Part shown: positions 1-64,000 of the stretch, in pieces
How positions within the stretch are numbered: position 1 is the first letter of the stretch
Layout: every line of letters starts with the position of its first letter
From: Gibbula magus
Lineage: Eukaryota > Mollusca > Gastropoda > Trochida > Trochidae
Direction of reading: 5' to 3'
Assembly: GCA_936450465.1 (NCBI GenBank)
Contig: OW388303.1
Span: 6,325,193-6,389,192 of the forward strand
Length of the DNA: 64,000 nucleotides
Made by a program: the position numbers and the translations under genes
Notes under the pieces: model-generated
What the model saw: only the letters and a program-made list of their open reading frames with translations
Told to the model about the DNA's origin: nothing
Database searches by the model: none

Positions 1-600
1 ATTTCACTAGTTTCAAAAATATCTTTTACAAACTCTACATTTTATTAAAGTAAAACTTCCACCAAAGTCAATAAATATTTCCAAAGTCAACATTTCACAA
101 AAATTATATTTTTTCCAAAATCAATATTTCATCTAACTCAATATATGTTATTAAAATCAACATTTCATTGAAAACTTCACCACATTAAAAAAAATAGAAT
201 TATAATATTTCATAAATTCATTATTATGAAAACTGCCTTCAATGACTAATCCCACCACCCTTTCACATTGGAAAAAAAATTCCATTGGAAAAAAAAATTT
301 CCATTGGGAAAAAAATTTCCATTGGAAAAATTCCATTGGAAAAAAAAATTCCATTGGAATTTTTTTTCAAAAATTGAAAAAAATAATTTTAACCTGAAAA
401 TTTCCAGAGAACTCATGCAGGGCATTTAAATAATGAAATTTGTTTGTAAAAAAGTTTTAGTCGCGACACTTTTATTGTCGCGACAAACTTCAAACTCGAC
501 CGGATTTCCAAAGATAAGCCGGAGAGCCTTTGATAAATGGCAATATGAATTTAAATAAATAAATTATTCATCATTCGTATTTAATACACTCGTGAATGAT
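1..600. other. AT-rich intron or intergenic DNA
   Basis: No exon, RNA gene or transposon terminus is recognised apart from the short A/T minisatellite listed separately. Because a VWDE-like exon starting at 880 is internal (phase 0, no start codon context), this stretch is probably intronic. Confidence 0.5.
266..362. repeat. TTCCATTGGAAAAA minisatellite
   Basis: Five to six imperfect copies of a roughly 16-19-bp unit, TTCCATTGG followed by an A-run. The unit contains the near-palindrome TTCCATTGGAA. The period is irregular because A-run length varies. An open frame on the minus strand here is only a by-product of the repeat. Confidence 0.8.
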
Positions 601-845
601 TACACTAAACGTCAAAAGAAACGTTACCCTACTTCTTTTTTTAATAACAGGAAAAGACAATTTTAAACTTCTTAAGCAAGCTGCATTTTGCCACAATATG
701 AATCCGTCAGGAATTTAAAAGTGTTATTAGCATATAGTTACGTTATTCAGCTTTCTGTTGAACCATTCATTTCTCAAATATCTTTGATACTTAAAAAGTT
801 ATTAAAAAAAGAAGTAGGGTAACGTTTCTTTTGGCGTTTAGTGTA
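601..845. mobile_element. MITE with ~45-bp terminal inverted repeats (Tc1/mariner type)
   Basis: The left end TACACTAAACGTCAAAAGAA is inverted at the right end (TTCTTTTGGCGTTTAGTGTA), and complementarity continues for about 45 bp to an A/T run. The termini carry TA, the target of Tc1/mariner transposases. The 245-bp element has no coding capacity. It ends 34 bp before the acceptor of the VWDE-like exon at 880, so it sits in an intron next to a splice site. Its CAAAAGAAACG core is shared with the larger element at 5562-6549. Confidence 0.85.
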
Positions 846-879
846 TGTCTACACTGGACATTGCTTGTTTTACCTACAG

Positions 880-964
880 ATGAAGTGTGAGAGTCCCTGT
901 GAGATCGTGACTCCCCATGCAGTGAACCCTGAACATGGAGCCTTCACTGTAGGAGATCCTAGAG
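880..964 (+). CDS. VWDE: VWDE-like exon a
   Basis: Acceptor TTTTACCTACAG, phase 0, donor GTGAGTG. Encodes 28 residues including CESPCEIVTPHAVNPEHGAF, and ends with one base of a split Asp codon completed by the next exon. The last 44 nt plus the donor are duplicated immediately downstream (second copy 968-1013). Confidence 0.72.
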
Positions 965-3900
965 GTGAGTGAACCCTGAACATGGAGCCTTGACTGTAGG
1001 AGATCCTAGAGGTCAGTGTTAGCATTGCAAAATGGTCTAAACAATTATGGACTATGAATTTCACAATGTATAATTGTAAATGGGGGTTTTAACAAACTAT
1101 TTCAGTACCATAATGAATAATGGTAGCAAATCCAAAACTGTGACATGTACTTGCTTTTAAGTTTAGATTTCCGAAACATTGAAAAATTTTTTATTTCAGA
1201 TTACGGAAACCCGACACAAAACTGGCCTAATATGACCACAGATACAGCGAAGATAAGACGTATATGTCGCTCGATGATTACTCGAAGTTTACCTGCCCGT
1301 TGCCAATCACATGCCGGTATCATGAACATCAATACTGCACTATGTATAGAAGATTATAAGGTGAGGTTAAGGACATTACGTATGAGCAACACGGCTTCAG
1401 TCTATTGTTCTGCAGATATCGTATTGGGGGATTTCACAATAACCATTATAAGACCAACTCACAAACTGTAATGTAATGCTACGATTCATTCATCAATATG
1501 TTTCGTTGTCTCGGTGCACATGCATTCGTATTTATAGAATCCTTGGCCTTTGGGATTTATAAATGCTAGATTTGGTGAGTTTAGGGCTCCTAAAAAGGGC
1601 AATAAAGGGTCCAGACCTAAAAACCTAGTTTCAGTGTTTTCTCAAATATGAAAAGACACATAAAACTGAAATCTTGTCTACCTACCCCTTAACTAATGGG
1701 CATTATTAATTGTAGATGTTGGACTATGTTGTCAACACAGTCACGCTATACAACCATTTGTGTCTCCCTGTGGGTTTATAATGTAAACTGCACATTCTCT
1801 CCGCTCTCTCCCCCTATGATTTATTGGTTTAGGAAGCATATTTCAAGCTGATAATACTGCTATTTTAGAATGTCTTTGCTCTTGTTAGAGGAGATCCTTC
1901 AGTTAAATTGTAAATATATTTAACAGAGACAAAATGATAACGAGATCACAACCTTAAACCGACTTTGTGTAGACAAACCTTGATTAATGTGGGTTATACA
2001 TAGACTATCCAACAATAATATAGAAACAAGTTAGTCTTATCCTTAGACATATTATAATATAATATATAATAATTCAATACTTGATTAGCCCCAGGGCATC
2101 TTAATAAACAGTAAATATACCTTGGATTATGTCGTCAAATGAGAACAAAGTAGTGAGGCAAATACACATAGACAAAGATCTTCCTTTGTCGATGCCCTGA
2201 ATGTAATACAGTTGTTAAAATCCAAAATACTTGATATTATAAAGGAAGTACATGTAGGTGAACAAACTGTTAAGATGCACCTGCTTTATCTATTAATCAG
2301 GCATCTGGAGGGTTCGAATTTGCTGACAGTGCAGTTCTTGGAGCAATGTGGGACTGTGAATATCAAGATTTTCCAAATCATAAGCTCTATCACCAAGCAC
2401 CGGATGGAAGTTTTTACTTCAAGAAGGATTTGGCTCTAACATATTGCCCGGACCATTGCAATGGTAACGGCGACTGTGTTGGTGGACGATGTGTATGTTC
2501 GTCTGGCTTCAAGGCTGAAGATTGTTCCATCGTTGTTGGCACACCACCACAAATTATTGGAGTCAAAGGGTATTATCAAGACATGGTTAAAATCTAACAT
2601 CACTCTTGCCTTAACATGTTGCCATATCATTGCAATAGTTAACAGTTCGCTTTTCATTGGACATGACTCTTTGAATATCAAATACATGTAAACGCAGTGA
2701 ATGGTAATCCGTTCTTTCAAACCTCTAACTATTGTAAGTATTCCTTGATTTATGATTTATATGTCACCGAATCGGAGACATGTCCGTCTGTCTGTCCGTC
2801 GTTTGTTCCCTTCTTAACAAACCACAATAAATAATGAAACTTTTAAACAGAAATTGATTTCCTTTTTAAAAGCGGGTTTTGAATAACCGTGGTATTGAAT
2901 TAAGCTTATTAACGTTAACGTATGCAGGATTTTATTTATTTATCATATTTTATCATTTTCATATCTTCTTTAATCACTAGCGAAATGTGTATTTTAGGTT
3001 GTGAACAAATGTAACGTTTATATATTTGTTACCCCACTGCATGCAAAAGTAAAAATTCTTGTACTTTTTTCGGGACGAGTCCCTTGCAGGATGTTCCCTC
3101 ATCTGAAATTGTATTGTTACATTACTTACATTTTATTTTTCAAGGGGCATGATTTGCGGGATGTCTTCACTTTACTGCTTAGACCCGATCCTGATAACAA
3201 GAGACGTTGAAAACAGTGACAAGTTAATTGCTCATATTACTATCATAGAGGTGAGGAAACAAGCACCATGCTGTAGGCCATCGACCTTTCTTTATGTTTC
3301 TCATCTCAAAACGTGTTCTTGTGAGTAGCGGGCAGGTGAAAACAGAAAAAAGGAATTTTAAAAACAAGTATTGCAGATTTCATTAAACATGATTTATCAT
3401 CAAAAACTTTGTTCCACAAGATAACGCTTGTGTCATCGAGTAATGACAATACAAATCTATGACGTCATAAACATGATGACATCACAAATTGAATGTTATG
3501 ACACAATTGCATTGGTAGCCAAATGACAGTGTTGTGCTCATATATGAAACATTTTCATTTAAACGTAATTTAAAGATAAATGATGTTTTGGAGAATAGAT
3601 ATACATAGAATCTCACCCTCCTATCTTCTTCCAACAAAGTTTCGAAAACTAGATAGAACAGAAGTTTTTGTTACGCTATATAATTTGCGTTTTTGTGTCG
3701 AATAGGTATGGTTGATGATAATGGGTATATACAAATGACGTCACGGAGGTATTCACTCAACTTCAATTTGAATAACTAAAGTCAATACGCGTTTCTATCG
3801 ACGGCCATGTGCCTGACATTTGGCCAATCATTTCACTACTAAAGGATGCGTTCATGATAAATATAGATTATTAACACCCTCTATTATATGATAACTTGAA

Positions 3901-6900
3901 GTATCACTGTTTTATTCAAAGAAACTCTTTATTTTCCTTAGACGCTACTTGGACAACCTGATTCAACAAACAAATCTCTCCTTCTGGAACCCAAGTACGA
4001 AAACAAGTACAGCGTGTCCCTCCCTATGTCCAGTGTACTCTCCCTGTTGAATGGTAGGTGTTACTGCTGTATATCATATGTTATTTATGAAACATAATGT
4101 TATTGAACCTGCTAGTAAATCTTAAGTGCTGATAATGTTGAATTGTCGGTACACATCCCGCCTTCGTTTGATAATCAACGATTAGTTCAATGAAGTTAAC
4201 TGTGTGGTGGTGCTGTACCCTTTAGGCACTAGAGTATCCACTGAAAAGTATCGTTCTTTCTTGGGATGATTGACTACGAGTACATATGTTTTGAGATTAC
4301 GAGTAATTAATTCTACACCCATGTGCCAAAGTAAATCACAAACAGACAGACAGATATTTTATTTAATTCCCACTTCATACTTAAAAAGAAGCATCTTAGT
4401 AAAAAGTGAGACAATCCATGCGGAGTTATGAGTGCCTTTAAAATACTATATTTACAGAGATATAACACAGTCAGTATAATATGTACATTTAAAACGAAAT
4501 CTTAAAGACTATAAACATGAGACCGTCTTCTCAATAAAATTAAGTGGCAGTTATGGCTGATAAAAAAATACACATTTAATGGCTGGACAGTAAAAATCAC
4601 ATCTAATAAAGCATCAAAATTAAAATATTTCTTTAATACGACAGACATTTAAAAGTAGGGATATTTCATCCTTGTACAGAGGACAGTTCAGTTAAATATG
4701 ACATTCATCTTCTTTGAAGTCAGAAAAATTAAAAAAACTGTCAGATTCTTTCAGTTGCCACTGTGCGTCATAGCGTCCTGTTTCAATCCACATCTAAAAT
4801 TTGCCAGCGCTATCGGGAAAGTACCTAATACATTCATCATCAATTTGTTACCTCCCGTGCTGTTAATGCTTTAAGGTCGGCACATATTCTTACTCCTTTT
4901 TGTACACAAATCAACGAACATTACATTCTTCATAGATGACACAACATGCTTTAGACAATACATATTGGTAATAATACTAAAATGATTAAGACCAAGATCG
5001 TATAACTTCTTATTTATTCTAAATGTCCAATATCTTTTGTCACCACGTGCTTTGTTAAAACTTCAACAAATATTTGTGTATGTTAATTGATCAGGATCCA
5101 CATTACATAAACGTCTATCAATTAAATCACATAAGTGTACTTCCCATAGACTTCGTTCGTATTAATTAGCTGTCGCGAGTATACGTTAACTTTCGTGAAG
5201 CTATTGTTTGTCGACTGATTCTGAAATCTACCAAAATATATGAAATCATCTCAGCTTCATATACATAATTTCCATATTTTTTGATAATCTTTAAAAACCT
5301 GCATCTTATCAAACATCAAACATACAACATACCAAAATGTTTAACATGGCCGTCAATGGGACATTAAAATCACAAAGTGTACATTCGAAAACTAACCAAC
5401 TGATAGAAGAACGGTAATTATCATACAATCGATAGTGTTCTCGGCAAGATGAAGGCATATACGCATAAAGATGCAAATGAAAGAGGTCAAGTGACGGAAC
5501 TTCTTTTGAAAATGACGTCATACGTGTTAACATTTCGAACGCCTGTAAAAACGTAGTAATATACTAAACAGCAAAAGAAACGCAAGTCCACTGTAACAAT
5601 TTCGTTATTACTGATAACGCTGTATGGAGCAAATTTATAATATCAGAGCATTCAAATTTTGTTGACATGATGTTAACAACATGTTCAACAAGATGAAGAC
5701 ATATCGAAAAGTCAATACTGGTGTAGAACGTCTGCATAGCATTATCTTGTGCCATAGTCATTCCCTGGGACAACAGCCACATTCCTGTTCAGATGATGAA
5801 GGGCCCAATGTGCTTTTAAATGCAATTGCAACTTGTGCAAACACTTCCATGAAGTTGTTTGATGCAACACCCTTGTCTTTGCAGATGTTGATTTGACGTT
5901 ATGAAGTCAGGTCTTTGAAGGGCATTTAGAAGTGGTATATATACATAAGAGTAGGAAGATTTTCTGGATAACAACTTGGTGTATTCATCACGTGGAGTGA
6001 CTATGTACTCCGAAACGTCGTGTATGTCCACATTAAAGAAGTTGTTGTCCAGACAATCTTCCCGTTCGTTACGACGTCATTTCGAATTTCATTCTATGGG
6101 TCCCATTTCTGTAAAACTTCAAGGTATTGCATTCTTGTTCGGTACCAAGGTGTTCCATGAGCACATTTACAGACATTGCAAACTGTTCAGCATGCAATCG
6201 GCCAATATCCCAGTTCCCGAAAATTTCGCGGATTTTTTTGCCAAGCATTAACTTTTTAAACAGTGAGGCTGGAGTCACAATTTGGGGTCCTTTTCACTGC
6301 AGAGCAAGTCTCGGATAACAGCACGAGTAATTTGAATTTTACCTTGCTCCTGCAGATCATGTTACCATGACAACTTGTGACGTGCATTTTCGCGAACTCA
6401 TACCATTTGACTTTGCAACGGTAACCATCTGTACAGTACCAATAGCTCTACATGTTCTCTGATATTTAATAGTGGAATGACAAACCATGGGCTAATATGC
6501 AAACAGAACCTATAATCATTAAAACTTGCGTTTCTTTTGTTGTTCAGTATATGTGAGGCATATCTTTATAGTTAATTCAACATATGTGAGAATAAAATAC
6601 AACTTGAATATTATTATTTGATTCGCCTCAAAGAAGACATGTGATATATGTGTACCTTTAAAAATGTTGTAACATGAACAAATGGAATTGGGATTCTAGG
6701 CAAAGGATATGGTAAGCGTTCTATGAATACATTAGTGACGATTTCTTTTGGGCATATGCATTTGTCTTCAATGTTTAATTTACTTTTTTTTATGTTTGCA
6801 GAGAAGACAGCTTTTGGTGTATACATAACAATTTCAAATGACGGGAAGACGTTTTCCGAGCCAGCGCTCTATGCAGTTTATGATGACACGTGTGTGTATT

Positions 6901-9504
6901 GCAATATCCAACCGCCCGCCCAGTGCTTCCAAAAGGTGAAGAGCAGTCTCAATACTTTCATATGGTCAAATTGAAGCTTGAATATACTTTTGAAGATAAA
7001 AGATAAAATTTGATGAGAAAAGATACATTTTGTTAATATGGGTTTTAAAGACAATGTAGCACATATTTTTGCATATTATTTGTTCCTAAATTCGTCATTT
7101 ACTATTAAAGTTTATGATACAATGTATTGTTACGTTAGAAGGTAAAACATTTCATTATACGACCCGATAAACCGTATTTATAGAAAACGGTTATTCGTAT
7201 TTGCAGACTAAATAAACGACAATTGTGTACAACGCGTCGTGAGATGTAGGCTTCGTGCGAATTTTAGAGCTTAGACAGCAAGATAGTAGACCTTTCCATC
7301 ATGGTGCCATATTTAAAAACTCTACTTTGAGTGTCAAGGTATCGCCACATCAGTCAGGTTACATGAACCACTTTCGAGCGACCATTTTAATGTTATATTC
7401 TCACATTAAAACAGACCAGTATGTAGGAGATCGATGGATCACACGTCACGACACATCGTGTTCTCAAGTACTGACATTATTGAGTTCATCCTTGTAACGT
7501 AACCGCAGTATTTCTCTGACACCGCTCTTATTCCAATCACACATCTTCCAGTTTTTGCAGACACAATTTTAGTTCTAAAAATGGTTACGTGGGAAGACAT
7601 AACTTGAGTTACCCCGATGAACATCCAAATACAAAGATTAAAGTAATCATTCTTTTCAAGGAGTCAACCTGCCATATTGATGGGAAGTGTTATCTGAACG
7701 GTGACAGCAACCCTACAAACGCATCAGAAGTTTGCAATCCTGGCATTGGACTAGTTCGTTGGTCTGGTAAGAATTCATCCCGGTTACCGTACATTTATTA
7801 TCCCCCACCCAGTGCGTCCGTGGGTCCATCAGTTTGTCAGAGGTAAAGGGGACAGTTTTCTTAGAAACCGTTTAAGATAGGATAACCAAATTTGGTGTGT
7901 GGCTTGAGGGCATCATTACCTTGATGGAGTTCGAAAATGATAATCAAGCAGTTATTTGGGCTGGAGTTATTGCCATTGTTCCATTTATTGGACACTGCAT
8001 GTTCCAGATATCTTCAAAGAGGACAGCTAGTCTCAGAAAACGTTTAAGATAGTATTAACCAAATATGGTGTATGGCTTAAATACCATCTATACCTTGATG
8101 GGGTTCGAAAATGAGTAACGCGCGATTATTGTTCAGGAGTTATTGACCGTTTTCATGGTATATCCAAAGGGGGAAGCTTTTCTGAGAGAAAAAAGGTTGA
8201 GATAGGAAAACCATTTGCCATTTGCCACAATACTTTGATGGAGTTCGAAAATGAAATGCGCACGATTTTTATCCTCTGTCACGAAGTGGAAGTGGGATAT
8301 GAGTTTGAGTCCGTCCGTCCGTCCGTCCATGTTGAAGGGGACAGCTTTTCACATAAACCGTTTAAGATAGGATCATGAAATTTGGCGTGGCTTAAGGGCG
8401 CAATGGCATCCATTGTGTTTCATAACATTTTATTTGGCTTTGATACGTTCCAACACACGCGATTTTCATTTTTATGATGACGTTTGTTTATTTATAAAGA
8501 ATAAATGTACTAATATTCATCTCTAATGAACACGTAAAACAAAATATAACTAGCTTTGATTCTTCTCTCTAGTTATTACTCGTTCGAGAGAAGTCAAAAT
8601 AAATATTGTCACTTTTGAAAAAATAAGGAATACTCCGCGGTTCTGTTATATAGAATTTGTCATCTCATACATCCTGATTATATTGTACTTCTAGAGTGTG
8701 CTCAATATTCAAATATAAGAAATAAATATTTTCTCCATAAAGTTGTATGCAACGATACGATTATAACGAACTAATAGCAACTACTTGACCAATCCTCACC
8801 AAATTATGTATACTACCTCCTCAGATCATGTAGATGTGCCTTTTGAGGTTTGAACTTTTTAAATTTTATTTTGTTCTGTTTCCATGGCAACATTTGTACA
8901 TTTGTCTTTTAGAAAGGTTATGAGATGAAGTGAAATGGGGGAAGGAGACATCTGTTTTTACGAGCAAAACCACCTTAAATTTTTAATGTTCTACCGCTTA
9001 ACTGATTATTCAACTTACGTGGGGCCGGGGGATAAGCATTTCTCCTGATGGCTCGCAATCGCAATAACTCAAATCGAAATTACATTTTGAATATTAATTT
9101 TGTTTAGTCAGAAGTGATGTAAATGTAATGTCATAATAAAGTATAGGTTATACTATTACTTTCTTAATTGCAGACAAAATATTTACATTATGCACTTCAT
9201 TTAGTATTAGTCAGTCATGTTGTGATATTAACGTAGTATAACACGGTAGCGCTAGCAGTAATTTTGCCATGTAGATACTATTCATGTACATTGTACTATT
9301 GGTCTCCGGACTATGTTTTAAAAAAGTATGTCTAAGGTAAACCATACAGTATGATAATGTAAATGGGTTTATTGTGCAGCCTCATCACCTTTGATACCTA
9401 CAACAGCGTCGTCAGAAAAGTCTTCAGCGCCATCAACATCCACCACTTCAACGTCATCAACGGCAAAACCAACAACAGGGGATAATCTTTTTGTTATTGG
9501 ATGA
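880..9504 (+). CDS. VWDE: VWDE-like secreted protein, 3'-side exons (partial gene)
   Basis: Eight exons: 880-964, 1200-1360, 2301-2569, 3145-3250, 3942-4053, 6802-6935, 7661-7766 and tentatively 9380-9504. Each has AG/GT borders and every junction phase agrees, giving one open frame without stops. The order is: a cysteine-containing end of a vWD-type region, a linker, an EGF module (CPDHCNGNGDCVGGRCVCSS), a PPQI.GV IPT-like start, the Cys module with LYAVYDDTCVYCN, a second Cys module (CHIDGKCYLNGDSNPTNAS), and a Ser/Thr-rich tail. This order is characteristic of von Willebrand factor D and EGF domain (VWDE) family proteins, which are secreted or surface glycoproteins; their function in invertebrates is largely unknown. 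The 5' exons lie left of the window. The gene converges with the TERF gene. Symbol assigned by domain order; a VWDE-like paralogue is equally possible. Confidence 0.8.
921..1013 (+). repeat. 47-bp tandem duplication of exon end plus splice donor
   Basis: Two copies, starting at 921 and 968, share AGTGAACCCTGAACATGGAG through CCTAGAGGT. Copy 1 contains the end of exon a and its donor GTGAGTG; copy 2 carries GTCAGTG. There is one further mismatch (TTCACT versus TTGACT). If donor 1 is skipped the frame meets TGA within two codons. The period is not a multiple of three. Confidence 0.9.
1200..1360 (+). CDS. VWDE: VWDE-like exon b
   Basis: Acceptor TTTTTTATTTCAG, donor GTGAGG; 2 nt plus 53 codons. 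Encodes RRICRSMITRSLPARCQ and ALCIEDYK, the pattern of alternating Cys and hydrophobic residues seen at the end of the vWD-like region in VWDE proteins. It ends in phase 0, matching exon c. Confidence 0.78.
2301..2569 (+). CDS. VWDE: VWDE-like exon c (EGF module)
   Basis: Acceptor CTGCTTTATCTATTAATCAG, donor GGGTATTA; 89 codons plus 2 nt. It contains an EGF-type module CPDHCNGNGDCVGGRCVCSS followed by GFKAEDC (six cysteines), then a GTPPQI.GVKG start of the IPT-like region. An in-frame TAA 27 nt upstream of the acceptor shows the exon cannot extend left. Confidence 0.88.
2758..2830. repeat. Fragment of repeat family H (CGAATCGGAGA ... GTCC)
   Basis: ATGTCACCGAATCGGAGACA followed by GTCCGTCTGTCTGTCCGTC matches the left side of the copy at 56717. 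It looks like one end of a Helitron-like element with a GTCC/ACGG microsatellite. The other end is not recognised here. Confidence 0.5.
3038..3095. repeat. Fragment of the 36.7-kb fold-back family
   Basis: ATTCTTGTACTTTTTTCGGG and GAGTCCCTTGCAGGATG match one arm of the fold-back element at 36676-36946. It lies in the intron before the exon at 3145. Confidence 0.5.
3145..3250 (+). CDS. VWDE: VWDE-like exon d
   Basis: Acceptor TTTTATTTTTCAAG, donor GTGAGG; 1 nt plus 35 codons. Encodes ICGMSSLYCLDPILITRDVE, whose paired cysteines and following beta-strand-like sequence resemble the IPT-like segment of VWDE proteins. Phases match both neighbours. Confidence 0.75.
3942..4053 (+). CDS. VWDE: VWDE-like exon e
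   Basis: Acceptor ATTTTCCTTAG, donor GTAGGT; 37 codons plus 1 nt. Encodes KSLLLEPKYENKYSVSLPMS. No motif recognised on its own; accepted because splice signals and phases fit exactly between exons d and f. Confidence 0.65.
5562..6549. mobile_element. Tc1/mariner-like element with 27-bp inverted ends, no intact transposase
   Basis: Left end TACTAAACAGCAAAAGAAAC is inverted at the right end as GTTTCTTTTGTTGTTCAGTA, flanked by TA. It is about 990 bp, in the intron between VWDE-like exons e and f. No transposase motif is recognised in any frame. It carries a single-arm version (5963-6052) of the fold-back sequence at 10692-10819. Confidence 0.75.
6802..6935 (+). CDS. VWDE: VWDE-like exon f
   Basis: Acceptor TTTTTTATGTTTGCAG, donor GTGAAG; 2 nt plus 44 codons. 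Encodes YITISNDGKTFSEPALYAVY then DDTCVYCN...PAQC. The SNDG...LYAVYDDTC.CN motif is a hallmark of the IPT-like/Cys module of VWDE proteins. Confidence 0.88.
7661..7766 (+). CDS. VWDE: VWDE-like exon g
   Basis: Acceptor ATTCTTTTCAAG, donor GTAAGA; 35 codons plus 1 nt. Encodes CHIDGKCYLNGDSNPTNASE and VCNPGIGLVRWS, the C.IDG.CY..GD.NP...C.P....W module that follows the IPT-like region in VWDE proteins. Confidence 0.88.
7797..8425. repeat. Degenerate tandem-repeat element D with GTCC microsatellite
   Basis: Four diverged copies, at about 7850, 8030, 8170 and 8340, of a unit of roughly 145-180 bp containing ACCGTTTAAGATAGGATAAC...TTTGGTGTGTGGCTT. CCACCCAGTGCGTCCGTGGG near 7805 can fold, and (GTCC)n lies at 8309-8328. 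The architecture matches the other Helitron-like tandem-core elements of the window. The right boundary is not clear. Confidence 0.65.
9380..9504 (+). CDS. VWDE: Tentative VWDE-like exon h: Ser/Thr-rich tail
   Basis: Acceptor GGGTTTATTGTGCAG followed by 2 nt plus 40 codons and TGA. The 2-nt start completes the codon left open by exon g (Ala). It encodes SSEKSSAPSTSTTSTSSTAK and ends PTTGDNLFVIG. A Ser/Thr-rich stalk is common before the C-terminus or membrane anchor of such secreted proteins. The exon could instead splice at a weak GTTATT donor at 9493 into an anchor exon I cannot find. Confidence 0.5.
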
Positions 9505-11756
9505 ATTCGAATTTCTTTTTTTCGAAAATAAATTACTGACTTTATACGGGTCGTTCTTTTGTTATGATTACAAGTTAGATAAGAGAAAGACATCAGCTTA
9601 CAAAGAACCAAGAACCAGAACCATGTGACCTAGGTATATTTACCAGCAATGGATTTGCCAATAATGTTAGATACCTCATTATCTTGTCTATTTGAATTCT
9701 ATATTTTATCATGCACTACCTTTTGAATATTAATTGTGTTTACTTTCAAGCATCTATTTGTGGAATATCAAGTCAGAAGTGATGCAAAAGTAGTGACATA
9801 ATATATTGTAAGTTATAATATAACTTTCTAAGGAGGTTCCAGAATCCACACACTCGGTAAAGTAAAAAAACCCACAAGGGTACCTCAGCTTTGAATCTGA
9901 TCTACTAGGTGGCGACGCAAGCCTACTGGGACCCCAAACTTTTCTTACTTTTCGTCTCTGTCTTACACCCTTAGAAATGTTCAAAATAAGCAATTTTTGT
10001 TTCTTATTTTGATTTAAAGAGTAACAGTTATGAAGACAGTATCAATGAAATAAAAGGCTTTTCCATGTTGATTAACAATGTTTAAAAATAAAAAGTATAC
10101 GCGTATGAAGAAAAATTATCGAAATCTTTTGGAATACAGGGGGAAAAGAGGTTTGTACATTCTAAACCCACTATAGTGACCCCAAAATTTAATTAAATAT
10201 AGAATTCAGTATGTAAATCAATATAATGGAAGAACAAGGGGAGGTCAGAATACTATACTTAATAATATTTAAAATTACAAAAGGAGATAACTCCAAAGCT
10301 TACTACTTAAATGGCATGTGTCAGTTTAAATACATTATGGACCAAAACAGCTGTTTTATCATAAAATATAGTGTTTTGATTAGTTATGATAAAATGAATT
10401 CATGACCATATACCTATAGGTGTATTAATAATTCCAAAACATATGTATGACACTGTTCCTGAAAATGGACACAGAAGGTACAAGGCTATGCACTTCTCAA
10501 TCTGACAACTGTGAGTGTGCAGAACAAGGTGTATTGAACCTCTGTAATTGCAGACAAAATATTGACATCGATGTGCTGTTTTAACAACATAATAAGAGAT
10601 GTCCATACACAATGTTATGCACATGACAACTTGCTATCTCAGGTCTATGAAGGACATTTAGAAGTGGCATACATAGGGACAGGGATATAATCTGGATAAC
10701 AACTTCTTTAATGTGAAAATACACGACGTTTCGGTGCATATGCTTACTCATTCATCACGTGGAGTGAGTATATACTCCGAAACGTTGGGTAGTTTCACAT
10801 TAAAGAAGTTGTTATCCAGAAAATCTTCCTGTTTCAACTAAGTATCTCTCTAAAAGATGTTGGAAGTGTATAGCATGTTCCAGTGCTATACATTCACAAA
10901 TCAACTTCGTATGTAAATGTATAATGTATGAACTGTTCTAGAGCATGTTTATCCACATGGCAACGTATTGACATCATCCAACTCAAATATATACATTATG
11001 TGTTTTTTTTATATTCCCTATATCTATACTTCCTCCGCAGTCTGAGGCTTATTCATTCCGAGAACACCACACTATTTTATCACAACTTACTTCCTACTTA
11101 AACTGCAGCTGGCGTGTACACAAACTATACCGAACACACGATCTGTATATTTTTAAAATATGTATAATCATATGAACATAATTGGCACATTGTAAACTGA
11201 ACGACCAGGAGGTTCGAACCCCCTGAATGAAATTGTCAAAAGTAATCCGTTACAGTATTACTTTTTCCCGTGAAAGGTCATAATGAAAAATATATATAAA
11301 GCCTTATTCTCCATGTTTTCAGCAGGGTACCTTAACTCAGGAAACAACTGTGATATGTCTCGTGAGTGAACCACATCAATATTTGTCATCTGTCTCATGA
11401 TAAATGTCATTCTCTCCCCACACACTGTACTTGTCATTTCATCCTATATAACCCATGTTACAATTGGGTCATACTCCTCGCAAAACCACATCCATGCTGT
11501 GAAAGTTTGCAACATGGAAACTGTCCTCATTTCTATCAAATTCAAACCATCTCATATCTCTGACTTGACTTCTGTCTGCACATATGTGCACATCCCAAAG
11601 GTGATGTAAATGTCACAAGAACAGACTGCATACTTAGTTTAAAACAATAAAAAAAATAACTACCTTTAATTTCAACCAACCAGGATTCTCTAATAGTAAC
11701 TAACGAACCGCTACCTATGTAACACTAACAGCTTACATGGTAAGAAATTAATTGTA
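9505..11756. other. No gene recognised
   Basis: AT-rich DNA between the VWDE-like gene and the mariner fragment. It holds the fold-back sequence at 10692-10819. No exon with credible splice signals and family similarity was found on either strand. Confidence 0.5.
10692..10819. repeat. Fold-back (palindromic) MITE-like sequence
   Basis: CTGGATAACAACTTCTTTAA at the left is inverted as TTAAAGAAGTTGTTATCCAG at the right. Pairing continues through ACGACGTTTCGG / CCGAAACGTTGG and ACTC/GAGT around ATTCATCACGTG. The sequence could form one long hairpin. Confidence 0.85.
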
Positions 11757-11785
11757 TGGAGTGAGGTGAGGTGAGTTGGGGTTTA
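11757..11785. repeat. SINE 5'-type stub
   Basis: GGAGTGAGGTGAGGTGAGTTGGGGTTTA matches the non-tRNA end of the SINE at 40913 (GAGGTGAGATCAGTTGGGGTTTAA). It joins directly to mariner sequence. Confidence 0.55.
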
Positions 11786-12136
11786 AAGGGGATGAAACGT
11801 GGATTCATCACTGGGATCCCGACACCACGCAAGAATCCCATGCAATTGAAGAGTAGGCACTGTCCTGCACTCGAGAAGTTCAGAACTCAGCCTTCTGCTG
11901 GCAAGATCATGGCGACCATTTTCTGGGATTCAAGGGGCGTGATACTCATAGACTGTAAACCACATGAAACTACAATAACAGGAGCCTACTATGCTGACCT
12001 GTTGAAGCAATTGAGAGTTGCGATCATGAAGAAGAGGCGCGTCATGTTGACTGCTGGAGTTATGCTTCTTCATGACAACGCTCCAGTGCACAAGAGTCCT
12101 ATTGCACAGACTGCCCTTCAATGATGTGGTTTTGTT
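11786..12136 (+). pseudogene. Truncated mariner-type transposase remnant
   Basis: The frame starting near 11788 reads GDETWIHHWDPDTTQES, the first catalytic-Asp motif of mariner transposases, and ends at TAG (11854). A second frame from about 11853 continues with FRTQPSAGKIMATIFWDSRG and LLHDNAPVHKS (second Asp motif), then TGA at 12121. The third catalytic region is absent: the sequence breaks into a (GAA)n-flanked LINE tail at 12137. Frameshift, stop and truncation make it inactive. Confidence 0.9.
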
Positions 12137-12310
12137 CAGAAGAAGAAGAAGAAATGTTTATTTTTGTGTCACGCCTCAATCCAACACAAAATTACATTAT
12201 AAAACATGATATGATTAAGATTGAAGGCCCAGCCAGTAAATGACTTATGAGACACATGCATACATATTAAGACATATACAGAATAAACTAGATTAGCGTT
12301 TGCGGGACAC
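12137..12310 (-). mobile_element. 5'-truncated LINE tail with (TTC)n end
   Basis: Read on the minus strand it ends ...GATTGAGGCGTGACACAAAA, ATAAACATTTC, (TTC)n: a non-LTR 3' UTR with a simple-repeat tail. No coding part remains. It interrupts the mariner remnant. The left boundary in element orientation is approximate. Confidence 0.55.
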
Positions 12311-13620
12311 CGCAAAAGCAGAGCAGCTCCGAAACTTAGGGTCTCGCCTTTCCCTGTTCCGCCTTCTCGTCAGCATCAATAAAATGGGAATTCTTTTTAA
12401 CAAAAGTTTGTTCATTATTCGAGTTATTACTAATCATCACAGGGGTCACTTTTCACAAGTTTGTTCTTAAAACCTATTTCTTCTTTCAAAATTTGATCAA
12501 AGGATTAACGTGGCCTTAACCAATATCTCATGACCTTGACCTTTGACCTTCAAGGTCACACCATCAATGATCACTTTTCATCACGTATAATAATCATGCA
12601 ATGACTCAAAGTCTTCATAGTTAAAATACGGCATATTCACAAAAGCATGCTTAAGTTTTAACCTCACTGTGACCTTGACCTTTGACAGATTTTAGCGAAA
12701 ACGTTTTCAAATCTTGGTCTTTCTCCATAGTTCATATATATACCAAATAAGAGCCTAATAGCACAAAAAAAATTTGAAGTTATCATGTTTACAAGGATTG
12801 TTGTAGTGATTTTAGAACTCATGACCTTGACCTTTGACCTTGAATGTGAACATGTCAAAATCATTCACCAGGTGTATAAGAAAGAAATTAAGCTATCTAT
12901 ATGAGGTGTTAATATCTTCATGGAAAAAAGTTACTTAGTGATTTCAGAACTGGTCAGCATGAACATATCTCGTGACCTTGACCTTTAAAATTTAAGGTCA
13001 CACAAACAGTGATCACTTTTCATTGTGTATCACAATCCTGTAATGATTCAAAGTGTTAATAGTTGAAATAAGACATTTTCGCAAAAGCATGCTTAGGTTG
13101 TGACCTCGCTATGACCTTGACCTTTGACAGATGTTAGCGAAAACCTTTTCAAATCTTGGCCTTTCCCCATAGTTGATATATACCAAATAAGAGCCTGATA
13201 GCACAAATATTTGTCAAGTTATCGTGTTTACAAGGTTTGTTTTAGCAATTTCATAACTTGTGACCTTGACCTTTGACCTTAAATATGAACATGTCAAAAT
13301 AATTCCCCAGGGGCATAAGTAAGAAGTTATGTATATGAGGTGTTGATTCCTCCTTGGAAAGAAGCTATTTAGTGATTTCAGAACTGGTGACCATGACCCT
13401 ATCTCGTGACCTTGACCTTTAAAATTCAAGGTCACACAATCAGTGATCACTTTTCATTGTGTATCACAATCATGTAATGATTCAAAGTATTAATAGTTGA
13501 AATAAGACATTTTCGCAAAAGCATGCTTAAGTTGTGACCTCACTATGACCTTGACCTTTGACGGATGTTAGCGAAAACCTTTTTCAAATCTTGGCCTTTC
13601 TCCATAGTTGATATACACCA

Positions 13621-15770
13621 TATATACATATGTGAGCAGGTATTACAGTTACCTTCATGTGACATTCCAGGTGCAGTGTGTAATAATGAGTGTGATGATG
13701 ACTTAAATGATATCATAACTGAACAGGAAGTGAACTCAAACATTGACAAGCTGAAACATAATAAATCTCCTGGGCCTGATGGCATAGCAGCTGAATTCAT
13801 TAAATCATCCAAACCATACTCTTTGAAGTATCTTACATTACTTTTTAATCAAATATTTGATAAAGGTTATTTCCCAGATGTTTGGGGTGCAAGTATATAA
13901 TATGCCCACTATTTAAATCAGGATTGAGACAAGACCCTGGTAATTATAGAGGTATTTCTTTAATAGATTCTCTTTGTAAACTGTTTACTTGTATTTTAAC
14001 ATCCAGGCTGCAGAAGTGGTGTGAGAGGAAAGATATTATTAGTGAGTGTCAGGCTGGATTTAGAGCTGGGTATAGCACTGTTGATCATATATTTTCATTG
14101 AATGCTGTTGTTCAAAAGTATGCTCATAAGAAAAAGGGTAGATTTTATTGTGTTTTTATAGATTTTTCAAAGGCGTTCGATACAATTAACCATAAAGTTT
14201 TGTTTGATTGTCTTAAGGATGTCGGAATAACTGGTAAGTTCTACTATATCTTAGTTTCCATGTATTCGAAGCTGGTAGCTTGTGTTAGGACCCCAAATGG
14301 ACTCACTGATACTTTCAGATGTAATCAAGGTACCCGTCAAGGCTGTATTTTAAGCCCCCAAATATTCATAATTTTTATCAATAGGCTTTTTTCAGTTTTA
14401 GAAAAGTTTGGAGGAAAAGGTGTTAATTTAAGTGTTAGTGTAGATAATCTTTATGCATTGATGTTTGCTGATGATGTGTCAGGGGTTGCAGATACTGCAC
14501 TACAGTTGCAGAAGAGGTTAAATGCACTAGAGCTATTTTGTAGGCATACTGGTATGAAGGTTAATTTGGATAAAACAAAAATTATGGTGTTTCGCAATTC
14601 AGGATATTTGAGACATTATGAAAAGTGGTTCTTCGAAGGTAAACAAATTGATGTTGTATCATCTTATAAGTATCTCGGTATAGTTTTCACCCCTAGACAT
14701 TCATGGACTAAGGCTCAACACTGTCTACTTTCCCAAGGTAATAAAGCACTTATCTCTATTTATTCTTTTCAAAGAAATTTTGGAACTTTGTCACCCCAGG
14801 ATCTTTTTAAATTGTTTGACTCTATTATTCTGCCTATTTTTGTTATGGTTCTGAAGTCTGGGGAACATCTTATTGTAAAATTGTTGAAGGTCTCCAGATT
14901 AAAGTTTGTAGACAGCTTCTTAGAGTTGGTAGAAATGTTAGTAGCAGCATGGTGTTAGGGGAATGTGGTAGGCTTCCATTGCAGTTTAATTATATGTCTA
15001 GAGCGGTTAAGTATTGGTGTAGGTTAATTCAGTTAGATTCACATAGACTTCCATTTCAGGGTTATGATATGTTGAAATCTCTTGATGATTCGGGTAGGCT
15101 TACTTGGGCTACATATATTAAGAATATCTTATTTGAATTTGGTTTTGGATTTGTATGGCTTTCCCAAGATGTTGGTGATAGCAAAGTTTTTATGCAGCAA
15201 TTTAAACTTAGGCTCTCTGATATTTTAAAACAATCATGGTCTGCAAATATTCATAATCTTTCAGATTCGTTTGCCTACAAGCATTTTAAATCATTATTAC
15301 ACGTAGAAAGCTATCTATCATTATCTATATCTCCCTATTTAAAATCCCTTGTAGCAAAATTCAGGTGCAGTAATTATGGGTTAGGTATAAAAACAGGAAG
15401 ATACAACAATATACCAATGGCTGACAGAGTGTGTATTTACTGTAAAGTAGACAATATTAACTGTGTTGAAGATGAAATCCACATTCTTTTTTATTGTAAA
15501 CTGTATGAAGATGCTAGAAATAAGTTTATTGCTCCATTGCTGTACAATACATCAAACACACAAAATTTAATCTATATTCTTAGCAGTAAAGATAAAGGTA
15601 TTATCATGAATGTTGTTAACTTTCTTAATTGTGTATGTAAAACTAGAGCTGCATTTGTAAATTCATAAACCTGTTATCTTTTATGTGCGCTTGTTTCAAA
15701 TTTGTAATGTAATTGTATTTTGGGCCTTTGGCCTTTATACTGAATAAAATGTCTGTCTGTCTGTCTGTCT
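13621..15770 (+). mobile_element. 5'-truncated LINE with target-site duplication
   Basis: GATATACACCA occurs at 13610-13620 and again at 15771-15781, flanking the element. The unoccupied version of the site is visible in the neighbouring repeat unit near 13176 (GATATATACCA). The 3' end is TGAATAAAATG followed by (TCTG)n. The AP-endonuclease portion is absent, so the copy is 5'-truncated. Confidence 0.92.
13640..15668 (+). pseudogene. LINE reverse transcriptase, frameshifted
   Basis: Three successive frames make up one RT-type protein. To about 13900: EQEVNSNIDKLKHNKSPGPD and following (RT start, SPGPDG motif). 13882-14958: PGNYRGISL, GFRAGYSTVDHIF, FIDFSKAFDTINH, NQGTRQGCILSP, and the catalytic LMFADDVSG. 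14949-15668: C-terminal region with CIYCKVDN...EDEIHILFYC, a Cys/His cluster typical of LINE ORF2 tails. Breaks near 13890 and 14950 plus the missing endonuclease mean no function. The clade (Jockey-, CR1- or RTE-like) is not resolved. Confidence 0.92.
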
Positions 15771-16892
15771 GATATACACCAAAGAAGAGCCTGATAGCAC
15801 AAATATTTTTCAAGTTATCGTGTTTACAAGGATTTTTTTAGCGATTTCAGAACTCGTGACCTTGACATTTGACCTTGAATGTGAACATGTCAAAAAAATT
15901 CCCCAGGGGCATAAGTAAGAAGTTATGTATATGAGTTCTCAAAACCTTATAGCAAAAAAGTTATAGCCAATACAAAACGCGGCAGCGGCGGCGATGGAAA
16001 CTGCACAAAAACTGATAGCAGCTCCGACTTAGTCGGAGCTGCTAAATATAAATATGAATGAATAGTTACATAGGTAAAAATATACAACTTTATCAAACGT
16101 TGATAAAATGTAAATGGGATATAAAAATGTGATAAAATGTTAGACCTCAAAAATATATTAAGATGTGCCTCATAGCAACTTCTATCTGTTTCACAATTTG
16201 AAAGCACACTTGCGTGGTGCAAGATATGGCAATGATGATGAACTTGTTTTTTTTATTTGTGATTTTTGGGTTATCTATTTTGCATTTGATTTTGGTGATT
16301 TCATGATTTTTAAATTGAATTTCAATTAAGTCATACATCAGTTTGAATGCAACTCCAACAGACTGTATATGTATAATGTTCACATAATTCAAGAAGAATT
16401 GGTTTCAAATTTTTATTCAATAAAACTTGTTATACATAACATTTAATCAATAGACTGATAGAAATTTACAGATTATCGGTCAGTGTTAATTGCTGAGATA
16501 AGATGAGATGGGAATAAGACACAATTAATCACAAAGACAGATAATTCCCAATTCAAAGACAGAGTTTGTTACGGTCTTTCTTACCAAAGATCTTTTATGC
16601 CTAAAAATGAAATAATAGGCAAGTATCAAGCTTACTGTAAAATATAAATACACACACAAACACCTTTCAAAACTTCAACATTCACGTCTCTAAATAATTT
16701 CTACCTCTGTTTAACTTCGCTGTTTAACTTTCATTATTACAGATATAACTGATTAGCTTTATTCCACAAACAAACAATTTTATTTATGTACATACAGTCA
16801 CAACATAGGAGAAACTAAGTATAAAGTTTTCTCAGTCTTCTCGGTCAAACTGATAGGGATACAATGAGGTCATTACTTTCTGTCATAGTTAA

Positions 16893-16957
16893 TGAGTGAG
16901 TGAGTGAATTATTGCTTAACGCCGCTTCGGCAGTATCGCAGCCATTAGCGGCGACAA
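16893..16957. repeat. GTGAGTGAGTGA...ACGCCGC dispersed repeat
   Basis: GAGTGAGTGAGTGAATTATT followed by CTTAACGCCGCTTCGGCAGT and GCCATTAGCGGCGAC. This resembles the very common GAGTGAGTGAGTTTAGTTTT-ACGCCGC repeat of gastropod genomes. A shorter relative lies at 18973-19013. Confidence 0.65.
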
Positions 16958-17748
16958 AGTTAATGACATAACAAATCAATACATTATAACATACAGATAG
17001 TGACTTCTGCATTCTGCTTCACTTTTAAAATATAGTACTCTAAACATGGCCAATGAAACTTTATTATTGAATAATATCCTACTGAAGGTTTTACTACATG
17101 TGACTTTAAACAGTTAAAATTGAAATAGTCCATATTGGATTTAACTGAAATAAAAAAAGCAATTTATAATGTAAAGAAGTTTGGTGAATCAATCAAAATA
17201 CAAGTTATCTTATCGAAAACTTATTCCCTAGAAATTAACAAAAACATTAACAAACGGCAAATGTGTCTTCGCTAGGGTAAGAAAATAATTGAATGAACAT
17301 CAGTTTCCAATTACATATATAAAAAGAAAAAAATTTCTGCAGTAGTTGTACAACCATCTAACTTGATCCATCCATTGTATACTGCTTAAAACTTTAAAAG
17401 CAAATAAAGCTAGATGCTAACTACATCAACACAGGAAACATCTATTGCTTATAAGACGAGAAACAATGCTTGTTCGAAATGTAAAATGTTAAAGGAGCTG
17501 TAGCATGCCGTTCTTACTGAAATAAAGCTATCTGATGAAATCGTAAATAAGTGTTATCAATGACTGAGTAATGCTCCTCAATCAATAAAAAGAGTTCTAA
17601 AACGATTGTACATGGTTCGGTTAAGCCATGCGAGTCCATTTCTCATCGAGTGGCCATTTTAAGCTGTTCATATTAAAATACACGCTCGAAGGTAGTTCAA
17701 GTGATCTGATTGATGTTGCGATACCTAAACACTCAGAGTAGAGTTTAA

Positions 17749-17835
17749 ATGAATGAGAACAAGTTCTATGGATAGTCAACTTCTTTTATTCTATGAGTGA
17801 GAAGTTGACTATCCACAGAACTTGTTCTCATTCAT
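17749..17835. repeat. Fold-back inverted repeat, ~35-bp arms
   Basis: ATGAATGAGAACAAGTTCTA...GTCAACTTCTT is inverted as GAAGTTGACTATCCACAGAA...TCATTCAT with one mismatch and a 15-nt spacer. It could be the ends of a very small element or an inversion scar. Confidence 0.85.
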
Positions 17836-18299
17836 CATACCAGCTTCTAAAATGTCTCTTAAATAATGGCACCATGATGGAATGGTCAATCATCTTGCTG
17901 TCTCAACTCTCAATTTCGCATGAGATCTTCAAATCTACCTTTCACACTTCAAATCTCATCTCAGATCTCAGACCTTTCACACTGAACAGTTCCACACCAC
18001 TGTTAAGTTTCACGTTGCACCATTTTCATATCTTTCTATGGATAAGACTTATTGGGTGGTGTAATGATATGTTTTACCCTCTAATTAAACAATATATTGT
18101 ATAAACTTTAATAATAAATGGCAAATTTGAGGAACCATAATTTGTAAAAAGACGTGCTACAGCGCCTTTCATTTGGCATACTTAAATAACAGATATAGGG
18201 TAACAATAGAGATAAATTGTCATACTATTTATATGTTACCTCCAATGGGTGAGGTAAGATGACCTGGAGATAAACAATTTTTCAGATTATTTCAGTCAG

Positions 18300-18480
18300 T
18301 TCCCTTGTTAGCCTCCATCACTGCCATATTTAAACCTTGCTGCATTCCGTTAACTTTTCAATGCTAGTGTAGCAGCTTGCTCCACCTGAACTTCAAAGTA
18401 CACTCTGCCTCGCAAGCACAAAATAAAATTAACCAGCAGTGGAGACTATTGGGGTGTAAGACTTGCAAAGAAGGTTGTCA
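18300..18480. repeat. MITE-like family copy (GCCTCCATCA ... CTTGCAAAG)
   Basis: Contains TAGCCTCCATCACTGCC, CCTTGCTGCATTCCGTTAAC and, at the other end, GGAGACTATTGGGGTGTAAG then ACTTGCAAAG. Similar sequences lie at 58050-58290 and 61430-61650. Ends are imperfect inverted repeats; boundaries are approximate. Confidence 0.5.
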
Positions 18481-20105
18481 CTAATAATGCAGGGGCTCAT
18501 ATTATTGTGTAAAGAAATGTAACAACCTCAATTTCCGTCCAAAAGAAAAAACAGCCCTAAATGGCATTAAAACAGTCAAACATGCTAATAACACTTTTGA
18601 TGCTTCCAAATGTCATATCCCTTTGGAGCTTAAATATCTAGAAGAGGGATAACATTAAGAATTACCGATCAACATTAACAATAGCAATTCTTTTGTAAAC
18701 TTTTAACATTCAATATAACCAATTCAACATAATTTACATTAACATAAAGTGTCTGTAAAATGTGGGTAAAAGTTCATTACGACATAATGAACTTGATAAA
18801 ACACTGAAAGTGCTAAATGACATTCAATAGTTTCAACATATGAACTAATTACTAATTTCAAAATAGTTTGGTGGCTGTGTAGTAAACGAGGTTCTGTGTC
18901 TAGGTAATGTTAGTTCAGGCCCCACCTTCACCAAGCCCAAGTAGAGAGAGAGATTTTCAAGCTATTTTCAACGAGTGAGTGAGTGAGTGAGTATTGCAGC
19001 CATTAGCGGCGAGGATTTTCAACGATTTTGTCTGCTTAAACAAATTCCATTCTTTCCATGAATAAACTCAATTTCCGTCATCACAGGAATTGATAAAAGT
19101 AATTTTTTTAAAAAATGGATGACACTATTGGAAAAAACAAAATTAAATTAAAGGACTTTCATTCTTAAAATATATCCACTTATACCATTACTCCCTTATG
19201 ATTTTTTGTCCTTTTTTGTTCTACAATGACAATGTTGTTGCTTTTAACAAAATCCCCAAGCAGCAAAAAAGGATACTACATACAATATCTTTGCTTTTTA
19301 TCCAATGCACTCATAATTTACCTGGCTACATCGACCAAGTTATTTCAAAGATCTCAACCTCTGACTGTACAAGGTCTTGCTAATTAGCTGTAATGTATAT
19401 GGGATATCTCTACCATTCTCGTAAATTTTATGAGTGCTTCATTAATTTGGTAACATCCAAAACCTGTCAGAAATTATAAATTATTTGGTAATCAATTATG
19501 TTAATCTATTCGTTCATTGCAACATTTATTGATAATCTTTTGATGAACATGAAAATAGTCTTTGGAATTTGTAAAACTATAATAATACTTTGTGTGTTGA
19601 TAGACAACTGCATTGTATTAGAATCAAGACATTAATATTAATAAGTTGTATTTCATACATATGTTTTGTGCAATAACTTTGATGACGTTATTGATTTTGG
19701 TTGTTGGAAAAGGATGGTTGATGAAAATAAAAGGACACTTGAAGATATCCTATTATGTAATTAATAATGAAGACAATACCAAACTTCAAATGCAGAAGAA
19801 AGAAAAAATATTATTAACTAACTCAGTAACCACAAATTTACATGTCAATGATTTAGGATTGTATGTGGTAAAAATACTATAAGAAGCAGTTTTGATTAGT
19901 GTACATATAAACCAATATTCCCTCAAAACTAATGTTTATATTTTTAAACTTCACATCAATGAAATGTTGCCACAAAAATATCAATATATTTGATTTCTGG
20001 GTACCATTAAGCTAAGGTGATGGTAATTCAACTTCTCCCTATGGTCTGAGGGCATCTTTTGTCAAATCAGGCGGAGTCCTTGACTAGAAATTAAAAGGTA
20101 TCCTG

Positions 20106-20455
20106 TCAGTTTGGAGCTTTCTCAATTTTCCCATACTTGGCCTCCAAGTCCTTCAACATGCTGGCCTTGTTGAATGTTCTCCACTTATCCTTCAGGTTTG
20201 TGCTACTTCTGAATGTCTTCAAGGCTGTTCTTATAACACTCCAGTTCCCCACTCCGTGCACCTGGATGGCCTGGTAGAACTCTTCCTCTTCTCTCCGTGT
20301 CCATTTTACTCTTTTCTGAGGCAGAAACTGAGATTCTCTCGGTCGATTTGTCCTCTGCATATTTGTAGGCTTAGGATCACTTAAACATGTCACTTTCTTT
20401 TTGTACTGAAAGGCTCGTGGCAGTTTCATGCCAGACGAAGGTTTCTTTGGCGAAT
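20106..20455 (-). CDS. TERF: TERF exon 12 (telobox Myb, stop)
   Basis: Acceptor GTGTTTCCATTGCAG, stop TGA at 20106-20108. After a basic spacer it encodes the Myb/SANT domain: KRVKWTRREEEEFYQAI, HGVGNWSVIRTAL, STNLKDKWRTFNK. LKDKWR is the telobox signature of the DNA-recognition helix. The protein ends 19 residues after the domain, as in vertebrate TRFs. Confidence 0.96.
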
Positions 20456-23400
20456 CTGCAATGGAAACACGGAAACTTGACTTGATTTGAAAGATATAAT
20501 TGTTTAAGATAAGCAAAAAAACCAAACCATTTTGGCAAGAATTTAGGAACTGATGAATGCAAACTCTTTGAGTGTCATATAACATTCAGGTTGCTAAAAT
20601 AATTTGTGTCACACCAGGCCTGTTTACAGGAGATGAGGTCAGGTAAGTTGAGGTTTAACACCGCTTCAAGATTATTTCACTTGTATCACGGCTGCTAGTA
20701 TTATTACTCTAACCTTCTTGGTTGTAGAACAATTCTCAATAACAGACAGCTCCTGACCTCATGATCCAAGTCAAAACACCAACAACTGCGCTATCATGCC
20801 TCCAACTGACTTTTAGGCAACTGTACCAACTAAATTATATATGAAGAAAATTGAGCAGGCGGGGAGTTACAGAACTGTGTATAATGAATATCCCATAGAG
20901 ATGTGGAAGTAAATGTGATCCCAAAAAAATGTGATTAACAGTAAAGTAAAGACATTTATCCCAAAATGTGGAACTATCTCAAAAATAGAATACCATCATC
21001 AGATATATCAACATCAGACGCATCTGATGAGTTTGACTGGTCTGATTGGTCCGAGGCTGAGGTCTGATGACGGTCGATGCGGTTCTTGTTTTTCCCATAG
21101 CGGTGTTTGCGGATATCCTTTGGACTGTCTGTGTCCGTGTCCGCCTCCGATTCTGATTCCTCAGCACTTCTCTCAGATGACTTGTTCGGAGAGCCAGCCG
21201 ATCTACACACAGAATGAAATATCAAGAAGTCAGAAGGAACCATTGGATCACATGCTGGAACTTTACTCCTTGGGATTTTTTAAGTATAAAAGACTACAAA
21301 AACACAGCCAACCAGAAAATTATCAAAATGAAAATACAACTATTTTTAATAAAGTGTTTCTAAATCTTGCAACAAAAACATCAATCAAAATCGTGGGAAT
21401 GCTCCCTCAAATTTCTAAATACCTCAGTGGGACCGCCCCTTTAAAGGTAGAGTTCTGTCGCTATATTGGATATTTTGCATTACGTGAAATGAAAACACGC
21501 TATATTGTACCCAATTTTGTAACTTTTTGATAACTAAAGACATACACTGATAGTGTATTCACATAGCAACACATAACATGTAATACAAGTGTTTGCCACT
21601 AACATGGCAATGTCCCCCGCCGGTGACATTGAGCTAGTAAGACACATCATTGGAGCTACTTGGGTTCATGATATATCGTGTTAATAAGAGTTCTAAAAGT
21701 GGTCAAAGTGTTGTGGTGACCTTGAAAATAAGGTCAAGGTCACCAAATCGACTGGTGTCTGCGTCATCTTCCAATGTAGACTGACACCAAATTTGAAAAC
21801 ATTTGGTCCAACCGGTCATAATAAATGGTGATAACAAGAGTTCGAAAAGTGGTCAAAGTGTTGTAGTGACTTTGAAAATAAGGTCAAGGTCACCAAAATC
21901 CCCTGGTATCTGCGTCATCCCCCAGTGTAGACTGACACCAAATTTGAAGACTTTGAGTCCAACTGGTAAAGATATATATCGCGTTAACAAGAGTTAGAAA
22001 AGTGCTCAAAGTGTTGCGGTGACCTTGAAAATAAGGTCAAGGTCACCAAAATAAACTGGTGTCTGTGTCTTTCCCCAATGTAGGCAGAAACCAAATTTGA
22101 AGACTTTGGATGCAACGCTTCATGAGATATCGCGTAAACAAGAGTTCAAAAAGTGGTCAAAGTGTCGTGGTGACCTTGAAAATAAGGCCAAGGTCACCAA
22201 AAGTGACTGGTGTCTGCGTCTTCCGACAATGTAGGCAGAAACCAAATTTGAAGACTTTGGATGCAACGCTTCATGAGATATCGCGTAAACAAGAGTTCAA
22301 AAAGTGGTCAAAGTGTCGTGATGACCTTGAAAATAAGACCAAGGTCACCAAAAGTGACTGGTGTCTGCGTCTTCCCACAATGTAGGCAGACATGAAATTT
22401 GAAGACTTTGGATGCAACGCTTCATAAGATATCGCGTAAACAAGAAATGTGACGTACGGACGTACGGACGCCGCTGAATACATAGTCCCCCGTTCCGCGT
22501 TGCGGCGGGGGACAAAAACTGATAAACAAGTTGCTGTTATGTTGTAGTGAAGAATTCCCCGACTTGCAGCGCAGATGAATGGCTTCAGTTCTCATTGTTT
22601 TATTTTTCAACAAATGTGCGCTTATGTTTATCAAGTTGTGAAATATAAAGTCATCAAAATGTTACCTGCATTAGTATCTTTCAAGTTCACTGTGTTTTAA
22701 TCATGTATTAATAACATATATGTGTAAACATTAATATCCTCCCGAATTTTGTTTCCACAAAAAATACGCCGATAGAACCCTCCTTAAAATAGGTAAGCTG
22801 ATGGTTCTGGGATAATTTTTATCACTGTCCAAACTGGATCCAAAATTTGAGGGTGGATTTATCACCACTTCAAGTTCATGCAGAAAATATACGATTTTGA
22901 AAACAATTGGCGAGGATTAGTATTGCTTTTGATAGTCGCAAATATGATTTGTGTATAAGGGGCTTCTTGATCATCTTCATTCAACGTGAATTGTGCAACC
23001 TACATCGACCACTGCCTAACCTAGCTGATGATTTTAGGACTTCTGAAGTTAACATAGTTGATACAGTATAAAGATGAATAAAAAATACCAACTTACTTTT
23101 ATGGTTATTAAGCTGATTAAAAATAACGTTGAATAAAAAATAATAATTTTACCCACAATATTACAATTTGCATAGAAATACATACCCATTCTTTTTTCTC
23201 TTCACTGGTGATTTGTAGGTTTCAACAGTTTTTCTGAAGAAAGAAAATAAAGCACATTTTGAGAAAATACAATCAACTATTTCAAGTATTTTCAAGGAGA
23301 ATTCTATTGGGGTATTTTTTGTGGAATGAAATTCGAGAGGATATCATATCTCCGTTTACACAAATATGCTACTAATAAATGATTAAAACACAGCCAAGTC

Positions 23401-26400
23401 AATAGATATCAATAAAGGTAATATTTTGATGAATTTATATTTCACAACTTGATAAAGACAAGTGACCATTTGTTGAAAAATAAAAACAATGAGAACTGAA
23501 GCCATTCATCGGCGCTCCGAGTGGGGAAAAGGTTGCTACGGCATAACAGCAAATTGTTTATTACTTTTATGACACGCTAAGTGTTACTATGTGATCTTTC
23601 TATCAGTGTATATCTTTTATGATTAAAATGTTGTAAAATTAGGTAAAATATAGTGTGTTTTCATTTCGCGTAATGCACAAAATTCGAACCAACCTGCAGA
23701 GGTTGCAGATTCTTTGAAGGGATCCTCCTTGGGGTACATATAGCATAAAAATCCTTATTTTTAACTTGATGACAGATTGTAACTTAATTTTTAAAAATAA
23801 CAGTAAAAATAAGTTCAAAAAACACAAAATAAGTGTTTTCCGAACGTGTGACCACCCTGTGTAGAGCCCCATCCCAGTGCAAACCAAGGGACGTAACTCT
23901 ATTCTCACCACTTATCAATCCGACCAAGTCAGACAGAATAAGGGGAGGTGGGTGGCCGTACCCCAAGGAGGATCCCTTCAAAGAATCTGCAACCTCTGCA
24001 GGTTGGTTCGATTCTTTTTCAGAAGGGATCCTCCTTGGGGTACATATAGCATAAGGCAGACTCCCAAAGATAGACTTAGGATGTGGAATTCTGTCTGTAC
24101 ACTAAATACCCCTAAAAAGTGCTCTACTCAATCCAAGAAAGGTGTCACACTTACCAGATCACGTGACCTCCCACGCCGAGGGCTGAGGACGGGTGATCCC
24201 TTGGGGACTAACCAAACGGCTAACCAGCCTGATTACCGTTACTGAGGCCAAATACCCCCCCCCCCCCCCCCCCCCCTTTTTCCAAAGAGACTATGGGGAA
24301 CAATAGGAGGAAGTACTTCCCACGAGGCAGTGTCCCAGGGACACCTACTGCCGGGGATAAAAATGCCCAAAACAGTGCAATAACTGGTTAAAAAATGAAC
24401 AATTTTTAGTTAGTTTTTAGTCCTGAAAAAGAACTGAACTGAACCAAACTGAACAATAACTTGCAAACAACAAGTAACTCGAAAGCTCAATCAGCTAGAG
24501 AGTTTCAACTCTGCCCACCGGAGAGAACCGACTGACCAAACCGAGCACGCTCCCTAGAGTGCCTGTCTAGTTGGTAGTGTCGAATGAACGTGCTCGGCCG
24601 GCTCCAAATAGCGGCGGAGCAGATCTCTTCGATGGGCAGGGCCGCTGCGAACGCCTTAGACGTCGCTACCGCCCTAACCGAGTGAGCTTTCAGCTGACCT
24701 GGGGGAATGAGTGGTCAACCTTGGGACGATAGCTGTCGGGCAGTCTGATACTGACTCTGTCTCTATGAAAGACAGTCAGTTCGGGATCCGCTGACATTGC
24801 ATGAATATCGCCTACCCGCCTGCCCGACGCCAGAGCCACCAAAAAGGCGGTTTTCCACGTCAAAAGTTGAAGCGATAGTGCATTCAAATCTTTGAACCCC
24901 GGACCTGAGAGCCAATCCAAAACAAATGAAAGGTCCCAAGTGGGGCTGATACGCCGGACAACCGGACGAATCCTGTCCACACCTGCTAGGAAGCGCTGCA
25001 CCAATGGATGCGATCCCAAAAGAGCACCGTCCACTGGTACGTGGAAAGCAGAAATAGCCGTAGAGTATCCCCTGACGGTCGATGCGGCTAAACCAGCATC
25101 TAACCTGGACTGGAGGAACTCCAAAACAGCGACTAGATCTGTAGAAAAGGGATCGAGTAGCCCTCTATCGCCACACCAGCGCGCATAACAGGCCCATCGA
25201 TCTTCATACTGAAGGTTTGTCGAATCCCTCCTCGAAGCCAGTATTGTGTCTGCAACTCGTGCAGGAATACCGCTCTCCTGGAGGCGATTCCGGACAGTGG
25301 CCAAACCACCCACTGAATCCTGGGATTCGGGTGTGGTGCCCCTTCCTGAAATAGTATGTCTCGTCTCGAGGGTAACAGTACAGGCGGCTGTACGAGAAAC
25401 CTGAGAACGGACGGGAACCAACTCTGAGCCGTCCAAAGTGGTGCCACTAGCACTAGGAGGCGAGCTGGTTGATTGGTCAACTGAGAAAGAACCCTGGGGA
25501 TCAGAGGAACTGGAGGGAACGCCCACAGTACTCTGCCCGACCAGCCGATCGCGAAGGCGTCTCTGGCTAGAGCCCTTGGATCTGGTATTCTTGAGCAGAA
25601 CACAGGTATCTGATTCGTCATCCCTGACGCAAACAGATCCACCTGGAACGACCCGAACAACAGGGAGATAGTTCCGAATATCCCCCGGTCGAGCATCCAC
25701 TCGTGAGGTGTTAGGATGCGCCGAGACAAGGCGTCCGCACGGACGTTGTCCACTCCCGGGAGATAAACAGGAACCACCTGAATGCTGAACTGGTCGCACC
25801 ACAGTAGGAACTGCCACGACTCCTGAAGGAGAGATGGAGACACTGTGCCGCCCTGTTTCAGAATGTAGGATAGGGCTGTCTGGTTGTCCATTTCTAGACG
25901 AACCACAAGCCCCTCGATCCGCTCCTTGAAGCACTCGAACACACGTCGAGCTGCTCTGAGCTCTAGCACGTTGATGTGCAATTTCGACTCCTCCTGAGAC
26001 CAAAGGCCCGAGGCTGTCAGGTCTTCCAGGACACCCCCCCAGCCTGATAGGGAGGCGTCTGTCTGGATGGTGACCGAAGGCGTTGGAAGCTCTAGCGGTA
26101 GACCCTTGAGAAGGTTGCTCTCGGAAACCCACCACCGAAGGTGCTCTAGCACCCAAACCGGTGTGGTTAGAACCTTCTCGAAGCTGTCCGAGTGTGACCA
26201 CATTCGTGCCAGCGCTTGCTGAACCGGTCTCATACTCAAGCGAGCTCTCCAAACCACGTCCACTGTCGACGCCATGTGCCCCAGCAACTGAAGCCAAGTC
26301 CTGGCAGTGTGGGTGGGCGACTGAAGGAACAAGTGGACTGCCCCGATCACTCTGGACACCCTGTCCGGGGCCAGGGATACAGAACCGGAGGCCGTATCGA

Positions 26401-29400
26401 ACCTTGCGCCCAGAAACACCAGGTCCTGCCTGGGGGCGATGTCTGACTTCTTCAGGTTGATGATCCAACCCAGCTTGAGCAAGATGTCTAACACCTGCTG
26501 GGTGGCCTCCTGATTCAGTTCTCGAGACAAGGCTCTTATCAGCCAATCGTCCAGGTACGGATGACAACACGTGCCCCGTGACCTGGCGGCCTGTGCCGGT
26601 ACCAACATCAGTTTGGTAAACACCCTCGGCGCAGTTGAAATGCCGAAGGGAAGTACCCGGAACTGGTAACACGTCCCGTCGAAAGAGAACCGAAGAAACT
26701 CCTTGAACTCGGGGTGCATTGGAACATGCAGATAAGCATCCTTGAGGTCTATTGACGACAGCCAATCTCCCCTCTCTACTGACGCTATCACTGTCCTCAG
26801 GGTTTCCATCTTGAACGTTGGAACCTGTAGAATTCAGAATCGGTCTGAACCCTCCGTCCTTCTTGGGTACCAGGAAGTAGGTTGAGTAATAACCACTCTG
26901 CTCCTGACCCTGTGGAACTACCTCGATGGCTGCTTTGTCTAATAAAGCCTGCACCTCGGCGCGAAGGACTTCCGCCTTCTCGGGCAACTCGGGCACCTTC
27001 GTGTGCCGTATCCCGGAGAAAGTCGGTGGGTCGTACTTCCAAAGTGGTAAGTGGCCCTCCCTGAGCGTGGACAGGACCCAGGTATTTGAGGTGACTTTCT
27101 CCCACTCTGAAACGAAGTGAGATAGTCTGCCGCCCACTGGAAGATTCTCGGAAAGACAGTGTACCCCCGTCTCCGGCAGCGTTCGAGCTGCCAGACTTTT
27201 GGGTGGTGACACAGGCAGTGGAGACCCTAGGATTGCTTGTTTGGCTTTCCTCGGCTCCGAAAATTCCGCTGGCCATGATTGCCCCTGCGGTTCTGCCCTT
27301 TCTTTCCCTTCCCCTTGAATTTCTTCTTGTTGCCCATAGGGCCATTCCAAGAAGGTTGGCTCAAACCCCCCGGCGTGGGGTAGAGACCATCAAGGGGGGA
27401 GAGCCGCACTCGCTTCTCTTGCGGAGCTGGGTCCTCGAGGAGCACCTTAGAGTCCTCGAAGGCAACCTTTTGCTCGGCGGCTTCCTTAACTACAGCCTGC
27501 GATCCAGGGAAGAGGGTGGACCCCAACCTGTAAGGCAAGTTCTGTAGTGTGAGGCGTGTGGACTGCGAGTACTTGGACGTCGACAGCCACAGCCGGCGCA
27601 TCCCCATGACTGCGCCCATTATCTGGCTCGCGGCACTCCGAATTGAGTCCCGGGCCAAATAGCTAGATACCTCTGACAGCTGCTTCTGGAATGTAGTCAC
27701 CTTAGTGCCTACTTCCTGCATCTCCGCCTGGTCCTTAGCCTGCATAGCAGCAAGGTAGGCCCCGTGCACCGCCACCCTTAGTTGTTGGGCTCCGTTCCTG
27801 TACGTGTCCTCATGGGCACGGAACTCGGCCTTGAACATAGCAGCGTGCGACGGAAATGGAGGCAGTCGCCGGCCCTGTTTGCCTAGAGAAGGCTGCGCCT
27901 GAGCGCCAGACAGGGTGACAGAGGTCAGGACGCACTCGTCGATAACCGGTAGGTCGAAGAGACCGTCCTCCCCTAACTGGTACCTCTTATTAAGTTCAGG
28001 CAGATCAGCCTTTGTACGGGAACCAGACAGGAGAGGGTTGATCGCCTCAACCAACAAGCTATCAAGAACGCGGAGCCTGGTCGCCGGAGGCTTGCTGGGA
28101 GCAAAAGCCTCCCCCGGTAGACGGAAATCCTCGGAGACCTGCTCCGGTACGGGAACAAGCGTCTGAGGGATAGCGATCGCTATACGGTCACGCGTCTCCC
28201 TCAGAAGCTCGGCGAGCGAGACAGCACGGCCGGATTCCTCATCCTCCTCTGAATACTCGGAGCCATCCTCCGACAGGTCCCCGGTACCGGAGCCACTCAG
28301 TAGCGACCCAGTATCCGAAGCCCTATCTCGGACAGTCCGTTTGAGAGGGATGCGAAACCCAGCTCTGCCCGCCGGCGCTCGTTCCTGAACCAGAGCCGGT
28401 CCCCGAAGCAGCGACGGCCCCGACGCCGGAGCGCCGGAGCCCTTACCTTTGGGGGTACCGGTGCCCCCCGACGTGCTCGGTACCACGGCACCTTGCACCG
28501 TCGGAGGGACTTGTTTAGCTTGAGTACGAGGCAGAGCCGGAGCAGTCTCTCGGGTGCCTACGTCGGATCCCGCTACCTTGCCGGGGCCTGCGCCCGGTTC
28601 AGTAGGGGACCCGAGGTCTTTACCGACATTTTTAGTGCCAGCCGACCCTGGAGCATCGAGATCCGGCAGGGCGACGACGGTCAACTCCTTACGGAGCTGT
28701 GCCATCATCGTCCCCACCATCCCAGTCATTTGCCCCTGGATGATTGCGGAGATAGCCGCAGCATCCAAGTTAGGATTAGGGTTAATAGCAACATTGGTAG
28801 TGAGTGTTTGAGGTAAAAGAACTGGGGGGCTTGATACATCCCCTGCAGCAGGCGACCCCACCTCCATGTCCACCTCATCCGATGAGGAAGAGGGGGCAGG
28901 AGGGGAGCTAACCTTTTGCTTGCCTTTACCCTTCTTACCCTTCCTCTTTTCCTTAGAGGGGGGGACCGAACCCTTAAGTTCTTGGCCCGCCTTCTGGAGG
29001 TTGCGATAGAAAATCATGTCCATCCCCCTCTCCTTCTTGGCCCGAGGGGTGAAGCTGAGACACAACTGGCAGGCTTGTTCGTCATGTTCGTCCTCGAAGA
29101 GACACACCAGGCACCGGTCGTGCTTGTCGGCCGGGGGCAAACGGGCCTTGCACCCCACACATTCGGTGAATGACTGCAAAGTCAAACACAGAATGTACAG
29201 GGGTGTGCATGAGTGTAAGTGCAATGTTTATGTTTGATAAAAGTGCATCATACAAACAACACGCAGAGGCGATACTATAATAACTAAGCACTAGGCAAGT
29301 AATAAATAGTAAGCCACTGAAAGAAATAAAGCATGAAATACCTAGTATATCTTGCCGACTGAAAACGATAACCCCGAGAATGAATAAATTCAAAAAGGGA

Positions 29401-32400
29401 GAAATCCTCGTCAGTAAAGTGCTGCCCTACAATGCGAAGCACGATAAAGAACCTCCAAAACAACCAGATCTCAATACAAAATAGCAAAGTACTAACACAT
29501 TGCATTTTGTTTGAGCATCCGCCATTTTGAGCGTTTTCCATCCGCCATTACTCGGTGAAGTCGAAGCACGTGCGAATTGAAAAACAAAGTTACAACGCGA
29601 AAAACCACTATATAAGTAACCTAACATTCGCCTCTACGAATAAGAAGGGGTTACCACACATACAGAAGCTTTCACTTTGTCCATTTTCTCAGAATAGAAG
29701 AAAAACTCAAGTTAACCGTCGACTGCAAAACACGTCTTGCCAGCTCGATGACAGATTGATAAGAGGTGAGAATAGAGTTACGTCCCTTGGTTTGCACTGG
29801 GATGGGGCTCTACACAGGGTGGTCACACGTTTGGAAAACACTTATTTTGTGTTTTTTGAACTTATTTTTACTGTTATTTTTAAAAATTAAGTTACAATCT
29901 GTCATCAAGTTAAAAATAAGGATTTTTATGCTATATGTACCCCAAGGAGGATCCCTTCTGAAAAAGAACCAATATGGCGGATTTTGCTGACAGAACGGCC
30001 CCTTTAAGCAAATGAAGGCAAAGTAGTAGGTAGTCATGTTATCTACAGCTTTGAACCAGCAACCCCAATATCTGCAGAACTGTACAGAACTTTCTCCTTT
30101 TAAACCCTCTCTGAAGACACACTTCTTTAGATTAGCATTTGACTGCTTCTCTCATGTATCTATCTGAGTTTGGTTTGTCTTGCGCTTTGAGCATTTTCAC
30201 AACGGAAATTAGTATATTTCAAGCATGGTATAACAGTGTTGTTCCTAGAGGGGGTCCTGGGGACATTTGCCCATCTTTTTGGCTAGGTGTCCCTTAAAAT
30301 TTGGAGAAGTAAGATACTTTTACCATTGCAAAGGGTCCCACTTGTTCAGAAATGGCCAAAATGACCCCCTCAGGAGATCACCTAGGAACAACACTGGTAT
30401 AATAATCATTATTATTCAATAATGGGGTTGTCAACTACTTTTAACACAAGAAACACAGGACCCTGTTTAAATAAATTAATCAGATTGAAAACGAACAAAA
30501 AAACTTCAAGACTTTACTATTTCCACATGTTCCTGACTTGTTTGTTACTTAGCCCTCTATGTTGACATTTAAACTTTTTATTATCAAATGACTTGCTACT
30601 TCGCAAAAATAGAGCACATCGAGTTCCCCAAGGTAATAGTCAACAATTACAGCGAAGAGCAGATCATAATGAATTGTCAGAATGGCAAAGAAAATAAAAA
30701 GTTGGTTGAGTCAACGAGATATGCATCTATTGAAAGCTTCAGCGGCAAAGTTTCAAGGATCTCATATTGTTTTCTCGCAAATTGTAAATAAGAGTAAATT
30801 TAAGTATAACTGAAAACTTAGCAACAGATTGACTAGAAAACACCTTTCATGATATATTGCATTATTTTAAATGATACAATTTGAAGCGCCAAAATGACAA
30901 AATCACTACCAAAATCTGGTCTGATGAGATCATATATGTGACAGATTTTGTTAGTATAAAGCTAATAGTACAATACATTAGTAAGCATCCTGTAAATTGT
31001 TAAATAATTTTCTAAACTACATACTACTCTACATATAAAGATCACACATGTAAATGAAATCAACTGACCCTAGCTTTTGGGTAGCATTTTCAAGGGCAAA
31101 CCGACGCTTCCTCATTGAATAAAGCAAAGTATCTGGACTGAAAGGAAAGGTGATATATGAGAAAACTTCCCCAATTAGACGGTGGAAGACGATTGCTTGG
31201 CACCGAAACCAAATGGCAAACAACATTTCACTACAGTAGGCAAAGTTTGCCAGAATCTGAAAGATTTGAATTCAGACCTTTTCATGAGAAGGCAAACACA
31301 CTATAACCACTGTGTTATTCACAATATATTGTGATAACTAGAAGTAACAGGAAACAATTGGGGTTAACGATAACAGGGGTAATGCAAACTTGCACAATCT
31401 TATTAGTCGTCAAAAGGGGATATATTTCTAAACTAGCCCTTTTACAGGCCACTAAATGTTAGTGAAATAAAAATCCCAAAGACAAAAGTGCTTGCCATAA
31501 GCTACTGGTTTCTGACGCTGTAGTTTTCATGCTCACAAAATGTTCATTTAAAAATAGAGCCATGGGCTCTGTAGCTCATCAGGATTTCATTGATTATTAT
31601 CTAAGGTTGACTATGGGTGCGCTCCTTTCGCGTCCTCGGAGCACTCTCAGATCACTGCTCTGCTCTCGTTGAAAGGAGTATCTCGAAGAAATATTGTACA
31701 GCAAGGTCAAGGGTCATTTCCTGAGTCATATAATTTGGTGAAATTAACAACTTTTAGATCTATTTACCATGATAAAAATATTGAACATGATAATAAAGCT
31801 GTCTTCTTGATTTAAAATGAGAGAGATAATATTGTCATTATTTTTTAGCTGTTCATTTGTAGGTCGTATTTCAGCTGCTCTGTCTGCTCCACCTGATTGT
31901 GAGGAGTAGCTTAGAGCAAACTCCGAGCACGGTCTGGTCGCGCTCCTTTCGTTTGGAGTACTCCGAGTAGAATTCTCAGCTGAATGGAGCGCACCCTATC
32001 TAAGTTATATCAAGTAATACATTGTTATCAAGAAAAAAATGGGTTTTTTAGACCTTGACTCCTGTGACCCAACTTTGGAGTCACAGGGTCACAAATCTAC
32101 AATTACAATTTCACCTTTCTACAGCTTTACATACTTAAGATAAAGATGAAAATATTTGGGTCATGACCCGTGACCTAGATTGGGGTCACAAGGTCACAAA
32201 ATCTACAATTTTGAATCCACATTGGCCAAGGAGTCTGAAAACAACTTTTCAGCTCTCTAGACCTTTTGGAACTGGAGAAGAAGATGAAAATAGGTTTTTA
32301 AGGATGTGACCCCTGTGACCCCATTTGGGGTCATGGGGTCACGAAATGTACAATTTAGTATCCCCATTGGCCAAGGAGTCTGCACACAACTTTTCAGCTC

Positions 32401-35400
32401 TCTAGACCTTTTTGAACCGGAGAAGAAGATGAAAATAGGTTTTTAAGGATGTGACCCCGATGAGCCCATTTGGGGTCATGGGGTCATGAAATGTACAATT
32501 TAGTATCCCCATTGGTCAAGGAGTCTGCACACAACTTTTCAGCTCTCTAGACCTTTTGGAACTGGAGAAGAAGATGAAAATAGGTTTTTAAGGATGTGAC
32601 CCCTGTGACCCCATTTGGGGTCATGGGATCACGAAATGTGCAATTTAGTATCCCCATTGGCCAAGGAGTCTGCACACAACTTTTCAGCTCTCTTGACCTT
32701 TTGGAACTGGAGAAGAAGATGAAAATAGGTTTTTAAGGATGTTACCCCTGTGACCCCATTTGGGGTCATGGGGTCACGAAATGTACAATTTAGTATCCCC
32801 ATTGGCCAAGGAGTCTGCACACAACTTTTCAGCTCTCTTGACCTTTTGGAACTGGAGAAGAAGATGAAAATAGGTTTTTAAGGATGTGACCCCTGTGACC
32901 CCAATTGGGATCATGGGGTCACGAAATGTACAATTTAGTATCCCCATTGGCCAAGGAGTCTGCAGACAACTTTTCAGCTCTCTAGACCTTTTTGAACCGG
33001 AGAAGAAGATGAAAATAGGTTTTTAAGGATGTGACCCCGATGAGCCCATTTGAGGTCATGGGGTCATGAAATGTACAATTTAGTATCCCCATTGGCCAAG
33101 GAGTCTGCACACAACTTTTCAGCTCTCTAGACCTTTTGGAACTGGAGAAGACGATGAAAATAGGTTTTTAAGGATGTGACCCTGGTGACCCCATTTGGGG
33201 TCATGGGGGTCCTGAGGTCATGAAATGTACAATTAAGTATCCCCATTGGTCAAGGAGTCTGCACACAACTTTTCAGCTCTCTAGACTTTGGAACTGGAGA
33301 AGAAGATGAAAATAGGTTTTTAAGGATGTGACCCCGGTGACCCCATTAGGGGTCATGGGATCACGAAATGTACAATTTAGTATCCCCATTGGCCAAGGAG
33401 TCTGCACACAACTTTTCAGCTCTCTAGACCTTTTGGAACTGGAGAAGACGATGAAAATAGGTTTTTAAGGCTGTGACCCCGATGAGCCCATTTGGGGTCA
33501 TGGGGTCATGAAATGTACAATTTAGTATCCCCATTGGCCAAGGAGTCTGCACACAACTTTTCAGCTCTCTAGACCTTTTGGAACTGGAGAAGAAGATGAA
33601 AATAGGTTTTTAAGGATGTGACCCCTGTGACCCCATTTGGGGTCATGGGGTCACGAAATGTACAATTTAGTATCCCCATTGGCCAAGGAGTCTGCACACA
33701 ACTTTTCAGCTCTCTTGACCTTTTGGAACTGGAGAAGAAGATGAAAATAGGTTTTTTTAAGGATGTGACCCTTGTGACCCCATTTGGGGTCATGGGATCA
33801 CGAAATGTACAATTTAGTATCCCCATTGGCCAAGGAGTCTGCACACAACTTTTCAGCTCTCTAGACCTTTTTGAACCAGAGAAGAAGATGAAAATAGGTT
33901 TTTAAGGATGTGACCAGGATGAGCCCATTTGGGGTCATGGGGTCATGAAATGTACAATTTAGTATCCCCATTGGCCAAGAAGTCTGCACACAACTTTTCA
34001 GCTCTCTAGACCTTTTGGAACTGGAGAAGAAGATGAAAATAGGTTTTTAAGGATGTGACCCCGGTGACCCCATTTGGGGACATGGGGTCAAGAAATCTAC
34101 AATTTTGAATCCCCATTGGTCAAGGAGTCTGCACACAACTTTTCAGCTCTCTAGACCTTTTGGAACTGGAGAAGAAGATGAAAATAGGTTTTTAAGGATG
34201 TGACCCCGGTGACCCCATTTGGGGTCATGGGGGTCATGGGGTCATGAAATGTACAATTTAGTATCCCCATTGGCCAAGGAGTCTGCACACAACTTTTCAG
34301 CTCTCTAGACCTTTTGGAACTGGAGAAGAAGATGAAAATAGGTTTTTAAGGATGTGACCCCGGTGACCCCATTAGGGGTCATGGGATCACTAAATGTACA
34401 ATTTAGTATCCCCATTGGCCAAGGAGTCTGCACACAACTTTTCAGCTCTCTAGACCTTTTGGAACTGGAGAAGAAGATGAAAATAGGTTTTTAAGGCTGT
34501 GACCCTGGTGACCCCATTTGGGGTCATGGGGTCAGGAAATGTACAATTTAGTATCCCCATTGGTCAAGGAGTCTGCACACAACTTTTCAGCTCTCTTGAC
34601 CTTTTGGAACTGGAGAAGAAGATGAAAATAGGTTTTTAAGGATGTGACCCTTGTGACCCCATTTGGGGTCATGGGGTCACGAAATGTACAATTTAGTATC
34701 CCCATTGGCCAAGGAGTCTGCACACAACTTTTCAGCTCTCTAGACCTTTTTGAACCGGAGAAGAAGATGAAAATAGGTTTTTAAGGATGTGACCCCGATG
34801 AGCCCATTTGGGGTCATGGGGTCATGAAATGTACAATTTAGTATCCCCATTGGCCAAGGAGTCTGCACACAACTTTTCAGCTCTCTAGACCTTTTGGAAC
34901 TGGAGAAGAAGATGAAAATAGGTTTTTAAGGATGTGACCCCGGTGACCCCATTTGGGGTCATGGGGTCATGAAATCTACAATTTTGAATCCCCATTGGTC
35001 AAGGAGTCTGCACACAACTTTTCAGCTCTCTAGACCTTTTGGAACTGGAGAAGAAGATGAAAATAGGTTTTTAAGGATGTGACCCCGGTGACCCCATTTG
35101 GGGTCATGGGGGTCATGGGGTTATGAAATGTACAATTTAGTATCCCCATTGGCCAAGGAGTCTGCACACTACTTTTCAGCTCTCTAGACCTTTTGGAACT
35201 GGAGAAGAAGATGAAAATAGGTTTTTAAGGATGTGACCCCGATGAGCCCATTTGGGGTCATGGGGTCATGAAATGTACAATTTAGTATCCCCATTGGCCA
35301 AGGAGTCTGCACACAACTTTTCAGCTCTCTAGACCTTTTGGAACTGGAGAAGAAGATGAAAATAGGTTTTTAAGGATGTGACCCCGGTGACCCCATTTGG

Positions 35401-38400
35401 GGTCATGGGGTCATGAAATCTACAATTTTGAATCCCCATTGGTCAAGGAGTCTGCACACAACTTTTCAGCTCTCTAGACCTTTTGGAACTGGAGAAGAAG
35501 ATGAAAATAGGTTTTTAAGGATGTGACCCCGGTGACCCCATTTGGGGTCATGGGGGTCATGGGGTTATGAAATGTACAATTTAGCATCCCCATTGGCCAA
35601 GGAGTCTGCACACTACTTTTCAGCTCTCTAGACCTTTTGGAACTGGAGAAGAAGATGAAAATAGGTTTTTAAGGATGTGACCCCGATGAGCCCATTTGGG
35701 GTCATGGGGTCATGAAATGTACAATTTAGTATCCCCATTGGCCAAGGAGTCTGCACACAACTTTTCAGCTCTCTAGACCTTTTGGAACTGGAGAAGAAGA
35801 TGAAAATAGGTTTTTAAGGATGTGACCCCGGTGACCCCATTTGGGGTCATGGGGTCACGAAATGTACAATTTAGTATCCCCATTGGCCAAGGAGTCTGCA
35901 CACAACTTTTCAGCTCTCTTGACCTTTTTGAACTGGAGAAGAAGATGAAAATAGGTTTTAAAGGATGTGACCCCTGTGACCCCATTTGAGGTCATGGGGT
36001 CACGAAATCTACAATTTAGAATCCCTATTGGCCGAGGAGTCTGTACACAACTTTTCAGCTCTCTTGACTTTTTGGAACTGGAGACGAAGATGAAAATAGG
36101 TTTTTAAGGATGTGACCCCTGTGACCCCATTTGGGGTCACGGGGTCACGAAATCTACAATTTAGAATCCCCATTGGCCAAGGAGTCTGCACATAAAATTC
36201 TAGCTCTGTGGAGTCATTGGTTCTGGAGAAGAAGTCGAAAATGCGCAAAGTTTATGGACGGATGGACGGACGGATGGCCGGACGCCGGACGCCATGCCAT
36301 GCCATAAGCCCATCGGGCCTTTCAGGCCTGATGAGCTAATTAATTTAAAGAATTAAAACATAACTGAATAACTTAATATTTAATCCAATGTACAATTTGA
36401 AGGATTTCAACTTTGATATTGTACCTTTTTACTTCTCTACTTTCTCTCCTTCTGGATCTTCTTACAGGCGTTCTAAACGAAATCATAATACCCGTACAAA
36501 TGTATTGTCATAAGAACAATGAATCAAATAAGAAACATTATTGAATTTCTTGACATTTAAAAAAACAAATAAGTTTCCCCAATATAAAAAATATATTGAA
36601 TTATGTTGATTACTTTGAATTAAATTAATGCATGTATATGATTAGAAATACTTGCCATTTAGATAGTGAAGAAATATAACATGGTTATATTTGTGTTATA
36701 TCAATTCTTGTACTTTTTCGGACCGAGTCCCATGCAGAATTTGAACCCATGCCCTCAGAGTAAGGCAACTATTGCCAGCATTGACTGTACCACGATCGTG
36801 TGGTAAGCTGTTTGTACAGTCAATGCTGGCGACAGTTGCCTTACTCTGAGGGCATGGGTTCGAATCCTGCATGGGATTCGGCCCGAAAAGTACAAGAATG
36901 TGTACTATTGAAGGTAGTGTTATCCCAAATATAACCATGTTATTACATGTATATGATGTTATATATAACATATGTAAGTCAAAATTTTCATATAAATTTT
37001 AACAAAGCTCAAACATAAAATAAAACGCTATTTAAGGATAAGGACACATTCTGATCTCACGTTTTAGCTGATCCACCATTGCTAATCTCTTCTGGTTCAC
37101 TTTCTTCATCTGTTTGGACAAATACAACAAGAAGAAAACATTAAAGAGGAAAATCCCAGTTTTAACCTCAAATTAGGACAAGGTGAGATGATTTTAATAC
37201 AGAGAGAAATCAAACTTTTCAGGAATTATACATTGTTAACAAAGGTTATATCTGACATAGGCAAGGGGCTCAAAAGATAGGCATACTTGTCTCGTGTCTA
37301 AACACATGAATACTGAACCACAGGCAGGATATGCCCAGAGCTACAGATAAGCTGAATATTAGATTAAATTACGCAATAATTTCAGTGAAAACCAAATTGA
37401 GTACACATAAGATTATATTTCTAAAAATACTCAATTAAGTTTATATTTAATGCATATACACATAGAAATTCAAATCCTAACTTTAGTACCGGTTAATTTT
37501 ATTCCTGTTAATGGTGATTGAAATCTGAAAGCCGACATAGACAACCACTCCAGCTGAGTGATTGTTGTTACCTCCCTTGAAGCACACGAGTATACCATTA
37601 CTCTTACTACTCTCTACAAGTCAGCGATGGCTAACCAAAACATACATGAATATTCTTATTTTACTATATTTCTAAAATAGACACAAAATTTTTAAAATAC
37701 CCTATTGATCTGATTGAGGGGAGTGCAATTTATTTGGTTACCAAAAGTAAAATATGGATACTCAATTAAGATAAACACAAGTGTGTACATCCCCCAAAAG
37801 GTTATATAATAGCTGTGTGTGCATGACTTAGCTTCAACTAGCCGTCCTGAACACGGAACTGGAATAGTACTACATTAGTGGTCAAAAGGATTTCCTGAAA
37901 TAAAAGCATTAAGGACAAATGTCAATTTACCCTAGTGTTTCCAGAAAATATAAAAATATGCTTCCTTTTTTAAAGAAAAGCTTCATATCCAAACAATGAA
38001 AGGTAAATTCAAAACTTTCCAACCTGAAGAAGTCATGTCGTTGGCGTCCATGTTGGAGTTGTTTGTATCCTCCATGGAAGAACTGACCACCTCCATCACT
38101 GTCTGCAATACATAGAGATTATTACCTGAGGAAGTGGGTCATGATTTTTAGGAAACAACTGTGAATTTTTGTATTGCCCGAGCGAGAGTCATACACAAAT
38201 TTGCACAAGTTTTGTAAAAGTCACACTTTTGAGTGTAATATATTTGTTATTACCAATTCTATTCCATTTGAATCTCTAAAAATAGTCAGGATACGATCTA
38301 CTTCTCTTGCGTCAGCAAACTACAGTGAAGTCATGAACAATCATTATATGACGTCACAGACAGAACACCGAAAGTTGCTGTGAAACAATGGTTGCTAATG

Positions 38401-41400
38401 CGCAAATGCACATGCGCTCGTATTGAAAATATTAACTCGGTTATTTTCAACCATATGGGTAACACATCCTGTTAAAGAATTAAATTTAGATTCCTCCTCA
38501 TTGATCAAAGCATATTGGAGCAGAACTAATTCTAAAGGTAACACCAATAACTTTACTATGAGCAATTTAATTCAATTTAGATCATGTCAAAGAATTAAAA
38601 TAAGAATATCAAGAACATCTTCAGAATAATGGCAAGGTCACCAAAATCTAATCAGCTCTTTGTCTTCTCTGTGAGAGACTTAGTGTAAGATTAGAAGATT
38701 ATCCCGTTAACAGTTCTTGAAATATCCCACTGAGATGCAAGTTCACATGCAGAAAATTAGAATTTCTAGTGTTCAAGGTCTCCAATATCTAATCAGCCTT
38801 TTGTCTTCCCTAGGAGAAGCTAGATATTAAAACTAGAGTATCGATCCAGTCAATGGTTCTTTTTTAGATATCCGACTAACAAAGGTAAAATGACGAAGTC
38901 TCGTTGTGACCTTGAAATGTAGGTCAAGATTTAAAAATTCCATAGGAACATTACTCTCACAATGGTGACCCTTCATGCAAGATGTGAAAAGATTTCAGTC
39001 TATATTACTTGAGTTATTTCATTTGTATGTATGGTCGTACAGTGTCAAATACTATATCCTATATACACACTTTATATTGCCCGAGCGATATATGTATACT
39101 TATGTTTTACTTTTGAAAGTTAGATCAGACCTTATATTCAATAATACAGGCAGAATTTTATGGAATGAAGAAGTCAGGTTTTGTCTTAATTATTTCTCAC
39201 TATAAGCTCATGTATGATATGTTAGGACCGTCATGTGTACAAAATACTCAAGTCGGCAACCCTGCTAACCTTTTCTCGTTGCTTGTTCAACTTGTTCTGC
39301 AGACTAGATTGACCTGATGGGGACAGCATACATTTCAGATCCTTCAGATTGTACTTGGTTCTGAAAAACATTCAGTTGTTACGTGTGTAAAACTACATTA
39401 GGCCAGGAAAAATTAATTATTTTACAGATTTATTTATGACGTTTTCTGCTTCAGTAATCCAGCTGTTCATCAAAAGCGTTCAAGTAATACCCACATTGAT
39501 TGAATGGTTAAACTTCAATGGCGACTGACACGTGTTGACGGTGAGGTGACATTTCTGAGTTGACCATGTCATTAGATTGTGATTTCAATAAATTGAAATG
39601 TTTCAATTTGTTTCTTAGTTGTGATGCTCACATGATCACTTACATGAGTTTGTCAGTGATGAAACAACTTTAGAAATTATTATCAATATGTGTGTGTCGT
39701 TTAAGCCATTGACTTAACATTCTGTAAATTGTAATTTCTTCAAACCTGAGTGAGTATATTAAATGTTTTACTGTTGAACTGTATACAGAAATTAATTTTG
39801 TGCATTGATTGTTTAATCAACTTTTTATGTGTATGTGTGTATGCAATAAAGTCATTTGATATTCACATACGATCTTCTTTGGTTTAATTCAGTAATCCCT
39901 AAGTGTAACCATCAGAACTTTTTTAAAATGAAAATTTGAAGTGTTAAGATTATCTATATCTGATTGTACACGGATATTTGTTTTGTCAGTTCTTACCTTT
40001 TATTTGGTGTGGCCTCTGCAATGTCACCACTGATACCAATGTAAGCTTTGGAAATCTAAATATGAAAACAAAACACCTTCAAATAATAGAACATTCAACA
40101 AGATAACTGTCACATAGTCAAAACTTCTAAATTCAGTTCACTCGTTAATAAATCAACAGGCAGATTTGATTTAAAGTAGTGCTCCTATGGGATAGTCATA
40201 ATTTATACTTTATTGGCATTCTTTTTCAGATTGTATCCTTTACATGTATTTATCTTCAATACTGTACATTCATCATGACAAGTTTTGTATTCGTTTGTAT
40301 CCCGGAGCTGTATTTCCATAAGCATTTGCTTGTTTACCAATCCGGTTCCTCCTTTTTTTAAATAAATGTGTTTAAACCAGAATATCAAGCCAAGTAGCTC
40401 CCTTATTTGAAGGTACCACAACAACACCACCAATTCGTAGAAGTATCAGCAGCAGTATAGTGTGAAATTTGAAGCACACAACCCAAAAGGATAGAAAATT
40501 CTCCCAAAGGAACTTCCCAGTAACCTCCTACAGAAAATCATGGATACACAATGCCAAGGCGAGAAAGTTTACCTTCAGCAGAAAAGGTTCGGGGAATGTG
40601 TTGTGGACTCGGTGCAGGAACTCCACCATACTGTCCAGGAACTTGGAGAACATCTGCTTCTTCAAGGTCGGGTGACTCTGATTTCTCTGCTTGATAATTG
40701 TCTGAACCGCTGCCTTGTGAGTCTGAAACCCATGTGAAATCACACCTGAAATGCCTTCTTATTGTTTTCAGTAATGGAGTGATGCATACAGTTTTAGAAA
40801 TAGTTACCTGTCCGTCAGCCATTTGCTGGTTATTTTCAGATGAGGCCAGTTGCAAGAGTGTCCAGCAAGCCAGTCTGGCGAAGTGACAATATACTACAGG
40901 GCCTGTTTAATTTTTAGAGGTGAGATCAGTTGGGGTTTAACGCCGCTTTCAAGAGTATTTCACTTATATCACGGCTACTAGTATTATGGCAGGGAGAAAG
41001 CCTGCAACGCCATGTGGCTATGCATTGCGGTGAAACCTGCGAGCAACGGCTGGAACTAGCGAACAATTGGTGCTATTACGCTGAAATTCAGTGTAACATT
41101 GCACCCAAACCTTACTGCGTGTAGAACAGTTCTCTACTGCAGACAAAGTTGTCGTGCCCCTGGCGGGATTCGAACCCCGGACCTCTTGATCTGAAGCTGA
41201 ACGCGCTAACCACTGCGCTATCCCGCCCCCTAATGATTTTTTATTTTTTTATTTTTTTTTTAGGACTGGTTGATTTTCAAACACAAGCCCTGATTGCCTG
41301 TAGATACTAACAAGTAGTTCCTACAGTGGATGCATATGACCTGCATTTATCAGAGAGAATTAAAACTAGAATCCTGCTCCCAACGGGCTATTGTATCTAC

Positions 41401-44400
41401 ATAGCTACTTCAATTCCCTGATTGTCTTCCTAACTTTTGCCTCATATCTCTGAAGACAGGCTCCTCATCGCTTTATAAAACATGTATTTTATCCATGAAA
41501 TTTTGTGATTTTAAATGGTGGTCGCTCATCAATCCTCTGATCACTACCAATATTGCTTGATTTAAAGGCATTTCATTGGCTGATTATTTATAGCAATAAT
41601 CAAAGAAAGAAGCTGTGAAGACAATCAGGGGGTGAAGTAGCTGGATACTAACACCCATATGGAGCAGAGAGTGGAGCTAGTCTTAGTTAATCTTTAAATA
41701 CTTTACATTAGCTTTACTTTTAAATTACAGTACCATTAGCTTAATGTTCTCGTCATTCTCCAATCATAAAATTACTGTGGTGGCAATTTCATGCTGAGTT
41801 ACTAAGGCATTCATCTATACTTAGAAACAGCGGGTCACAACTTTCTAAGTTGATACAGAGTTTGAATATGTCATGTAAATAAACTGCATGGCCATTAATA
41901 TCTGAAACAGAATTAAATATCTCCTGACTTAATGCCAAACTAACACCAAGTTGTTAAATTTCAAGAATCATAAATTTAACAAAGGGAATAACCCTAGATT
42001 TGCAAGGCTCTTAATGACTGTCATATCTGTTAAATTTTTAAGTTAAAGAAGATACAGTTACAGTCTACCCTCTTTTCAGTTTAGGTGTAGACATATTGCA
42101 ACTTAACAAGTATCTTGTAATTCATATAAAACCAATGAAGTAGTATGATACTATCAGTTCCAAGTTTCCAACATATCACGGTCTAGTTTGACCTGGAGTT
42201 TTTGTTAACACTTTTCTTACTGAGGTTTACCCTGCAAGTCACAGTTCACTTTTCGCTCTGTAACTCTTTAGATCTTCAATACTTCATATAGAATCTGATG
42301 AATTGAAGTAAAGGTGTACAATTTGCAACAATTTGCAACATTGGTGTACAATCATATTTTAGAATATGAATATATATAACCCTCTTGTGTACAAAATATT
42401 CCAAAACAACACAAGTAAGCAGCCCTAGGGATAAAAGATAATCACAACACACACAAAAAGAAATCAAGAAATCAGTTTACCTTTTCGGACTCTTCAAGAT
42501 CAGTCCACTGTCTCTGAAACACTTCAGCAGCCATTTCAAAATCCCCCGCTCGGCAGCACACATAAACTGCCTGTAATCCAAACACATCAATAATGTGTCA
42601 ACATGGATTTGCGGCTATTTTTAACATCTTCCTCAGAAATCACTCTGGAGAAAAGTCCTGTTATATACTGTTACCATTCATAATTTTGACATTGAACTTT
42701 ACTTTTTGTTACACTTTAACATCAATTTTAATTCATTTTTCAAAATAAGGATATTCTAAAGCTGAAAGTAGCAAATTCTGCAGACATATTCTGCATGAAA
42801 ATCATAATGACTTTCTGCGTCAGAAGGCTATATCCGCGATTAATTCTCCTCCGATACAATCTTGAAATCCAGAATGGTACACAGGGCTCGACAAATAAAT
42901 GTTTTAGTGGCTAAGTGACCACGGTTTAATATGAGTTCACTTTTTTCCCCATATATATAATCAGCAAAACCATCATTACCCTAAAAGTAAATTTACTCAA
43001 ATAATATTTAAGTTTAATATGAACAACAATTACCATGAATTTCAAAGTTGTTTTTTGTATTTATAACAAGCTGGCCTTATAAAAGTGTCAATTACAATTT
43101 TACCTCAAAAAGTCGTTAAACATGAACTCAGTTGTCATGTAGGTGACATCTGAAATTGTTTATGGCCAGTTTGGCCAATAGAAAATGAAAACTACTGGCC
43201 AAATAAAAATTGCACTAGCCTTTGGCCAATTGATCACTGTATTTGTCCAGCCCTGGTATAGTACCAGTTGATAAATCAAAAATATTTAAGGCGACTCATA
43301 CCTGTTTCATGATATCCACCCTATACTTGGAAGATGTTTTCCTGATGGTGGAGGAGGTGGGGAAGTTAGCGATGATGATGTCGAAGGAGGGCAGGATCTC
43401 CTCCAGGACGGTGAGGTCAGAGTTGGGGATGAAGCGCGTACTGTAGTCCTCTCCGTTGATCACCTTGCACATAAACATCAGCATGTGCACCACCAGCTTG
43501 GCATTCTCATTCTCGGACGATTTCTGGAGCACTCCTAGGGAAACAGCATTGTAAAATCACAAAACTAGGGTCTCAAAAGATTACTCAACAACAGGGATTC
43601 AGATTGGCGCCGATCATCGGTCATAGTCCAATTCATTTCATAAATGACCGATAGATATTATGCTAGCTAGGTCAAAGGACCAACAAATTTCATGGAACAT
43701 CTGTCAACTGAAATTGCCTTTCAACTATCAATAATTTATTCATTTACTTATCTAAATGTATATTTAAATTTGAATTGCCAAAACTGCAGATAAAAGAATA
43801 ACAGTCCATCAACATTCTTGGAAACACTAACCAAACTAAATGAGAGGCTATTCTTATTCTCCCTCCAAACTAGGCGCTGTCTAATGTATGTTTATAATAT
43901 AGAGCAAATGCGTGCTTATCTATAACCAGTTATCGGCATTTGTCTGCTTTGATACAGACCTAGCTGCAGTTGCTTCGCCAAAATAGGCTCTTTGACACTC
44001 TGACTTTGCCTGATACATTATCCCCTGTCTGTAGACATTATAAAATTGATATCAAGGTCATCTCTCATTTAATTCATTATTGTACCTTAGTCGACCTGAA
44101 CGGCTGTATTTGAAAACTTTCCAGAAATTGATGAAATGTTATTATTAATTCAATAACCACTACCCAAAAATCCTGCCGTAGTTTTTTAATCGAGCGGTAT
44201 CTCATGCATCACATGACCGATCAGGATCATCATGTGATATGATGTTGACTAACAGTGTCAACTAGTTGCTTTGACCACATTTAAAAATATTTGCATTTTC
44301 ACATTTGACCCTTCGCCCGTTCTTGTAATATATGTAATATATGTAATATCACCCAAAACAGGAGAACGCCGATTTCATGTTACGGTGGGATATAAACTCC

Positions 44401-45044
44401 TTCCTTATTTACAACTACTGTCTACTTTAGCTAGTAGTAGTATATCTGATCATGAAATTTCGCTGTCATCACAAATGATGAATGGCATTGGGCTAAAAAT
44501 AGACATAGGGATTTTCAAAGAGGGACAGCGGCAAGACAAGTGGATGATGAATTTATGTTGAAGTAGTTCTAAATTAATCTCAATTTCATCTCTTTTTGAT
44601 GCAAACTAAACAAACGCGAGGTGAAAAGAGTTGTTGTCTAACGCAAATTTCACTACGTTCTGATTTTTGCATATATGGTCACGCACTGAACTTTCAAGTC
44701 CACATGATATTTCAAAACTATTCTGCTTAAAAAAGGATATGACAATGATACTGTTAAACTTAAGCTTTGGATTTCAGCTGATAGAAAATAGTCAGACAGG
44801 AGTTACCTGCCCTTACCTTGAGCAGTACAAATGCATGGTCGAAAACTGGACAATTCGAAACATAAGTAATCAATCTTATTGCAAATCTACCACCTTGAAT
44901 GAAGTCAGTTTCCGTGATACTCTTTTTCTTCTTGAATTCAATGAATGCCTCATGACGTGCATAGTCGAGCAACCATGAATTAAGCAACTGATGATCGTTT
45001 TGTGCGACGCCTTTCTCAAACTCCCGCTCGTTTGAGTCTGCCAT
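20106..45044 (-). CDS. TERF: Telomeric repeat-binding factor (TRF), complete 12-exon gene
   Basis: Exons in transcript order: 45044-44894, 43534-43302, 42570-42481, 40722-40573, 40055-39997, 39360-39270, 38102-38024, 37109-37061, 36472-36425, 23233-23186, 21202-20994, 20455-20106. All introns are GT-AG, all phases agree, total 1557 nt = 518 aa. Residues about 5-225 form a TRFH-type helical domain (AGDFEMAAEVFQRQW matches the conserved TRFH core). The linker is acidic/Ser-rich (SSDEESEPEE) and then basic (VRRSRRRESREVKRK, SPVKRKK, likely nuclear localisation). Residues 450-499 are a telobox Myb with WTRREEEEFYQAI, GVGNWSVI and LKDKWRTF. TRF proteins dimerise by TRFH and bind TTAGGG duplex through Myb at chromosome ends. 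An in-frame TAA 12 nt before the ATG supports the start. Too diverged to call TRF1 or TRF2; probably the single invertebrate pro-orthologue. Confidence 0.93.
20632..20830 (-). repeat. Old SINE copy
   Basis: GAGGTTTAACACCGCTTCAA, ATTTCACTTGTATCACGGCT and a decayed tRNA-like end (AACAACTGCGCTATCATGCC) match the SINE at 40913-41228. Lies in TERF intron 11. Confidence 0.75.
20994..21202 (-). CDS. TERF: TERF exon 11 (Ser/Asp-rich linker)
   Basis: Acceptor TTCTGTGTGTAG, donor GTATTC; 1 + 207 + 1 nt. Encodes an acidic, Ser-rich stretch (ESESEADTDTDSP, DASDVDISDD), low complexity as in TRF hinge regions and with likely phosphorylation sites. Confidence 0.88.
21445..22783 (+). mobile_element. TTAA-flanked MITE A1 (piggyBac-type), split by element B
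   Basis: TTAA at 21441-21444 and 22784-22787 flank AGGTAGAGTTCTGTCG and its inverted partner CGATAGAACCCTCC. The interior (GAAATGAAAACACGCTATAT; ATGAATGGCTTCAGTTCTCA; AATCATGTATTAATAACATA) recurs in copies A2-A4. About 415 bp belong to A1; 21588-22516 is a later insertion. TTAA duplication is the mark of piggyBac transposition; no transposase is encoded. Confidence 0.82.
21588..22516 (+). mobile_element. Helitron-like tandem-core element B
   Basis: Left TGTCCCCCGCC is inverted within the right hairpin CCCCGTTCCGCGTTGCGGCG-GGGGAC. Core: five copies of a 150-153-bp unit marked by GGTCAAAGTG at 21701, 21851, 22004 (GCTCAAAGTG), 22155 and 22306, each with CCTTGAAAATAAGGTCAAGG. (ACGT/ACGG) repeats precede the hairpin. 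Inserted in MITE A1. Confidence 0.72.
23186..23233 (-). CDS. TERF: TERF exon 10 (basic linker, NLS-like)
   Basis: 48 nt: 1 + 45 + 2, acceptor TTTCTTCAG, donor GTATGT. Encodes KTVETYKSPVKRKKN with a KRKK nuclear-localisation-type cluster. It lies 13.2 kb from exon 9, across the transposon-filled intron 9. Confidence 0.82.
23294..23683 (-). mobile_element. MITE A2, left part (host of the DIRS insertion)
   Basis: Read on the minus strand this is the distal part of family A, from GAATTTTGTGCATTACGCGA to the terminal CAATAGAATTCTCCTT. It continues at 29969-30004 on the other side of the DIRS element. Confidence 0.82.
23684..23919. repeat. DIRS left inverted terminal repeat with unique end
   Basis: The outer end TCGAACCAACCTGCAGAGGT is unique to this side. 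From GAAGGGATCCTCCTTGGGGT (about 23716) to TTATCAATC (about 23919) it is the inverse of the right terminal repeat, with only a few mismatches over about 200 bp. Confidence 0.92.
23958..24053. repeat. DIRS internal complementary region
   Basis: GTACCCCAAGGAGGATCCCT...GGTTGGTTCGA is the reverse complement of the left outer end. It is fused at ATTC to ...TTTTTCAGAAGGGATCCTCC, the reverse complement of the right outer end. In the DIRS1 model this region templates completion of the ends and circle closure, so it records the end-to-end junction of the circular intermediate. Confidence 0.93.
24255..24276. repeat. Homopolymer C22
   Basis: A run of 22 cytosines inside the DIRS non-coding 3' region. 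Long C runs are often mis-sized in assemblies, so the exact length is uncertain. Confidence 0.95.
24560..25390 (-). pseudogene. DIRS tyrosine recombinase, internally deleted
   Basis: The N-terminal part reads GIPARVADTILASRRDSTNL and continues to the first catalytic box ALASGRRVGDIHAMS (Arg, near 24800-24826). The C-terminal boxes HSVRAVA (H-x-x-R, 24673-24687) and TFIRHYQLD (nucleophile Tyr, 24574-24576) are present but in another frame. Only about 47 codons separate the first Arg from the His, where DIRS recombinases normally have well over 100, so the middle of the domain is deleted and the frame is shifted near 24705. The gene overlaps the end of RT/RNase H in a different frame, as is usual in DIRS elements. 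Confidence 0.85.
25133..27350 (-). pseudogene. DIRS reverse transcriptase / RNase H, frameshifted
   Basis: The start of RT (YYSTYFLVPKKDGGFRPILN) lies in one frame to about 26830. The rest lies in another frame (26809-25133, 558 codons): DWLSSIDLKDAYLHVPMHPE, VLPFGISTAPRVFTKL, catalytic YLDDWL (residues 85-90 of that frame), then RNase H with TIQTDASLSGWGG and MDNQTALSYILK. About ten codons are missing at the break (between FRPILN and VPTFKMETLR), which causes the frameshift. LPFGISTAPRVFTK and YLDDWL are typical of DIRS/Ngaro RTs. Upstream codons overlap the gag-like frame. Confidence 0.9.
27227..29224 (-). CDS. DIRS gag-like protein (open, 665 codons at most)
   Basis: An uninterrupted frame. 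Near the start it has CVGCKARLPPADKHDRCLVC followed by CQLC, a Cys/His cluster typical of DIRS gag-like proteins. Next come a Lys-rich stretch, a Pro/Ser/Gly-rich low-complexity middle, an acidic part (SEDGSEYSEEDEESG), and a C-terminal helical region ending in Gly/Lys/Arg-rich GKGKKGQNRRGNHGQ, likely nucleic-acid binding. The first ATG (29224) may not be the true start, because residues before the Cys cluster look non-specific. It is the only DIRS gene still open here. Confidence 0.8.
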   Translation of the reverse strand: MHLHSCTPLYILCLTLQSFTECVGCKARLPPADKHDRCLVCLFEDEHDEQACQLCLSFTPRAKKERGMDMIFYRNLQKAGQELKGSVPPSKEKRKGKKGKGKQKVSSPPAPSSSSDEVDMEVGSPAAGDVSSPPVLLPQTLTTNVAINPNPNLDAAAISAIIQGQMTGMVGTMMAQLRKELTVVALPDLDAPGSAGTKNVGKDLGSPTEPGAGPGKVAGSDVGTRETAPALPRTQAKQVPPTVQGAVVPSTSGGTGTPKGKGSGAPASGPSLLRGPALVQERAPAGRAGFRIPLKRTVRDRASDTGSLLSGSGTGDLSEDGSEYSEEDEESGRAVSLAELLRETRDRIAIAIPQTLVPVPEQVSEDFRLPGEAFAPSKPPATRLRVLDSLLVEAINPLLSGSRTKADLPELNKRYQLGEDGLFDLPVIDECVLTSVTLSGAQAQPSLGKQGRRLPPFPSHAAMFKAEFRAHEDTYRNGAQQLRVAVHGAYLAAMQAKDQAEMQEVGTKVTTFQKQLSEVSSYLARDSIRSAASQIMGAVMGMRRLWLSTSKYSQSTRLTLQNLPYRLGSTLFPGSQAVVKEAAEQKVAFEDSKVLLEDPAPQEKRVRLSPLDGLYPTPGGLSQPSWNGPMGNKKKFKGKGKKGQNRRGNHGQRNFRSRGKPNKQS
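29754..29968. repeat. DIRS right inverted terminal repeat
   Basis: GATTGATAAGAGGTGAGAAT...CCCCAAGGAGGATCCCTTC is the inverse of the left repeat, followed by the side-specific end TGAAAAAGAA, after which MITE A2 resumes. Confidence 0.92.
29969..30004 (-). mobile_element. MITE A2, right part
   Basis: On the minus strand AAGGGGCCGTTCTGTCAGCA and CGCCATATTGG give the proximal end of family A. Joined to 23683 they rebuild the same order seen in A1 (CTATATTGG-ATATTTTGCATTACG). Confidence 0.8.
30234..30395. mobile_element. hAT-type MITE (CAGTGTTGTTCCTAG ends)
   Basis: CAGTGTTGTTCCTAG at the left is exactly inverted as CTAGGAACAACACTG at the right. GTATAA flanks both sides. CAGTGTT-like ends suggest the hAT superfamily; 162 bp, non-coding. 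In TERF intron 9. Confidence 0.85.
31615..31996. mobile_element. PIF/Harbinger-like MITE nested in G1
   Basis: GGGTGCGCTCCTTTCG at the left and GAATGGAGCGCACCC at the right are inverse. The 3-bp TAT (31612-31614 and 31997-31999) flanks both sides. A 3-bp duplication and GGG...GCTCC ends suggest PIF/Harbinger; non-coding. Confidence 0.75.
32060..36200 (+). repeat. 145-bp tandem array, ~28 copies, with higher-order structure
   Basis: The unit carries GGAGTCTGCACACAACTTTT and GGAGAAGAAGATGAAAATAG. GCACACAAC-anchored spacing is 145 bp at 32381, 32526, 32671 and 32816. Variants recur in blocks: the duplicated GGGGGTCATGGGGT variant at about 34227, 35107 and 35548, and the GATGAGCCC variant, show a three-unit (about 441-bp) higher-order repeat between 34.8 and 35.7 kb. 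Confidence 0.92.
36425..36472 (-). CDS. TERF: TERF exon 9 (basic linker)
   Basis: 48 nt: 1 + 45 + 2, acceptor TTTCGTTTAG, donor GTACAA. Encodes TPVRRSRRRESREVK, a dense basic patch. Same length and phase class as exon 10, so either could be skipped without breaking the frame. Confidence 0.82.
36676..36946. mobile_element. Fold-back element with ~100-bp arms
   Basis: CTTGTACTTTTTCGGACCGA...CCCATGCCCTCAGAGTAAGG...GCCAGCATTGACTGTAC is inverted to the right of a short centre (CACGATCGTGTGGTAAGCTG). Outer blocks AACATGGTTATATTTG and CAAATATAACCATGTTA also pair. GGGTTCGAATCCTGCATGGG in the right arm resembles a tRNA B box, suggesting that an inverted SINE pair formed it. Between TERF exons 8 and 9. 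Confidence 0.85.
37061..37109 (-). CDS. TERF: TERF exon 8 (acidic linker)
   Basis: Acceptor TTGTCCAAACAG, donor GTGAGA; 49 nt encoding EESEPEEISNGGSAK with split codons at both ends. Its acidic character contrasts with the next two exons. Confidence 0.82.
38024..38102 (-). CDS. TERF: TERF exon 7 (linker)
   Basis: Acceptor GTATTGCAG, donor GTTGGA; 26 codons plus 1 nt. Encodes a polar, low-complexity linker (MEDTNNSNMDANDMTSS). Confidence 0.85.
38640..38960. repeat. Diverged tandem-core fragment
   Basis: Two decayed units sharing TCTAATCAGC-TTTGTCTTC (about 38647 and 38789) and a final TGTGACCTTGAAATGTAGGTCAAG recall element B units. Direct copies of ATTGCCCGAGCGA occur at 38174 and 39076. 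Confidence 0.45.
39270..39360 (-). CDS. TERF: TERF exon 6
   Basis: Acceptor GTTTTTCAG, donor GTTAGC; 1 nt plus 30 codons. Encodes TKYNLKDLKCMLSPSGQSSL and then a Lys/Gln-rich end; start of the linker. Confidence 0.85.
39997..40055 (-). CDS. TERF: TERF exon 5
   Basis: Acceptor ATATTTAG, donor GTAAGA; 19 codons plus 2 nt encoding ISKAYIGISGDIAEATPNK. It closes the TRFH domain. Confidence 0.88.
40573..40722 (-). CDS. TERF: TERF exon 4 (TRFH C-terminal helices)
   Basis: Fifty codons, acceptor GGGTTTCAG, donor GTAAAC. Encodes THKAAVQTIIKQRNQSHPTL, FLDSMVEFLHRV and PEPFLLK, matching the later TRFH helices. Confidence 0.93.
40913..41228 (-). repeat. tRNA-derived SINE
   Basis: On the minus strand the head GCGGGATAGCGCAGTGGTTA...GGGGTTCGAATCCCGCCAGG has Pol III A-box and B-box promoter motifs and a tRNA-like fold. 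The body runs to AGCGGCGTTAAACCCCAACT and TCTCACCT. The CGGGATTCGAACCCCG stretch on the plus strand is the B-box complement. In TERF intron 3. Not a functional tRNA gene. Confidence 0.88.
42481..42570 (-). CDS. TERF: TERF exon 3 (TRFH core)
   Basis: Thirty codons in phase 0, acceptor GGATTACAG, donor GTAAAC. Encodes AVYVCCRAGDFEMAAEVFQR then QWTDLEESEK, the most recognisable TRFH stretch (compare A..C...G.F..A.EVF in vertebrate TRFs). Confidence 0.95.
42892..43255. mobile_element. hAT-like MITE (CAGGGCTCGACAAATA ends)
   Basis: CAGGGCTCGACAAATA at the left is inverted as TATTTGTCCAGCCCTG at the right, one mismatch. Interior includes TTGGCCAATAGAAAATGAAA and ACTGGCCAAATAAAAATTGC. CAGGGCT...GACA is a common hAT end; the flanking duplication is imperfect. 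Between TERF exons 2 and 3. Confidence 0.75.
43302..43534 (-). CDS. TERF: TERF exon 2 (TRFH)
   Basis: Acceptor GTTTCCCTAG, donor GTATGAG; 2 nt plus 77 codons. Contains NAKLVVHMLMFMCKVINGED and LEEILPSFDII, amphipathic helices of the TRFH dimerisation domain. Confidence 0.93.
44894..45044 (-). CDS. TERF: TERF exon 1 (start codon, TRFH N-terminus)
   Basis: Begins MADSNEREFEKGVAQNDHQL at 45044 and ends KSITETDFIQ plus one base, donor GTGGTAG. It has no long acidic or basic extension before the TRFH domain, unlike vertebrate TRF1 (acidic) and TRF2 (basic). Confidence 0.9.
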
Positions 45045-47187
45045 TTTGAACGCTCCTTACAGCAACGTCCACAAAACACTGTACTGGAGTTTGCGATAAA
45101 AGCACTTTTCTTCAGAAAAATATGTTGAGTCGAGCTGCTCATCATTCGACCATGAGTATGCTCCGAAGACATGGCTTCAAACATTCAAAAGCATTTGCCA
45201 CTTCATAATTATCATTACATAATGTCGATTCCGATAAAAAGGTATAATCCTATTATCCTACTATGGGGCAGATATTAAATAGGTTGGGCCAATAGAATGA
45301 AGCAATTTGGCCTAAACGAAAACATTTTGTCGACGAACTGGTCTCTTGCTGTCGACATTGAATTTCGTTACTCCAGCGCTACATGTATAAGAAGTCGCAA
45401 TCTCGTTCTCATGTAGAGATTTATGTGGTAATAAAAGATTTATTTAAAAAATGCAAAAAATAAACAACTTGGATTTTTGGTTTTTAAATCGTGAATATTG
45501 TTAATGAATGGCTTTGGATATTATATGCCTCCAGTGGAGGATCCACCCCCCTTCAAAATTCCTGGATCCGTCCCTGGACTGATGGTTTAAGGTAGGGTTC
45601 CGTCGCCATCTTGGATATTTTGCATTATACCCAATTTTGAAACTTTATAAAACTAATAAACAAGTTGCTGTTATGCTGTAGCGACGTTTTCCCGACTCGC
45701 AGCGCACTTCAGTTCTCATTGTTTTATTTTTCCATTATGTTTTATAGATTGTGAGCTTAGTTTTTCAAAATTTGGTCTTAAATATCTGGATTTGCGTTTA
45801 AATCTCGATGTTGGTCCCCCAAAATATTTCGGGCTTTGCCCCCCGGTTCCTACGCCTATATGCTTTGACATTTTACATTAAATTACATCTATGTTTTATT
45901 TATATATATTTTACAATTTCATGATTAATTGATAAGTTTTAATTCAAAATTTTTTTGGTAATTATTTTCTTCTCACAAGTTGATGTTAAATAATCGGGAT
46001 GCATTTAATTCGTACCTAGAACGAAGCCATATACACAAATTAAATTATTTCTAAATGATGATTGAAACAAAATCTTTTATGGACAGATAAAACATGTTTG
46101 ATACAAACGGTGTACATAACAGCCATTTTTGTGTGTGTAGAGGTTTAAAACCTCCTATAACCACAAACTATTATCTATTTGCCATTTCCGGAACCGTGAA
46201 TATTGTTTGTTCGAATAACGATAGCTCTTTTATATCTTTATCGAAAAAAAAGTGTCTTTTCGTCTGCTATACTTCCGGTTTAGGTTTTACCCTCAAGTAA
46301 TCACCTCGTAACCTTTGACATTTTACAGACTGTCATGTCACTCGTGTGATTACAGTAAGTAGGTTATGGTTCTATGAATGCACTTCTTAACACATTTTAG
46401 TGTCTCGTTGTTTAACAACAGACAGCGACATAACTGCAATAAAGTAGCCAGCAATACGTCATAAATTTAAAGTCTGATCAGAGATTTCAAAAGTTTTAAG
46501 GGACACTTTAGTGTTTTGCAAACATTTTTATTCGAGTTTGATTTCAGGATTCAATCAACTTGAATATTCATCCCCAATCGCCAAATATATAATAATTACT
46601 TTTTAACATCTTCCTCAGAAACTCATTTTTCAATAAGGATCGAGTTTGCACAGTTATAACTTGCAAAACCACACTTTCCATTTACATGCACTGTACAAAT
46701 TTGTCTTTCAGTCTGATGTAGATAAGCTTCCATAATTATGATTGACTAGCTTACAGTCAATACTTCTATTAGTTCATATAATCTAAACATCGGTGTATGA
46801 GCGATGACTGCGCACATATGAAGACGTCTAGCATGCTGGACTAATTTGATGGAAACAATAGCTGAATCAGATCAAATTTGCTCAATGAGTGGCAAGTACT
46901 AGCTGGCAAATTCAGAAAATGATACGGCCGATAGGGACAATACAGAGTAGGCAAATAACACTTGAGCAAGTTGGCTTAAACCAAATGAAAAGTGACAAGC
47001 TTACAGTGGTCGAAATATTTTGATACCTTTGGTTTCTTCACTTCCAGCTTAAGATGTTTAGGTATGTGTGTATATAATCTGGCTTGGTAAAAACATATCT
47101 CCTACCATTACACCTTTAGTGATCAGAGCATAATGATTAACAATTAACACAGGGTGATCTGACGAAAACAAGCACCAAAAACAAGCT
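45045..47187. other. Divergent intergenic region between TERF and THNSL2
   Basis: Both genes start outward from this 2.1-kb stretch, so it should hold both promoters. No TATA or core motif is convincing. It contains a fragment of MITE A3 (45591-45745) and a repeat-like CAGTGGAGGATCCACCCCCC stretch near 45533. Confidence 0.5.
45591..45745 (+). mobile_element. MITE A3, truncated
   Basis: TTAA (45587-45590) precedes GGTAGGGTTCCGTCGCCATC, the family A end, followed by ACAAGTTGCTGTTATGCTGT and CTTCAGTTCTCATTGTTTTA. The copy then stops; the other terminus is missing. Confidence 0.75.
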
Positions 47188-47407
47188 ATGAAGTACAGAA
47201 GTACAAGAGGTAAAGTTGGAGGACTTTCCTTTGAAGAGGCATTGTACTCAGGATTTACAGCAGATGGTGGAATTTTACTTCCTGAGAGAATTCCTCGTAT
47301 TTCAGCCGATACTTTGAAGTCATGGGCGGCTCTGAGCTTTGTGGATCTTGTCAAGAAGATCGTGCCGCTGTTTGTTGAAGAGGAAATACCAGAAGCAGAT
47401 CTGAATG
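47188..47407 (+). CDS. THNSL2: THNSL2 exon 1
   Basis: Starts MKYRSTRGKVGGLSFEEALY; 73 codons plus 1 nt, donor GTAAAA. GGLSFEEALYSGFTADGGILL is the family's N-terminal signature. Confidence 0.93.
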
Positions 47408-50400
47408 GTAAAATACTATATGTGTTCCTAGAGTAGGTCCTCGGCAAATGTTCTCACCCGTTTGGCTGACTCAGTGTCTCTTAAACATTTGAAAAGTAGG
47501 ATTCATCATGAATGACATCTGTTTAAACCAAACAACACTTTTCTTTTTGCTCGGCTACTATACAAAATTTGAAAACCCCAACATTCTACGTGTTTATAGC
47601 TGCAAGATGTTTATGTTTTACATGTTAACTATGCATCCCAAATGATGAACGTATCAAAACGCATGTATTCATACCCATCCTTCCTTATCGTATTGCCAAA
47701 GGAGTAAAAACTGGGTGAGAATTTCTCAAACGTACTAAGAACGAATAGAACGTAACAAGGACCTATTGTGAACTTTTAGACCTGTGTAGGAACGTAGTAG
47801 CAACTTCTTAAGAACAATTAATTTTATTTGGAACAAATTTACATGAGACAGCAGCTGAAAGGGGCGTACTGTGGTAGAGTTACATATGCGTGTGGACGAG
47901 ATGGACAGGGTAGAAACTGTGCACAAACGTATTACAATTGATTTTCCGACTGCAGATCATCCTCACCCGTCCTTAGTAAGCTCGAAGTACGGTTAATCCG
48001 CTCGCAGTATGGCAGCTCCGTTCGAAGTACGACAATCCCATTTTTAGTACGTTTGTACCCAGTCCAATTTCAGAACGGGTAGATCGTTGGACATGTCCAA
48101 CGATCTGGAGCACCCTTCTGTTTTTAGTACGTCCGTGCAAGTTCATAAATTTCGCAAACAGTTGCCACTACGTCCATTCCATTCTCAGACAGTAAAAAAA
48201 ATTCAAGAATGTAGTGAGAACAGGGTTTGGTGTATAGGGGGTATAAAGTCTGGACTGATATCAGCAGAATGCTGGTGTAAAGTGAAAACATACCCCTCCT
48301 TCAAAGCATGCCAAGGTAGATTCTGGGAGCTCACAGAATCTACCTGCTCTTCCCAGAATGTACCTCTGGAGCCTCTGGAGGTACATTCTGGAAACTTTCA
48401 GAATCTACCCTGGGTAGATTGTGAAAGCTCCCAGAATCTACCCTGGGTAAATTCTGAAATCTCCAAGAACCTACCCTGTTGTAATGTAATCTAGAAGCTG
48501 CTCAGGTCTGCTCTGTTCTCTGATGTCTTAGGGATAATCTAGTAGGTTTTAGAATATTTGTAATCAAAACAAAAGTTGTCATATAGAAATGACCTTCGTG
48601 CGCTTGGGTCTCGTTTCCGGACCAAAAACTGTTTTGAAAAATGCTGGCTTGAGCAGAGTTAACTGTATAATGTTTCAGAACTCCTTGATAAAGCATTTAG
48701 TAGATTCAGTCATCCCGACATAGCTCCAATAACACGGCTGTCCAATGGATTGAATGTAATGGAGCTATTTCACGGAGTCACATGGGCTTTCAAAGATCTT
48801 GGTCTGTCTTGCGTCGGACAATTCATCAACTACTTCCTGAGCAAGAGAAAGAAGCATCTTTGCATTATGATTGGTAAGAGGGATTTCTTAAAGCTTGTAT
48901 TTTAAAGCTTGATTTTGTGGTTGAAAACAATGTCTCTATTATACATTTATCAGATGATGTTTGCATGAGTAAATCTTACTAATCCTGCTCCTTTGAACAG
49001 TCTTTGCAAATGATATGTAAGATTTATTTCTTAACCCTTGTGTTTCAACTTTGAATTTATCCACAAAGTTAGTCTTGGTATGAGATGAAGTTTCCTGCCT
49101 CATTAGCACTCAGGTCTGTCTGTAATTGTGAGTTTCAACTCCATATTTGAGAATATGCCACAACACCAGTGTAATGTGTAGCGTAGTCTACAATCTTCAG
49201 TGGTGGATCCAGAAATTTTGAAGGTTTGAACCCCCTTCCCCCCCTCTCTCTGAATCTGCTTCTGATCTTTAGAGGATAGATATATATGTTACATGTGAGT
49301 TATGAATATGTACTAGTCTAATACTCCTTGGCAAAATTCATTGAAATTTTAAAAAATCTTTGTTTCAGCCACATCTGGAGATACAGGAAGTGCTGCCATA
49401 GAGGCGGTGCGTGGATCTGAGTGGGCGGACATCATCGTGATGTTGCCTCGCGGTCGAATCTCTCGAGTTCAGGAACTACAGATGATCACTGTGCTGGATA
49501 GTAACGTGAATGTGTACAGAGGTAGGCTTTTCACACCTAAATGATTTGTTAAAAGTATTGTGAGAATTCCTGTATTTCAAACAATATCTGGTGTCATCAA
49601 GGACATCAAATAAAAACTTTGTTACAACAGTCTCCCGTTAAAGAGCCATTGAGTAAGTTGATAACAATATATTCTTGACAGCAGCAGTAGAACTTATGTC
49701 AAAATGTTGCATATGCAGAATAAAGAAGTATGACCATAAATATAGTCTTCATTCTTCTTTACTCGATGTTTGACAATCATCAGATATAATCTTGTTCCCC
49801 TCCAGTTGACGGAACATCTGATGAGCTGGATGACGTGATGCGAGCGTGCTTCGCTGATCTGGAGTTCACGAAGAAGAACAATCTGTCCTGTATAAACTCA
49901 ATCAACTTCTCCAGGATATTGATTCAGATCGTCCACTACTTCTACGCTTATCTTCAGGTAAGCTGAAATCTTGGTTGATTCCCTTTCATGTAACCTGCAA
50001 TCGCTTCCCACAGAGGTAACTCAAGTCAGTTCTTCTCACGTAACCTCTGTTTCCATTCTCTCCCCATAGAGGTAAATCAAGTCAGTTCTTCCCACGTAAC
50101 CTATTTTTCGACAAGAGCAATATTATGTATCGATCATGATGAACATATTCAGAGGGTGAATTTGATGCTCTATGTTATTATCTGACGTGGCGTTTTTTCA
50201 GATGTGTCCGACGTGTGACAAGGAGGTAGAGATCGCTATACCAACAGGAGCAGGAGGAAACGTAACCTGTAAGTGCTTGCTCGCAATCCTTTAAAGTTAG
50301 GAATCAACTTAAAAGCATTTTGTCTTATCCCATTTCCAGGGTACCCAAATACTCTAGGGTAGTCCGTCTTTAGGCAGCAGCCACTGTCCCATACTCACCT

Positions 50401-53400
50401 TTGTAAATGAGTACTGATTCCTGTGAATTGGCCACTCAAACTGGTTTAATGCTGATTAATTAAACCTCTAAAATTAATTAATCAAATAATTAATTAATTA
50501 ATTTGTTTGTAAAAAATCATATTTTCTAATACCAAGGCATTTTGCTATAAACAAAATAAAAATATTACTTGTTTTAATTGATATATAAACTGACCATCTG
50601 TAACAGGCAGAAGATGAAACAAATATATTTACATAAAATTTGTTCCGGATGTTTTACATCTGCCAGTACTACCTAGCATCTTTATTTGAAGTTTTGTTGT
50701 AAAATGTACTGTGGGTTTGATTGATGCTTCATACAGGTAAACAACCAATTCTGTCTACACCTGCAACTTATTTTGACGATATTTGAAGAGACATGCCATT
50801 TATGCTGGTCCGTACTGGCTTGTCGAGCTGACGTGTACTCCCAATCTAGTGTAATCCATGTGATATTACTGTCCTCATATCTAATTTGTTCTTTCTCGGT
50901 TCGAAGGTTTTAACCCAATTTTACACTTTCTAAATGATAAAATATATACAATGATAGAAAATTCACATAGTAACAGATAACACATAACACAATAAAACTG
51001 ATAAATAATATGCTGTTAGATCGTAGCGAAATTTTACCCACTCGCAACGCCGATGAATGGCTTCAGTTCTCAGCGTTTTTATTTTTCAACAAGGGTGCGC
51101 TTTGCCTTTATTAATTTGTGAAATATAAAGTCATCAAAATATTATCTTCATTACTATCGTTCAATTTGACTGTGTTTTAAAGGATGGATGAAATGACATA
51201 TGGTCCAAATCGGATTCATTAAAATGGGATGTCAATTTGACAATTGCTTGATTTTAAATTTCTGAAATCGGTCCATAAATTACGTATATACGGCTTTTTA
51301 AAAAACCGCCTGATTTAGCCCCGGCGACCAGAATGAAAGTCTGCAGGGGTGTGACCCGTGAAGGGATGACTTCTGTGACGTATGTGGAGGAATTTGATTT
51401 TTAGCGATAGTCACAATTCAACGTAATTTCGCAACATTTTGATTGTTAATTTCACAAAGATACCTTCAATAAACCAACTTAAATTTCCCATATATCGAAT
51501 GTTTAGATATCCATCTATGTAATTCCGCAGATGACAATTACACAATTATTACATAAACATGTCTTTTTGGCGATGTAATACACCTCATAAATTCATTTAG
51601 CGGCAGTGATAATTATCATTAATTAATTAACGAGACATCGGCGGAGAAGCTATCTAGCCGCCCCGCCTATCGCTTATCACAGTCACACCTCAGTGAGCAT
51701 TTTCAAAATAATTATCAATTGCAAGTGTATATTGTCTCGATTTTATGCTCAATTGATTCCGATATACAATATACGTAGAGGTAATCATCTGTCATTCTTG
51801 AGAAAAATGCATTTCATCTATCCTTTAATCATGTATTAATAACATATATGTGTCAACAGGAATATCCTCTCAAATTTCATTTCCACAAAAAATACCCCGA
51901 TAGAACCCTCCTTTTAGCTTGTGTGTGCTATTTTTTACCAAATTATTTAATGTAAAGTTTTCTCAGTAATATGTTCTAACTGAATTGTGTAACAAGTCTC
52001 ACATCTGCCACTTTGAGTCATATGTTTAGCACGGAGCACGGAGCATGAGCACAGAGCACTGAGATCTATTATTTTATTAGATTGCACAGCAAAATATGCA
52101 AAATTCTTGCATTCAGTACTTTTTACTTCATATATACAAACTCTCATTTAACAAATGCACTTGCAAAACTATAATACCTATCTGTTTAACTCTATACAAA
52201 TTCTATTGGTTATAAAGTACATGATTCTCATGTAAATTGGGGAACAGTGTAAAATTATTGCTTTTTACAAGTAGATGATTGGGTAGTGAAATGTTTATGC
52301 CAGTGGCCTTTACATGAAGAAATTGTTCAAGTTCTGTGTATTTGCATAAACAAATTCTGTACTACTTACTATTAATTCTGACTGTTCTTTGGAAGAGTAG
52401 TATTTTAGACATGAAAACTGAGGAAATATTCCACGTTTTGAAGCTGGCTGTATTGCCAAGATGATGGGTCTACCACTGAAGCTGGTATGTTGTGTGACAA
52501 AGAACGACACTGTAGCTCGCACACTCGACAAGGGAGATTACGCTATCACTGAAGTCACCATGTCACTGGCCCCAGCAATGGATATTCAAGTCAGTGTGCC
52601 CAATAACTGTTCTCAGTTGACTTAATTGGATTGACTTTAAATATTCCTTGATCTTTTGCTATGAAAATGACCATGTACTCTCTTCATGGAGACGTGGCAA
52701 ATTCCACAGTGTTAGTATCTGCACTGTAACGTCGCATATCATTGCAATAAGGAAGTTGTAAATCCGTAAATTTTTTAATTCTTCATATTACCAATTTCTA
52801 AATGCCTCTTAAAGAAGTTATTTGCATATAATTAACGAGTGATATTGCCAGGTTGCGTACAACATGTAATGAGTGATATTGGCAGGTTGCGTACAACATG
52901 TAACGAGTGATATTGCCAGGTTGCGTACAACATGTAACGAGTGATATTGCCAGGTTGCGTACAAAATGTAACGAGTTATATTGCCAAGTTGCGTACAACA
53001 TGTAACGAGTGATATTGCCAGGTTGCGTACAACATGTAACGAGTGATATTGCCAGGTTGCGTACAACATGTAACGAGTGATATTGCCAGGTTGCGTTCAA
53101 CATGTAACGTGTGATATTGGCAGGTTGCGTACAACATGGAGCGCATCTGGTACTTGTTTTCTGACGGAGACGTGGACAAGATCGACGAGATGATGAAGGA
53201 GTTTGATTCAACCAAGAAGACCAAAGTTCCTGATAAGTTGAAGAACGAGGTAAGTTGTTAGTAAAGAAGGTCATTTCTGTATAAACATGTAAGTTGTTTA
53301 ATTTTACCTCATCTGGCCTGAAAGGCTCGATGGGCTTATGGCATGGTGTCCTGCGTCTGTAAACTTTTCGCATTTTCATCTTCTTCTCCAGAACCATTTG

Positions 53401-56400
53401 GTCTAGAGAGCTAAAATTTTGTCTACAGATACCTTGGCCAATATAGGGTCACAGGGGTCATGACCTGAAAAGCTATTTTCATCTTGAGATTTCATGTGCT
53501 CTTCAAAGGGAGGTAATTTATAGGAAACAACAGTGATGAATTAAATCTTCAATTGTGTCTTTATTAGTAGGGGATTTTATCTCTTGCCTCCAAGATAGGT
53601 GAGAGGGATAAGGACCTTAAGACCTATTTCATCAGTGTTTCCCATGTGTTGAACCTCTCACCTAGAAGTTGACATTTTGAATTAGTTAATGTATATAAAA
53701 CCTGATGAGTACAGAGCCCATGGCTCTATTTTTATCAAAATTTCAAGTTCCAAAATCTAAAAGTCATTACTCTTCTCTTACCTGTGTTAACATTCACGAA
53801 CAGTTTTCTACATCCAGAATTTCGTGAGTGAATTATCTAAATCAAATTATTCTGCTTTTCCTTAAAAACATCCTGCTTCATCAGGGTTTTTGTATCTGCA
53901 AGACTACTTTAATCCCACGATTCTCTTTATAACATCTGCGTCGCCTTGCTTATTTGTCAGTAAATGAAATGTCATGATTTAAAATTTGATGGTCACCCAT
54001 CTGTTTTCTCCTCTGGGCACTGCCAATATTGTTTATTTTAAGATAATTTTATTTGCTGTTTTTGAAAACAATCAGGAGATTGAAGGAGCCTTGTGGTTAG
54101 AAATTCCCTGATGGAGCAGGTGCTTTAAAGAATATAGTATAGAGCAGAATATTGATTAGTAATATTAGAATGCTTTACATTAATCGTAACTGATTTATTG
54201 TTCAGACAATTTCTAAGTTCAATTCTCTCAATGTTAACATCATGCGGCATTCAAATAATTGATAAAGTAGAAATGAAAAGAATAATTGTCCGATTGATAA
54301 TAATTTCTCATTTGCTGATTAAAAATAATGTCTCATTCTCTCTCATTTCTTCTCACATTACCTCTACTCTAACATTAGCAAATGGTGGGTGCATTTGAGA
54401 AATCAGAAAAACATTAGAAGGGTACTCTAACGGGTTACTTTGAAAGATATAAGTTGTGTAACTGCTGTGGGGAGAGATGTTAAATTCTCGTCATAATCCT
54501 CACCTTTAAAAGTGTATCTCATACAAAGCCTGATGAGCTGCAGAGCTGATTGTATGATAGCTCACTTTCCGCTCTCTCAGATAGCGCAGGTTATCAGCAG
54601 CCATGTGGTGCCGGACGAGGAGATCAAGCAGTCGATGAGGAGATGTTGGGAGGAGAATAACTACCTGGTGTGTCCTCACACAGCCACAGCAGTCAACTAC
54701 CACTACACCAGACACGGGTGAGTCAACTACCGCTACACTAGACACGGGTGAGTCAACTACCACTACACCAGTCACAGGTGAGTCAACTACCACTACACCA
54801 GACACGGGTGAGTCAACTACCACTACACCAGACACGGGTGAGTCAACTACCACTACACCAGACACGGGTGAGTCAACTACCACTACACCAGACACGGGTG
54901 AGTCAACTACCACTACACCAGACACGGGTAAGTCAACTACCACTACACCAGACACGGTGAGTCAACTACCACTACACCAGACACGGGTGAGTCAACTACC
55001 ACTACACCAGACACGGGTGAGTCAACTACCACTACACCAGACACGGGTGAGTCAACTACCACTACACCAGACACGGGTGAGTCAACTACCACTACACCAG
55101 ACACGGGTGAGGCAACTACCTGTACACCAGACACGGGTGAGTCAACTACCACTACACCAGACACGGGTGAGTCAACTACTTCTACACCAGACACGGGTGA
55201 GTCAACTACCACTACACCAGACACGGGTGAGTCAACTACCTCTACACCAGACACGGGTGAGTCAACTACCACTACACCAGATACGGGTGAGTCAACTACC
55301 ACTACACCAGACACGGGTGAGTCAACTGCCTCTACACCAGACACGGGTGAGTCAACTACCACTACACCAGACACGGTTAAGTCAACTACCACTACACCAG
55401 ACACGGGTGAGTCAACTACCACTACACCAGACACGGTTAAGTCAACTACCTCTACACCAGACACGGGTGAGTCAACTACCACTACACCAGACACGGGTGA
55501 GTCAACTACCACTACACCAGACACGGGTGAGTCAACTACCACTACAGCAGACACAGGTGAGTCAACTACCACTACACCAGACACGGGTGAGTTAACTACC
55601 ACTACACCAGACATGGGTGAGTCAACTACCACTACACTAGACACGGGTGAGTCAACTACCACTACAGCAGACACGGGTGAGTCAACTACAACTACACCAG
55701 ACACGGGTGAGTCAACTACCTCTACACCAGACACGGTGAGTCAACAACCACTACACCAGACACGGGTGAGAAAACTACCACTACACCAGACACGGGTGAG
55801 TCAACTACCACTACACCAGACACAGGTGAGTCAACTACCTGTACACCAGACACGGGTGAGTCAACTACCTGTACACCAGACACAGGTGAGTCAACTACCA
55901 CTACACCAGACACGGGTGAGTCAACTGCCACTACACCAGACACGGGTGAGTCAACCACCACTACAGCAGACACGGGTGAATCAACCACCACTACAGCAGA
56001 CACGGGTGAGTCAACTACCTGTACACCAGACACGGGTGAGTCAACTACCACTACACCAGACACGGGTGAGTCAACCACCACTACACCAGACATGGGTGAG
56101 TCAACCACCACTACAGCAGACACGGGTGAGTCAACTACCACTACACCAGACACGGGTGAGTCAACCACCACTACACCAGACACGGGTGAGTCAACTACCA
56201 CTACACCAGACACGGGTGAGTCAACTACCTCTACACCAGACACGGGTGAGAAAACTACCACTACACCAGACACGGGTGAGTCAACTACCACTACACCAGA
56301 CACGGGTGAGTCAACCACCACTACACCAGACAAGGGTGAGTCAACTACCACTACACCAGACACAGGTGAGTCAACTGCCACTACACTTAAACTCTAAGCA

Positions 56401-57388
56401 ATCAGGGGATACCCTAATGGAGCGGGAATGGATTCTAAAGGTTGAGGCTAAAGATGCCAAAAGAAAAAAAACTATTAATTGAACATAAACGGTCTAATCA
56501 ATCAATCAATGTTGTTTAACCTTATGTTCTATTGTTGTTATCTATACAAAGCAAGTAGACCACAATGTTATGTTTGGAAAATTATTGTTAGAAAAGGAAA
56601 ATTATATACTGTAAAACACTAATTAGTACCATTCTTTATTTATTTAGATAAACAAAATTGCAGAAAATATTGCAATGAAAAATATATCTTTCAATAAGAT
56701 AGATTTTTGTAAATTTGTATGCCCCCGAATCGGAGATTACGCGGGTATATTGTTTTTCACCTCTCCGTCTGTCGTCCGTCCGTGTGTTTGTCCACAAAAA
56801 CTTTAACCATGGCCATAACTTCGGATTGCTCAGAGCTAGGGCTTTCATACTTGGCATGCGCATACCTTGTGATGAGGCCTTTCAGATGAGGTCATCATAT
56901 TTGACCTTGTGACCTTGACTTTGCCGTAGTGGACATCTTCAGAAAACTTTAACCTTGGCCATAATTTTGGTATATCTGGGGGCCTCCGTCACCATCAGTT
57001 TAACAAACACATCTTGTTCTATATTAATATCAGTGTATTCCATGGCTCTTGGGATTTGGGTGGTTGAGAAAGGGGCGCCACTTATACCCGGTCTACTTAT
57101 ACCCGGTAATATGCGGTAATCTAAAATACCAGTCACTATTAAGTTTTGTTTAATCCTAGGACAAAGGGAGACAACCCACTAAGAGTGTGCCTGGCGTCTG
57201 CTTCCCCAGCCAAGTTCGAGGAGTCTGTGACAGCAGCAGGACTCACGTTTACTCCAACAGAGGGCGTGAAGAAACTCCTCGACATGCCCACACGCTATCT
57301 GGACCTGGAGAAGGAAGACGATTGGACGAAAGTAATGAGGGCAAAGGTTGAGGAACTCACCGCACAATTTCAGGTCAACAACTCCTAA
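47188..57388 (+). CDS. THNSL2: Threonine synthase-like 2, complete 9-exon gene
   Basis: Exons 47188-47407, 48679-48873, 49369-49521, 49806-49957, 50202-50268, 52444-52589, 53124-53249, 54581-54717, 57160-57388; 1425 nt = 474 aa, close to the usual ~480. All introns GT-AG, all phases consistent. Fold type II PLP enzyme of the threonine synthase family: N-terminal STRGKVGGLSFEEALYSGFT, PLP-lysine motif GVTWAFKDLGLS (Lys112), ATSGDTGSAAIEAVRG, phosphate-binding PTGAGGNVTSG (about 254-264), C-terminal VNYHYTRHG and LASASPAKFEESV. Vertebrate THNSL2 acts on O-phosphothreonine/phosphohomoserine-type substrates to give 2-oxobutyrate; animals lack true threonine synthesis. An in-frame TGA 33 nt upstream (47155) supports the start. 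Two of its exon edges are amplified as minisatellites (see 52833-53138 and 54692-56386). Confidence 0.95.
48081..48106. repeat. Perfect 26-bp palindrome
   Basis: AGATCGTTGGACA followed by its exact complement TGTCCAACGATCT, in THNSL2 intron 1, shortly after a stretch with repeated GAAGTACG motifs (47977-48030). Confidence 0.95.
48310..48476. repeat. Self-complementary minisatellite (CAGAATCTACC / GGTAGATTCTG)
   Basis: Alternating sense and antisense copies of CAGAATCTACC, CAGAATGTACC and GGTAGATTCTG/GGTACATTCTG, joined by GGGAGCTC or CTGG links, so that several nested hairpins are possible. In THNSL2 intron 1. Confidence 0.9.
48679..48873 (+). CDS. THNSL2: THNSL2 exon 2 (PLP lysine)
   Basis: Acceptor TATAATGTTTCAG, donor GTAAGA; 2 + 192 + 1 nt. 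Carries LSNGLNVMELFHGVTWAFKD, where the Lys binds PLP as a Schiff base. Confidence 0.96.
49369..49521 (+). CDS. THNSL2: THNSL2 exon 3
   Basis: Acceptor TTTGTTTCAG, donor GTAGGC; 2 + 150 + 1 nt. TSGDTGSAAIEAVRG (conserved substrate/PLP loop), then IIVMLPRGRISRVQELQMIT. Confidence 0.96.
49806..49957 (+). CDS. THNSL2: THNSL2 exon 4
   Basis: Acceptor TTGTTCCCCTCCAG, donor GTAAGC. Encodes DGTSDELDDVMRACFADLEF and LSCINSINFSRILIQIVHYF, conserved in the family. Confidence 0.95.
50015..50100. repeat. Two-copy tandem of a dispersed ~60-bp sequence
   Basis: AGAGGTAACTCAAGTCAGTT...CACGTAACCT occurs near 50014 and again near 50068. A third copy (AGAGGTAACTCAAGTCATTT) lies at 57885. In THNSL2 intron 4. 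Confidence 0.75.
50202..50268 (+). CDS. THNSL2: THNSL2 exon 5 (phosphate-binding loop)
   Basis: Acceptor GGCGTTTTTTCAG, donor GTAAGT; 22 codons plus 1 nt. IAIPTGAGGNVT is the Gly-rich loop that holds the PLP phosphate. Confidence 0.95.
50913..51913 (+). mobile_element. MITE A4, split by element E
   Basis: ACCCAATTTTACACTTTCTA, ATGAATGGCTTCAGTTCTCA and, after the insertion, AATCATGTATTAATAACATA to CGATAGAACCCTCCTT follow family A. The left terminus is eroded. THNSL2 intron 5. Confidence 0.78.
51181..51824. mobile_element. TTAA-flanked MITE E (piggyBac-type)
   Basis: AGGATGGATGAAATG at the left is inverted as CATTTCATCTATCCT at the right. TTAA lies exactly at 51177-51180 and 51825-51828. It splits A4 at GTGTTTTAA-TCATG, giving an exact empty-site comparison with A1. 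644 bp, non-coding. Confidence 0.88.
52444..52589 (+). CDS. THNSL2: THNSL2 exon 6
   Basis: Acceptor CACGTTTTGAAG, donor GTCAGT (C at +3 is unusual). Encodes SGCIAKMMGLPLKLVCCVTK and TMSLAPAMDIQ; phase 0 end joins Val-Ala-Tyr-Asn-Met of exon 7. Confidence 0.93.
52833..53138 (+). repeat. 34-bp minisatellite of a 3' splice site plus exon start (9 copies)
   Basis: Nine exact-length 34-bp units, TAACGAGTGATATTGCCAG followed by GTTGCGTACAACATG. The ninth unit is the real acceptor (TTGGCAG at 53123) and the first 15 nt of exon 7 (Val-Ala-Tyr-Asn-Met, conserved in THNSL2). Eight decoy acceptors lie upstream (one with CCAAG in place of CCAGG). Using any of them would add the five residues and then TAA. 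Confidence 0.95.
53124..53249 (+). CDS. THNSL2: THNSL2 exon 7
   Basis: Forty-two codons in phase 0, donor GTAAGT. Encodes VAYNMERIWYLFSDGDVDKI. The start lies inside the ninth unit of the 34-bp array. Confidence 0.94.
53304..53735 (-). mobile_element. Helitron-like element G2 (compact relative of G1)
   Basis: On the minus strand it begins AAAATAGAGCCATGGGCTCT and ends with the hairpin CATCGAGCCTTTCAGGCCAG-ATGAG; the core retains about one unit (TTGGCCAAGGTATCTGTAGA, GGAGAAGAAGATGAAAATGC). THNSL2 intron 7. Confidence 0.78.
54581..54717 (+). CDS. THNSL2: THNSL2 exon 8
   Basis: Acceptor CGCTCTCTCAG, donor GGGTGAGTC; 45 codons plus 2 nt. Encodes RRCWEENNYLVCPHTATAVN then YHYTRHG, matching the conserved CW.EN.YL.CPH.AVAVNYHY region. 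Its last 26 nt are the first 26 nt of the 30-bp array. Confidence 0.95.
54692..56386 (+). repeat. 30-bp minisatellite of exon end plus 5' splice site (56 copies + 17 nt)
   Basis: Unit GTCAACTACCACTACACCAG-ACACGGGTGA, 56 full copies plus a 17-nt partial; two units are 29 bp (near 54955 and 55735). Copy 1 spans the real end of exon 8 and its donor. GT is kept in every copy I read, most as GGGTGAGT, a few as GGTTAAGT, GGGTAAGT or GGGTGAAT. In the gene's frame each unit ends in TGA. Long open frames across the array in other frames are artefacts of a period divisible by three. Confidence 0.97.
56717..56990. repeat. Repeat family H copy
   Basis: GTATGCCCCCGAATCGGAGA, a potential pairing partner ACGCGGGTAT, (GTCC)n-like CCGTCTGTCGTCCGTCCGTG, then about one and a half units with ACTTTAACCATGGCCATAAC / ACTTTAACCTTGGCCATAAT. 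Helitron-like tandem-core type, minus orientation. THNSL2 intron 8. Confidence 0.6.
57160..57388 (+). CDS. THNSL2: THNSL2 exon 9 (stop)
   Basis: Acceptor TTGTTTAATCCTAG, 1 nt plus 75 codons and TAA. Encodes RVCLASASPAKFEESVTAAG, then WTKVMRAKVEELTAQFQ, the usual THNSL2 C-terminus. Confidence 0.95.
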
Positions 57389-58049
57389 CTGTCATGTGAA
57401 GTGGAGTATAAGTTATCCCATGGCATCATGGGACTTTGAGCATGGTCTGTGGTCTAGTGCTAACCTGTTGTAGGGAATTAGGAATCATGACATTTGGTTA
57501 TTGGGAAATCAAATATAGATATTTTAGGCATTAACATACTGACCCTACCTCTTAAATATGATTATGGATCAATTTCAATTACTGAGTCAGCATTAATATT
57601 TTTTTAGAAACTTTTTTATACAATGTCTGAAAATGTTTGTAAAATCCTTTTTGTTTGTTTCATGAGTTGAATGAACTTGAATGCTTTTCTCTATAGTTTT
57701 ACATTTGAATGCTATGTCTTGATATACGTTAACTGATCTACCCGGTATATGATTATTTGTAGTTAGTTTTTTACCTGGTGTGAGCCAAATTTTGTTGTGG
57801 TTCAAGGAATGTAAATGCTTTAATGGTACTCGTTTACCGATTATATAACCATGATTTGTTTACCTGTTCACATTCTCTCAACACAGAGGTAACTCAAGTC
57901 ATTTCTTCCCACGGAACCTCTTATAATCTCACTGTTTTTTGTACGAGACAAAGAAATTCTCAACACCCCTAATGGTAATCATCAACACTAACTACCCTCT
58001 GTATATCTGACCAATCAACAGTCATCTCACATAGTGGGTTCACCAGGTG

Positions 58050-58290
58050 GGGAACTATAATGTTCCTGATGGTTGAGGGAACATACCGATTGGTCTGTTT
58101 CAAAGAAGGTCACTGACAACTTCCCACAAAGTCATTACTCAGTGCCATTTCTGTGTTGGCGTAGCAGCGCCCTGCAACTTGACTTCATGGTGTGCTTAAA
58201 AACAGAAACAGAAAAGGTGGCGAAATGCAGCAAGGCTAAAATTGACGAATGATGGAGGCTGGTGTGTTATGACTTGCGGGGTAAGTTTAG
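58050..58290. repeat. MITE-like family copy
   Basis: AAATGCAGCAAGGCTAAAAT and GATGGAGGCTGGTGTGTTAT-GACTTGCGGG match the copies at 18300 and 61430. Boundaries approximate. Confidence 0.5.
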
Positions 58291-59197
58291 TCGCTGATTG
58301 CACAACTGAATTAGATTGCAACCAGGGTTCCGTTCCATAACAGCAAGCGCTTATAATCGCTCATTGATCGCTCAATATAGCACATACTCTCCTGAACGAC
58401 AAGGTGCGATTCTTTGAGGTTTGCTTGCTTTGCTACGTTGCTACATAGAGGCTTAAAAGTAATCGCTCATTGGCCCAGGAAATATTCTCTTTGGCTCGCA
58501 CAAAAGCAGATGAATTAGAACAGAGTTAGGTTACATGGGCTAATTAAGAAATGAGTTGCCACTGTTATAGAACAATCTTCAATGATCTTAAAAGAAGTAA
58601 TTTCAGTTGTGCTAACACTTGTAATGGGAACCATTATTAAAGTCATCAATATAAGAACTTTCATGTGAAAAACTTGACATTAATTTCTTTTTTATAATGA
58701 GAAAAGTGTCCATGTGTTTTATATGTACTGGTAGATATTTGAATTTGTTATTTTTTGAGAAATGGAACATATTTTATGTATAACCAGAATTTTTAAAATC
58801 CTATTTTTATAACTTTACCGTAGTACTATTTGAAGCAATAACCAGATTTACTAACATGAAGCCAATGTGAGGTTTTCCTCTCGGCCATAAGATAGCTTTG
58901 AAATTCAAGGTCATCCAGGTGTTTATCCCTATTCAAGAATTATTTTTGTAATGGTTTTATAATTCTTTGTATGAAGCTGTTGTGTTCTTGTTATCCTACA
59001 GATAAATCTGAGATTTGTTTTCAATGATACTGTCAACTGTTATTTGATTTTAAATAGAGGGCATTTCGCCACATAACCCCTGTTACAATTATTTCCCATG
59101 GTGAAAATTGCAACACAGAAATCATTGTTATTTCTTTCCAATCAAAAATCATTTTACATCTCTGACTGACTTGTGTCTTGTAAGAAAAGTGTGTGCA

Positions 59198-59508
59198 TCA
59201 TACAGGTGCAGGAACTGTCTTTGGAACGGTTAGAGAACAGACGGAATGCTCAATTTGAAACAACGCTGATTGGTTTGGGGGAAAACCTTTTGTAGGAGTA
59301 CTTCTTCTTTGTGGTGAACCTTGAGGTCTGCTCCTTTCGATGTAAGTTTGTTCCGAACATCCGATATCTGTGCAAAGTGAAAGAAATGTCTCTGAACACT
59401 GTTCTGGGTGTGCGGAACATGTTCCATTGCAGTGCGGCTTGCACTTCTCACATGTATCAGACGTTCGGAACAAACTTCAATAATTGAAAGGAGCAGGTCT
59501 TCGGGCAC
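59198..59508 (-). other. Unrecognised open region, two overlapping frames
   Basis: Two minus-strand frames stay open for about 90 codons each. One reads PEDLLLSIIEVCSERLIHVR; the other is cysteine-rich (CEKCKPHCNGTCSAHPEQCS). An imperfect inverted repeat (TGCTCCTTTCGATGTAAGTT...CCGAAC, 59329-59359, against 59468-59494) overlaps them. Neither frame matches a family I know. It may be a decayed element or a chance open region. Confidence 0.3.
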
Positions 59509-60647
59509 AACCTTACCATAATATGGAGTGAGAGTTGTTACTCATCTAGAGTAGAAGTTGTAATGAATCATACTTCACTTTAAAGAAAAAGACAAAAATG
59601 AATCACAAGCAGTTTTTTCTTTGTTTTAAGATTTATTTTTTCATTCTTACAACATTCATAAATATGCATTACAAAAATGTACAAAATGTAAAATAGTCAA
59701 GTCATGATGAATTTTTAACACAGTCATACTTTATAACAATCACAAATGATTTTAAAATGTATATGAATATTGACCAGTGACCTCAAGTACAATAATTATT
59801 GTCTCTTTGTAAATGACATTAAATATGGTATAACTATAATGATGCTTTACTCTTTTTTTTGTAACTAGATTGTATTCAACCAGTTAACTGAATAAATTTA
59901 AATAGAAAAACAGTTTGTTTTGTATTTCTACATGACAATTAAAATCAGAAACAACATTCAGCAAAAAAATAAATAGAAACTACAAGTGTAAAACTTTGTA
60001 TATAATGTGTCTGTTAATATGAATATGAGCCTCTGGAGGGTAACTTGTTGATGAACGAGTCACGTGAACTTGGTGCACCTAGTTGTATGACCCAACTGAT
60101 GTCATTAGAATTTGACACCAAATGCTACAAGAAATATAAAGTAGAAGAGAAAAAAATCTTTTAAGGACATTTCGAAGAGAAATTCATAAAAAACAAACAT
60201 TTTTAGATAAAAGGAAAAGCTGCTATCGAGAAAACCTTGATTTTCTTTAAAATGAGCATCAAACATGCTGGGAGTAAAGGTTCGTATAGATTGTAATTAT
60301 TGTTAATTTTATAGTAATCAACAATTTGAAATTACTTAATTATTCAAATAAAAACTAAGCAGTGTAATTTATGATTGCTATTACATATCACAAGTGACAC
60401 TCTTTGTTCTCTGTACAACAAAGTGAACTTTGTCTCTATGACCCCAGAAGATATAGTCATCAATACCACAATAGATTCACACTGATCTGTATTTTCTACT
60501 GTGAACATACAGCATGCATACCTCACAGTGATAGAAAATAAAGCTGCTCAATGGCAACCACAAGATTTTAGCAAGTTATAACAGTTAGTGACCAGAAATG
60601 ACAACTCACTTTTTATTCCTGTTTAGACTCTTTACACAATCCCAGAC

Positions 60648-60825
60648 TTGCACACTTTGTATACCAGACTTGTAAACAGTACCAGACTTGCACACGATAT
60701 GAGACTTGCACACAATACACAGTACCACACTTGCACACAATACTCGACTTTCACACAGTACCTATCTGCACACAATACCAGGTTTTCACACAAAAGCAGA
60801 CTTTCACACAATAGCAGATTTGAAT
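60648..60825. repeat. Degenerate ~17-18-bp minisatellite
   Basis: About ten imperfect units of ACTTGCACACAATACCAG, with AGACTTTCACACAAT variants. Confidence 0.85.
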
Positions 60826-61137
60826 GTTACAGCAATGAAAACAGATTTAAACCTTCAACAAATATCCATATTGTTTTTACTCCCAAAAATGTAAGTACTT
60901 CATTCATTCAAATATTCATTTCATACCTAAAATGGTGATTTCAAATCTGTTAGTTTGGATGATGAAAGAGAGAAAATGAAATCATTCATTTAATGCCTGA
61001 AGTGGTGAATGAAAACTTACGGATTTCGAACAAAGAGTGAAGGTGTTGTTAGCCATGGCTTATGGTTGACTTCAAATCAATACCCAAATATTGGAAATGT
61101 GCATAGATACGATTTTGATCACTAAAAGGGTCCCTGA

Positions 61138-61246
61138 TCACTCTTTCTTCTGTTTGCGCTTGTTTCGGAACCACTTGACGGCCTGCGCTAGAGAGGACAG
61201 CACTGGTATACTGATGGGTAGGAACAGTGGAATGTAGATCGCAAAC
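61138..61246 (-). CDS. PIGS: PIGS last exon (TM segment, tail, stop)
   Basis: Acceptor AAATGTTTCAG; 1 nt plus 35 codons and TGA. Hydrophobic FAIYIPLFLPISIPVLSSL then basic tail; the KQKKE end is compatible with a dilysine-type ER signal. Confidence 0.95.
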
Positions 61247-63882
61247 CTGAAACATTTGGCAAATACTAGGGTTCGAGCAAAAGAAAATAATAATTGAAAG
61301 AACTTATGGATCCTATTCTACATACTATGTATGAGAAGACAAAAGAAATAAGATGAGATTTTGAGCAAACGCTGTTTTCCATGGTATTTAGAAGGTATGA
61401 CGACTACAAGTATCAGTCGTATACAAGGCATCACAATGATCAGTTTACCCCACAAGTCATAACCCTGGTCAATCTCCATCAATGGCTAATGCCTCCATGT
61501 AAGCCTTGCTGCATTTCCTTAACTTGTCTGTACTAGCACAACAGTGTACACTGTGAAGTTCAGGTACAGTGCTACAGTGCAGCAAGGCTTAAATTAGCCA
61601 GTGTGATGAAGATTGGCACGAGTTAGAACTTGCAAGTTGCACAATGGCTAATGTTATTGTTTTACAATTGTTACTCTTTGTGGCATTGCAACATGGTACA
61701 TTAGCCTGGAATTAGTGAACTATGGGTGTTGTCTGTACTGAAATTCAATGCAGCATTGGACACAAAGCCAAGAAGTGTAATTACTACACCTCCTCTACAG
61801 CAGACGATTGCTGTCTTAACGTTGACACTAAACGTAACGTCCAACACAGTAACGACTACACTATCTAATACTCTACACTATCTAATACTCAAGCCAAATG
61901 AGGGATACTTGTATTTGTGTTTTCTTTTTGAGACATGATTTTTAATGCGTTAATTTATTAACAAGAGAATTATAGTGAGCACAGCTCACTCATGATACCC
62001 CCGCTTTTAACATTGGTAAAAAAGAAATGTTTGAAAATAGCAAAAGGGCATCAATGTTTAAACTTTTGTATGAACAGACCATTATATATAAGTATTATTA
62101 AAGCAGAGTAAGTATTACACTTGTAAGCATGTTTTAGAAGTAAAAGTCGAAAAATTTGAAAAATGTCATTAAATATGCAAATGAGGGTATGAAACATACA
62201 AATATGCAAATGAGGGTATGAAATATAAAAATGACAGATGTACACATCAGTGGTTTCGTAACATTTGAACAATTAGTGTCTGAGTTATGAGTGGAACAAA
62301 AAGTGTGAATGGCGAGGATGAAAAACGGAGAAAATTTGCATAAATTATGCAAATGAGGGTATGAAACATACAAAAGGCAGATGTACACATCATGGTGATT
62401 GTACATATCAAGTTTCTTAACATTTGGACAACTGGTTTCAGAGTTATGAGTGGAACAAAAAGTGTGAATGGTTAAGTCGAAAACGGAGAATATTTGCATA
62501 AATTATGCAAATGAGGGTATGAAACATACAAAAGGCAGATGTACACATCGTGATGATTATATGTATCAAGTTACAAGACATTTGAACAATTAGTATTTGA
62601 GTTATGAGTGGAACAAAAACTGAATGGCAAAGTCGAAAAACGGAGAAAATTTGCATAAATTATGCAAATTAGAGTACGAAATATACAAAAGGCACATGTG
62701 GGGACCATAAAGTGTACATACATAAAGTTTCATAACAATTGAACAAGTAGTATTTGAGTTATGAGCGGAACCAAAAGTGTAAGCATAGACGCGCACACAA
62801 AGACGCTTAAAAGTGGAAAATCTGAAAAAATAATCATGGAATCTGAGTGAAACATAGAAAAGGCACATCTAGGGACCATAAAGTGTACATGTATAAAGTT
62901 TCATAACAATTGAACAAGTAGTATTTGAGTTATGAGCGGAACAAAAAGTGTGACCATAGACGCGCACACAAAGACGCTTAAAAGTGGAAAATCTGAAAAA
63001 ATAATCATGGAATCTGAGGGAAACATAGAAAAGGCACATCTAGGGACCATAAAGTGTACATGTATAAAGTTTCATAACAATTGAACAAGTAGTATTTGAG
63101 TTATGAGCGGAACGGACGGACGGACGCAAGGACGGACAGACGCAAGGACGGACGGACGCGCTGAGCGCTATATACCCCCGACTACTTCGTAGCGGGGGTA
63201 TAATAACTCTTAAAATTGACATAGCCACATCTTTGAACATTCACTCTTGCTATAGGGGATTATATTGTCTGGTGATTAGCACCTTTATGCGTAAACTATG
63301 ATAAACTCACTTTTGATCTTCAGGAAAATAAAGCAACTCCAACAAGGATGGATCAAAGAAAGCCTTTTCTGAAAGATGGAAAAAAAAATTTGAAGAGGAC
63401 GTTTTATAAACATCAATCACAAACTTAATTAATGTGACAATCAAAATCTCTTATCCCATAAAACTGTGCACATCTGACATTTCTCTACATTTAGTTATTC
63501 AATATTCAGTTTATCAGATGAATGTGAAGGTGTGACTTCAGAACAGTGACTGAACAAGATAGGTTAGACTCCAGGATACAGTACAGTACACCAGAATAGC
63601 TGAACTACAGTAGAACACGGATATAACGAACTTCAAGGGACCATAGAATTCAGTTCTCTATTCACGTTTGGCATATTATATAGGGCTTTTGAAAGGACTT
63701 ATTAATTTGTTCGCTATATCCATGTTCACTATATTCGTATTCAACTGTAGTGTCAAGTAATCGGGGAGTTGTTACGAACCTGAAGCAATCAATGCTCTCT
63801 TCGAGGACTGGAAAGCTTCCTCCAGCTGTCCCTCAGCCAGTTGTCGGAGACTCTCCTGGATAGCAGCAACTGCTACTTCCAC
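61138..63882 (-). CDS. PIGS: GPI transamidase component PIG-S, last three exons
   Basis: Exons in transcript order: 63882-63780, 63368-63311, 61246-61138 (TGA at 61138-61140), phases consistent, giving 89 C-terminal residues. SEKAFFDPSLLELLYFPEDQ followed by KFAIYIPLFLPISIPVL is the highly conserved PIG-S C-terminus: the end of the lumenal domain and the second transmembrane segment, then a short basic cytosolic tail (FRNKRKQKKE). PIG-S is a subunit of the ER GPI-transamidase complex that attaches GPI anchors to proteins. The 5' exons lie right of the window. The gene faces THNSL2 tail-to-tail. Intron 2 contains repeat element C. Confidence 0.95.
61430..61650. repeat. MITE-like family copy
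   Basis: CCTCCATGTAAGCCTTGCTG...and GTGCAGCAAGGCTTAAATTA...GATGAAGATTGG are imperfect inverted arms. CACAAGTCATAACCCTGG at the left mirrors GCACGAGTTAGAACTTGC at the right. Same family as 18300 and 58050. Confidence 0.6.
61640..61810 (-). repeat. Diverged SINE fragment
   Basis: CTGGAATTAGTGAACTATGG, CTGAAATTCAATGCAGCATT and CTACAGCAGAC align with 41048-41143 of the better-preserved SINE. Confidence 0.55.
61995..63201 (+). mobile_element. Helitron-like tandem-core element C
   Basis: Left ATACCCCCGCT; right hairpin ATACCCCCGACTACTTCGTA-GCGGGGGTAT. Core has two unit types: about 160 bp (GAGTTATGAGTGGAACAAAA at 62281, 62441, 62600) and about 173 bp (GAGTTATGAGCGGAAC at 62756, 62929, 63102). (GGAC)n-like GGACGGACGGACGCAAGGAC (63113-63160) precedes the hairpin. 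Lies in the PIGS intron. Confidence 0.8.
63311..63368 (-). CDS. PIGS: PIGS penultimate exon
   Basis: Acceptor CATCTTTCAG, donor GTGAGT; 58 nt with split codons at both ends. AFFDPSLLELLYFPEDQ is almost invariant in PIG-S. Confidence 0.96.
63780..63882 (-). CDS. PIGS: PIGS exon (third from end)
   Basis: Acceptor GTCCATCACCAG, donor GTTCGT; 34 codons plus 1 nt. VEVAVAAIQESLRQLAEGQL and EEAFQSSKRALIAS, the helical part before the second membrane segment. Confidence 0.93.
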
Positions 63883-64000
63883 CTGGTGATGGACAACAAT
63901 TCACCTCTTTTACTTCTTATAAGTGAGATACTTAACCATTGCATAGACTCAACAATGATCCCTATACTGTTGGCCTAACACTGATACAGCAAATTCTATG

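Follow-up and report, generated by a model that had tools for sequence, protein, structure and literature searches.

A 56-unit tandem array across the exon 8 donor junction of THNSL2 in Gibbula magus, probably a tolerated minisatellite

The THNSL2 gene in the window

The DNA analyzed here, referred to as the window, is a stretch of 64,000 nucleotides from the gastropod Gibbula magus (assembly GCA_936450465.1, contig OW388303.1, positions 6,325,193 to 6,389,192 of the forward strand). It contains an intact gene for threonine synthase-like 2 (THNSL2), which comprises nine coding exons on the plus strand (47188-57388) with a coding sequence of 1425 nt, including the stop codon, and encodes a protein of 474 amino acids. 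All eight introns begin with GT and end with AG, their phases are consistent, and internal stop codons are absent. Two tandem arrays lie across splice junctions of this gene, as listed below (a caret marks the junction).

47188-47407, 48679-48873 and 49369-49521, plus strand: THNSL2 coding exons 1-3 (gene model)
49806-49957, 50202-50268 and 52444-52589, plus strand: THNSL2 coding exons 4-6 (gene model)
52833-53138, plus strand: acceptor array, nine units of 34 bp (Tandem Repeats Finder, TRF, 9.0 copies, 94%)
53124-53249, plus strand: coding exon 7, 126 nt, starting VAYNMERIW; its first 15 nt are contained in unit 9 of the acceptor array
54581-54717, plus strand: coding exon 8, 137 nt, ending ..CACGG^GTGAGT; its last 26 nt (54692-54717) belong to unit 1 of the donor array
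54692-56386, plus strand: donor array with 54 units of 30 bp and two of 29 bp (56 full units) and a 17-nt tail
54718-57159, plus strand: intron 8, 2442 nt, about two-thirds of which is the donor array
57160-57388, plus strand: coding exon 9, the last, with the acceptor ..aatcctag^GACAAAGGG (gene model and homologue alignment)

The predicted protein contains the Pfam domains Thr_synth_N (4.4e-23) and PALP (1.3e-13), both above cut-off, and matches THR4_C at 6e-5, which is below the curated cut-off of that family. A homologue search was performed in a collection of 5.8 billion sequences, from which 7,997 candidates were scored; among the best 120 of the 4,715 hits, the closest is a protein of Haliotis cracherodii (67% identity over 100% of the query), and none is a near-identical transcript-derived protein of the same species. 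A further search for such a protein gave six matches from 83 candidates, the top of which by E-value is 49% identical. In a FastTree phylogeny of 21 chosen sequences, the THNSL2 of the window clusters with two Haliotis sequences with a support of 0.999. The start of exon 7 (MDIQ^VAYNMERIW) aligns without gaps to the two Haliotis proteins, which read MDIQ(M/L)AYNMERIW, and the alignment with 20 homologues is continuous across the junction of exons 8 and 9, which falls in a loop of variable length within the family.

Several other features were observed. The start of intron 4 (49985-50115) carries two imperfect copies of (C)ACAG/ATAG-AGGTAA..TCAAGTCAGTTCTTC..CACGTAACCT, in which acceptor-like and donor-like motifs stand side by side and which, by eye, resemble neither neighboring exon end. 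Elsewhere in the window are a 145-bp tandem array of about 4 kb (32180-36192; TRF, 27.4 copies, 93% matches), a reverse transcriptase domain (RVT_1, 3.5e-36) at 13864-14958 on the plus strand that by eye resembles a non-LTR element, and two long minus-strand ORFs of 899 and 666 amino acids (24690-29227) that are retroelement-like and by eye DIRS-like. An ORF with a Myb domain (1.9e-8; telomere-repeat-binding factor-like by eye) is located at 20106-20585 on the minus strand, and an ORF with a teneurin-type EGF domain (1.9e-8) at 2274-2597 on the plus strand.

Tandem arrays at the ends of exons 8 and 7

The array at the end of exon 8 was identified by TRF at 54691-56386 with a period of 30, 56.6 copies, 93% matches and a score of 2986, which is far beyond chance, and a direct parse from 54692 gives 56 full units followed by 17 nt of a 57th. 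The consensus of the unit is GTCAACTACCACTACACCAGACACGG^GTGA and is matched exactly by 22 of the 56 units. Unit 1 consists of the last 26 nt of exon 8 and the first four of intron 8 (GTGA), and the GT of the next unit completes the donor GTGAGT. A first-pass annotation of this DNA had described 56 full copies of a 30-bp unit composed in this way and had derived the array from coding sequence; TRF and the direct parse bear out the former, the gene model the composition of unit 1, and the gene model together with the homologue alignment the latter. The donor GT is in place in 54 units, units 23 and 25 reading GGTTAAGT instead. GGTGAGT as a whole is kept in 49/56 units, and the donor nonamer reads CGG^gtgagt in 39 and CAG^gtgagt in five. 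Units farther from the exon diverge slightly more from the consensus (rho 0.28, permutation p 0.02), a polarity too faint to support a conclusion, and no block repeats were seen within the array, where the mean between-unit distance is flat over lags of 1 to 24.

The two units of 29 bp are units 9 and 35, each of which is one G short in a GGG run. This is an error typical of some long-read methods and might be taken as a trace of a misassembly that inflated the copy number. Such an artefact is highly improbable, since the substitutions among the units are scattered and differ from one another, the array lies in a 70-Mb contig of a 140-contig assembly, and intact gene sequence is found on both flanks. 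A coding role of the array itself would be suggested by the reading frame that gives mucin-like STTTTPDTGE repeats and is open over long runs (54639-56397); this frame, however, is not that of the gene and is broken by the two 29-bp units, and the distinct changes among units (7 synonymous, 14 non-synonymous and 1 stop, against 26, 61 and 3 possible) reveal no clear constraint. Mucin-like coding was therefore rejected, and we give it next to no credence.

An exact copy of the consensus unit occurs 22 times in the 1.47-Gb assembly, and all 22 occurrences (exact matches only) are in the donor array. A genome-wide search was also performed for three GGTGAGT motifs with start-to-start spacings of 19-49 nt, with the reversed motif as the control. 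It returned 5,710 + 7,203 matches against 2,591 + 4,442 for the reversed motif, a 1.8-fold ratio that is no test, as counts overlap within arrays. By this search, the genome is rich in donor-like tandem arrays. The listing of matches covered 100 places, all of them on contig 1, and 30 loci were retrieved; nine loci, which stand for seven separate array places, were sampled by eye (L011, L012, L013, L015, L016, L023, L025, L030 and L040) and judged by the open frames before the array, L040 being scanned on the plus strand only, where no array was seen. A convincing exon before the array was found in none of the seven places, in three of which (L011, L012 and L030/L040) the upstream edge is poorly in view. 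One of them, L013 (G000:C1:3271913-3272039, minus strand), has four GGTGAGT motifs in a 40-bp array after ..AAGTCACCCAGAAG^GTGAGT and is, judged by eye, a weak candidate for another array at an exon end. The THNSL2 array stands out in that its unit 1 is a real exon end.

The smaller array, which the first-pass annotation did not include, spans the acceptor of exon 7. Its consensus, TAACGAGTGATATTGCCAG^GTTGCGTACAACATG, comprises 19 nt of intron and 15 nt of exon, and the acceptor AG is kept in eight of the nine units (unit 5 reads CCAA). The rest of exon 7 adjoins the last unit only; if splicing entered at one of the eight earlier units, translation would run through VAYNM, VAYKM or VAFNM into a stop codon, after five residues. 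The true exon 7 acceptor is pyrimidine-poor (9/20), the other seven acceptors of the gene having 10-16. By the gene model, then, the acceptor required for exon 7 is the last of nine and the donor required for exon 8 is the first of 56, which in both instances gives the shortest exon.

Among the 16 splice junctions of the gene, these two alone have near copies (20-mers, at most four mismatches, within 3 kb). The probability that at least two of the five TRF arrays in the gene span a junction was estimated post hoc at about 0.03, and two junction arrays in one gene are a little unexpected for independent accidents. A shared cause is conceivable, in which tandem duplication in this lineage would be drawn to the splice junctions of transcribed genes, for example by transcription- or splicing-linked breaks, so that exons 7 and 8 became bracketed by amplified splice sites, and in which the output of THNSL2 would be set by array length; we regard this as a long shot. 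If it were true, splice-site copy number would be a heritable expression dial.

Choice among the donors and the origin of the array

When the first donor is joined to the acceptor preceding position 57160, the protein reads NYHYTRHGTKGDNPLRVCLASASP, in line with DYHYSRQGSS..DDTLRVCLASASP of Haliotis, and the conserved protein is obtained only from the first donor together with the last exon 7 acceptor. Homology alone would be insufficient to place the donor within the variable loop, but it is fixed to the base because every later donor meets a stop codon. Read-through past the first donor gives TRHG and a stop at once, with the loss of the last 75 of 474 residues; the truncation by downstream donors that had been foreseen from the sequence is thereby upheld. 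The related claim of an in-frame TGA in every unit is sound for exon 8 through the first five units, which were translated; farther in, the two 29-bp units shift the frame. The stop lies 26, 56 and 86 nt before the last junction for donors 2, 3 and 4, respectively. Under the usual 50-55-nt rule of nonsense-mediated decay, which is not established for molluscs, decay of the decoy products would be expected from donor 3 onward, as the stop is then at least 56 nt before the last junction.

The first donor is likely to be the one chosen, one of the options that the first-pass annotation had put forward. Over positions -3 to +6, 38 of the 55 decoys have the same sequence as the true donor, and 13 do over -26 to +14; the choice among identical copies must therefore rest on position. 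Use of the first donor gives an exon 8 of 137 nt, use of donors 2-6 exons of 167-287 nt, and use of the last an exon of 1785 nt, and a choice of the first donor by position fits exon definition. In vitro, however, the intron-side donor tends to win when several donors carry U1, a preference that would predict heavy decoy use. Both of two alternative sites may be occupied even though one is used (PMC5861446). Masking of the decoys by RNA structure was rejected, since the start of the donor array (54660-54900) does not fold more stably than its shuffles (z +1.30; 186/200 shuffles as stable). The acceptor array (52860-53160) gave z -1.68, with 6/100 shuffles as stable, a signal of fold stability that is weak at best.

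Pairing of the donors was computed against the 5′ end of U1. The true donor has a predicted pairing energy of -12.0 kcal/mol, the strongest of the eight donors of the gene (the other seven, -3.4 to -11.1), and the unit donor is predicted to pair more strongly than any of the 529 GT sites that the gene has elsewhere. Of the 55 decoys, 43 have a predicted pairing equal to or stronger than that of the true donor, five of them stronger (CAG^gtgagt), and the earlier description of dozens of strong donors in series is apt. The remaining 12 pair less well, and sequence is therefore not wholly neutral in donor choice.

The strong predicted U1 pairing of the unit is what would favor a platform for U1 under selection, which would strengthen the recognition of exon 8, guard intron 8 from early polyadenylation or titrate U1. 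The 54 units of 30 bp contain 54 substitutions and 22 distinct changed states over 30 positions, and within these units the U1-pairing positions show no extra conservation over the rest of the unit: 17 changes were counted in the nine donor positions, where 16.2 would be expected, with 8 distinct states where 6.6 would be, and the donor ranks 17th for conservation among the 30 circular nine-base windows. The first-pass annotation had proposed a check of whether GT is more conserved between units than other positions; the outcome was negative, since 15 of the 30 circular dinucleotides, GT among them, have at most two changes. Neither AATAAA nor ATTAAA is present in intron 8, and polyadenylation signals that need suppression there were accordingly rejected. 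With donor positions not spared and GT lost in two units, with no such signals to guard against, and with thousands of other tandem GGTGAGT triplets in the genome making titration by one gene implausible, a selected platform is quite improbable, and the titration raised in the earlier annotation is not supported. There is no sign that the donor motif is maintained by selection; the strength of the donors in the array seems to be no more than an inheritance from the original one.

The reading that we prefer, at a probability of about 0.7, is that the donor array is a splice-junction-spanning minisatellite (VNTR) of the kind known from ABCA7 and CBS, which is tolerated and in which it is mainly position that selects the first donor. 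A short tandem duplication would have happened to span the border of exon 8 and intron 8, and slippage or unequal exchange would have expanded it to 56 copies, which could be tolerated because the outermost copy remains the true exon end. The first donor would be favored by its position, as it alone adjoins the body of exon 8, is transcribed first and gives the shortest exon; the other 55 donors would be decoys, whose occasional use leads to the TRHG-stop product. A smaller expansion of the same sort would have taken place at the acceptor of exon 7. Copy number would then probably be a neutral or mildly harmful length polymorphism, and array length may lower the output of THNSL2. Intron gain by tandem duplication was rejected as an origin, since the conserved protein uses one copy per junction and no extra intron is needed.

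An unlikely but stronger form of leakage is that the decoys are often used and that the array, through transcripts that are truncated and decayed, restrains THNSL2 to a degree that depends on array length. The many decoys that match or surpass the true donor in U1 pairing are consistent with it, as are the statement in a review that the activity of CBS reportedly declines with rising repeat number (PMC5188458) and the use of the donor copy created by an 8-bp duplication in SLC22A1 (OCT1; rs35854239) in 38-52% of minigene transcripts (PMC8137991). In liver, however, the alternative OCT1 product amounts to 0.3-0.6%, a figure lowered by decay (PMC8137991), and in ABCA7 the retention of a repeat unit is minor and unchanged with array length (PMC5954066). 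Two frameshift isoforms of ABCA7 are given as 14 ± 6 and 2 ± 1%, "respectively" (PMC5954066); on our own reading of that word, the former is the cryptic-acceptor isoform and the latter unit retention. The RNA data of these human cases favor the first donor as the one mainly used, with some leakage.

THNSL2 offers, ready-made by nature, a classic splicing experiment, with many donors of the same sequence, each behind a similar 26 nt of exon and only the first of them right, and with nine near-identical acceptors at the neighboring exon, only the last of them right. Where copies are identical, local sequence cannot decide, and the outcome measures position effects alone.

Comparison with known junction-spanning repeats

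The THNSL2 array shares with donor-spanning VNTRs a head-to-tail unit within about 25-31 bp, the authentic donor (as predicted from the gene model and the homologue alignment) in unit 1, and a repeated GT, in 54/56 units. The statement in the first-pass annotation that no named system of this kind was known is mistaken, since donor-bearing VNTRs are described in human ABCA7 and CBS. In ABCA7, a 25-bp unit that starts at the GT of the exon 18 donor is repeated from 12 to about 427 times in intron 18, and when splicing shifts to the next donor, one more unit is included together with a premature stop (PMC5954066). As in THNSL2, the tandem array starts at and includes the authentic donor, and 56 copies fall inside the ABCA7 range. 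The ABCA7 decoys, however, start at GT and lack exon context, whereas each THNSL2 unit carries 26 nt of exon; ABCA7 array length affects skipping of the next exon, which rises (PMC5954066), whereas the next coding exon in THNSL2 is the last; and no acceptor array is noted in the parts of the ABCA7 report drawn on here, whereas THNSL2 has one.

CBS provides a strikingly parallel case, in which a donor VNTR is accompanied by a duplicated acceptor junction, although the positions in the two proteins are not known to correspond. A 31-bp VNTR of 16-21 copies, c.1444_1467+7(16_21), lies across exon 13 and intron 13, and c.844_845ins68 duplicates the junction of intron 7 and exon 8; of the two copies of this junction, splicing uses the one closer to the body of the exon (PMC2630376, PMC5188458). 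These sites are termed "splice donor sites" in PMC2630376, but the title of the work cited there (Romano et al. 2002) speaks of 3′ splice site selection. By its name, the CBS unit comprises 24 nt of exon 13 and 7 nt of intron 13, a make-up like the 26 + 4 of THNSL2. CBS differs in having 16-21 copies against 56, in an acceptor duplicated once against nine copies, and in a 31-bp unit that shifts the frame, whereas the 30-bp unit of THNSL2 ends in TGA.

In OCT1, too, a duplication at an exon-intron junction places donors in series with one product truncated, but in this case there is a single extra donor copy (PMC8137991). A further human VNTR, in FAM20C, also lies across an intron-exon junction and is said to affect alternative splicing (PMC5941971). 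In human paralogues, internal tandem repeats on the borders of exons and introns alter splicing and can create new introns (PMC2812944), whereas no new intron was seen in THNSL2. The junction-spanning VNTR is a kind already known from human ABCA7 and CBS. The present case suggests that such VNTRs occur in molluscs too, where gene finders could easily misplace exon ends, and, within the literature searched, what appears new is the occurrence in a mollusc, an acceptor array of nine copies, and the combination of that array with a donor array of 56 copies.
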